Assembly (NCBI GenBank): GCA_003058525.1
Contig: QBVD01000008.1
Location: 1 to 37,723 of the forward strand
From: a gamma proteobacterium symbiont of Ctena orbiculata
Lineage (GTDB): Bacteria > Pseudomonadota > Gammaproteobacteria > Chromatiales > Chromatiaceae
DNA: 37,723 bases
Direction: 5' to 3'
The stretch's first letter is position 1. Every line of letters begins with the position of its first letter. Positions 1-37,723 of the stretch are shown one piece after another. The position numbers and the translations under genes are program-made. The notes beneath the pieces are model-generated. The model did no database searches, was not told where the DNA came from, and saw only the letters and a program-made list of their open reading frames with translations.

Positions 1-228
1 TTTGTCGGTACCAGTAAAAATGCGGTAATGACGCAGATATGGATTGCTTTGTGTGTTTATCTGCTGTTAGCTTTTCTCAAGTTTCAATCAAAGCCGAAGA
101 AAAGCATGCAACATATTTTACGGTTATTACAACTCAATCTATTTGAAAAGCGCGACCTAATGGCGTTGCTTCGAGGAGACCCTGTCCATGATCCTCAAGA
201 TGATTTCAACCAGATGGTTTTGTTGTGA
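1..228 (+). CDS. IS4-type transposase, C-terminal fragment (cut by window edge)
   Basis: The reading frame is open from base 1 and ends at a TGA at 226-228, giving about 75 residues. It contains the segment KNAVMTQIWIAL, then a hydrophobic helix, then an LRLNLF-like LLQLNLFEKRDLMALL end. This is the usual C-terminus of IS4-family DDE transposases, downstream of the catalytic Glu. The DDE residues lie outside the window, so I cannot tell whether the element is intact. The start is therefore unknown; the internal ATG at 28 is not a real start. I could not identify the terminal inverted repeat of the element in the following 90 bases. The identification rests on recognition of the family tail only. 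Confidence 0.7.
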   Translation, partial: FVGTSKNAVMTQIWIALCVYLLLAFLKFQSKPKKSMQHILRLLQLNLFEKRDLMALLRGDPVHDPQDDFNQMVLL

Positions 229-316
229 AAGTTAACGGGACAGCAGTGTCAATGCATGATAGCAGTGCTACACGATATAATTACAAGCGATGTGGATAAT
301 CGGCATTTAGCAAGAG

Positions 317-577
317 ATGAGTGCTGTGGACAACGCAGAACAACTTGAAGTTGATCCCCGGTTCATCGAGCAAGCCAGTCTCTGCCAGGATTGTCATCGC
401 TGTATCAAAGACCCCAACTTCCAACTTTGCAAGATCGATTACGTGACAGCGGCTGGGTCCGTTCTGTTCGTATTCAGTGATCAGTGCAAAAACTGCAATT
501 ACAAGGTATCGTTTTTCAATGGCACGGTCTGCGGATGTCCTGTGCGCAGAGAGATCATGGCAAAATATGGATTATAA
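317..577 (+). CDS. small cysteine-rich protein of unknown function
   Basis: An 86-residue soluble protein with eight cysteines in four groups: CQDCHRC near residue 23, a single Cys near 38, CKNC near 57 and CGC near 72. The pattern suggests a structural zinc site or an Fe-S cluster. CQDCH also fits the haem c motif CxxCH, but there is no signal peptide, so haem attachment is unlikely. The ATG at 317 directly abuts AAGAG, which is too close for a ribosome site; the in-frame GTG at 326 would have an AGAG about 9 bases upstream and may be the true start. I do not recognise the family. It lies between an IS fragment and another small orphan gene in AT-richer DNA. Confidence 0.5.
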   Translation: MSAVDNAEQLEVDPRFIEQASLCQDCHRCIKDPNFQLCKIDYVTAAGSVLFVFSDQCKNCNYKVSFFNGTVCGCPVRREIMAKYGL

Positions 578-837
578 TTCCGATCTCACCAGATAATTCG
601 ATCTCTGAGAAACACCTCATCTACTGTTTTTCTCGATTGCACCATCATGAGGCAAAATATGGATGCGTGGTTCACGTAGTGGCGATCAATCACCAATTAT
701 GGGAGGGCTATCAACTTACTCATTTTGCGCTATCATTTCGACAGGGGTACCACTGCCGTATCAACAAGGTTGCTACTTATAAAACAAATCAGGGCATCCC
801 CTGGATAGTGGTAAATATTTATATTTTGGGAATAATC

Positions 838-1092
838 ATGCACTACGATAAACGGTTAGGGATGGGCCCAATACCGGCTTCACCAGAAAGATATATCAAT
901 GCGAAGCAGGTAGACGGGCTATCAATACTAAAAAAGTTTGGCTGGAAATTGATCTGCATCAGAAGGCCTTCAAACGGGAGCTGTGAAACACTGATGAAGA
1001 ATGGTCATGATAAGGCGGTTGGAATATTGGGTGAAGATGGAATTCTGAGAATCAATCCCGATATTCAGATCCGTCATTCCCAAAAAGGATAG
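838..1092 (+). CDS. conserved-type hypothetical protein, 84 residues
   Basis: A short soluble protein with no signal peptide or membrane segment. Its core reads PIPASPERYINAKQ, then a hydrophobic stretch with FGWKLICIRRP, then a hydrophilic end with GILGEDGILRINPDIQ. It resembles small hypothetical proteins I have seen in sulfur-oxidising gammaproteobacteria that carry a YLN..Q..FGW..xFVRRP core, but I know no function. The frame stays open upstream to 484, but that part overlaps the cysteine-rich gene and has no protein-like character, so the ATG at 838 is the preferred start. The TGGGAA just before it is a weak ribosome site. Confidence 0.5.
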   Translation: MHYDKRLGMGPIPASPERYINAKQVDGLSILKKFGWKLICIRRPSNGSCETLMKNGHDKAVGILGEDGILRINPDIQIRHSQKG

Positions 1093-1391
1093 CCTCACAG
1101 ACCTTCTTTCGAATAAAGTAGGGTGACATTTCAGAGATCAGACTGCCGATGCCTGTGTGCCCTTGTCAACAAAAAAGACATGAAAGAGTAATAATGAGAT
1201 GTTTTCATTTAGATCTAAATCCTGGTCATCGTAAACCCAAGTAACAATCACGACAGAAAAAACTATTTCAAAACGAGAGATATCTCCTTGTTTGTTTGGA
1301 TGTTTAACACTATTTTCTCCCGCTTTTCCATGTTGAACTGTCGACACATCGGTGCTCGGCAATTAACCGTTATTTCGAGGTGAATCAGCGT
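1093..1391. other. intergenic region upstream of the Mrp/complex I-like operon
   Basis: About 300 bases that are clearly more AT-rich than the following operon. A 74-codon minus-strand frame at 1138-1362 has no recognisable content and I do not call it. This region should hold the operon promoter, but I see no convincing -35/-10 pair. The GAGG at 1376-1379 is the probable ribosome site for the first operon gene at 1392. Confidence 0.4.
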
Positions 1392-1919
1392 ATGTCAGCC
1401 ACACCTGCTCAACAAGAAGAAGCCCAATTTTCCCATGGCCTGTTTCTGTTCGTCCTGATATTCCTGCTGTGGCTGATGCTCTCCGGCAACCTTGCTCTTG
1501 CTGAGGTTGTCACCGGCCTGGTTGTGGCTTCCGTGGTGACTCTGGCAAGCCGGCCCCATCTCCCTCTCTTTTCCGGCCTGCGCCTCTCTCCCGCTGCAAT
1601 CCTGCCCTTTATCAGCTACCTGGCGGTCTTCCTGGCAGCGCTCATACGCGCCAATCTCGATATGGCTCGACGCGTACTTTCTCCCTCTCTCCCTCTCAAT
1701 CCCGGCGTGGTCGAAGTCAAAACCAGGCTGAAATCTTCGCTAGGTCGGTTAATCCTGGCAAACAGCATCACCCTGACACCTGGTACGCTGACTGTGGACC
1801 TGCAAGGTGACAGCATCCTGATACATTGGGTCGACATTCCTCCGGGAAGCGATATCGAAAGCGCAACCCGTGATGTGACCGATATATTTGAACGTCATCT
1901 GGTAGGTTTCGTTAAATGA
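1392..1919 (+). CDS. mrpE: Mrp-type Na+/H+ antiporter subunit E (MnhE/MbxA-like)
   Basis: First gene of the respiratory complex operon; 175 residues from the ATG at 1392. A GTG at 1380 is in frame, but it sits directly on the GAGG ribosome site, so the ATG is preferred. The N-terminal half holds three hydrophobic segments (about residues 15-35, 35-55 and 70-95). The C-terminal half is a cytosolic domain with SITLTPGTLTVD, the hallmark of the MnhE family. In Mrp and Mbh/Mbx complexes this small subunit helps form the ion-translocating membrane module. It overlaps the next gene by 4 bases (ATGA), which implies translational coupling. Family assignment is firm; membership of an Mbx-type complex rather than a stand-alone antiporter is inferred from the downstream genes. 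Confidence 0.9.
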   Translation: MSATPAQQEEAQFSHGLFLFVLIFLLWLMLSGNLALAEVVTGLVVASVVTLASRPHLPLFSGLRLSPAAILPFISYLAVFLAALIRANLDMARRVLSPSLPLNPGVVEVKTRLKSSLGRLILANSITLTPGTLTVDLQGDSILIHWVDIPPGSDIESATRDVTDIFERHLVGFVK

Positions 1920-2182
1920 TACTGACATTAATGGAAACAGCCGCCCTTACGATGCTGGGTGGGGCGGTAATACTAAGTCTGCTTCGCTTGCTGATAGGAC
2001 CTACCGCGCCGGACCGGGTGGTAGCGGCGGATACCCTGGCAGTAATCACAACCTCGGGCCTGGTGGTACTGGCTGCGCTGCTTGGCAGTGCGCTCTATCT
2101 TGATGTGGCACTCATCTACGGCACCCTCGCTTTCGTCGGTGTTGTCGCTATTGCCCGCGCCATCGAGGGAAACGGATCATGA
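1916..2182 (+). CDS. mrpF: Mrp-type antiporter subunit F (MnhF/MbxB-like)
   Basis: An 88-residue membrane protein with three predicted helices. It carries the family signature GPTAPDRVVAADTL after the first helix, followed by the ALYLDVALIYGTLAFVG segment typical of MnhF/PhaF. The length is normal for the family. It overlaps mrpE and the following mrpG-like gene by 4 bases on both sides, so it is translated as part of the same unit. In Mrp and Mbh-type complexes subunit F packs with E and G at the sodium-translocating end of the membrane arm. Confidence 0.9.
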   Translation: MILTLMETAALTMLGGAVILSLLRLLIGPTAPDRVVAADTLAVITTSGLVVLAALLGSALYLDVALIYGTLAFVGVVAIARAIEGNGS

Positions 2183-2496
2183 GGCTACTGGCGGATATCA
2201 TATTGCTCATCGGCGCGACCTTCACATTACTCGGTGCCCTGGGACTGCTGCGCATGCCGGATGTCTATAACCGAATCCAGGCAGGAACCAAGGCAGTAAC
2301 ATTGGGTGCACTCTCCCTGTTATTGGGCATTGGACTGCTCTATCCGGAGTGGTGGTCCAAGCTGCTGGTCATTGCCCTAATGATCCTGGTCACCAATCCC
2401 ATCGGTTCATCCACTATCGCCAGGGCACTTATGATGGCGGGGGTGAAGCCGTGGAAAAAAGTTGAAACTGTAACCTCCGAACGGGATCAAGCATGA
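2179..2496 (+). CDS. mrpG: Mrp-type antiporter subunit G (MnhG/MbxC-like)
   Basis: A 105-residue protein with three membrane helices. The pattern GLLRMPDVYNRIQAGTK after the first helix is the MnhG/PhaG signature, and ILVTNPIGSSTIARA closes the third helix region. The C-terminal 20 residues are hydrophilic. It overlaps both neighbours by 4 bases. Together with E and F it forms the small-subunit part of the Mrp module. The assignment to the MnhG family is clear from the motif. Confidence 0.9.
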   Translation: MRLLADIILLIGATFTLLGALGLLRMPDVYNRIQAGTKAVTLGALSLLLGIGLLYPEWWSKLLVIALMILVTNPIGSSTIARALMMAGVKPWKKVETVTSERDQA

Positions 2497-2801
2497 GTGA
2501 TATAGAAGTCTGGATCCTACTGCTCCTGGCATTGATGATGCTGAGTGCCGCGGTGATGGTATTGTTGGTGAAGAACCATATCGCCGCAGTCGCCGCCGCC
2601 TCCGTTGTTTCCCTTGGCCTGGCTCTGCTCTTCGTCCTCATGAGAGCACCGGATGTCGCCATGACGGAAGCAGCCGTCGGGGTCGGATTGAGCAGCCTGA
2701 TCCTGGCGCTTGCATTGCGCCGCCTGGGCCTTTGGAAAGTGGACAGCGAGCAGGTGAAATATAATCTGCTGAGCCATGGCGGGGAGAACAAGGATGGGTA
2801 A
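2493..2801 (+). CDS. MbhD-like (DUF4040) membrane subunit
   Basis: A 102-residue membrane protein with about three helices. The centre reads RAPDVAMTEAAVGVGL, the conserved motif of the MbhD/DUF4040 domain, which corresponds to part of the C-terminal extension of MrpA. In Mbh, Mbx and Mbs operons this domain is a separate gene, as it is here. A separate MbhD-type gene, instead of a full MrpA, is one reason to read the operon as an Mbx/Mbs-type complex. The ATG overlaps the preceding stop by 4 bases, and its end overlaps the start of the MrpB-like gene by 8 bases. Confidence 0.85.
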   Translation: MSDIEVWILLLLALMMLSAAVMVLLVKNHIAAVAAASVVSLGLALLFVLMRAPDVAMTEAAVGVGLSSLILALALRRLGLWKVDSEQVKYNLLSHGGENKDG

Positions 2802-3480
2802 CCTCACCGGTCTGTTATTTGCCGGAGGCCTGGGTTTCATGCTGCTGGCGCTGGCCGGCGGACTCGACTTCGGCACCCCGCCGATGCTTGTTGGCAGTGA
2901 AATTCAGGCACATGCGCCACAGCAGACCGGGGCCGTAAACATCGTCACCTCGGTCGTGTTGGGATATCGCGCCATCGATACCCTGGGAGAACTCTCGATT
3001 CTTTTTGCAGCCGCCGTTTCCGCCGGTCTGATTTTGGGACGCCGGCATACCACTGCAGGCACGCAAACAAAAGGCGGTTTTATTCTATACACGGGAGGCT
3101 CGCTGCTCTTTCCGCTGATGATGACCATCGGTTTTTACATCATTTTTCACGGCCACCTGACCCCCGGTGGCGGCTTCCAGGGGGGCGTTATTCTGGCGGC
3201 GGCCTTCTTCCTCCCCCTATTGGCCCGACCCGGAGCCAGACTGCACCATAAGACCTTGAGTCTGATCGAGGGTTTCGCCGGCGCCAGTTTCATCCTTGTC
3301 GGCCTGCTGGCTATGATGGAGGGTAAGGCGTTTCTGCAACCCTTGCTGGTACAGGACACCCTGGGTCAGCTTGCCTCCGCCGGCACCTTGCCGCTGCTCT
3401 ATCTTGCGGTCGGCCTGAAGGTGGGCGCCGAACTGGCCAGCCTGCTGTCACGTCTGATACAGACAGAGGCACCGCAATGA
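2794..3480 (+). CDS. mrpB: MbhE-MrpB fusion-type subunit (MnhB domain)
   Basis: A 228-residue membrane protein with two recognisable parts. Residues 1-90 resemble MbhE, with VTSVVLGYRAIDTLGE as in the MrpA C-terminus and MbhE. Residues 95-225 form an MnhB domain with the signature FHGHLTPGGGFQGGVI. The frame extends 18 bases upstream to an ATG at 2776, but the GGGGAG at about 2780-2785 is well placed for the ATG at 2794, so I start there. In many operons MbhE and MbhF/MrpB are separate genes, so the joined form is a small peculiarity. The next gene begins inside its stop codon. Confidence 0.85.
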   Translation: MGNLTGLLFAGGLGFMLLALAGGLDFGTPPMLVGSEIQAHAPQQTGAVNIVTSVVLGYRAIDTLGELSILFAAAVSAGLILGRRHTTAGTQTKGGFILYTGGSLLFPLMMTIGFYIIFHGHLTPGGGFQGGVILAAAFFLPLLARPGARLHHKTLSLIEGFAGASFILVGLLAMMEGKAFLQPLLVQDTLGQLASAGTLPLLYLAVGLKVGAELASLLSRLIQTEAPQ

Positions 3481-3959
3481 TCTCCGTATTCGATCCGGAA
3501 TTGATTCTATACTCCACAGCGATAGGATTGATCGTGATCGGTCTGGCCGGCGTGGTCATGTCGTCTCACCTGTTTCGCATGGTACTGGCGTTGGTCATTG
3601 CAGAGGCCGGCGCAAATCTGATGCTGGTATTGGCGGGCTACCGCTGGGATGCGGTCGCACCGATACTCACCTCGCTTTCAGAACCTGCCGCGATGGTTGA
3701 CCCGGTGCCGCAAGCCCTGGTGCTCACCGCCATCGTCATCGGTGTCGGCATACAGGCCCTTGCAGTAAGTCTGTTGATCCGAATCCGCCAGTGCTACGCC
3801 ACGCTGGATCGTAAAGAGGCGGCTGAGCGCATGGATAGTGAGATCGCCGCCAGCATGGGTGCCGCAAGAGACGTGAGTCAGGATGCACCGCGGGGAGAGC
3901 GTCCCCTGCCCCCGATCCCTGCTGATCAAGTCAATACGCGAGGAGGGGATGCGCTATGA
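3477..3959 (+). CDS. mrpC: Mrp-type antiporter subunit C (NuoK/MnhC-like)
   Basis: A 160-residue membrane protein with three helices, homologous to NuoK of complex I and MnhC/MbxG. The third helix carries DPVPQALVLTAIVIGVG, the MnhC signature. The glutamate in LVIAEAGANLML is in the second helix, where NuoK carries a proton-pathway glutamate. After about residue 110 there is an extra hydrophilic tail of some 45 residues ending in RGERPLPPIPADQ, which is longer than NuoK and common in MnhC-like proteins. It overlaps the genes on both sides by 4 bases. Confidence 0.9.
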   Translation: MISVFDPELILYSTAIGLIVIGLAGVVMSSHLFRMVLALVIAEAGANLMLVLAGYRWDAVAPILTSLSEPAAMVDPVPQALVLTAIVIGVGIQALAVSLLIRIRQCYATLDRKEAAERMDSEIAASMGAARDVSQDAPRGERPLPPIPADQVNTRGGDAL

Positions 3960-5422
3960 ACGCCTATCTGGTGCTGACCATTGCGCTACCCCTGCTCGGC
4001 GCCTTCCTGCTGCCGATTCTGATGCGCAGCTCAATCGCGATCGCTCTCTGGAGCGGACCGGCCATCCTGATCTACGGCTGTTGGACGATTGCCGATATTT
4101 GGTTGCAAGGCTCGACACAACCAGTCTCCATTGCCATTGGCGGATTTGCTCCACCCCTGGGCATCAACCTCTATATCGATTCGCTCGCCCTGCTGTTCGC
4201 CTTTGCCGTACAGCTGCTCGGACTCATTTTCTGGCCATTTACGCTGGATCAGGACAGCGCCCGACGCCAGGCCCTGATGCTGCTGCTGGTGGCGGCCTCA
4301 ACGGGACTGGCCCTCTCCGGCGATCTGTTCAATCTCTATGTATTTTACGAACTGGCCGCTGTCGCCACATTTGGACTGGCCTCCGCATCCGGCCGTAGCG
4401 CTGCCTACGTGGCGACCCTGCGTTATCTCATACTCAGCGGCATCGGTTCGGTGTTGACTCTGTTCGGCATTGCGTTGATCTACGGCAAAACAGGTACCCT
4501 CAACCTGGCCCATCTGGCTCAGCTTGCGCCGGCGCAACTGAATGACGAATTGGGTCTCACTGCCTTTCTGAGCATCCTGATAGGCATCGGGGTAAAGGCA
4601 GAACTTTTCCCGGTGAATACCTGGGTGCCTGAGATCTATGCCACCGCCTCGACACGACTTTCGGCCTTTCTTGCCGGCCTGTTATCCAAACTCGCCCTGC
4701 TGATCATCCTGCGTCTGTTGTTGTTGATTTTCCACCAGCCCGAAGCGACGCAGGTAATGCTGATCCTCGGAATTCTGGGTGTTGTCAGCGGTGAATTGGC
4801 GGCATGGCGCGCGAAGGAGCTGCGGCGCATGTTGGCCTTCTCATCCATCGGCCAGCTGGGTGTAATGTTCATTGCCATGGCCTTGCCCGATGGCAAGGGA
4901 GTTCTGGCAGTGCTCGCACTTGCTCTCCATCATCTGATCATTAAATCGGGCCTCTTCATGTTGGCCGAGGATTGGGGGGGAGCCATTAAGCGGCTGCGCG
5001 GCAGCGCCAAAATGGCGCCGCTGGGGGCTGCATTGTTCGTGCTGTTCTCCCTCTCCCTCGTTGGCATGCCGCCGCTTCCCGGGTTTTGGGCGAAGTTCAC
5101 CCTGATCACCGAACTGGCAGGTCAGTCAGAACCCCTCTATCTGATAGGACTTGCCGTTTTTCTGCTGGCCACAGTGATCGAGGCCAGTTATCTGTTCCGC
5201 GTTGCCGCCATACTCTATCAGGATGCCCCGCGGGAAACCCTCGATCATGAGATACCAAAAAACGAAGGACTCTCCCTGGTGACCGCTACGTTGTTTGGTG
5301 CGGGATTGATCGCTGCCGCGGTGATGATCGCACCCGTTGGCGACAGTCTCAATACCATCGCCGCACAAGTGCAGGATGTTGACCTCTATATCAGTACCGT
5401 TTTCCCCGGAGGCAACCAATGA
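3956..5422 (+). CDS. mrpD: proton/ion-conducting subunit, MrpD/NuoN-like (MbxH-like)
   Basis: A 488-residue protein with about 14 membrane helices from the Proton_antipo_M family (NuoL/M/N, MrpD). The key ionisable residues of the channel are present: the helix-5 glutamate E132 in YVFYELAAV and the helix-7 lysine K214 in GVKAELFPVNTWVPE. In complex I and Mrp these residues form the proton path. This is the first of two antiporter-type subunits in the operon, matching the H/H' pair of Mbx/Mbs. It overlaps its neighbours by 4 bases. The MrpD label is by similarity and position; the exact ion (H+ or Na+) cannot be read from the sequence. Confidence 0.85.
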   Translation: MNAYLVLTIALPLLGAFLLPILMRSSIAIALWSGPAILIYGCWTIADIWLQGSTQPVSIAIGGFAPPLGINLYIDSLALLFAFAVQLLGLIFWPFTLDQDSARRQALMLLLVAASTGLALSGDLFNLYVFYELAAVATFGLASASGRSAAYVATLRYLILSGIGSVLTLFGIALIYGKTGTLNLAHLAQLAPAQLNDELGLTAFLSILIGIGVKAELFPVNTWVPEIYATASTRLSAFLAGLLSKLALLIILRLLLLIFHQPEATQVMLILGILGVVSGELAAWRAKELRRMLAFSSIGQLGVMFIAMALPDGKGVLAVLALALHHLIIKSGLFMLAEDWGGAIKRLRGSAKMAPLGAALFVLFSLSLVGMPPLPGFWAKFTLITELAGQSEPLYLIGLAVFLLATVIEASYLFRVAAILYQDAPRETLDHEIPKNEGLSLVTATLFGAGLIAAAVMIAPVGDSLNTIAAQVQDVDLYISTVFPGGNQ

Positions 5423-7296
5423 TTCTGACGCTTCTGGACGAACTGCTGCTCTTCTCCGGCGTTACCCTGCTGGTGGCGTTGACGATCGGGCGGGGCCTCG
5501 CGGCCGGCTGGATGGTTACGATCCTCTACGGTGGCCAGCTGCTCGCACTGACAAAGATGGCGGTACTCGGCTATGAAGGTGGTGCCATCGCCTCCTCCCT
5601 CTCTTTCGAGGTGATGGGGCAGACGCTGAACTGGCGATTCGATGCATTGAGCTGGTTCTTCGCCCTGATCACCCTCGGCTCCGCCCTGCTCAGCAGCTGG
5701 TTTTCATGCGGCGCCTGGGAGCGCGACTATATCAAGCAGGGTGGCAATATCTGGCTCTTCCACACCGCAATGGCATTGAACGTCTTCACCATGCTGATCC
5801 TGCTCGCCAGCGGCGACCTGCTCTCACTGTTTATCGGTTGGGAGCTTGTAAGCTGGGCGGGCTTTCTGCTCATGGCCCTGGCCGGTGGCGTAGCCACAAA
5901 GGCAGCCATGCGCTATATCACATACGCAATGGCGGGGGGCATGGCGGTCTTCGGTGGCCTTGCCCTGGTCTATAGTGCATCCGGTTCATTGCAGCTCGAA
6001 GCGGTTATCACGGCAGTGGAACAGATCAGCACCACCAAACTCTGGCTGCTGGTGATCCTCTTCGGTGGCGGCTTCGGCATCAAGATGGGATTGTTGCCCT
6101 TCCATCTGTGGCAGGCGCCCGCGTATGCCGAGACTCCCGGCCCCGGTAGTGCCTTCCTGGGCGCGATCTCTTCCCGCATGGGTCTGTTCGCCATTTTATT
6201 GGTTCTGGTAAAACTCTTCGGCATCGTCAACATCGATAATTTAAAAGTGCCATTTACGCTCATAGATGCCCGCGACCTGCTGGCATGGCTCGCCGTGTTG
6301 ACGATCATCCTCCCCACCTTCACCGCCATGAAACAGAACGATGCCCGTCACCTGCTGGCATGGCACGGCATTGGACAGGGTGGCTATATGTTGCTGGGCA
6401 TCGTAGTAGCGGATGCCATGGGTGGCGCAGGCGGGCTGCTGCATGTCTTCAACCACGCCACCTATCAGGCTGCGCTGTTCATGGCCGTGACTGCGGTCAT
6501 CTACCGTACCGGCACCTCCGATCTGAACAAACTCGGCGGGCTCGTGGTACGCATGCCGCTCTCATTCATGGTTCTATTGATAGGCATCATCGGCCTGGCG
6601 GGGCTACCGCCGATGAACGGCTTCGTTTCGAAATGGCTGGTTTATCGTTCACTGCTGAATCAAGGCATGCCCCTACTCTTCCTGGCCGCTGTGATCGGCA
6701 CATTGGGCACCATCCTCTCCGTCTACAAATTGATTCATAACATCTTCCTGGGCCAGCTGCGAATGGAACATGAACATGTCGCCGAGGCCCCCTGGAGTAT
6801 GATGATCCCCATGTTGATTCTCAGCGCGATCATATTCATTACCGGCCTGCTGCCGGGTATACCGCTGGAATGGATTGCATCAGTCCTGCAGACAGTCGGT
6901 CTGCCGGTCCCGCAATATACGCTGGGTGGCGTGGAATCGAACAGCGGTTCCCTGGACATGATCTGGGTGATCGGCGTCCTGTTCGCCGGCTTCGGCATCG
7001 GTGCTGTTATCTTCTACTCTGCCGGGCGCAGTAAGCGCGTCCATCAACTGGACAACTATGCCGGTGGACACTTCCTCTCTGCCGATGTGCGTTATCAGTA
7101 CAGCGATAACTTCTATGCCGGTTTAATGCACCTCATAGGGGGCTGGTATCGGGGCAGCTTCCTCTGGCTGGAGCGCAGCATCACCTCGATGATCGAATTT
7201 CTCTCCCTGGGTATGCAAGGCCTCTACCGTCGGGCAAACGCAGAGTTTTATCTCCTCAGCACGGCGCTATTCGTTATCGCCTGGGCGGTGATCTGA
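5419..7296 (+). CDS. second proton/ion-conducting subunit, NuoL/MrpA-like (MbxH'-like)
   Basis: A 625-residue membrane protein of the NuoL/MrpA superfamily. Channel residues are kept: E142 in FIGWELVSWAGF and K222 in GFGIKMGLLPFHLW, followed by APAYAETPGPGSAFL. There is a core of about 14 helices, a C-terminal soluble stretch near residues 535-570 and a final membrane segment near 605-625. The extension is shorter than the full MrpA C-terminus, and the MbhD, MbhE and MrpB parts are separate genes here. That fits the second antiporter subunit H' of Mbx/Mbs. The ATG of the next gene overlaps its stop by one base. Confidence 0.85.
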   Translation: MILTLLDELLLFSGVTLLVALTIGRGLAAGWMVTILYGGQLLALTKMAVLGYEGGAIASSLSFEVMGQTLNWRFDALSWFFALITLGSALLSSWFSCGAWERDYIKQGGNIWLFHTAMALNVFTMLILLASGDLLSLFIGWELVSWAGFLLMALAGGVATKAAMRYITYAMAGGMAVFGGLALVYSASGSLQLEAVITAVEQISTTKLWLLVILFGGGFGIKMGLLPFHLWQAPAYAETPGPGSAFLGAISSRMGLFAILLVLVKLFGIVNIDNLKVPFTLIDARDLLAWLAVLTIILPTFTAMKQNDARHLLAWHGIGQGGYMLLGIVVADAMGGAGGLLHVFNHATYQAALFMAVTAVIYRTGTSDLNKLGGLVVRMPLSFMVLLIGIIGLAGLPPMNGFVSKWLVYRSLLNQGMPLLFLAAVIGTLGTILSVYKLIHNIFLGQLRMEHEHVAEAPWSMMIPMLILSAIIFITGLLPGIPLEWIASVLQTVGLPVPQYTLGGVESNSGSLDMIWVIGVLFAGFGIGAVIFYSAGRSKRVHQLDNYAGGHFLSADVRYQYSDNFYAGLMHLIGGWYRGSFLWLERSITSMIEFLSLGMQGLYRRANAEFYLLSTALFVIAWAVI

Positions 7297-8192
7297 TGTC
7301 AGCCACAGAACTGCTTATCGAACTGACCCTGATGCCCCTGATCGCTTTCATCGTCGGCATGATGATGGTACTGATGATGCGGCGTATCGCCGCCAGGCTG
7401 CAGCGGCGTATCGGCCCCCCCTTCTTCCAACCACTGTATGACATCGTCAAACTGCACAGTAAAAGGACCCAGGTATCACACGGTCTGATCCACGACATCG
7501 GCATCGTCATGGCAATGGGGGGATATATCGCTGCTGAGACCCTGCTCCCGGTACCCGGCATGAACGGTATTGCGGAAAAAGGCGGGATCATCACCCTGCT
7601 CTATCTGATGATGATCCCTTCCCTGGGTCTCGCGCTGGGTGTGGGGCAATGCGCCAATCCTAACGGCTCAATCGGGATTGCCCGCGCCCTGACCGCCATG
7701 CTCGCCTACGACATCCCGCTGGTGATCGTGGTGTTTGGAGTCGCCTACGCCGCTGGTACGACCAACCTCATCGACATCATCGCCACCCAACAAGCCGGCG
7801 GATTCGAAACCTGGGGAGCGGTAGAGATGCCGCTGTTGGCCATCGCGGGTCTTGTCGCCATGCATGCTTCCCTCGGAAAGCAGCCCTTTGAAATCTACAT
7901 AGCGCCGGCGGAAATAGCCACCGGCCCGATGGTCGAAATGGGTGGCAAGTATCTTGGCGGTCTGTTCGTGATGCAGTGTTTTCAGCTCTACACCACCTCC
8001 GTACTCTATGTCTGCCTGTTTCTCGGCGGTGGTAGCACCTGGTTCGATTTTCTGCTGAAGAGTTTCCTGGTATTGGCGATACCGGTCAGCATCGCCTATC
8101 TGTTCCCACGTTACCGTACCGAGGACCTACTGCGGCTGATGTGGAAATGGCCGGTGATGCTGGGACTGATCGGTATTGCGTTTGTTATTTAA
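7296..8192 (+). CDS. complex I subunit 1 / NuoH-like membrane anchor (MbxM-like)
   Basis: A 298-residue protein with about eight helices of the NADH dehydrogenase subunit 1 family (NuoH, HycD, EchB, MbhM). Two family segments are visible: RIGPPFFQPLYDIVKL near residues 38-53, and KQPFEIYIAPAEIATGPMVE near residues 192-211. The latter corresponds to the acidic loop that couples the hydrophilic arm to the membrane arm. This subunit connects the Mrp-like membrane module to the electron-transfer arm encoded next. It is shorter than classic NuoH (about 320 or more residues) and closer to the hydrogenase-type M subunits. It is followed by a 74-bp gap holding a repeat element, the first break in an otherwise overlapping gene string. 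Confidence 0.9.
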   Translation: MSATELLIELTLMPLIAFIVGMMMVLMMRRIAARLQRRIGPPFFQPLYDIVKLHSKRTQVSHGLIHDIGIVMAMGGYIAAETLLPVPGMNGIAEKGGIITLLYLMMIPSLGLALGVGQCANPNGSIGIARALTAMLAYDIPLVIVVFGVAYAAGTTNLIDIIATQQAGGFETWGAVEMPLLAIAGLVAMHASLGKQPFEIYIAPAEIATGPMVEMGGKYLGGLFVMQCFQLYTTSVLYVCLFLGGGSTWFDFLLKSFLVLAIPVSIAYLFPRYRTEDLLRLMWKWPVMLGLIGIAFVI

Positions 8193-8260
8193 TTTTGAGT
8201 TGTGAATTATGAATTGATGTGTGTGCAGCGAATACCGAAATTCAAAATTCATAATTAAAA
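8193..8260. repeat. AT-rich inverted-repeat element, copy 1 (degenerate)
   Basis: Fills the gap between the NuoH-like and NuoB-like genes. AATTATGAATT at 8205-8215 and AATTCATAATT at 8246-8256 form a perfect 11-bp inverted repeat. Between them lies GTGTGTGCAGCGAATACCG, a decayed form of the GTGAGCGAAGCGAACACCG core seen in the better-preserved copies at 9550, 12831 and 27356. Confidence 0.65.
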
Positions 8261-8269
8261 GGAGCTATG

Positions 8270-8983
8270 ATGAGCTCAATAAAACAGATTCCGGTGGTAG
8301 AAACAAAGCGAACCAATCCACTGGCACGCGTGTTCGACGACTTGGTGCGCTTCTGCCGCTCCCGCTCCCTCTTCATCCTGCACTACTGTACCGGTTGCGG
8401 AGCGATCGAACTGCCACCGGCGATGACCTCCCGCTTCGACATGGAGCGTCTGGGCATTCAACCCATGGTCTCGCCTCGTCAGGCGGATATCCTGTTGATC
8501 ACCGGCTATGTCTCGATCAAGACCCTGAAACGGGTGATCCTGACCTATGAACAGATGGGATCTCCGAAGTATGTCATCGGTATCTGTTCCTGCACCGTCA
8601 ACGGCGGCATGTATTGGCAAAGCTACGCCACCGCAAAAAAACTCGACGAATACATGCCGGTGGACCTCTACATCGCCGGCTGCATGCCGAGACCCGAGGC
8701 GGTCATCACCGGTCTGCAACAGCTGATGGACCGGATTCACTCAGGCCAGGCGAACAGCTGGGAGGATTACTACCGCAATTATGATTACTACCTTGGCAAT
8801 CAGCAAAAGCTGTTTGGCGAGGATTGGCAGACACCCACAGATGTAATCAGCGAAGCAAATCACTATGACCTGCTGAGCGAGGGGACCCTGGGTGAGCATA
8901 CCCGCCTGCTGGAGCAACACCAGAAACCTCTGGAGGCATTGGATATGCGCCTGGGTCACGAGTTAAAGGAGCCACGCAAATGA
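8270..8983 (+). CDS. NuoB-like small subunit (MbxJ-like), Fe-S
   Basis: A soluble 237-residue subunit of the NuoB/NiFe-hydrogenase small subunit family, expected to hold the cluster closest to the membrane. Counting from the ATG at 8270, the cysteines are C40 and C43 (HYCTGCGAIEL), C106 and C108 (GICSCTVNGG) and C138 (AGCMPRP). NuoB has a tandem CC at the first site and Mbh-type hydrogenases have CxxC two residues before IE. Here CxxC is shifted by one and a Gly sits in the usual second-Cys place, so the cluster ligation may be unusual. The in-frame ATG at 8267 is only 2 bases after AAAAGGAG; 8270 has better spacing. The next gene overlaps by 4 bases. It lacks the N-terminal signal of uptake hydrogenases. 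Confidence 0.85.
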   Translation: MSSIKQIPVVETKRTNPLARVFDDLVRFCRSRSLFILHYCTGCGAIELPPAMTSRFDMERLGIQPMVSPRQADILLITGYVSIKTLKRVILTYEQMGSPKYVIGICSCTVNGGMYWQSYATAKKLDEYMPVDLYIAGCMPRPEAVITGLQQLMDRIHSGQANSWEDYYRNYDYYLGNQQKLFGEDWQTPTDVISEANHYDLLSEGTLGEHTRLLEQHQKPLEALDMRLGHELKEPRK

Positions 8984-9549
8984 GTAAGGAAATCGCCCAC
9001 TGGCTGGATGATCTGCTGGAGGAGATCGAGGGCATCGTGGTGCGACGCAAGAGCAGCCGCCGGGTACGCGTGGACGTGCCGGCCGATGCCCTGCCGGCCT
9101 TGCTTGAGTTGCTGCAGGGACGTGCCGGGTATATTCATCTCTCCGCCATCAGCTGTGTCGACTGGATTGATGATGATGAGTTCGAGCTGGTCTACCATGT
9201 CTGGTCCTACGAGAGTCACTCCCTGGTCTCTGCACATATCCGTATCGCCCGGGAGCCGGGGGTCTATCTGTCGGTCTATGACCTCTACCAGCCTGCCGCG
9301 TTTTTCGAACGGGATATTCACGAAATGTACGGCATCCACTTCGAAGGCAGTCCGAATATGGAGAAATTTATCCTCACCGAATGGGACGGACCACCGCCGA
9401 TGCGCAAGGAGTTCGACAGTGAAGCCTACATCAACGAACACCTGAGCTGGCAGAACTACAACCCGGAGTGGTTGCAGGAACTCGTGGCCGAGGGTGGTGG
9501 TGTGATTATTCCGCCTGAGGAACAGCGGTTTAGTCAGAAGAAAAAATAG
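8980..9549 (+). CDS. NuoC-like 30-kDa subunit (MbxK-like)
   Basis: A 189-residue soluble protein of the complex I 30-kDa family. The diagnostic segment FERDIHEMYGIHFEGSPNME lies near residues 108-127 and matches the family pattern ERE.yDlfGi.F.GHP. The C-terminus, with EYINEH-like EAYINEHLSW and IIPPEEQ, is hydrophilic. It carries no cofactor in known relatives and serves as a structural partner of the NuoB- and NuoD-type subunits. It overlaps the NuoB-like gene by 4 bases and is followed by a 150-bp gap filled by a repeat element. Confidence 0.88.
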   Translation: MSKEIAHWLDDLLEEIEGIVVRRKSSRRVRVDVPADALPALLELLQGRAGYIHLSAISCVDWIDDDEFELVYHVWSYESHSLVSAHIRIAREPGVYLSVYDLYQPAAFFERDIHEMYGIHFEGSPNMEKFILTEWDGPPPMRKEFDSEAYINEHLSWQNYNPEWLQELVAEGGGVIIPPEEQRFSQKKK

Positions 9550-9684
9550 TTTATTTAGTTTTTAGTTTTTAGTTTTTAGTTTTTAGTTTGATGAGTGTGC
9601 TCCGCACACGTTTATTTACAAGCGTGAGCGAAGCGAACACCGACAACTCATAACTAAAAACTCAAAACTCAAAACTCAAAACTT
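9550..9684. repeat. AT-rich inverted-repeat element, copy 2
   Basis: Left side: several AGTTTTT heptamer repeats (about 9559-9589). Centre: the hairpin GTGTGC-TCC-GCACAC (9595-9609) followed by GTGAGCGAAGCGAACACCG (about 9624-9642). Right side: AACTCATAACTAAAAACTC and AAAACTC heptamers (to about 9684). Left and right sides are reverse complements, so the whole element can fold into a long stem. It separates the NuoC-like and NuoD-like genes. Confidence 0.85.
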
Positions 9685-9699
9685 ACGAGCGCAGCGAGT

Positions 9700-10842
9700 A
9701 TGAGACCCGAAAACTACGAAGCCCAACGCCAGCCGCCGAGCAATGAATTCGAGCTCAATTTCGGCCCCAACCATCCCGGTATCGAAGGCAACTATGCCTT
9801 GAAGGTCAAACTGCACGGGGATGTAGTGCTGGAAGCCAGGGCTGACGGCGGATATCTCCATCGAGGTTTCGAAAAGCTGATGGAACAGCGGCTATGGATT
9901 CAAAATATCGCGCTTGTGCCGCGTATCTGTGTACCCGACCCATCCCCCATGGAACTCTGCTACTCCATGGCCGTAGAGCAGCTCTGCGGTTTGCATGTCC
10001 CACAAAGGGCCAACTGGATTCGCGTCATGCAGTTGGAGTTGTCACGTATCGCCGCCCATCTGTTCACCTTCGGCGGACATGCCGCGACCACCGGCATGTA
10101 CAGTACCATGTATTGGGGGGTGGCGGATCGCGATCTGATCCTGGACCTGTTCGAGGAGTTCACCGGGGGCCGTGTCTACAGCATCTACAATATCCCCGGT
10201 GGTGTGAGGCGGGAATTGCCGCCCGGGTTTCTGCAGCGGGTGAGTGATACCCTCGACTATGTCGAATCCCGTCTGCCTGACTATGATGATCTCTTCTTCA
10301 AAAACCAGGTTTTCGTAAAACGTGCCAAGGGCGTCGGTGTTTTGAGTCAGGAACAGGCCCTCGCCTGGGGCGTCACGGGACCGAACCTGCGCGCCACCGG
10401 TCTCGCGTTCGATGTACGCAGGGACGATCCCTATCTGGTCTATGATCAACTCGATTTTGAGATTCCAACCGAAGAGAGCGGCGACGCCTGGGCCCGTACC
10501 CTGGTGAGACGGCACGAACTGATGGAGAGCATCCGCATTGTTCGTCAGGTAGTCGAAACACTCCCGGATATCCACGGCCCGATTCGCGCACCCATACCCA
10601 ACCCGCTGGCCTGGAATGTACCGGCTGGCGAGACCTATACCCGGGTCGAATCATCCAAGGGCGAGCTCTGCTACTACGTGGTATCGGACGGCGGCCCCAA
10701 ACCCTACCGTGTACACGTGCGGGGACCCTCGTCGATGCATGCGGTACAGGTCCTGGAAAAACTATCGGTAGGCTCGCGTATCGAGGATATTGCGCAGACT
10801 ATGTTCTCGCTTGATGCATGTCCTCCCGAGGTTGATCGATGA
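9700..10842 (+). CDS. NuoD-like large subunit (MbxL-like) with incomplete NiFe ligands
   Basis: A 380-residue soluble subunit of the NuoD/NiFe-hydrogenase large subunit family. The N-terminus has FGPNHPGIEG and GYLHRGFEKL, as in NuoD. Active NiFe enzymes carry CxxC at both ends. Here the first motif is RICVPD, with C77 kept and D80 in place of the second Cys. The C-terminal motif is LDACPPEVDR, with C374 kept and E377 replacing the second. With two of four ligands lost, Ni-Fe binding is not expected. The EVDR end without a cleavable tail also resembles NuoD and rules out hydrogenase-type maturation. From memory, archaeal Mbx/Mbs large subunits also lack a full NiFe set. The ATG at 9700 follows directly on a repeat and has a poor ribosome site. 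Confidence 0.88.
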   Translation: MRPENYEAQRQPPSNEFELNFGPNHPGIEGNYALKVKLHGDVVLEARADGGYLHRGFEKLMEQRLWIQNIALVPRICVPDPSPMELCYSMAVEQLCGLHVPQRANWIRVMQLELSRIAAHLFTFGGHAATTGMYSTMYWGVADRDLILDLFEEFTGGRVYSIYNIPGGVRRELPPGFLQRVSDTLDYVESRLPDYDDLFFKNQVFVKRAKGVGVLSQEQALAWGVTGPNLRATGLAFDVRRDDPYLVYDQLDFEIPTEESGDAWARTLVRRHELMESIRIVRQVVETLPDIHGPIRAPIPNPLAWNVPAGETYTRVESSKGELCYYVVSDGGPKPYRVHVRGPSSMHAVQVLEKLSVGSRIEDIAQTMFSLDACPPEVDR

Positions 10843-10859
10843 AGAGCACAGCTTCTGAA

Positions 10860-10918
10860 CGGTGCGGCAAGCCGCACCCTACATCACAATTATCGGTAGG
10901 GTGCGGCTTGCCGCACCG
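10860..10918. repeat. GTGCGGC-type palindrome pair (perfect 23-bp inverted repeat)
   Basis: Arms at 10860-10882 and 10896-10918 are perfect reverse complements with a 13-base spacer. Each arm also contains its own palindrome, GGTGCGGCAAGCCGCACC or its complement, flanked by CTAC/GTAG. This GTAGGGTGCGGC type is, from memory, common between genes in sulfur-oxidising and related gammaproteobacteria. It lies between the NuoD-like and NuoI-GltD genes and could form a strong RNA hairpin. A smaller hairpin, CAACGGA (10928-10934) with TCCGTTG (10940-10946), follows. Confidence 0.85.
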
Positions 10919-10972
10919 GAGCCCATCCAACGGACTGCATCCGTTGTCACAACAAGTCAAGAGACTTAGCCG

Positions 10973-12829
10973 ATGACAAAGCCAATTCAAAACTCAAAAT
11001 TCAAGCTTCAAAATTCGCCAATCGGCTACGAGGACCACGGCTCCATCCTCTCCCCGCTTAAGGCGCTCCAGTTTTTCGCCCGCAAACCCGTAACCGTGCC
11101 GCTGGAACCCAGACCGGCGGCAGCAAACTATCGCGGTTTTCACTTGAATGATCACGAGAAATGCATTGGCTGCAGTTCCTGCCAAAAGGTCTGCGACAAT
11201 GCCGCGATCACCATGGTGAAGGTCCCTCACCTGCCGGAAGATCCGGTCAACGGGATTCGCAATCTCCGCCCCGCCATCGACTACGGACGTTGTTGCTGGT
11301 GCGCCCTGTGCGTCGATATCTGCCCCACCGGGGCCATCTCTCTCTCCAGGGAGTATGTCCACACCTGTACCCAGGCAGAGATCGACAGCTATTTCATTCT
11401 GCCCGACGAAACCGGTATTCACGGCAAACACTACGGCCTGGGCTGGCAGAAGAGTGTCGACTCCGATCTGCTTGACCTGGAAAGGCAAGCGATGGAAGAG
11501 CTGAGTCCAGAGACCAGGATCGACAATTTCGATGAGATCGTCCATGGATACAGCGAACAACAGGCCGTGATCGAGGCCTCGCGCTGCGTCCAGTGCGGTA
11601 TGTGCCACGACGCCTGCCCGACTCATATGGATGCGCCGGAATACATCCGCGCTATCTGGCAGGGGAAACCTGAAGAGGCGGTACGCTGGATCTACAATTC
11701 CAATCCCTTTTCCCATGTCTGCGGCCGCGTCTGTACCCACCGATGCGAAGAGGCCTGTTCCATCGGCCGACGGGGTGAACCGGTTGCCATTCAATGGCTG
11801 AAGCGATACGCCATGGATGCGGTTGATCACGAACGAGTCAAACAGATCGTCGCGGAGCAGAAGGCCGACTACCTGAGTGGCAAACAGATTGCAATTATCG
11901 GTGCCGGGCCTGCCGGTCTCACAGCCGCATTCGATCTGGTGCGAAAGGGCCATCAGGTAACCGTATTCGAGGCCAGGGATGCAGCGGGTGGCATGCCCAG
12001 ATACGGCATTCCTTCCTATCGTCTGCCCTACGATATGCTCGACCGGGACATCGATGTCATCACATCGATGGGTGTGAAAATCAAGACCAACACCAGGATT
12101 GGCGTGGATATCAGCATGCAGCAGCTGCAAGCCGATTACGATGCGGTCGTCCTGGCGATCGGCCTGCACCTGGGGCGCTCGACCCGGATACCTGGAGCGG
12201 ATCATAAACAGGTCGCAAAGGCAGTGGATCTGTTGCGCATGATTACCAACGATGAAAAATTCAAACTGCCGAAAAAGGCCGTGGTGATCGGTGGCGGTAA
12301 TGTGGCCATGGACATTGCCCGCAGCATCGCCCGCATGCAGCGGCGTGCACATGGGCAGGTGACAGTGACGGTAACCGCCCTGGAAGACAAGGCGCACTTC
12401 CTGGCCGACCCTGTGGAGGTCAAAGAGTGTCTCGAGGAGGGGATCGAAATTTTCGATGCGCGGGGCCCGCAGGCCTGCATTGTCGAAAGGGGCCGTCTGA
12501 AGGGTCTGAAGACCTGGAAGGTCCGCTCGATTTTCGATGACCAGGGTCGCTTTTCACCCGCCTATGACGAATCTGACGAGCAGATCCACGAAGGCGACAT
12601 GGTGATCGAGGCCATTGGCCAGATGTCGGATGTCTCCTTACTCGGAGAAGCCCTCAGTGAAGAACTGGAGTGGCACCGGGGACGTCTCAAAGTGGATGAA
12701 AACGGCCGCACATCGGTCGATTGGCTCTGGGCCGCCGGCGACTGCGTCAATGGGCCGGACGTGGTGCATGCGGTTGCCGACGGCCACCGGGTGGCGGCAA
12801 GTATTGAAACATGGCTTGAAAATAAATAG
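10973..12829 (+). CDS. NuoI-like ferredoxin fused to GltD-type FAD/NAD(P)H oxidoreductase
   Basis: A 618-residue soluble fusion. Residues 55-125 form a NuoI/MbhN-like domain with two [4Fe-4S] motifs: C64, C67, C70, C74 (CIGCSSCQKVC), and C107 or C108, C110, C113, C117 (CCWCALCVDICP). Residues 195-280 match the N-terminal Fe-S domain of glutamate synthase small subunit (CVQCGMCHDACP, then CGRVCTHRCEEAC). The FAD-binding GAGPAG is at 310-315, the NAD(P)-binding GGGNVAMD near 430, and the final GDCVNGP near 592 closes the FAD fold. It probably feeds electrons from NAD(P)H into, or takes them from, the complex I-like arm, replacing NuoE/F/G. The first 15 residues are encoded by repeat-like DNA, so the true start may be later. 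No strong ribosome site is seen. Last gene of the operon. Confidence 0.88.
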   Translation: MTKPIQNSKFKLQNSPIGYEDHGSILSPLKALQFFARKPVTVPLEPRPAAANYRGFHLNDHEKCIGCSSCQKVCDNAAITMVKVPHLPEDPVNGIRNLRPAIDYGRCCWCALCVDICPTGAISLSREYVHTCTQAEIDSYFILPDETGIHGKHYGLGWQKSVDSDLLDLERQAMEELSPETRIDNFDEIVHGYSEQQAVIEASRCVQCGMCHDACPTHMDAPEYIRAIWQGKPEEAVRWIYNSNPFSHVCGRVCTHRCEEACSIGRRGEPVAIQWLKRYAMDAVDHERVKQIVAEQKADYLSGKQIAIIGAGPAGLTAAFDLVRKGHQVTVFEARDAAGGMPRYGIPSYRLPYDMLDRDIDVITSMGVKIKTNTRIGVDISMQQLQADYDAVVLAIGLHLGRSTRIPGADHKQVAKAVDLLRMITNDEKFKLPKKAVVIGGGNVAMDIARSIARMQRRAHGQVTVTVTALEDKAHFLADPVEVKECLEEGIEIFDARGPQACIVERGRLKGLKTWKVRSIFDDQGRFSPAYDESDEQIHEGDMVIEAIGQMSDVSLLGEALSEELEWHRGRLKVDENGRTSVDWLWAAGDCVNGPDVVHAVADGHRVAASIETWLENK

Positions 12830-12830
12830 T

Positions 12831-12982
12831 TGTGAGTTTTTTTAGTTTTGAGTTAACACGTGCGCTTAGCACATGCGTTTGTTCTAACAAGAAAAAATCG
12901 TGAGCGAAGCGAACTCATCCAACTCAAAACTTAAAACTCAAAACTTAAAACTTAAAACTTAAAACTTAAAACTTAAAACTCA
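12831..12982. repeat. AT-rich inverted-repeat element, copy 3, with heptamer array
   Basis: Between the fusion gene and the rubrerythrin-like gene. The left side has AGTTTTGAGTT. The centre has a decayed ACGTGCGCTTAGCACATGCG hairpin and the core GTGAGCGAAGCGAAC (about 12900-12914). The right side is a tandem array of about eight 7-base units alternating AAAACTC and AAAACTT (about 12921-12982). Such an array is likely to vary in number between strains. Confidence 0.85.
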
Positions 12983-12998
12983 TACACCGGGGTTGGTT

Positions 12999-13502
12999 AT
13001 GAAAGAAGGACAGAGTAGCGGTTACCAAAAGCTTAAGTCGAAAAAAAGCCTGGGAGAAATTCTCGAGGTTGCGATCGAGTTCGAACGGACGGCAAGGGAC
13101 TTCTATACAGCCTTGATCCCCAAGGTCAGCAAGCAGATCCGCTACCTGGTGGAGGAACTCGCCGACGAGGAACAGCGCCATTTCGATCTCTTCAACGAGC
13201 TCAGGTCACGGCCCGATATCGAGCATCATATTCAGATGATGGTAGAGGCACCGGCCAGTGACAAACGCTTTTCGGATTGTATCCACCTCCCGGAGCTGGG
13301 GGATAAGCCTGACGACCAGACCGTGCTGCAATATGCCCTGGGCCGCGAGCACGCGGCCATGGAGCAGTACCATGCACTGGCAGAAAGCACAGAAGCGGGA
13401 CCGGTCAAGGATCTGTTTATGTTCCTCGCCAACGAGGAGACCCTGCATAAGAACCAGTTGGAAAAACTCTATTACGAGACGATCCACAGTGGTGGGGTTT
13501 AA
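12999..13502 (+). CDS. rubrerythrin/ferritin-like diiron protein
   Basis: A 167-residue soluble four-helix protein. The diiron ligand pattern is duplicated: E27 or E29 in AIEFERTARDFY with E58 and H61 in DEEQRHF, and E117 in GREHAAMEQY with E147 and H150 in NEETLHKNQL. There is no C-terminal rubredoxin domain, so it is a short ferritin-like or erythrin-type member. Relatives reduce peroxide or store and handle iron. The start is the ATG at 12999, with GGGG at 12989-12992 upstream; an in-frame TTG at 12993 is less likely. It is separated from the operon by a repeat element and may be expressed on its own. Confidence 0.85.
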   Translation: MKEGQSSGYQKLKSKKSLGEILEVAIEFERTARDFYTALIPKVSKQIRYLVEELADEEQRHFDLFNELRSRPDIEHHIQMMVEAPASDKRFSDCIHLPELGDKPDDQTVLQYALGREHAAMEQYHALAESTEAGPVKDLFMFLANEETLHKNQLEKLYYETIHSGGV

Positions 13503-13536
13503 TAGCCCAAAAAGAATATGAGAATTAGCTTATTTG

Positions 13537-13575
13537 CTACAAACCCATATTGGATTTAGTCTAATATTATTGTAG
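13537..13575. promoter_or_regulatory. nested inverted repeat upstream of the TolC-like gene
   Basis: CTACAA (13537-13542) pairs with TTGTAG (13570-13575), enclosing ATATTGGA and TCTAATAT, which pair with one mismatch. It lies in the 178-base gap between the rubrerythrin-like and TolC-like genes. It could be an operator or a weak terminator; there is no T-run after it on the plus strand. Confidence 0.35.
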
Positions 13576-13680
13576 TAAATGGAACACTACACCTCTTGGT
13601 TGGCAAGCTAAGAAGGACACTGTTGACAGTTTGCATAGTGCGTTCATGGCAGAAGCCTATGCTTTAGTGCAGAGGACAAC

Positions 13681-15111
13681 GTGAAAAAACGACTCATAAG
13701 GCAGGCTGTTCAGCCTGTCTCGACTCTCCTTGAGCTTTTAACAACACTTTCAGGTTTACTACTTTTATTCCTTTTATATGCGACACTCAACCCGGTTTTG
13801 GCTAACGACGTCAAGTCATACACACTTGATGAGGCGGTTGCCACGGCGTTGGAAAAGAATCGACTGAAGCTCATTTCACAAAAATCGGTGGCGATTGCGG
13901 AAGCCCAGTACAAACAGGCCCGCTCCACCTATTGGCCGACACTCAGCCTGAACGCCAATTTCATTCGCCGGGATGAGACCGCTATATTCGAGTTCCCGGC
14001 CCAGCGATTCGATGTGGCCCCTGGCATGCTGCCACCGGTGGAAGTACCTGCGCTGGATGTGGATCTGTTGGGCAGGGACACCTCCCACTACTCACTCGAA
14101 ATGACTTACCCGCTGTATACCGGGGGTAAGCGTTCCAGTCTGATCGAACAGGCGCGACTCGGTATCGATATTGCCACCAAGGAGGTCCATCGAACCAACC
14201 TGCAGATCGTGCAGGATGTGAAGCGCTATTACTATGCCGCACTCTATACCCGGCAGCTTGCAGCCCTGGCCGAAGATATCACCATCTCCTTCGAGGTGTT
14301 GAGAGATATCACCCAGGCCTTCTACGACGGCGGTTCAGAATCGGTCAACAAACTCGACCTGCTGCAAAGCAAGCTTGCGCATACCCTGGCTGAGGCGACC
14401 TATGAAGAACTCGCAGCAAAACACCAGGCTGCTCTGGCCGCACTGTCCTTTACCATGGGGCTCGAATGGCAGGAACAGATTCAGCTCGGCACACAGGAGT
14501 ATCCGGACGCTGCGAACAGTCTTGAGCTTGACCGGCTGATCGGTCAGGCAGAGAAATTCAATCCCCAGATTGAACAGCTGGCGCTGGCCGTGGAGGCCTA
14601 TGAGGCCAAAGTGGACGAAGCCAGGAGTGACCACTACCCTACCATCGGCCTGATGGCCTCCGTGGATGAGTTCAATAATGATCTGGATGGTGGCCTGAGT
14701 GTTGAAGAAAACGAACACTCCTGGCAGTTGGCCATCGGCATGGAACTGAAGCTGTTTGACGGCGGCCTGATCAAACATCGTATTGCGGCAGCCAAAGCGG
14801 AAAAGGCGCAAAAAGAGCAGCAGAGGCTACTGCTCAGTGAAAGCACCGCGACACAGATCAAGCACCTTTTCATCAAGACCGGAGCTGCCCGCAAGCAGGT
14901 CGACATCACCCAACAGGCAGTCGAGACCTCGCAACAAAACCTTGACCTGAGCAATCGCGCCTACCAGACCGGCGCGGTAAAAACCGAAAAGATAATCGAG
15001 GCAAATCTGCTGGATGCCATGGTACGCGCCAACCTTGCCCGCGCCTCTCATGATCAGGCGCTCCATCTGGCTGAAATTGCCTACCTCTTGGGGAGCGAGG
15101 TTATCGAGTAA
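13681..15111 (+). CDS. TolC-family outer membrane efflux protein
   Basis: A 476-residue protein starting at a GTG, with GAGG 5-8 bases upstream. A long basic then hydrophobic N-terminus (hydrophobic about residues 17-41) is a signal peptide. The mature part has two OEP repeats: YTLDEAVATALEKN with YKQARSTYWPTLSLNANF and YPLYTGGKRSSLIEQA in the first half, and HYPTIGLMASV with LKLFDGGLIKHRI in the second. These are the usual marks of trimeric TolC-type exit ducts. No inner membrane pump or membrane fusion protein is adjacent. Instead it is followed after 18 bases by a binding protein and a c-di-GMP enzyme, an unusual partner set. Confidence 0.88.
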   Translation: MKKRLIRQAVQPVSTLLELLTTLSGLLLLFLLYATLNPVLANDVKSYTLDEAVATALEKNRLKLISQKSVAIAEAQYKQARSTYWPTLSLNANFIRRDETAIFEFPAQRFDVAPGMLPPVEVPALDVDLLGRDTSHYSLEMTYPLYTGGKRSSLIEQARLGIDIATKEVHRTNLQIVQDVKRYYYAALYTRQLAALAEDITISFEVLRDITQAFYDGGSESVNKLDLLQSKLAHTLAEATYEELAAKHQAALAALSFTMGLEWQEQIQLGTQEYPDAANSLELDRLIGQAEKFNPQIEQLALAVEAYEAKVDEARSDHYPTIGLMASVDEFNNDLDGGLSVEENEHSWQLAIGMELKLFDGGLIKHRIAAAKAEKAQKEQQRLLLSESTATQIKHLFIKTGAARKQVDITQQAVETSQQNLDLSNRAYQTGAVKTEKIIEANLLDAMVRANLARASHDQALHLAEIAYLLGSEVIE

Positions 15112-15129
15112 ATCAATAGCCTCTGTATC

Positions 15130-16032
15130 GTGAACATACATCCCATCAATCACCATGGATTGAACTGGATCATTGGACTGATTTTATTGGCATCGCTCTC
15201 TGCCGTTGCCGACAATCATAATATCATGCTTGTCGGCGGTAGCGCCGAGTCGATCTATGATTCCCGGATCACAGACGTGGAGATCCTCTTCACCGTACTC
15301 TTCAATGAGATGTTCAAGGATCAGAATGAAGAGTTCAAGATCAAGATCTACGACACCGATCAGGCACTAACCAGGGAACTTGCCGCCGGCAATCTCGATG
15401 CAGTATTCATGGATACTGTGCTCTATCTCGATAATTTTGAATACCTTCATCCTGAGATCGCATTTGCCGTTCAGCACGGTCAATCCATTAAACCGAAATA
15501 TATTCTGCTTGTAAGGCGTGACAGCAAAATTGACTCTTTGCATGAGTTGCAAAATAAAAAAATCATCATTCCCTCTGGACATGCCGTGGGCAAGCGCTTT
15601 CTGGACGTCGAACTGATGCACGCGGGACTACCTGTTTCGAATGAGCATTTTTCCGAAATACGGCAGACCAAGGAGTCGAATACAGCTATCATCAAACTCT
15701 TTTTCAATCAGGTAGATGCGGCGCTGGTTACCGATTTTTCCTATGAAGTCGCCAGTGAGCTGAATCTACAAATTCCCCAAAGTTTGGAAATAATCGAAAC
15801 ATCACCGCCAATGATTCACATGGTTATTTCTGTACGAAAGGATTTCCCCAGGCACCGTGTCGACAAAATATTCCCCTATCTTGAAAATCTCGAAGAGATA
15901 CCCCGCCTGCAACATTTGAGAAAGAGTTTCCGGTTTCAGGGACTGCACAGGATCAGTACGGACGAGGTATACGATGTGCGCCAGTTAAGTGAAAAGTATA
16001 TCCGTCTGAGAAGCGAGAGAGAACTCCCATGA
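15130..16032 (+). CDS. PhnD-like periplasmic binding protein 1
   Basis: A 300-residue protein from a GTG start, with a hydrophobic segment near residues 13-27 ending in SAVADN, consistent with a signal peptide. The body resembles PhnD/SsuA/transferrin-like solute-binding domains: a lobe with AGNLDAVFMDT, a hinge with KKIIIPSGHAVGKRFLDVELM, and NTAIIKLFFNQVDAALVTD. It is clearly paralogous to the proteins at 18528 and 19448. No permease or ATPase is nearby. Its last 4 bases overlap the start of the GGDEF-EAL gene (ATGA), so the two are probably made together. I infer that it binds a small ligand and signals to the membrane sensor. The ligand cannot be read from the sequence. Confidence 0.8.
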   Translation: MNIHPINHHGLNWIIGLILLASLSAVADNHNIMLVGGSAESIYDSRITDVEILFTVLFNEMFKDQNEEFKIKIYDTDQALTRELAAGNLDAVFMDTVLYLDNFEYLHPEIAFAVQHGQSIKPKYILLVRRDSKIDSLHELQNKKIIIPSGHAVGKRFLDVELMHAGLPVSNEHFSEIRQTKESNTAIIKLFFNQVDAALVTDFSYEVASELNLQIPQSLEIIETSPPMIHMVISVRKDFPRHRVDKIFPYLENLEEIPRLQHLRKSFRFQGLHRISTDEVYDVRQLSEKYIRLRSERELP

Positions 16033-18458
16033 AGCAAACCACAATATTCAAACACCTCTTCAAGAGAGTTGCATTGATTCTATTGGGTGTCAATTTGCTT
16101 TTCTCCATCCTTCTATTACCAATATACAAAGACAAGCTGGTGCGGATGATCGCCATCCAGGGAGACACATTCGCCAACTCGACGATAGCCGCATGCAGTG
16201 AAGCGCTATATACGGAAGACTTCAGCTTTATCATCTCGTATGTCAACAAGGTACTGCAACAAACACCGGAAATATCTTTTGTGACATTCACCTCGGTCAA
16301 AGGTCGGATGATCAAGCTCACAAACGAAGGCTGGAATGTTGAAAGCCTGGAAAAGAGCCTGGATTTTTCACAATTCAAGAATTCATCGCCCTATAAGATA
16401 GAACATGTGAAAAGTGGTAATAATGCCTTTGTCTTTACCAAACCGATCAATATCAGCGGCCTCGAATGGGGAATCTTCTCACTTGGTTTGGCTGATACGG
16501 AATACGAGGCCTTGTTATTCAGCTATTTCCGGAATGTCCTGGTATTCAGTTTTTTGCTTGTCTTCATATCCCTTTTACTGTTGCATGGCAGCTCTCTGAA
16601 GCTAGGGCAACAACTGGCCAATCTGCGTCATACCGCCAACAGACTGGCACATGGTGAACTCACTGCTCGCGCGCCCACCAATGCGATCGGTGAAGTCAGC
16701 GTACTTGCCAATACGCTTAACGGCATGGCGCAAAGTCTGGACCGTAATACCAGGGATTTACGCCGCCTCGCACGCCTTGTTGAAGACACCAATGATGCCA
16801 TTGCCATATTCGATAATGAAGACAAGATAATCTTCGTCAATGCCGCATTGAAAAATATCATCAACCAGAATGATGACTACTTCAATGGCATGTCACTCTT
16901 CACTTTCCTCAATCATTTGAAAGTAGGCCGAAACAAGCAACTTGAAATCGCAAATGAATTCTCCAGTGTAGACCAACATGACTGGTCGACCGATATCACT
17001 ATCAGAACACTCAAACACAATCTGACCCACATGACCATGCGCATAGAGCGCTTTGATATCGATGAAATCGATAGCGGAGGCTACTTTGTCATTCTCTCCG
17101 ACATAACCCGGCGTAAACAACTCGAACACGAACTGGAACTCCTTGCCTATATCGATAAATTGACAAAACTGCCCAACCGCCGCTACTTCATGGATCATCT
17201 CACCGAGGCAGTTGAAGAATCCGAGGCCTTCGATAGCGGCCTGGCCGTCTTTTTTCTCGACCTGGACAACTTCAAGATCATCAACGATTCTCTCGGCCAT
17301 GAGGTTGGCGACGTTGTATTGAGCGAAGCCGGTTGGCGCATCCAGGAAGCTCTTCGCAGTGATGATATCGTATGCCGCCTGGGCGGTGACGAATTCACCG
17401 CCATTATAAAGGGTGTGAATAATAGAAAATCCATCAGCCAGGTTGCTGCCGCCATCTTGAAGCGCTTTCAAATACCGATCTATTGCAATGATCGTGAATT
17501 ACGCGTCAGCGCCAGTATTGGCGTAGTGATTTATCCGGATGACGGGCTCAACACAAAAGAGTTGATCAAGAATGCCGACACAGCCATGTATGCGGCTAAA
17601 AGAAGCGGTAAGAATGCGTACCGGTTCTTTTCCGAGGAGATGCATCATGACATTCGTGACTTTCTCGATACAGAAGGAGCGCTGAGACAAGCTATTACTT
17701 CAACCGGACTCTATCTGGTCTACCAACCTTTCATCAATTCCGATGACGGTGAGATCCATCACTGCGAAGCTCTGCTACGCTGGAAACAACCTGAACGCGG
17801 TTTGATACCACCAGGCAAATTCATCCCGATTGCCGAGCAGTCGGGCTTGATCGGCGAAATCGGCCAATGGGTTTTCGCTAAAGTCTGCCAACAAATCAAG
17901 GCATGGGATTTTGACATAAATGTTTCTGTCAATGTATCTGGCAGTGAGTTGCTGGACAATCACTTTGCGGAGCGTTTGCATAACACGCTCATCGAGTATG
18001 ACATCTCTCCTCACCATATTCAGCTTGAGTTCACGGAACATGTCCTGGTCAGTAAGGAGGGCAAGAATCTTCCTGTACTGAATCAATTGAAAAGAATGGG
18101 TTTCAATCTGGCGGTTGACGATTTCGGTACCGGATTTTCATCACTCAGTTATCTTACCGAACTGCCCATCGATGTCATAAAAATCGATAAATCGTTTATC
18201 AGCAGAATACCCCACGATCGCAAAACTGTCGCGGTATCGAAATCCATCATCTCTCTGGCACACAATCTGGAGATTCTGACCATAGGTGAAGGTGTTGAAA
18301 ACAAGGCCCAGGTGGAATGGCTGAGAGCTCATGATTGCAAGTTGATTCAAGGCTACTATTTCTACAAACCGATGAGCGCCAACGAACTTGAGGCACTGAT
18401 CTGTAAAACCAATGTCACACTGTTCGATCCTCAACGAAAAAAACGGAAGACCACATGA
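16029..18458 (+). CDS. membrane GGDEF-EAL c-di-GMP enzyme with HAMP and PAS domains
   Basis: An 809-residue protein. It has a TM helix at 13-32, a periplasmic sensor domain at about 35-165, TM 2 at 168-187, HAMP at about 188-240, PAS at about 248-360, GGDEF at 372-535 and EAL at 550-800. The cyclase motif RLGGDEF (452-456) is intact, and an RxxD inhibitory site (RSDD, 443-446) lies five residues upstream. The EAL domain keeps E580 in CEALLRW, the NVSGSEL asparagine, EFTEH, VDDFGTG, the lysine in IDKSF, GEGVEN and QGYYFYKP. Both synthesis and breakdown of c-di-GMP are therefore possible, with switching by the periplasmic part. The overlapping binding-protein gene suggests that a ligand-loaded protein controls it, as known for NspS and MbaA in Vibrio. 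Confidence 0.92.
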   Translation: MKQTTIFKHLFKRVALILLGVNLLFSILLLPIYKDKLVRMIAIQGDTFANSTIAACSEALYTEDFSFIISYVNKVLQQTPEISFVTFTSVKGRMIKLTNEGWNVESLEKSLDFSQFKNSSPYKIEHVKSGNNAFVFTKPINISGLEWGIFSLGLADTEYEALLFSYFRNVLVFSFLLVFISLLLLHGSSLKLGQQLANLRHTANRLAHGELTARAPTNAIGEVSVLANTLNGMAQSLDRNTRDLRRLARLVEDTNDAIAIFDNEDKIIFVNAALKNIINQNDDYFNGMSLFTFLNHLKVGRNKQLEIANEFSSVDQHDWSTDITIRTLKHNLTHMTMRIERFDIDEIDSGGYFVILSDITRRKQLEHELELLAYIDKLTKLPNRRYFMDHLTEAVEESEAFDSGLAVFFLDLDNFKIINDSLGHEVGDVVLSEAGWRIQEALRSDDIVCRLGGDEFTAIIKGVNNRKSISQVAAAILKRFQIPIYCNDRELRVSASIGVVIYPDDGLNTKELIKNADTAMYAAKRSGKNAYRFFSEEMHHDIRDFLDTEGALRQAITSTGLYLVYQPFINSDDGEIHHCEALLRWKQPERGLIPPGKFIPIAEQSGLIGEIGQWVFAKVCQQIKAWDFDINVSVNVSGSELLDNHFAERLHNTLIEYDISPHHIQLEFTEHVLVSKEGKNLPVLNQLKRMGFNLAVDDFGTGFSSLSYLTELPIDVIKIDKSFISRIPHDRKTVAVSKSIISLAHNLEILTIGEGVENKAQVEWLRAHDCKLIQGYYFYKPMSANELEALICKTNVTLFDPQRKKRKTT

Positions 18459-18527
18459 TCAACTAATTCAGCTCCAAGCCAATATAAACAACCAACTGAA
18501 AATTAATAAACTGCGTTTCAGCTGACC

Positions 18528-19448
18528 ATGAAATACCGAGTAGCCTATTCCTACCTACTGAGTTGTTGTTTACTATTGACAACGATACTGTCTCATTCTG
18601 CCCCTCTCCCCGATCGCTATACCGACAATCCCAGTATCGGCTATTTCGGCCGCATGTCCAAAATCCTGTTTGACGCCAACGTAACGGACACTACGATTGC
18701 CACTGATATGATCATCAGAAAGGTCTTCGGTATGATGGATATGAAATCAGCGATCAAGATTTACGAGGATAGAAATGCACTGATTCATGATTTGTCGGAA
18801 AACCGTGTTGACGCCGTCTTCACCAACACTATCGACCACTTTGCATTGGATCATCTGATCAATTCAGACTATATATATACACTCATCTATGGATCGAGCG
18901 CCCATCAAAAAGCATATCTGCTGATCCGCAAAAACGACCGTATCAATAATCTCGAGGATCTGCGCGGAAAGAAAATTTCCATACCCAATGGCCATGATCT
19001 CGGCAGGCTTTATCTGGATGTCGAATTGAGGAAACAGGGACTTCCAGGTCTTGCCAATTATTTTTCCAGCATCAAACAGACTATAGATACCAATACAGCA
19101 GTGGTCGATCTCTTTTTTGGGAAATCCGACTGTGCACTGGTCTCGGACGTCGCCTTTGAACTGGCAGCTGAACTGAACAAACAGATACCTCAGGATCTGG
19201 AAGTACTCATCGCGTCTGACTACATGATTCCACAGATTATTGCCATTAATAAAAATGTCCCTAATTCGATATTCAAAAAAGTTGACGAATTTCTCGTCAA
19301 GGCTCATGAAAATCCACGGATCAAGCATCTACTCTCCCTGTTTCGCGCCAAGAAATTCGTCAAACTTGAACAGATCCAGTTAATCGAAAGCCGTAGTTTA
19401 TTGGATGAACATGAGGCGCTTTTGAAGCAAGCTGGATCCATTAAATAG
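18528..19448 (+). CDS. PhnD-like periplasmic binding protein 2
   Basis: A 306-residue paralogue of the proteins at 15130 and 19448. The N-terminus (residues 1-25) is a signal peptide ending near LSHSAPLP. Conserved family stretches include ENRVDAVFTNTIDH, GKKISIPNGHDLGRLYLDVEL and NTAVVDLFFGKSDCALVSD. The ATG at 18528 comes 69 bases after the GGDEF-EAL gene on the same strand, with no terminator between. Its stop codon overlaps the GTG start of the third paralogue by one base. The role is probably periplasmic ligand sensing; the ligand is unknown. Confidence 0.78.
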   Translation: MKYRVAYSYLLSCCLLLTTILSHSAPLPDRYTDNPSIGYFGRMSKILFDANVTDTTIATDMIIRKVFGMMDMKSAIKIYEDRNALIHDLSENRVDAVFTNTIDHFALDHLINSDYIYTLIYGSSAHQKAYLLIRKNDRINNLEDLRGKKISIPNGHDLGRLYLDVELRKQGLPGLANYFSSIKQTIDTNTAVVDLFFGKSDCALVSDVAFELAAELNKQIPQDLEVLIASDYMIPQIIAINKNVPNSIFKKVDEFLVKAHENPRIKHLLSLFRAKKFVKLEQIQLIESRSLLDEHEALLKQAGSIK

Positions 19449-20380
19449 TGATCACATCGTCAGTGCATCGTCCGATCATCAAGATATTACAACAAGGTTT
19501 CGTAATTGGTTTAAACCTGGCACTGCTCTTCGGTCATGAGAGCTGTCTCGCCGATCCATACGATCGGGATACCGCCTATATCGGCATCATGTCCCGCTTG
19601 ATGTTTTCGACAGACCTTAACGATACCCGAATTGCAACCGAGTTGGTTTTCACCGAGTTCATGAGAAACATAGGTAAAAAGGGCGAGTTTTTCGACTTCG
19701 ATTCACCTAATGATGTGATTAAAGCGATGCAACAGCATAGACTCGACGCAGTCCTGACCGACACTCTGGACTACCTTAAAATCGACCACATGGTCAACCA
19801 AAACCACCGTTACTCAGTAGTTTTTGGCCCAAGTAAATTGCAGAAAATAATTCTTCTGACCCGGCGATCAGACAAGATCAACAGCCTGGAGCAACTGAGA
19901 CAAAAGCGCTTGACCCACCCTTCCGGCATTAACCTCGGACTACTGTTTCTCGATGTGGCACTGATGAAAGAAAGGCTTCCCATCGCCAAGCGGTTTTTCT
20001 CGACATCCACACCGGTCGGCGATGTCAACACTGCAATCATTGACCTGTTTTTCAACAAAGCCGATGCTGCCCTGGTCACTGATTTTTCCTTTGATACCGC
20101 GAGTGAATTAAATACGCAGATTGCCAATCATCTGGAGGTCCTGGTCGCCTCGGAACCTATCGTCCCAATGGTCATCGGCATCAATAAATTCGTTCCCTCG
20201 GAATTTACCGAAAAAGTCGATGAGATGGCCGCCCGGTTACACGAGCTACCTAAAACTCTCCATCTGCTATCCCTGTTCAAAGGGAAAGGTATCGTCAAGA
20301 TATCCAATCAGGATTTACTCTCGGCCCGCGTGCTCAAAAAGGAGTATGAGAAACTGATAAACTCCGATCGAGTTGAGTGA
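19448..20380 (+). CDS. PhnD-like periplasmic binding protein 3
   Basis: A 310-residue third paralogue, starting at a GTG that shares its first base with the preceding TAG. A hydrophobic N-terminus to about residue 34 (before DPYDRDTAYIG) acts as a signal peptide. The shared pattern is clear: IGIMSRLMFSTDLNDTRIATE, QHRLDAVLTDTLDYL, LTHPSGINLGLLFLDVALM and NTAIIDLFFNKADAALVTD. Similarity to the second copy in the first 60 mature residues (IG.MS...F..) is closer than to the first copy. Last gene of the cluster; a convergent terminator follows. Confidence 0.78.
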   Translation: MITSSVHRPIIKILQQGFVIGLNLALLFGHESCLADPYDRDTAYIGIMSRLMFSTDLNDTRIATELVFTEFMRNIGKKGEFFDFDSPNDVIKAMQQHRLDAVLTDTLDYLKIDHMVNQNHRYSVVFGPSKLQKIILLTRRSDKINSLEQLRQKRLTHPSGINLGLLFLDVALMKERLPIAKRFFSTSTPVGDVNTAIIDLFFNKADAALVTDFSFDTASELNTQIANHLEVLVASEPIVPMVIGINKFVPSEFTEKVDEMAARLHELPKTLHLLSLFKGKGIVKISNQDLLSARVLKKEYEKLINSDRVE

Positions 20381-20388
20381 TTGGGGGC

Positions 20389-20421
20389 AAAAAAAACCCG
20401 CGTGTGGGGAGAACACGCGGG
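20389..20421 (-). terminator. rho-independent terminator of the PKD multihaem cytochrome gene
   Basis: Read on the minus strand, a perfect 9-bp stem, CCCGCGTGT with ACACGCGGG (20413-20421 and 20397-20405), has a 7-base loop and is followed by eight T residues (20396-20389). It lies 18 bases beyond the stop of the minus-strand gene at 20440. On the plus strand the stem could also help end the binding-protein cluster, but it has no T-run there. Confidence 0.9.
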
Positions 20422-20439
20422 TAAGGGTAAACCAACTTT

Positions 20440-23334
20440 TCACTCGTGGTTTATTTCATTCTCGTGACACTCGACACAACCGACCATATAGCCCTTGGGA
20501 AATTCAGCATTATCGCCATCCGGGCAGAAGCTGGTGCGATCATCACACTCCAGGATGCGGTCTGTGGCCATACGGGAGAGCACGGTGCCCAATCCGTCGG
20601 TACCGTGGCATGCCTTGCACTGATCTGATTGACGTTCCACCAGGCCGGCATGACCACCATCGGCGAATCTTGTAGCACCCACCGGATGCATACCATGAGG
20701 ACCTCCCAGCGTGTTCCCCAGATCACCCTCGTGACAGGTGCTGCACTCGACGATAGTACCCTTGTGGCCCTGTAACTGGTTGGCGGCAACATTATCATTT
20801 GCCAGCTCATTCTTGTTCGGCCAGATACCGTGGGTCGAACCATGGCAGGCCTCGCAGAAAACCCCCTCATGCCCAACGCTCACACGATAAAGCATGGGGT
20901 TGCCGATACGTGTATCATCCGAACCGCTGACCGCCGGATTGTCTGCCTCAATGACATTCTCCGCAAAGCGCTTGTTGGCCGGCACGATAGGTGTCGCCTT
21001 GACGTCCCCGGTGAGGTATGCCTGGAATAGGCGGATATGGTCAGGATTACCATCGGTATCCGCCGGATTAACCACGGTTCCCTCCGTCCCCGCCAGGTTA
21101 TTCATCGCATCACCGGTGTGGCATGAACCGCAGCCCGGCTCGTTGGCCCAGGGTACGCGAGGCGTTTCCGGATTGGTATAGTAATCACCACCCAAAACGA
21201 ATGCCCCAGGATTTGACGGTGACACATCATCGGTGAAGTCACTGCCCACCTGCATCATGTCGCCGTGACAATCCTGACACAGCATACCGCCATTGGCCAT
21301 GGCACCCCGCAGACAGTCGGTACGGCGGCCCGGATGACACTGATAACAGGTCTCTTCAAGCACCTGCCTGCGCTCCTCATTATTGCTGACGATACCGAAC
21401 TCGTCCTTGTCAGCCGCCGGCATGGTCGGGAAGAACAGCTCTCCGCTGTTATCCCGCAGGCTGCCATGGTGGCTGTGCATGACATTCGACATACTCTTCA
21501 CATTGATCTGATTGCGACCATTGGCAAAACCGCCATAGGGATCGAATTCCGGCCCCAACGGCCCCAGCTGTGCCAGATCCAGCGCCGGCGTATAGTGACA
21601 TTGCTGGCAGACGACAGGCGCATTCTCTTCCAGGGTGCCGTATCCTTCCGGATACTTGTCCTGATGTTTCATATCATGCAGGCGTACCAGGTTGATATCC
21701 GCCGCATACTCCTTGCTCACCTCTATAGGCACCTCACCATAGAGAGGATCGTCATTGAAGGCGGATGCGACCGTGTCGAGCTGACCGGTAGCCGCACCAT
21801 TTCCGCCATCATCAGGATGGCCATGGCAGGCGCCGCAGTTGGCCTCTCCGGATATCGGCACTACCGCGTCCACCGTAGCAACAGTGCTACCCCCGATCTT
21901 TGCCTGTACCCGATAGAGCGGCCAGGGATTCTCACGCCCGTAATCGTCGAACGCCGTGACCGGTATACCCGGCGCCTCGAACCAGTTGACACCTTCCACC
22001 ACATAGCCGAACTGGAAGTTACGATTGACCTCTGCGCCACCGGTGGTGGTCAGGACATCGATGAAGAAAGGTTGATCGACGACATAGGCCTCGAAGCGCT
22101 CTTCGGCATTCTCGGAGTACGGCCCGTGACGGCCAGGCATCGACTGCTGATCAGCGGTCAGCGCATGGTCACCCAGGTAGAGTTGCTCCACATTCGGCAT
22201 CGGCAGACCCAGATCGAGAATACCGTCCACCGGGCTGGCAGGATAAAACGCCGGTAGGATGCCCGGCGGATAGAAGGGATCATAGGCCGTGCGCGCCACA
22301 TCCCAGAAGTTGGTCTTGAATACCACGCCATTGACCATGCTGGAGTATACCGGACCTGACCCGGCGGAATTGACGCCGGTGAGGATCGGATCAGCTGGAT
22401 TGGAGGCGGCAGAATAGTAGACCTCGACACCGTCATCCCGGCCCAGGATATTCGGTTCCGGACCGCGCTCGATGACCGTTGCATGCAGCACATTGAAGGG
22501 CGGCAGGATACTTGAAACGCGGGTATCGAAATCTCCGCAGTGCATACCCAGGTCATTCACAGCAAAGACCTTGTAGCCGTTACTGTTGATGATGGGCCGC
22601 TCGGGTACCGGCTCAGAGGGTGTACCGTTCTGGCTGGTGGAGTTGATGGAGACATCCGATACCACCGGTGGCTCGCCTTCATCGCTAACGGTCGCTGTCG
22701 TCCCGTCACTGCCGGTTGCGCCATCCGCATCGGTTACGGTCAGACTGACATTATAATTGCCGGCGTTGCCGTATGCGTGTACAGGATCAGCTTCGGTACT
22801 GCTGTTTCCGTCACCAAAATCCCATAGATATGAGAGTGTATCGTTTTCCGGATCGCTCGATCCGGTGCTGGAGAATGCGATCTCCACATTGGTGTTGCCT
22901 GTGTAGGGGCCATTGGCATTCGCTGTCGGTGGTTTGTTGTCCGTGCCTCCGCCTGTACCGTCATCACAGTTGTCGGGTGCCTTGCGCACTCTTTTTTCAT
23001 CCGTCTTTCCGTCTGCCATGCGCATGGCAGTCACCTTACAGGGGACGTCTGCACTGTCAGAAATGGTTATCTTGAGCACCCAGTCATCGTCTTTGGAAAC
23101 AACCGAGCCCAGAACCTCCCCGGTTGCGCTATTCGTCAGCGTGACTTCCCGCTTCTTACCGCCGTTGCCTTTTACCAGTAAGCGGTCTTTTTCCGCCTCC
23201 CAGTTCGCCTTTTCAATATCAAATCCGGACGATCCTTTTCCCGCTAGGAGGTTGCCGGAATAAACGACACTCATCGCAACATAAAGCAGCATCAATAACC
23301 TGATACCGGATCGCAATTTACTTGAGGCTGGCAT
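20440..23334 (-). CDS. secreted nonahaem cytochrome c with PKD domain and LGMHC domain
   Basis: A 964-residue exported protein. The signal peptide spans residues 1-31. Residues 38-120 form a small beta-rich domain and 135-218 a PKD domain (YLWDFGDGNSSTEADPVH is diagnostic). At 255-290 is the motif NDLGMHC...ILPPFNVLHA, shared with the cytochrome at 33113. Nine CxxCH haem sites lie between residue 500 and the C-terminus: CGACH, CQQCH, CYQCH, CQDCH, CGSCH, CEACH, CSTCH, CKACH and CVECH. Distal His residues are plentiful. The architecture fits a periplasmic or surface electron carrier. The PKD domain suggests surface exposure or carbohydrate/protein contact. A sensor kinase and response regulator lie just upstream on the same strand and may control it. 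Confidence 0.9.
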   Translation of the reverse strand: MPASSKLRSGIRLLMLLYVAMSVVYSGNLLAGKGSSGFDIEKANWEAEKDRLLVKGNGGKKREVTLTNSATGEVLGSVVSKDDDWVLKITISDSADVPCKVTAMRMADGKTDEKRVRKAPDNCDDGTGGGTDNKPPTANANGPYTGNTNVEIAFSSTGSSDPENDTLSYLWDFGDGNSSTEADPVHAYGNAGNYNVSLTVTDADGATGSDGTTATVSDEGEPPVVSDVSINSTSQNGTPSEPVPERPIINSNGYKVFAVNDLGMHCGDFDTRVSSILPPFNVLHATVIERGPEPNILGRDDGVEVYYSAASNPADPILTGVNSAGSGPVYSSMVNGVVFKTNFWDVARTAYDPFYPPGILPAFYPASPVDGILDLGLPMPNVEQLYLGDHALTADQQSMPGRHGPYSENAEERFEAYVVDQPFFIDVLTTTGGAEVNRNFQFGYVVEGVNWFEAPGIPVTAFDDYGRENPWPLYRVQAKIGGSTVATVDAVVPISGEANCGACHGHPDDGGNGAATGQLDTVASAFNDDPLYGEVPIEVSKEYAADINLVRLHDMKHQDKYPEGYGTLEENAPVVCQQCHYTPALDLAQLGPLGPEFDPYGGFANGRNQINVKSMSNVMHSHHGSLRDNSGELFFPTMPAADKDEFGIVSNNEERRQVLEETCYQCHPGRRTDCLRGAMANGGMLCQDCHGDMMQVGSDFTDDVSPSNPGAFVLGGDYYTNPETPRVPWANEPGCGSCHTGDAMNNLAGTEGTVVNPADTDGNPDHIRLFQAYLTGDVKATPIVPANKRFAENVIEADNPAVSGSDDTRIGNPMLYRVSVGHEGVFCEACHGSTHGIWPNKNELANDNVAANQLQGHKGTIVECSTCHEGDLGNTLGGPHGMHPVGATRFADGGHAGLVERQSDQCKACHGTDGLGTVLSRMATDRILECDDRTSFCPDGDNAEFPKGYMVGCVECHENEINHE

Positions 23335-23450
23335 TATATGTTTTCTCCCCAGGCATGGATTTCAGGCTGGATAACCGGACTGCGAAAATTGTTTTTAAGG
23401 TCGTTTCGTTAGGCAGTCCTATAGCTATCAGCAAACCTAGCAGGGGATCA

Positions 23451-24803
23451 TTAAGGTTTTCTTAAGCCTGGGAAGAACAGCTTCACAATAAGCCCCTCCC
23501 CCTGAACAGGATCGCTCAAAATGATTTTTCCTTGATGGAGTTCACAGATTTCCTTTACTATGGAGAGGCCCAATCCGGCGCCTGTATCTGTCCCTCCAGG
23601 CAGGCGATTGAGTCGTTCAAAAACCCATTTTTTCTTGTCATCCGGTATACCCGGTCCCTCATCCTCAACGGTGAGTGCCACACCACCATCGGCATGGGCG
23701 ATTGTGATCGTGACATGACGCTTGTTGGGGGTAAATTTTATGGCGTTGTTGACCAGGTTGCCGAGTAACAGTCCGATCAATTCCCGGTTACCCACCATGG
23801 TGACGGGTTCACCACACTCCAGCGCCATATCGATCTCTTTACTCAAGGCCTGTGGTGAGATGTCCGCCAATACCTCCTGCGCCAGCGAATCGAGATCCAG
23901 TTCAGTAAAGTTACGACGGATCTTTCCCGGTTCAATAGAAGACAGCACCAGCAATTGATTAATCACATGATTGAGACGACTCAGGCCTTTTTTAATCTGC
24001 TCAAACCCACTTTTTCCATGTGCTTCCTTATCACCGTCTTTGCTTGACTGAAGTTGGACGAGCATACCGGCTATCGGTGTCCGTAACTCATGCGCCACAT
24101 CAGCGGTAAACCGGCTGTTTCGGTCGATGGCCAGCTTCAATCTCACCAACAGTCCATTCAACGCATCCACCATTCCAGCTATTTCCTTGGGTACATGTGT
24201 CGGATGAACGGGACTGAGATGATCGTAGTCACGTTCTTTGATCAGGCGCGTTACCTCTCTCAGCGGTCGCAGGCCCTGATGCACAATCAACCAGAGGATT
24301 CCCGACAGCGGCAGGGCAATCAACAAGGGTTTTATGACATCTACGACAAAATCACGAACCAACGTCTGACTTGTCATATGACTGCGCGCAACCTGCACAC
24401 GGAAGTCGTGATTCTTCAGATTCATGGTATAGACACGCCATCCCTTACCATCAATTTCGCTGTCTGTATAACCATCGACAGTGGAGCCGGAAAGCGGGAA
24501 ATCGGGTGCTTCCGGACCCCTTATCATCAACCTGTTTTCATGGGACCAGACCTGAAACAGCAACGGAAACCGATACCCCGACTCACTTAAATCGGTCTGA
24601 TACTCATCCAGATCAAACTCTTCCGATTCGTGCTCCGTTGCAACCGCAAGGAGTTGAGCAACCAAGGCCAACTCGGCATTGTAGACCCGATTGATCTCAC
24701 TACCGGCCTTCCACCAGGTGAAATAGAGTATCGTGCCCCAAAACAGAAACGTCGATACCAATAGCATCAGTAACAGGCGCAGGCTTATGGATCGCACAAC
24801 CAT
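23451..24803 (-). CDS. sensor histidine kinase (QseC/PmrB-like)
   Basis: A 450-residue class I kinase. TM 1 is at residues 7-29, a periplasmic domain at about 30-150, TM 2 at 158-175 and HAMP at about 176-228. HisKA holds the phospho-acceptor H238 in DVAHELRTP. The ATPase boxes are NLVNNAIKF (N), DEGPGIPDD (G1) and TGAGLGLSIVKEI (G2). The start ATG has CTGGAG 7 bases upstream. Its partner regulator lies upstream on the same strand, with an unusually long gap of 214 bases. The nonahaem cytochrome gene follows 116 bases downstream. The signal is unknown. Confidence 0.9.
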   Translation of the reverse strand: MVVRSISLRLLLMLLVSTFLFWGTILYFTWWKAGSEINRVYNAELALVAQLLAVATEHESEEFDLDEYQTDLSESGYRFPLLFQVWSHENRLMIRGPEAPDFPLSGSTVDGYTDSEIDGKGWRVYTMNLKNHDFRVQVARSHMTSQTLVRDFVVDVIKPLLIALPLSGILWLIVHQGLRPLREVTRLIKERDYDHLSPVHPTHVPKEIAGMVDALNGLLVRLKLAIDRNSRFTADVAHELRTPIAGMLVQLQSSKDGDKEAHGKSGFEQIKKGLSRLNHVINQLLVLSSIEPGKIRRNFTELDLDSLAQEVLADISPQALSKEIDMALECGEPVTMVGNRELIGLLLGNLVNNAIKFTPNKRHVTITIAHADGGVALTVEDEGPGIPDDKKKWVFERLNRLPGGTDTGAGLGLSIVKEICELHQGKIILSDPVQGEGLIVKLFFPGLRKP

Positions 24804-25017
24804 CTATAACTCCAGATTATCCGCCACATACCACGTAGCAGAGGTCAAGCTCGAAGAATGAAAATTCGATATGATGCCGGTCCTTGCAGGCATGCCCGGT
24901 ACGACGTGTCATGGAAATACCGGGAATGGCCGTCAGAGACCTACCGTTACGCGGGATATATGTACAGACATAAAACGGTTCATGAAGCTGCCATGAGTCC
25001 AGGTCCGGTAACAGGCC
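24804..25017. other. long gap inside the two-component system
   Basis: The 214 bases between the response regulator stop and the kinase start hold no convincing gene; the short open frames there have random composition. Most regulator-kinase pairs overlap or are nearly adjacent. The gap may hold a separate kinase promoter or a decayed small gene. I see no strong hairpin. Confidence 0.4.
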
Positions 25018-25710
25018 CTAACGTCTTGCCACTCCACCTGCGGGCTTCTCTATCACGTAGCCCACTCCCCTGACAGTGCGTATCGGATGCTCTCCCAACT
25101 TCTTACGCAGATGATGGATATGGACTTCGATGGCGTTACTCTCAACATCGTCATCCAGGCAGTATATTTTCTCACTGAGTTTTCTGCGTGACATAACGCG
25201 ACCCATGTTCTCCATCAGGTTCTGGAGAATATCAAACTCCTTTACCGACAGTGACACTTCGCTGTTCTGTATGGTTACCGTATGGGCAGATGGATCCAGA
25301 ATAAGATCACCATGACGCAAAATCTCTTCTTCCTGGCCACTGTGGCGACGGTGGAGCGCGCGAATACGCGCACATAGCTCTTCGATATCGAATGGCTTGA
25401 CCACATAGTCATCCGCACCGCCATCCAGCGCCTGTACGCGATCGACAACCTCGGAGCGTGCCGTCAATACAAGAACGGGTATCTGATTTCCATCCGAGCG
25501 AAGACGGGCCAAGACCTCCAATCCGGAGAGCCAGGGTATGTTTAAATCGAGCAACAACACATCATACCGGGTAGTCTTCAAAGACTGCATGGCTGAGAGA
25601 CCATCGCGTACCCAGTCGATCGACAATCCACGCCGCTTCAACACGGTCTGGATGCCATCGCCCAACATTTCATCGTCTTCGACAAGCAGCAGATTTATCG
25701 CACTTGACAT
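25018..25710 (-). CDS. OmpR/PhoB-type response regulator (QseB-like)
   Basis: A 230-residue regulator. The receiver domain (residues 5-115) has the acidic pair EDD at 11-13, the phospho-acceptor D55 in LLLDLNIP, a Thr in VLVLTAR and the lysine in DYVVKPFD. The C-terminal winged helix (about 130-225) ends with VRTVRGVGYVIEKP-type sequence (IRTVRGVGYVIEK), typical of Trans_reg_C. The frame opens 60 bases further upstream, but MSSAINLLLVEDD is the natural start and has GGGGG at 5-9 bases before it. It is encoded upstream of the kinase at 23451 and probably acts on nearby minus-strand promoters. Confidence 0.92.
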   Translation of the reverse strand: MSSAINLLLVEDDEMLGDGIQTVLKRRGLSIDWVRDGLSAMQSLKTTRYDVLLLDLNIPWLSGLEVLARLRSDGNQIPVLVLTARSEVVDRVQALDGGADDYVVKPFDIEELCARIRALHRRHSGQEEEILRHGDLILDPSAHTVTIQNSEVSLSVKEFDILQNLMENMGRVMSRRKLSEKIYCLDDDVESNAIEVHIHHLRKKLGEHPIRTVRGVGYVIEKPAGGVARR

Positions 25711-26164
25711 AAATCCCCCACGCAACAATTTTTTACTCTGGCCAATCAGGTGGATGCGGGACAATCCCATCCCACCCTGCCACAGCAGGTTATTCTCCTG
25801 TTCGTGCTGCTCCCTTCCTTACTGACTTAAGCCCGCATACCGTAAAGATTAGTATTAATTTCTAATTTATTCAGTCCAGCAGGCTCCTTAATTGGGAATT
25901 ATATACCAATTTCGCACAATATCAGAAGCTAATATTTGCGATTTATGACGGATTTCGCGAATTCTATTCCCTAAGTTTCGCTCAAAGCCATGGCTCCCAG
26001 TATGCCGTATAATGTTTGTTATTGATTTGAAAGCACTTTTTTATTACGAGCCCGGTCACTGACTCAGTCCGCATCAGGCCTCCTCGCATGAACACGATTC
26101 TGCTCTGTAACATTTCGAATCCGTATCTATACCTGAGCCGCCAATAGTTGGCAGACACAGGCAT
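25711..26164. other. AT-rich intergenic region upstream of the response regulator
   Basis: About 450 bases without a convincing gene. On the minus strand a TATATAAT-like box is present (complement of ATTATATA at 25898-25905), which could serve as a -10 for the regulator gene, but I cannot find a good -35. The rest is AT-rich with a few short imperfect palindromes. A 60-codon minus-strand frame at 25982-26164 has no protein-like character. Confidence 0.35.
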
Positions 26165-26518
26165 TCAGACCAGAAGAAAGAAGGCTACAGCGGCGGCGGT
26201 CACCAGACTGATGGTGGTGGGAAGGGTCACCAGCATATCGCCGGAGCCCAGCATCAGATAGGCGGTTTCCACCACCAGAATGGCCATGGCTACGCCCAAT
26301 GCCCGTGGTGTTTGCATCCATCGGGTAACACCGGCCAATGAGATAAAGGCCAATCCCAGCAGGGCCCCTCCCATCATACCGGCAAACGCATGATTGACCG
26401 GCTCAACACTGAAATAGCCGGCGATCAGATGAGGATCGACAATCAGGATCGTTCCCCACACACTCAACATCACGATAGCGAGAATCAGCGCAAGACGCTG
26501 CAGGGTCCGGTTAGGCAT
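26165..26518 (-). CDS. small four-helix membrane protein, unknown function
   Basis: A 117-residue protein with four predicted membrane helices: about residues 8-27, 43-62, 72-91 and 97-116. It has an AGMMGGALLGLAFISLAG segment in the second helix. I prefer the start MPNRTLQR at 26518, which has GGGGA 6-10 bases upstream; the frame opens ten codons earlier without a ribosome site. It is similar in style to small DUF-type integral membrane proteins, but I do not recognise a family. It stands alone between the two-component system and an SOS-type cassette on the opposite strand. Confidence 0.6.
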   Translation of the reverse strand: MPNRTLQRLALILAIVMLSVWGTILIVDPHLIAGYFSVEPVNHAFAGMMGGALLGLAFISLAGVTRWMQTPRALGVAMAILVVETAYLMLGSGDMLVTLPTTISLVTAAAVAFFLLV

Positions 26519-26591
26519 GATTATCCCCAAATATCTTTTATTTATCATGAGAATATAGAGAATTTCTCCATCAATTACAAAGAACTTCGTT

Positions 26592-26676
26592 TAATTTTGA
26601 ATTGTGGTGTTCGCTCCGCTCACAACTGATTTATAAAGGGGGTGTGCGGGTAGCGAACACCACAATTCACAATTAC
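26592..26676. repeat. inverted-repeat element, copy 4 (opposite orientation)
   Basis: AATTGTGGTGTTCGCT (26600-26615) and AGCGAACACCACAATT (26652-26667) are perfect 16-bp inverted arms. The central part GTTCGCTCCGCTCAC is the complement of the GTGAGCGAAGCGAAC core of the other copies, with one change, so this copy is inverted. It lies directly before the LexA-type promoter. Confidence 0.8.
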
Positions 26677-26690
26677 CCCCCCTATCTAGA

Positions 26691-26741
26691 GTTCTCCTAA
26701 TGTTCTATACTCCAAAACATCGAATGGAACATTTGGAGAAC
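26691..26741 (+). promoter_or_regulatory. LexA-type operator pair with promoter
   Basis: GTTCTCCTAATGTTC (26691-26705) and GAACATTTGGAGAAC (26727-26741) are reverse complements with one mismatch. Each has the form GTTC-N7-GTTC or its complement, the direct-repeat LexA box known from alphaproteobacteria, rather than the CTG-N10-CAG box of most gammaproteobacteria. TATACT (26706-26711) between them is a plausible -10. The second box overlaps the ribosome site GGAG (26734-26737) of the lexA-like gene, which suggests autoregulation. Confidence 0.65.
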
Positions 26742-26745
26742 GAAC

Positions 26746-27345
26746 ATGCTGACCCCTACCCAGGACCGGGCCCTGACCTTTATCCGCCGCTACCTGAAAA
26801 GACGGGGATACGCCCCTTCGCTGATTGAGATTGCCGAAGGCATCGGCATCAGTTCCAAAGGCACTGCCCATCGCCATGTGCAGGCCCTGGCCGAGGCGGG
26901 CGCTATACGCCTGATAGCCGGACGTAAGCGTGGCATCGAACTGGTGGAAACGGCACAGGCGTCAAAACTGAGTCTGCCCCTGTTGGGCGCCATTGCCGCA
27001 GGTCAGCCCATTGAGGCTATCCCTGGCCAGGACCGCCTCGATCTGGCCGACTACCTGCTCGGCGACAACCGCTATGCCCTGCAGATCAAAGGAGACTCCA
27101 TGATCGGTATCGGCATTCTCGATGGAGACCTGGTGATCATCGAGCGCTGTGATACCGCCGAGGATAACGCCATCGTGGTGGCATTGATCGATGACCAGGA
27201 GGCCACCCTCAAACGCCTCAGGCGTCTCAAGAGCGGCCGCATCAAACTGATTGCCGAAAACCCCGATATACCCCCCATGATCTATGCGGCAAAGCGGGTA
27301 CGCATTCAGGGGGTATTGGTATGTCAGCTAAGGCGATACCAATGA
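26746..27345 (+). CDS. lexA: LexA-family SOS repressor/autoprotease
   Basis: A 199-residue LexA-family protein. Residues 1-65 form the winged helix (PTQDRALTFI, GYAPSLIEIAEGIGISSKGT). The autocleavage site is A85-G86 in GAIAAGQP. The peptidase S24 domain has S118 (IKGDSMIG) and K156 (EATLKRL), close to the S119/K156 dyad of E. coli LexA. The protein should repress its own gene, and RecA-stimulated self-cleavage should relieve this. The recognition helix (SLIEIAEGIGISSKGTAHRH) differs from classic LexA, in line with the different operator. It heads a cassette with a Y-family polymerase and an SRAP-like gene. Whether this is the main LexA or a second copy cannot be decided here. Confidence 0.88.
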   Translation: MLTPTQDRALTFIRRYLKRRGYAPSLIEIAEGIGISSKGTAHRHVQALAEAGAIRLIAGRKRGIELVETAQASKLSLPLLGAIAAGQPIEAIPGQDRLDLADYLLGDNRYALQIKGDSMIGIGILDGDLVIIERCDTAEDNAIVVALIDDQEATLKRLRRLKSGRIKLIAENPDIPPMIYAAKRVRIQGVLVCQLRRYQ

Positions 27346-27355
27346 ATGGAAAGTT

Positions 27356-27471
27356 TTGAATTTTTAGTTATGAGTTTTGAGTTGATGAGTGTGCTACGCA
27401 CACGTTTTTTATCTGGTGTGAGCGAAGCGAACACCGAAACTAAAAACTCAAAACTCACAACTTAAAACTCT
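27356..27471. repeat. AT-rich inverted-repeat element, copy 5
   Basis: AGTTATGAGTTTTGAGTT (27366-27383) pairs with AACTCAAAACTCACAACT (27445-27462) with one mismatch. The centre has the hairpin GTGTGC-TAC-GCACAC followed by GTGAGCGAAGCGAACACCGA, nearly identical to copy 2. It lies between the lexA-like and polymerase genes. Confidence 0.85.
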
Positions 27472-27480
27472 TGAGCAGTC

Positions 27481-28776
27481 ATGTTTTACGACAACACCCA
27501 GCCCCACGCCTACTGGTCCCGTGCCATGATCCTGGTGGATATGAACGCCTTTTTCTGCAGCGTGGAACAGGTCGACCACCCGGAGCTACAGGGACGTCCT
27601 ATCGGTATTACCAACGGCTCCCAGGGGACCTGCATCATTACCAGCTCCTATGAGGCACGCGCCTATGGCGTGCATACCGGCATGCGGCTGAAAGAAGCCC
27701 AACGGATCTGCCCCGGTTTTCTACAAGTACCGGCCCGCCCGGAGCGCTACGCCCAGGTCTCCTCCCGTATCATGGAGGCGCTCTCAGGTATCACCCCGGA
27801 CATGGAGATCTTCTCCGTCGATGAAGCCTTCCTCGACATCACCCATTGCCAACGCCTTCTCGGTACCCCGCACCAGATCGCAAAGCGGGCCAAACAGAAG
27901 GTGCTGGAGGCCTCCGGGGGGGTGCTCTGCTCGGTGGGCGTCAGTGGCGACAAGACCACCGCCAAGTATGCCGCCAAACTCGACAAACCCAACGGCATGA
28001 CCCTTATCCCTCCTGGTGTGGCGCAGCAGACCCTGACCAGGGTGCCGGTCACGGAATTGTGCGGTATCGCCAAGGGCATCGGCCGCTACCTGGCGGAACG
28101 GGGTGTCTATACCTGTGGCGACATGCGCCGCCTGCCTATCGGCGAGATCGGGCGCCGCTTCGGCAACCCGGGACGGCGTATCTGGCTGATGACCCAGGGA
28201 CTCGATCCCGAGCCGGTGCATACCGATGTCGATGCGCCGAAGTCGATCGGCCATGGCAAGGTCATGCCCCCCAACACCCGTCGGCGCGAGGTGGTCGAAA
28301 CTTTCCTGTTGCATATGGCGGAGAAGGTGGCCACCCGACTGCGCCTGCACCACTTCCGCGCCAGCCTGTTTTACATCGGGGTGCGTATCGACGAGGGCTA
28401 TCTCAGCCGCAAATACCGCTGTGATCCACCCACCGACCACAGCCCGGAGATCGTTGCCATGTGCCAGGACTTCCTCGATAACCACTGGGCCGGCCAGGGC
28501 TGCCACCAGGTACAGATCACCGCCCTCGATCCCAAGTACGCCGACTACCAGCTCGACTTTCTGCAGCCGGACCACCAACGTCAGGATCGTCTCAACCAGG
28601 CCATGGACCATATCAACCAGCGCTACGGTGAATTCACCCTGGCCCCCGTGCGCCTGCTCAGCCGATCGAAAATGCCCAATGTCATCGCCCCGGCCTGGAA
28701 GCCGTTTGGGCACAGGGAAACAATTCTGCATCACCCAGCCAAAACTCAAAACTCCTTAGCACGCATAGCGGGCTAA
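27481..28776 (+). CDS. Y-family (DinB-like) translesion DNA polymerase
   Basis: A 431-residue polymerase. The catalytic carboxylates are D20 in LVDMNAFFCSVE and D114-E115 in FSVDEAFLDI, and the F24-F25 pair includes the steric gate. Further marks are CSVGVSGDKTTAKYAAKL and the helix-hairpin-helix region with GIAKGIGRYLAERGV near residues 190-210, followed by the little finger domain. DinB relatives copy past damaged bases with low fidelity. It sits in a LexA-headed cassette, so SOS induction is likely. The last residues KTQNSLARIAG are encoded by DNA resembling the intergenic repeat, so the natural C-terminus may have been replaced. The ATG at 27481 is used; 27526 (MILVDMN) is an alternative. 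Confidence 0.88.
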   Translation: MFYDNTQPHAYWSRAMILVDMNAFFCSVEQVDHPELQGRPIGITNGSQGTCIITSSYEARAYGVHTGMRLKEAQRICPGFLQVPARPERYAQVSSRIMEALSGITPDMEIFSVDEAFLDITHCQRLLGTPHQIAKRAKQKVLEASGGVLCSVGVSGDKTTAKYAAKLDKPNGMTLIPPGVAQQTLTRVPVTELCGIAKGIGRYLAERGVYTCGDMRRLPIGEIGRRFGNPGRRIWLMTQGLDPEPVHTDVDAPKSIGHGKVMPPNTRRREVVETFLLHMAEKVATRLRLHHFRASLFYIGVRIDEGYLSRKYRCDPPTDHSPEIVAMCQDFLDNHWAGQGCHQVQITALDPKYADYQLDFLQPDHQRQDRLNQAMDHINQRYGEFTLAPVRLLSRSKMPNVIAPAWKPFGHRETILHHPAKTQNSLARIAG

Positions 28777-28779
28777 GCC

Positions 28780-29196
28780 ATGTGCACCGCCGTCTACTAC
28801 ACCCTCAACGGCCAGGAGGTACGCACCAAGTTCCCCACCGCCAGGGCCTGCCTGCCGGTGAAGAACAGGCACGGCGGTGCCGACCTGCTACCCTGGGGAC
28901 GGCGCACCCACCAGCTCGGCAAACTGCCATTGGGGGGCTGGGCCAGACTCGATGCCATCTATAGCGGGCATTGGGACCGCTGGCGGCCGATTCCGGTAAA
29001 ACTGCTCGTCAGCCAGTTCATGGAGGTGGACATGGAGGGCTCCAGCCACTGGTTCGACGTCACCCCGGGCAAATGGATCCAGGGACTGGTGGCCCACTGG
29101 GAACACGAAAGACGTGTCTATGTGGTCACCATCACCCCGGAGATGGAAGACGCCGCCTATGAACGTTGGCCGCGCATACTCAGCCACAGTCGCTGA
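28780..29196 (+). CDS. divergent SRAP/HMCES-like protein (SOS-associated)
   Basis: A 138-residue protein starting MCTAVYYT. In the SRAP family the Met is removed and Cys2 attacks abasic sites in single-stranded DNA. Weak but ordered matches to SRAP are LLPWGRR (like WGL..), WARLDAI (like NARaE), a QFMEVDMEG segment where SRAP has GFYEW, HWFDVTPGKWIQGLVA (like pyfi....AGLW) and a closing ERWPRILS (like dRMPvIL). It is shorter than typical SRAP proteins (about 200 or more). It follows the polymerase gene by 3 bases, so the three genes probably respond together to DNA damage. The SRAP link is my inference from motif order; a remote unrelated family is possible. Confidence 0.6.
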   Translation: MCTAVYYTLNGQEVRTKFPTARACLPVKNRHGGADLLPWGRRTHQLGKLPLGGWARLDAIYSGHWDRWRPIPVKLLVSQFMEVDMEGSSHWFDVTPGKWIQGLVAHWEHERRVYVVTITPEMEDAAYERWPRILSHSR

Positions 29197-29506
29197 TCAA
29201 GGTAAAGTACAAGCCGCTAATGAACGCCCATCGTTATGCCAACGGAGCCTGCGTGAGACGCCTCCCTTAAGCGGACTCGACTAAGCAACACCGTATTGCA
29301 CGGGTACAGATCATCTGTGTTAGCCGCCTGGCGTGCATTCCGTAAACCATACTGCTTAGTAACCGGTGCAAGCCACCTCAGGCCTCTGAAAGATCCAACC
29401 CGGTCGATCGGGGATTAGAGATTTTACTTTCCTTTACAATAAACCGACTCATATTACACCGAATATCCCTATAATTTTACTGGGATTTCCTGCTGTTTGG
29501 ATTGAT
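29197..29506. other. intergenic region with probable promoter for the GGDEF gene
   Basis: About 310 bases with no gene. A consensus TATAAT at 29470-29475 lies 37 bases before the ATG at 29507; the upstream GACTCA at 29446-29451 is a poor -35 at 18-base spacing. GGA at 29499-29501 serves as the ribosome site. I looked for a riboswitch or tRNA and found neither. Confidence 0.45.
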
Positions 29507-31345
29507 ATGAAAATAAATAAGGTTCTGATGTTGCTTGCAGGGATTCTGGTTGTTATGGCGATTTCCTTTCAATGGAAAATCAGCAGCGATACTGTGTACG
29601 CTTCTGAACTGGAAGCGCAGTATCAGCAAGCGATGGATGATTACAGTGAAAATAATATCTACTATTCACCCCAGGCCACTACTCAATGGATCGTCCAACG
29701 GCAAAATCCGGCAGGTTACTTTGTCACCAATCCGGATATGCTGTTCGAACCCTCCCAGCTCAATAACAGCACACTGCGAGGTACACGCTATGCTATCAGC
29801 ACCCTGGGAGATCTGGACGGGCTGTACAGCATAAATCGACTTGCTGTCATTGATTTTATCCTGGGTCTATACGAAACGGAAATCAAACAGACTAGGGCGG
29901 AAACCTATACCCGATACCAACGCGGTACCCGCTATGATGGATTTAAAACCCTGCCTGGCCAGGACGTCGGGGTGAGGCCAACCATGGATGCCCTCATGAT
30001 ACTTAATAGACTCGACCTTCTGGACGATCCGAGACTGAATCTGGATGGCATCTGGAACTTTATCGTTGCCCATCAAAATCAGGACGGAGGATTCTGGGAT
30101 GAGCATTATCCAATGCTCCTAAAAAACTCCAGTATGAAATGCACCTCATTTGCAGCACGGGCTCTCGCTATACTGAGTCAACATACCGGTCGACCGATAC
30201 CGGAGAAACTGAGTAAGGGTGTCATTCAGTTCGTCCAGAATAATTACGATATTGTTACCGGCGGCTACAGCAGTCAACCGGGAGAAAATTCTGACGATAG
30301 CTACAATGCGTTTCGCGCATTCAAATCCATCTGGGATACCACCAATGGCAGTAATGAAATCAAACGTCAGGCAGTTAGCGATACCATCGACTTGAATACG
30401 CTTATTGACTATTTCAATAATAATCACTATCTAGTCGAATTGGGGGGCTATTCCCGCCATAGTAAGCTTGAAAAGAAAAAAGCCTCCATTAAAGCTACCC
30501 ACCTGACCGTGTGGCTTTTGCATGACATGCAACTTCTTGATCACGTCGACATACATAGAATAAGCAAGTATGTCATGTCGATGAAAACCCCGAATGGTCA
30601 ATATGGTGGAGACATTTATACGACTTATTCAGCAATTGGCCTGCTACAGAAAATGAGTATCCCCTCGGCACCCAATCCTGAACCGGAAAAACCGGAAAAG
30701 CCGGCGATAATTCCTAGTATTGTACCTACAACATTCTTCATAACAGCACTGATAACTTTACACCTCGGTTATCAAGCTAAAAAATTTGAGTTTAAAACCA
30801 TCAACAAAGCCCTCATCATTCAGGCGAGCACGGATGCTCTTACCGGCATCTTTAATCGGCAGAGTTTCGAGCAAAAACTGAAGCATGAGATTGAAAAATC
30901 CTTAAGGTACAAAAGACCCCTGACGACAATCATGTTTGATATCGACAACTTCAAACGGATCAATGACAAGCACGGTCACATTGCTGGAGACACTGTACTC
31001 AAAGAAATTTCTGTACTGATAAAAGATGCCCTCAGGGATTCAGATATTTTTGCACGCTGGGGTGGTGAGGAATTCATTATACTTTCTACTGAAACAGATA
31101 TTGAAGGCGGGCGACAACTTGCAAAAAAAATGCTCGATCTGATAAATGAAAAAGAATTCACCGTGGTGCAGAAAATATCTGCAAGCTTTGGTGTTACTGA
31201 ATTCGGTGCTGAAGATAGTATGGAAAGCCTGGTGAAGCGGGTCGATAACGCCATGCTGGAAGCCAAGCGACAGGGCAAAAACAGAATCATCAGCGTGGTT
31301 GCAAAACATTACTGTCGGCCAGCCTGTCTGACCAGCGGATCATGA
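29507..31345 (+). CDS. diguanylate cyclase with a prenyltransferase/terpene-cyclase-like periplasmic toroid
   Basis: A 612-residue protein. TM 1 is at residues 5-22, a large periplasmic domain at about 35-385, a proline/glutamate linker at 387-400, TM 2 at 403-421 and GGDEF at 438-600. The periplasmic part carries repeated helical motifs of the alpha-toroid superfamily (squalene cyclase, prenyltransferase): WIVQRQNPAGYF at 61, IVAHQNQDGGFWD at 186, VQNNYDIVTGGYSSQ at 243 and SMKTPNGQYGG at 358. The cyclase motif WGGEEF (519-523) is intact, and the RDSD inhibitory site (510-513) is present. So it should make c-di-GMP under control of a periplasmic, perhaps hydrophobic, ligand. Using this fold as a sensor is unusual. 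I see no acidic DxDD or DCTAE cyclase motif, so catalysis in the toroid is unlikely. Confidence 0.85.
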   Translation: MKINKVLMLLAGILVVMAISFQWKISSDTVYASELEAQYQQAMDDYSENNIYYSPQATTQWIVQRQNPAGYFVTNPDMLFEPSQLNNSTLRGTRYAISTLGDLDGLYSINRLAVIDFILGLYETEIKQTRAETYTRYQRGTRYDGFKTLPGQDVGVRPTMDALMILNRLDLLDDPRLNLDGIWNFIVAHQNQDGGFWDEHYPMLLKNSSMKCTSFAARALAILSQHTGRPIPEKLSKGVIQFVQNNYDIVTGGYSSQPGENSDDSYNAFRAFKSIWDTTNGSNEIKRQAVSDTIDLNTLIDYFNNNHYLVELGGYSRHSKLEKKKASIKATHLTVWLLHDMQLLDHVDIHRISKYVMSMKTPNGQYGGDIYTTYSAIGLLQKMSIPSAPNPEPEKPEKPAIIPSIVPTTFFITALITLHLGYQAKKFEFKTINKALIIQASTDALTGIFNRQSFEQKLKHEIEKSLRYKRPLTTIMFDIDNFKRINDKHGHIAGDTVLKEISVLIKDALRDSDIFARWGGEEFIILSTETDIEGGRQLAKKMLDLINEKEFTVVQKISASFGVTEFGAEDSMESLVKRVDNAMLEAKRQGKNRIISVVAKHYCRPACLTSGS

Positions 31346-31457
31346 TTCCCTACGTCGCTGGAACCTCGCCACTCGATCGGCGACATTCCCAAGCCATTGA
31401 AGCTGTAGAAAAACCCATAATTTTACGTAATAAATGGTAAATTGATGGAAGCAGTCA

Positions 31458-32897
31458 CTATTCCACAAGCGCCTTCATCTCATCCAGGATGAGTTTGGCT
31501 CGCTCAGGGTGTTGTTCCATCTCCCTGCTCTTGGCGGCGATCCACTGCGCCTCTTCCTGCAGCAACCGGTTCAGGTTCTCTTCATAGACGATTACCGGAT
31601 AGTCTCGCTTACGCAGTTCCACCACATAGTCGTTGAGGCGCTCTTTCAGCAGCAGCCGACGGGTCTGTTGCCGGGTATCCGGATCATTGATATCGGTATA
31701 TTTCGAAGCCCTTTGATCAGTCACTCGAACAATATGCCAGCCGGCGGGGGTCTCTACGGGGCCTCCCAACTCGCCGATTTCAAGGGCGAAGGCCAACTCA
31801 TCCAGAGCGGGAAAACCGCTGCCCTCCTCGACCCAGCCGAAGTCACCCAGGGTCTGCTTTGCCCTTGGATCGATGGAGTGGTTGAGCGCCGCCTGGTAGA
31901 TGGTCAGTTCACCCTTCCCCAGTTTTTCCATAATATCCAGCGCTGCCTTCTCATCTTTCAACACCACCATCTGCAGTTTGCGGTGCTCATTGAAGGTAAT
32001 GCGCCCTTGATATTTCGTAAAATAGTCCCGTACCTCCTGCTCCGTCGGCTGCATAGCTTGCGTCAGCGCACTACGATGCCTATTGACCAGGCGTGTCATG
32101 CTGAATTCGGCCAGGGCGGACTGAAAACCCGGATCCTGATCCAGCCCCGCCTCTCGCCCCTTTTTCGCCAATAGATAGTTGTCAATCAGTCCATTCAGGG
32201 TTTTCAGGCGTCTGTTGATATCGATCGAGTTGTTCAAGGTAGTGAGATATTTCTTACTCTCGCCCCATGTCATTAGGTTACCGTCATACTCGGCGATCAC
32301 CTGCTCATCGCTACGTATACCGTCATCTTCAATCTCAAGATGCTTGGTGTGAATCATTACCTTAGTCCCGGCATGCAGATGTTTGCGCAATCCCTGTTTG
32401 CGTGCCAGATATTTTGCTTTTTTGACCTTTGCCTCGACCAGGGGACGCATCTTGTCATCCAGCTCGGTATCCTTGGCAAAGTGTTTCTTCACATAATCGG
32501 CAATATCTGCTTCGCTGACAGCGGAATCCGCTTTCAGGTAGTGTCTGCGATAGAGTCCCGCAAGCATGCCATCGGCATACTCCTGCAACTCCCGTTTGAA
32601 TTTAGGATCCTCCAGCTTTCCCTTGCCGACGGCATCCAGATAGAGCAGGTTGACGCTGATCGCCTTGTCCAGCAGTGTCAGGATCACAGTGCGTCGTTCG
32701 GGTGTGCCCAATGCCGGCGTTGACAGGCCCACTACGGCGGTACTGTTCAGTTGCGTGTTCAGTTGGGGGAAGGTGATGATCCGATCGTCAACCCGGGCCA
32801 GGATATTGCTATCGGATAGTACAGGCTCTGCTGTAGGCTCTCCCCATGCGGAAGCGGCCAGGAAACAACCAGCCACCAGTGTTACAAGATTTTTCAT
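31458..32897 (-). CDS. SurA/PpiC-type peptidyl-prolyl isomerase (periplasmic)
   Basis: A 479-residue protein with a signal peptide (residues 1-19, ending AASAWG). Residues 30-300 are helical chaperone-like sequence in SurA_N style. The parvulin domain at about 305-410 has GDFGWVEEGSGFPALDELAF and VETPAGWHIVRVTDQR, the usual PpiC ends. The start has GGAGG 5 bases upstream. It lies 215 bases downstream of the nonahaem cytochrome gene on the same strand. Such isomerases are often found beside exported multihaem cytochromes, where they may assist folding or outer membrane passage; for this pair that is inference. Confidence 0.88.
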   Translation of the reverse strand: MKNLVTLVAGCFLAASAWGEPTAEPVLSDSNILARVDDRIITFPQLNTQLNSTAVVGLSTPALGTPERRTVILTLLDKAISVNLLYLDAVGKGKLEDPKFKRELQEYADGMLAGLYRRHYLKADSAVSEADIADYVKKHFAKDTELDDKMRPLVEAKVKKAKYLARKQGLRKHLHAGTKVMIHTKHLEIEDDGIRSDEQVIAEYDGNLMTWGESKKYLTTLNNSIDINRRLKTLNGLIDNYLLAKKGREAGLDQDPGFQSALAEFSMTRLVNRHRSALTQAMQPTEQEVRDYFTKYQGRITFNEHRKLQMVVLKDEKAALDIMEKLGKGELTIYQAALNHSIDPRAKQTLGDFGWVEEGSGFPALDELAFALEIGELGGPVETPAGWHIVRVTDQRASKYTDINDPDTRQQTRRLLLKERLNDYVVELRKRDYPVIVYEENLNRLLQEEAQWIAAKSREMEQHPERAKLILDEMKALVE

Positions 32898-33035
32898 TTT
32901 TGCCTCCGACTGCCCTGTCCAACCAGGTACCCGGCCGCATCAGTGGCGGAACAGGTCTGCGGTATATAATCGATGGTTAAACAGTTGGGCGATTCAACTT
33001 ACCCTAAAAACGCGATTCATGGCTGTGAACTGAGC

Positions 33036-33100
33036 GGGAGGGGAAACAGCCTGTTTCCCCTCCCAATGCAGCCAGTCTATCGGCCTATTTGACAGACTGG
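33036..33100 (-). terminator. two hairpins between the cytochrome and PPIase genes
   Basis: GGGAGGGGAAACAG (33036-33049) and CTGTTTCCCCTCCC (33051-33064) form a nearly loopless perfect 14-bp palindrome. CCAGTCT (33072-33078) pairs with AGACTGG (33094-33100). Both follow the stop of the minus-strand cytochrome. There is no T-run, so they may dampen read-through or protect the mRNA end rather than act as a full terminator. Confidence 0.5.
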
Positions 33101-33112
33101 GTTGTACTGCCG

Positions 33113-36100
33113 TTACCAGCCACAGGTTGAGCCGGTGCGATCCAGGGATACATCTTCCCATACGCTTTCCGATACCCGGCCTTCCGCGAGATGGAGTTTC
33201 CACTCCCGACCGTCTTCGCCGTTACAGGCCACTTCCTGCCATTCGTCGTCATGGCAACCCTGACAGACGGTAGTGCGCGGATCAGTGGAGCCGAATACAG
33301 AGCCTGAGGTCAGTATCTCCACCTGGTCCATGGTCTTACGCGATACCCGCCCCTTCATGGCATGCTCCAGCCACTCATCTTCCGATACACTGACTTCATC
33401 GTTCTCGTTTTCATGACAGCTGATACAGAAGTCGTCTCGAGGATCGTGATTATCGGTAAAAGTATGAGCCCAACTCACTGCCGCGTCGAAATCACCGGCG
33501 ATCGGCGTTCCGTCGAAGCGTAGACCTTCTCCCTCGTCACAGTTGTCTCCATCCTCACCCGGCGCACAGACCCGTGTGGGTATCTGGGCATCAGGATTGT
33601 CGGCCAGAGTCTCGTACATATGGCACGAACCGCACTTCAGCGGACCATGGCTGTCATCGCTGTTGAGATAGGCCGCCTGGGCATAGGTGGTTGCATCCAC
33701 GCCATCGACACCAGGACCCTGTTCCAGATGGGGCGCCACCGGATAGAGGCCGTGGATCGACTCATGACAACCCTGACAGGTGATATCCCGGTGACCGCGC
33801 GAGTAACGCATCAGCCCCGCCTTGCGTGGATAGTTAAAGGGTGCGTGGTCATTACCCGGCTGATGGCCGCTCGGCTCCACATAAGGTGCGGTATGACAAT
33901 CGGCGCAATGGGGTTCGCCGGCGGCGAGCCAGTGGTCGCGTCCGTCGGTTGCCGCCGAGAAGGGTACCGCGGCCGCCATCGATCCACTCAGGGTCTGCTG
34001 GGCGGCGGCCACGCAATCGTCGGTGGTGCAGAAATCGAGGATGCTGACACTGAAATCACCATCGCCATCGAAGCTGCCGCAGATCTGGAAGTCCGCCTCG
34101 CCGTTGCCATCACAGTCGGGGCCTGGCGCTGCGGCACCCGTGGTACATGCGGTGACGTCACCCGCCACCTCGATGGTAGCCAGCTTGGCGTCGAGCGCCG
34201 GGTCGGTACTGCCGCCCAAATAGGCGCAGAGCCCAGGATCGCGGCGCCAGATGGCCATGGTCTCTTCCGAGGTGCGAATCGCTCCATCGGCCGGGAAGAC
34301 ATTGGGATCTCTTGGATCGAGCCAGTCCAAAGCCTGTTGCGTATCGACGCCCACTGCGGCGGCAATGTCATCCAGTGAAGCCAGCGCGCGTATATTGCTC
34401 GCGCCTGGACCGGGTATGCCATCGATCAGGCTCTCCATGTTTTCGCGTTTCCAGATCTCCTGGCTCAACTGGTTGTGACAGTTGGTACACCAGATACCCC
34501 GGTCGTCGCGATCGCTGCCCGCAAGGCCTGCCTGATTGCGTGACACATTGTCGCGCAACCATTCGCCGATGGCGGTCAGATGCTCAGGCGTACCTGCACC
34601 ATCGATATCCTTGAACGGATTGGAGTGAACATCGCGACCGACGAAACAACCGCCGGCGCCCAAACGGTTATCCGTATCGGCATAGAAGTTGTCCCCCGTC
34701 TCGGTGATGGGATAGCCCGCCATGTCACCATTGGAACGATGGGCTGGATGACATCCCTGACAGCCGCCGAAACGGCCGAGACTGTCGCTGAATGCGATCG
34801 GACCGCCCTCACCGACACCGCGATGGGTCTGATGAATCGCCTCGGACATGGGCAGAATCACCTTATCGTTACCCTCATCATCGATAAAGGAGGCCGACTT
34901 GACCTGGGCGATGACGTTATCCGCATGGCAACGTTGACACAGCACGGTGGTATTGCCGATTCGGGTGCTTTGCGCGAACACGGGCCGGTTGTTTTGCGCC
35001 GACAGATCGGCAGCCAATGTATCGCACTCTGCCGGAGTGCCGCAGGCCGGATAGTTGACCAGGAAATCCGTGCCATGGCTCATGTCATGCAGGCCGAGAA
35101 TACTGATGGCCGCACTCTTGAGTCGCGGATACCAATCCGAGTCGCCAGGACCTATACCATAATAGCTCATCCAGAAATTGTACTCCTGCTGAACCTTGGC
35201 CCAGATTTCATCCCCGCTCTTATGAGGAGAATTGGTGGTATCCACCTCTGAATGGCAGCGCTCGCAGTTGGGGATATCGATGGGGGCGGTACCGAAGCCC
35301 TCCACCGGCACACCATTCTGCATCACAGGCTCACCCATGCCGCCCGGCTGACCGGGATCGTAATGGCGCAACTTGGCCCTCATCGCGACAAAGGGGCGTA
35401 CAGAGTCCTCGAACATCGCGCCCGGATCGGCAAAGAAGTTGATGGAATCCTCGAACGGAGTCAACGGGAGCCCCAAGGCCTCCCAGATCCTGGGTGAGGT
35501 CAGGGTGATCGGCAGGTTCTCCAACACCTTCATCTGAGTGTAGACAACAGTGCCATGCTCACCCGAGAATGTCAGTACATTGCCATTGGATGCGCCACCA
35601 CAGTCATTCGGTACGGCAGGATTGCTTGGTACACCATCGGGATGAGAAACAGGCCCCATGGGATGGAGGCCGGCGCCGCAATCCGCGGGATACTCGATAT
35701 GGCCGGTTACGCCGAGTCGAATCTTATCGCTCTCCGCGGTTGAATTGTTTGGATTGGCACCCTCCAGGTCGGCATAGATATAGAGATGATTCCAGACTGC
35801 ATTCCAGTAGTTGTCGGTCGGATCATCGAAATCGCCATCGCCCACCATAGCGCCGCTGACACCGTTCCAGGTCGGGTTGCCGTCTTGACCTGAAATCACT
35901 AACGAACCGTCGGGATTGACCGCCGCGGAATCGGCAAGGGTATTCCACATCAGCAGTGAATTGCCCTCTGTCGCACTGATCAGTGTTGAGGTCTGCGGTA
36001 CTACCTGCGGGCGGGTTTCGCGGGGCTGTGCATCATGCCAATATTCGAGCACATACTTTTGGAAATCCCCATTCGCATCGAGATCGGGGTCACGTAAAAC

Positions 36101-36550
36101 AGTCTGGCGTCCCAAAGCATCCAGGCCTACCGAGGGATCTCCCTCGAGAAGACGCGCGAAGGCCGTCTGCCCTTCGTCACTCTGCTGTGTCTTTACAACC
36201 TGGGCAAGGATAGAGTTGTAGGGAGGGAGCACACAACAGTAAGCGAACTCAAACCCGGTACAGTGCATACCGAGTTCATAGTTCATCATGATGTTGAAAC
36301 TGTTCTTTGGGCGCAGTGCCAGGCCATTACCGCCATCGTCACCGTCATCTTCGGAATGCTTCTCTTCCTCTTCCTCTTCCTTCCTGCGCTCATCCTCTTC
36401 ACTACTGTGCTTGCCTTCCTCGTGCTTTTCCTCTCCTTCATCTCTGCTCGCCCAGCTATTGTCCATGGCGAAAATCAGCATAAAGATAAACGAAATCGCG
36501 AGTGTTACGAAGCGATGGGATTTATTACGTCGTGATTGATTGAACTTCAT
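33113..36550 (-). CDS. large secreted nonahaem cytochrome c with LGMHC N-terminal domain
   Basis: A 1145-residue exported protein. The signal peptide spans residues 1-34, followed by a highly charged Glu/Lys/Asp stretch at 36-75. At 88-120 is YELGMHC...VLPPYNSILAQVV, the same domain as in the PKD cytochrome at 20440. Nine CxxCH sites follow from residue 429 on: CERCH, CQRCH, CQGCH, CTNCH, CADCH, CQGCH, CGSCH, CISCH and CQGCH. A segment near 800-850 is rich in Asp/Gly (DGNGEADF, DGDGDFS), resembling calcium-binding dockerin-like loops. The start has GAGGGG 9-14 bases upstream. The role is probably long-range electron transfer in the periplasm or at the cell surface. A TlpA-like gene lies upstream and a PPIase gene downstream on the same strand. 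Confidence 0.9.
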   Translation of the reverse strand: MKFNQSRRNKSHRFVTLAISFIFMLIFAMDNSWASRDEGEEKHEEGKHSSEEDERRKEEEEEEKHSEDDGDDGGNGLALRPKNSFNIMMNYELGMHCTGFEFAYCCVLPPYNSILAQVVKTQQSDEGQTAFARLLEGDPSVGLDALGRQTVLRDPDLDANGDFQKYVLEYWHDAQPRETRPQVVPQTSTLISATEGNSLLMWNTLADSAAVNPDGSLVISGQDGNPTWNGVSGAMVGDGDFDDPTDNYWNAVWNHLYIYADLEGANPNNSTAESDKIRLGVTGHIEYPADCGAGLHPMGPVSHPDGVPSNPAVPNDCGGASNGNVLTFSGEHGTVVYTQMKVLENLPITLTSPRIWEALGLPLTPFEDSINFFADPGAMFEDSVRPFVAMRAKLRHYDPGQPGGMGEPVMQNGVPVEGFGTAPIDIPNCERCHSEVDTTNSPHKSGDEIWAKVQQEYNFWMSYYGIGPGDSDWYPRLKSAAISILGLHDMSHGTDFLVNYPACGTPAECDTLAADLSAQNNRPVFAQSTRIGNTTVLCQRCHADNVIAQVKSASFIDDEGNDKVILPMSEAIHQTHRGVGEGGPIAFSDSLGRFGGCQGCHPAHRSNGDMAGYPITETGDNFYADTDNRLGAGGCFVGRDVHSNPFKDIDGAGTPEHLTAIGEWLRDNVSRNQAGLAGSDRDDRGIWCTNCHNQLSQEIWKRENMESLIDGIPGPGASNIRALASLDDIAAAVGVDTQQALDWLDPRDPNVFPADGAIRTSEETMAIWRRDPGLCAYLGGSTDPALDAKLATIEVAGDVTACTTGAAAPGPDCDGNGEADFQICGSFDGDGDFSVSILDFCTTDDCVAAAQQTLSGSMAAAVPFSAATDGRDHWLAAGEPHCADCHTAPYVEPSGHQPGNDHAPFNYPRKAGLMRYSRGHRDITCQGCHESIHGLYPVAPHLEQGPGVDGVDATTYAQAAYLNSDDSHGPLKCGSCHMYETLADNPDAQIPTRVCAPGEDGDNCDEGEGLRFDGTPIAGDFDAAVSWAHTFTDNHDPRDDFCISCHENENDEVSVSEDEWLEHAMKGRVSRKTMDQVEILTSGSVFGSTDPRTTVCQGCHDDEWQEVACNGEDGREWKLHLAEGRVSESVWEDVSLDRTGSTCGW

Positions 36551-36930
36551 AATCGAACCCCTCCATGAAGCTGTACGATTTTTATGTGGGACGAGTACTC
36601 CGGCGGCGTTATACGTCCACGATTAGCTCACATTGAATGTGATGATCCTCCTGTCCAATAGCTACCAAATAAATGAGCAACCAACAATAACCACTTGTAT
36701 TAATTTGTTTTTTTATCCAGCACTCATTACTAATACATTGGCCGTTTTGGGCAGGTTGTCCCAAAATTAGCAAAACAAGATTAAGAGAAACTTAAAAAGT
36801 TGAGGATTTGGGAAAAGAAATACTAGGCTGGGTTTAAAGATGTGACCCAGTTCATGCTCTAAAATCTGACAGGACGGCGCTTACGCTTCGCTCAGTTGAC
36901 AGTCCCCGATGCATATTCACCGCAGGCACC
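36551..36930. other. intergenic region upstream of the large cytochrome gene
   Basis: About 380 bases with no gene. It has two notable palindromes: TCACATT-G-AATGTGA (36628-36642, perfect) and TTTTGGG (36745-36751) with CCCAAAA (36760-36766). The first is near enough to the minus-strand start at 36550 to act as an operator. The second could be an operator or the hairpin of a terminator for the TlpA-like gene, but it is 165 bases past that stop. Confidence 0.45.
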
Positions 36931-37461
36931 CTACTTCTGCATGACCTGGTGAACAATCGAAGTGGCTTCGTCACTATCCCACTCGATAGGACCAATCGCC
37001 TTATAACGCAAGCGCCCCTGTCCATCAACGAGAAAACTGCTCGGGAAGACCTTGACCTCCCAGGCGTTGGCTGCGACCCGGCTTGGATCAAGTAGAACGG
37101 GAAACGTAAGTTTCAGGCGTGCCGCCATTTTACTTACACGACGTTCGCTCTCCTCGACATTGATGGCCAGAATGACAAAATCGGAATGGTTCATCGCCTC
37201 TTTCAACCTGATCAGGGACGGCATCTCCTCAATACAGGGAGGGCACCAGGTTGTCCAGAAGTTGAGTAAAACCGTTTTGCCCTTGAGATCGCTGATTTTG
37301 ACTTGATTGCCTTTTAAGTCTTGAAGCACCAGGGAGGGGGCAGGATGATTCGGCAATACAACCTCAAGCCAGCCACCATGCGTCAGGCCGCTTACTGAAA
37401 ATGAAAACAGGATCAGCACCTGTATGAGATTGATCAAATATGATCTTTTGAGCAGATTCAT
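36931..37461 (-). CDS. TlpA/ResA-type thioredoxin-like disulfide reductase
   Basis: A 176-residue protein with an N-terminal hydrophobic helix (about residues 9-28) that serves as anchor or signal peptide. The thioredoxin-like fold has the redox pair C73 and C76 in TWCPPC, preceded by GKTVLLNFW and followed by VFPSSFLVD with the cis-Pro. TlpA/ResA proteins keep haem-site cysteines reduced for c-type cytochrome assembly. Its position directly upstream of a nine-haem cytochrome gene on the same strand fits such a task, though a general reductant role is possible. Confidence 0.9.
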   Translation of the reverse strand: MNLLKRSYLINLIQVLILFSFSVSGLTHGGWLEVVLPNHPAPSLVLQDLKGNQVKISDLKGKTVLLNFWTTWCPPCIEEMPSLIRLKEAMNHSDFVILAINVEESERRVSKMAARLKLTFPVLLDPSRVAANAWEVKVFPSSFLVDGQGRLRYKAIGPIEWDSDEATSIVHQVMQK

Positions 37462-37469
37462 GGTGTTTT

Positions 37470-37723
37470 TTTCTTAGGGCCTGTTAACACTAATCCAATA
37501 CACCCTGCTGGGGCTGTTTTTGTGCCCAGCAAGGCAGAATGAGCGTAGTGTAGTTATTCTACATGAGCGAATGATAACGCCGCTGGGGGCGAAAACAGCC
37601 CCAGCCCTTCGGGTTGCGCCTGAAAAAGCGCCACTCGGCGTTGCTCGTCGCTCATTTGGAATAACCAAACCTCTCTCCTCGCGCCCCGAAGGAAGTGCCC
37701 TTGGGGTGCGCCTTGATTGGCGC
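37470..37723. repeat. dispersed intergenic repeat of gammaproteobacterial type (runs off window)
   Basis: Starts near GGCCTGTTAACACTAATCC. CTGGGGCTGTTTT (37508-37520) and AAAACAGCCCCAG (37592-37604) are perfect inverted arms around GTAGTTATTCTAC. Then come CTTCGGGTTGCGCCTGAAA and CGTTGCTCGTCGCTCATTTGG with AATAACCAAACC. I recognise these strings, from memory, as a dispersed element seen in many gammaproteobacteria. Only one, incomplete copy is in view, so the repeat nature is not shown by this window itself. Confidence 0.55.

Follow-up and report, generated by a model that had tools for sequence, protein, structure and literature searches.

How bacteria that live on sulfide form NADH cheaply is a standing question, and the locus described here bears on it: which reaction is carried out by a complex I relative encoded in the genome of a Candidatus Thiodiazotropha, a clam symbiont that oxidises sulfur, if not that of complex I itself? 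The complex would be a direct candidate if it truly joins NAD(H) to sulfane sulfur. In the window (the whole stretch of DNA analysed, 37,723 nucleotides), 14 clustered genes encode what looks like an ion-pumping complex of this kind. Thirteen of these genes, all on the plus strand (1380-12829), form a complete Mbx/MBS-type set. The first-pass annotation had listed thirteen Mbx-like roles in this order and on this strand, as gene calls and Pfam/NCBIfam domain calls bear out, but had distributed them over 12 genes where we count 13.

The set opens with MrpE-like (MbsA role; 1380..1919, alternative start 1392; PF01899, 129 bits), MrpF-like (MbsB role; 1916..2182; PF04066, 59 bits), MrpG-like (MbsC role; 2179..2496; PF03334, 85 bits) and MbhD-like (MbsD role; 2493..2801; PF13244, 68 bits) subunits. 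They are followed by an MbhE/MrpB-like subunit, E/B (MbsE role; 2776..3480), matched by PF04039 with 83 bits and by PF20501 with 23 bits, under its cut-off of 27, and by an MrpC/NuoK-like subunit (MbsG role; 3477..3959; PF00420, 67 bits). Two antiporter-like subunits come next, H (3956..5422; NF006241, 274 bits) and H' (5419..7296; NF006419, 394 bits), both under the family cut-offs, and then the NuoH-like membrane anchor M (MbsM role; 7296..8192). These first nine genes overlap serially. The remaining genes of the set encode the NuoB-like subunit J with the proximal cluster (MbsJ role; 8267..8983), the NuoC-like subunit K (MbsK role; 8980..9549; NF004738, 78 bits, under cut-off), the NuoD-like subunit L (MbsL role; 9700..10842) and the NuoI-containing subunit N (MbsN role; 10973..12829). 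The last gene of the cluster, overlooked in the first pass, encodes a rubrerythrin-like di-iron protein on the plus strand (12993..13502; PF02915, 48 bits). Within the cluster, gene calls and a domain search found no NuoE, NuoF or NuoG, in line with the earlier description. The accompanying statement that hydrogenase maturation genes are missing holds for the part of the window's ORFs covered by the family search, in which none was recognised. An 86-aa cysteine-rich ORF at 317-577 had no match in a Pfam search, and just 3 of 43 E-bearing loci (plus-strand loci counted only) have more than 1200 bases upstream of the E gene, too few to assign this ORF to the operon.

The core subunits point to the membrane-bound sulfane reductase of Pyrococcus furiosus (MBS, formerly Mbx; PDB 6U8Y), a type of complex that reduces sulfane sulfur according to the accessible text of PMC7684303. 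MBS chains were the best PDB matches, by wide margins, of the NuoD-like (6u8y_L, 397 bits; runner-up Nqo4, 265), NuoB-like (6u8y_J, 227 against 122), NuoH-like (6u8y_M, 174 against 70), H (6u8y_H, MbsH, 212 against 138) and H' (6u8y_X, MbsH', 178 against 139) subunits. Trees of three subunits, the check set beforehand, placed the window proteins with MbsL (NuoD, support 100/99), MbsJ (NuoB, 81/84) and MbsM (NuoH, 100/93) of P. furiosus and away from Nuo and Mbh/Hyc/Hyf, in a reference set in which MBS and Mbh each had a single archaeal representative, Fpo and Thermotoga Mbx were absent and long reference branches were flagged.

Signature residues were scored against the MBS residues given in the available part of PMC7684303. 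The proximal-cluster cysteines 28, 93 and 123 are kept in all 55 distinct NuoB-like sequences, window included, and C25 in 52 of them; the CTGC of the window protein aligns without gaps to the short CxxC motif of MbsJ. In the NuoD-like family, MbsL C85 is kept in 60/62 and C385 in 59/62 sequences. The quinone-site residues of Nqo4 are replaced throughout: H38 by E (59/62) or T (3/62), and Y87 by V (62/62). These residues weigh on the idea of a divergent NADH:quinone oxidoreductase, a complex I variant, which would explain the homology of NuoD, B, C, H and I and why three NCBIfam models, two generic ones for NuoB and one for NuoD, score over their cut-offs. Such an enzyme would have lost H38 and Y87 and exchanged the tandem CC of NuoB for CTGC, its subunits fall outside Nuo in the trees, and at another locus (G000:C109) the genome has the genes of a canonical complex I, NuoE/F/G among them, so that we regard this variant as very improbable. 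Canonical complex I itself is ruled out by the residues, the trees and the lack of NuoE/F/G in the cluster.

An energy-converting [NiFe] hydrogenase of the Mbh/Hyc type would share the architecture, and two of the four NiFe cysteines are left. The other two cysteine columns read D/E and E in the family alignment (E. coli rows excluded) and the trees exclude this placement, leaving it next to no probability; the two lost cysteines and the trees together rule out a [NiFe] hydrogenase identity. E21 of MbhL is also missing, with HPGIEG in the window protein against HPGLEE in MbhL, as judged by eye only. In the antiporter-like subunits, the charged residues E219 and K393 of MbsH correspond to K and K in H, and K217 and K399 of MbsH' to K and K in H'. 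A lysine that seemed lost from H' proved, in an alignment with the MbsH' chain, to be a residue other than K399, the K399 described in the consulted portion of PMC7684303 being kept; K344 (MbsH' chain numbering) is Q in 49/52 rows. Judged by its sequence, then, the complex has an Mrp-like membrane arm and an MBS-type peripheral arm, and has lost the quinone and [NiFe] sites.

The N gene product (618 aa) is a fusion of NuoI with an NfnB/GltD-like FAD-NAD(P)H flavoprotein. This fusion is absent from the first-pass description. NCBIfam PRK13984 (NF010590, "putative oxidoreductase") matches it over profile positions 10-608 of 611 with 826 bits, under the curated cut-off of 946, and PDB matches include MbsN and, for the module with its FAD/NAD(P) domain and two N-terminal [4Fe-4S] motifs, NfnB (4ylf_B, 235 bits). 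All sixteen cysteines, eight in the NuoI part and eight in the NfnB part, are kept in 72/72 sequences, and the subunit has motifs predicted to hold four [4Fe-4S] clusters next to the FAD/NAD(P) domain. The position of the YRR motif, associated with NADPH binding in the accessible text of PMC7596348, reads ALE in the window protein and is ALE-type in 70/72 fused sequences (67 with E, 3 with Q), YRR occurring in 2/72. Because ALE-type residues stand in for YRR, NAD(H) is the predicted nucleotide. In a tree of N subunits, the ALE-type N of a second Mbx core type (core II) joined those of core I (95/97; AU test borderline, p 0.047), with a sole, very long outgroup, which is only suggestive of an NAD-type N subunit swapped between the two cores.

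The locus is conserved among relatives. Of the related loci, 47 extend 9.7 kb or more beyond the N gene on its upstream side, and in 37 of them all 12 upstream genes were found in the same order and on the same strand, and therefore chance clustering is excluded; the other 10 are short of one to twelve of these genes. Hosts include clam and tubeworm symbionts, purple sulfur bacteria and giant sulfur bacteria, with Lamprocystis, Thiomargarita and Parabeggiatoa among them. A plasmid search with NuoD returned 247 records, every one below 60% identity, and the 15 matches listed were from Sinorhizobium at about 38%. The rubrerythrin-like gene adjoins the fused N gene in 58/65 loci, and its product keeps the Glu/His ligand pattern across loci and has no match in NCBIfam. 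The protein probably clears peroxide or oxygen close to the exposed cluster.

The genomes that carry the fused subunit also carry dsrA, in 18/18 cases in a draw of 369 genomes of the class (16 over cut-off, 2 partial matches) and in a further 5/5 in a draw from the phylum (23/23 together). The dsrA background comes from the class draw, in which 99 of 117 dsrA-bearing genomes are without the complex. Shared ancestry or habitat may be the cause of this link. The window genome has dsrABEFHCMK-type genes with an adjoining DsrL-like protein, which by eye reads TSLF at the YRR position.

It also carries nifH, which, with the nucleotide module truly fused here, would suit an Rnf-like ferredoxin:NAD+ oxidoreductase, in which ferredoxin would dock on the NuoI part and exchange electrons, whichever way they run, with the fused flavoprotein for the benefit of nitrogenase or of enzymes of the rTCA cycle. 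Mbx was indeed called a ferredoxin:NAD(P)+ oxidoreductase in older papers (accessible parts of PMC4596419, PMC4595116 and PMC3608648). Among dsrA genomes, the complex neither tracks N2 fixation (nifH in 5/18 with Mbx against 8/62 without, p 0.15) nor replaces Rnf (rnfC in 16/18 against 48/62, p 0.50), and such a path would skip the proximal cluster, the presumed start of coupling. We consider this activity improbable, and a nitrogenase or Rnf link to Mbx was dropped as non-significant.

Our main reading, with a probability of about 0.55, is that the complex is an ion-translocating NAD(H):sulfane-sulfur oxidoreductase of dissimilatory sulfur oxidisers, a member of the Mbx/MBS family with a built-in nucleotide module. 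It upholds and sharpens the original guess of "NAD(P)H or polysulfide", now that a flavin module, by its residues probably of NAD(H) type, is seen on NuoI and the polysulfide-site residues are kept. The FAD of the fused N subunit would exchange two electrons with NAD(H); single electrons would run through the N clusters and reach the NuoB-like subunit, where its three-cysteine proximal cluster, the open [4Fe-4S] site, would make or break an S-S bond. This chemistry would be coupled through the NuoH-like anchor and the two antiporter-like subunits to H+/Na+ movement. The most likely direction, though unproven, is sulfide oxidation with NAD+ reduced at the expense of the ion-motive force; the reverse, NADH discharged onto stored sulfur under anoxia, is possible. 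We prefer NAD+ reduction on energetic grounds, since it would cost less than passing quinol electrons through complex I. The K344 to Q change in H' means that the ion stoichiometry may differ from that of MBS, which would weaken this argument.

A stricter form of sulfur respiration, in which the complex works in the reducing direction only and passes NADH from stored glycogen/PHA onto S0 or polysulfide in anoxia while pumping few ions or none, is unlikely, though well short of negligible. It fits the loci of Lamprocystis, Thiomargarita and Parabeggiatoa, which store sulfur globules. The entire pumping arm is retained, although NADH to polysulfide would give only some 10 kJ per two electrons (our estimate from the printed 41 kJ for ferredoxin and standard potentials), little energy for two pumps, a point that also counts against our main reading if it is run in this direction. 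Respiration would also agree with polysulfide reduction by P. furiosus MBS (PMC7684303, in part) and with the presumed sulfur respiration of Beggiatoa 35Flor (PMC4959497, accessible text). The accessible part of PMC9431562 cuts both ways: S0 raised mbxA of Thermotoga maritima 4.36-fold, as respiration and our main reading alike would have it, and T. maritima membranes formed no H2S whether given NAD(P)H or reduced ferredoxin, which counts against the NAD(H):sulfane reading since T. maritima has the fused family over cut-off. In the Riftia symbiont, Mbx has co-expression neighbours in common with the rTCA cycle, and most sulfur oxidation genes have theirs in common with the CBB cycle (PMC11636981, available text). 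Such rTCA-side expression favours respiration and is hard to square with a part in oxidising sulfide.

If NAD(H) and sulfane sulfur are joined as in our main reading, the complex is a candidate for one of two tasks, the formation of NADH from sulfide or the respiration of stored sulfur. More tentatively, and as less likely than not, we suggest a low-gear mode of reverse electron transport in dsr-type oxidisers, in which the ion-motive force would move sulfide or sulfane electrons at an open [4Fe-4S] cluster directly onto NAD+, skipping quinone and complex I, and in which two distinct Mbx cores would each have been paired with the NAD(H) module and a rubrerythrin guard. With this locus, the MBS/Mbx branch in the evolution of complex I reaches beyond thermophiles into mesophilic proteobacteria, and Lamprocystis purpurea DSM 4197 (ALE-type) offers a cultured host.

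Compared with known systems, P. furiosus MBS has the same 13 roles, order, proximal-cluster cysteines and C85/C385, and likewise lacks a quinone or NiFe site. The Pyrococcus mbx order given in the annotation matches as far as PMC3608648 prints it, and the subunit list in the consulted part of PMC7684303 agrees. In contrast to MBS, in which the MbsN chain has 208 residues, the window N is fused to a FAD/NAD(P)H module, the locus adds a rubrerythrin-like gene and the host is a dsrA-bearing proteobacterium. NfnB (NfnL) and DsrL flavoproteins are alike in the FAD/NAD(P) domain and the two N-terminal [4Fe-4S] motifs, and DsrL-1 shares the absence of YRR; unlike in these, the window module is fused to NuoI inside a membrane complex, in a cluster without an NfnA partner. 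PRK13984 describes the same NuoI and GltD-like fusion near full length, the T. maritima member lying over its cut-off and the window protein under it. The genome's canonical complex I has NuoB/C/D/H/I and antiporter subunits homologous to those of the cluster but, unlike it, NuoE/F/G and quinone-site residues. A proteobacterial host, correctly recognised at first, has a precedent in the putative Mrp-Mbx complex of the Riftia symbiont, the only Mbx named in a sulfur oxidiser among the literature matches listed (covering proteobacteria, symbionts, Thermotoga and Thiodiazotropha). The accessible text of PMC11636981 ties Mrp-Mbx to S0 reduction in other organisms and leaves function and direction unassigned in this symbiont. 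Homologs of the window NuoD, fused N and rubrerythrin lie on Endoriftia contig L064, and the putative Mrp-Mbx of Candidatus Endoriftia is very probably the same operon; its NAD(H) module and rubrerythrin go unmentioned in that part of the paper. An Mbx complex has thus already been named for the Riftia symbiont, and the fused subunit has a known NCBI family; to these the variant described here adds the predicted NAD(H) type of the fusion and the rubrerythrin-like gene.

Domain and family profile searches placed a 13-gene Mbx operon at positions 1380-12829 of the forward strand of the window. The genome is that of a Candidatus Thiodiazotropha (4.74 Mb, 112 contigs), with an N subunit 96% identical to that of Ca. 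T. endolucinida. The genes encode, in order, MrpE, MrpF, MrpG, MbhD, MbhE/MrpB, MrpC, two antiporter-like subunits (H and H'), NuoH, NuoB, NuoC, NuoD and a NuoI fusion (N), and the first nine overlap. The coordinates and roles given in the first-pass annotation held; its count of 12 genes is corrected here to 13. The fourteenth gene of the cluster (12993-13502, forward strand) encodes a rubrerythrin-like protein (PF02915). This gene belongs to the same unit as the Mbx operon: of the 65 related loci that extend far enough past N, 58 have a rubrerythrin gene in the same orientation that starts within 400 bases of it. In the other seven, it was not found (3 loci), overlapped N by a base or two (L066) or lay further on (3 loci). 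Upstream of the operon, an 86-aa cysteine-rich small protein is encoded at 317-577 (forward strand), for which the Pfam profile search returned no match; most of the related loci stop short of this position.

The related loci came from a single scan with the N protein, which yielded 69 loci; L071, a match of 39 residues, was set aside, and the analysis drew on the remaining 68 (L003-L070). All 12 upstream genes were present in order in 37 of the 47 loci with at least 9.7 kb upstream of N. Among the remaining ten, six missed one to nine of these genes, L050 and L054 carried none of them, and L058 and L070 had only a downstream NuoH-like gene. Reading in detail of three loci of giant sulfur bacteria (L050, L058 and L070) showed N and rubrerythrin paired, with other Mbx genes not adjoining; in L058 and L070 the lone NuoH-like gene lies ~6-7 kb downstream. 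Judged by record titles, N loci occur in symbionts of lucinids and tubeworms and in Sedimenticola, Lamprocystis, Thiohalocapsa, Thiobacillus, Parasulfuritortus, Thiomargarita and Parabeggiatoa, as well as single MAGs labelled Hyphomicrobiales and Magnetospira.

Comparison with solved structures assigned the complex to the membrane-bound sulfane reductase (MBS, formerly Mbx) kind. NuoD scored 397 bits against MBS (6u8y_L), 265 against Nqo4 and 131 against MbhL. MBS was also the best match of NuoB (227 bits, next 122), NuoH (174, next 70), H (212, next 138) and H' (178, next 139). Trees agreed with the earlier proposal of an Mbx/Mbs affiliation: the window proteins grouped with MBS for NuoD (100/99), NuoB (81/84) and NuoH (100/93), in trees where long reference branches were flagged and MBS is a single branch. 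The reference set, which varied by tree, comprised E. coli Hyc, Hyf and Nuo, P. furiosus Mbh and MBS, Thermus Nqo4, another bacterial NuoD, plastid/cyanobacterial Ndh and the window genome's own Nuo. A canonical complex I with NuoE, NuoF and NuoG is encoded on contig C109 of this genome, and the Mbx operon is therefore an addition to it. The residues listed for MBS in the accessible text of PMC7684303 were compared across distinct sequences, those of the window among them. Cysteines 28, 93 and 123 of the proximal cluster were kept in 55/55 sequences and C25 in 52/55; MbsL C85 was kept in 60/62 and C385 in 59/62. At the quinone site, H38 is replaced by E in 59 and T in 3 of 62 sequences, and Y87 by V in all 62. 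At the two pump positions that this text names in each of MbsH and MbsH', the window has K throughout, with MbsH E219 replaced by K.

The N subunit matched PRK13984 across nearly its whole length, with 826 bits (cut-off 946). In Thermotoga maritima, which served as a control genome, PRK13984 scored over its cut-off, and the fusion of NuoI with an NfnB-type module is therefore not new in itself. Residues 23-137 match MbsN and residues 172-615 match NfnB. All 16 cluster cysteines, eight in each part, are present in 72/72 distinct sequences. The YRR residues at the NADPH-binding place of NfnB are replaced by an ALE-type motif in 70 of these 72 (third place E in 67, Q in 3) and retained in L085 and L087. 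YRR has been tied to NADP(H), and its loss in DsrL to NAD(H) (PMC7596348, accessible part). Because of this replacement and the meaning of the motif in that source, NAD(H) is the predicted nucleotide of the fused N subunit. The DsrL-like flavoprotein of the window genome's dsr operon has TSLF at a position like that of YRR as read by eye; none of its 18 NCBIfam matches was to a model named DsrL.

A second, divergent Mbx core was found in three gammaproteobacterial genomes (G218, G233, G264) and four out-of-class genomes (G373, G376, G388, G448). Its NuoD matches that of the window at 46-50%, and the H38, Y87 and C385 positions are T, V and Y in the six read of seven (L120 left out). The two proteobacterial core types join each other first in the NuoD tree (91/68); in the NuoH tree MBS joins the window's core (95/86), as it does weakly in the NuoB tree (71/32). 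Five of the seven second-core genomes carry an ALE-type N with an adjoining rubrerythrin 50-69% identical to the window's. This coupling is seen at L106 (G218) and L118-L121 (G373, G388, G376 and G448). The other two carry a YRR-type N, with a weak rubrerythrin match (28%) in one and none found in the other. These sequences suggest that the NAD-type N and rubrerythrin have been combined with both core types; a topology test of this was borderline.

To assess the distribution of the fused subunit, 369 genomes of the class were drawn, and 18 carried it (best E 2e-261 to 6e-96; partial in G290 and G208). A NuoD-like Mbx gene lay beside it in 16 of the 18, the short loci of G290 and G208 showing none. 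All 18 contain dsrA, counted irrespective of oxidative or other type (16 over the curated cut-off; G264 and G208 partial), against a background of 117/369 at E 1e-90 or better (112 over cut-off). The link is significant for genomes (p 4e-10) and families (15/15 vs 59/182, p 1e-8), with p 2e-7 on restriction to matches over cut-off, all p values being uncorrected for deeper kinship. A phylum draw of 398 genomes added five genomes with the fused subunit, all out-of-class and all with dsrA over cut-off. Among 80 dsrA genomes (all 18 with the complex and 62 of the 99 without), no significant association was detected for nifH (5/18 vs 8/62, p 0.15) or rnfC (16/18 vs 48/62, p 0.50). The window genome has dsrA, B, E, F, H, C, M-like and K-like genes in its dsr operon, together with the DsrL-like flavoprotein gene. 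It holds two dsrA copies (C79:14089-15291 and C102:79691-80893; L123 and L124), one in this operon and the other adjoined by a dsrB-like match. It also has four rnfC matches over cut-off on contigs C109, C67 and C15; two are on C109, which carries nifH and the nuo operon as well.

Elsewhere in the window, two reverse-strand genes (20440-23334 and 33113-36550) encode candidate multiheme c-type cytochromes of very large size, with nine CxxCH motifs each and, in one of them, a PKD domain. Phosphonate-binding-like periplasmic proteins (15130-16032, 18528-19448 and 19448-20380, forward strand; two by domain scan, the third by eye) flank a GGDEF-EAL protein (16029-18458), and an outer-membrane efflux protein (13681-15111) adjoins this group. 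A domain scan also showed that the protein encoded at 29507-31345 (forward strand) combines a GGDEF domain with an alpha-alpha toroid domain of the prenyltransferase type.

In the most likely mechanism, the FAD of the N subunit would exchange electrons with NAD(H), and the clusters of N would pass them on to NuoB and its three-cysteine proximal cluster. There, an S-S bond would be made or cleaved, and this chemistry may be coupled via NuoH to the antiporter-like subunits. Ferredoxin has a potential of about -480 mV and NAD of about -320 mV. For MBS, the accessible text of PMC7684303 gives 41 kJ per 2 e- and two protons pumped. Starting from this figure and the two potentials, we estimate that NADH as donor would yield about 10 kJ, which falls short of the 29 kJ for two ions at about 150 mV; a coupled NAD-type complex should therefore run towards NAD+ reduction, paid by the ion gradient. 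Alternatively, the complex could work in the forward direction if coupling were weak or the sulfur substrate more oxidising. A further lysine position of H' is Q in 49/52 rows, so the ion stoichiometry may differ from that of MBS. Co-expression of Mbx with rTCA genes in the Riftia symbiont (PMC11636981, in part) counts against NAD+ reduction, as does the report that T. maritima membranes formed no sulfide with NAD(P)H or ferredoxin; mbxA of T. maritima was raised with S0 (both PMC9431562, in part). The rubrerythrin-like protein may act as a peroxide/oxygen guard, given its gene's place and the pattern E31, E60, H63, E119, E149, H152, conserved in 72-73 of 73 rows.

A putative Mrp-Mbx complex has already been named in Endoriftia (PMC11636981), and bacterial MBS/Mbx is described in Thermotogota and others (PMC9431562, PMC10356935, PMC4596419, PMC4595116, PMC3608648), according to the accessible parts of these papers. 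Among the matches listed from the open-access literature, likewise in their accessible parts, none described an N fusion of the NAD type, a rubrerythrin attached to the operon or a link with dsrA. We file the system of the window as a variant of the Mbx/MBS kind.
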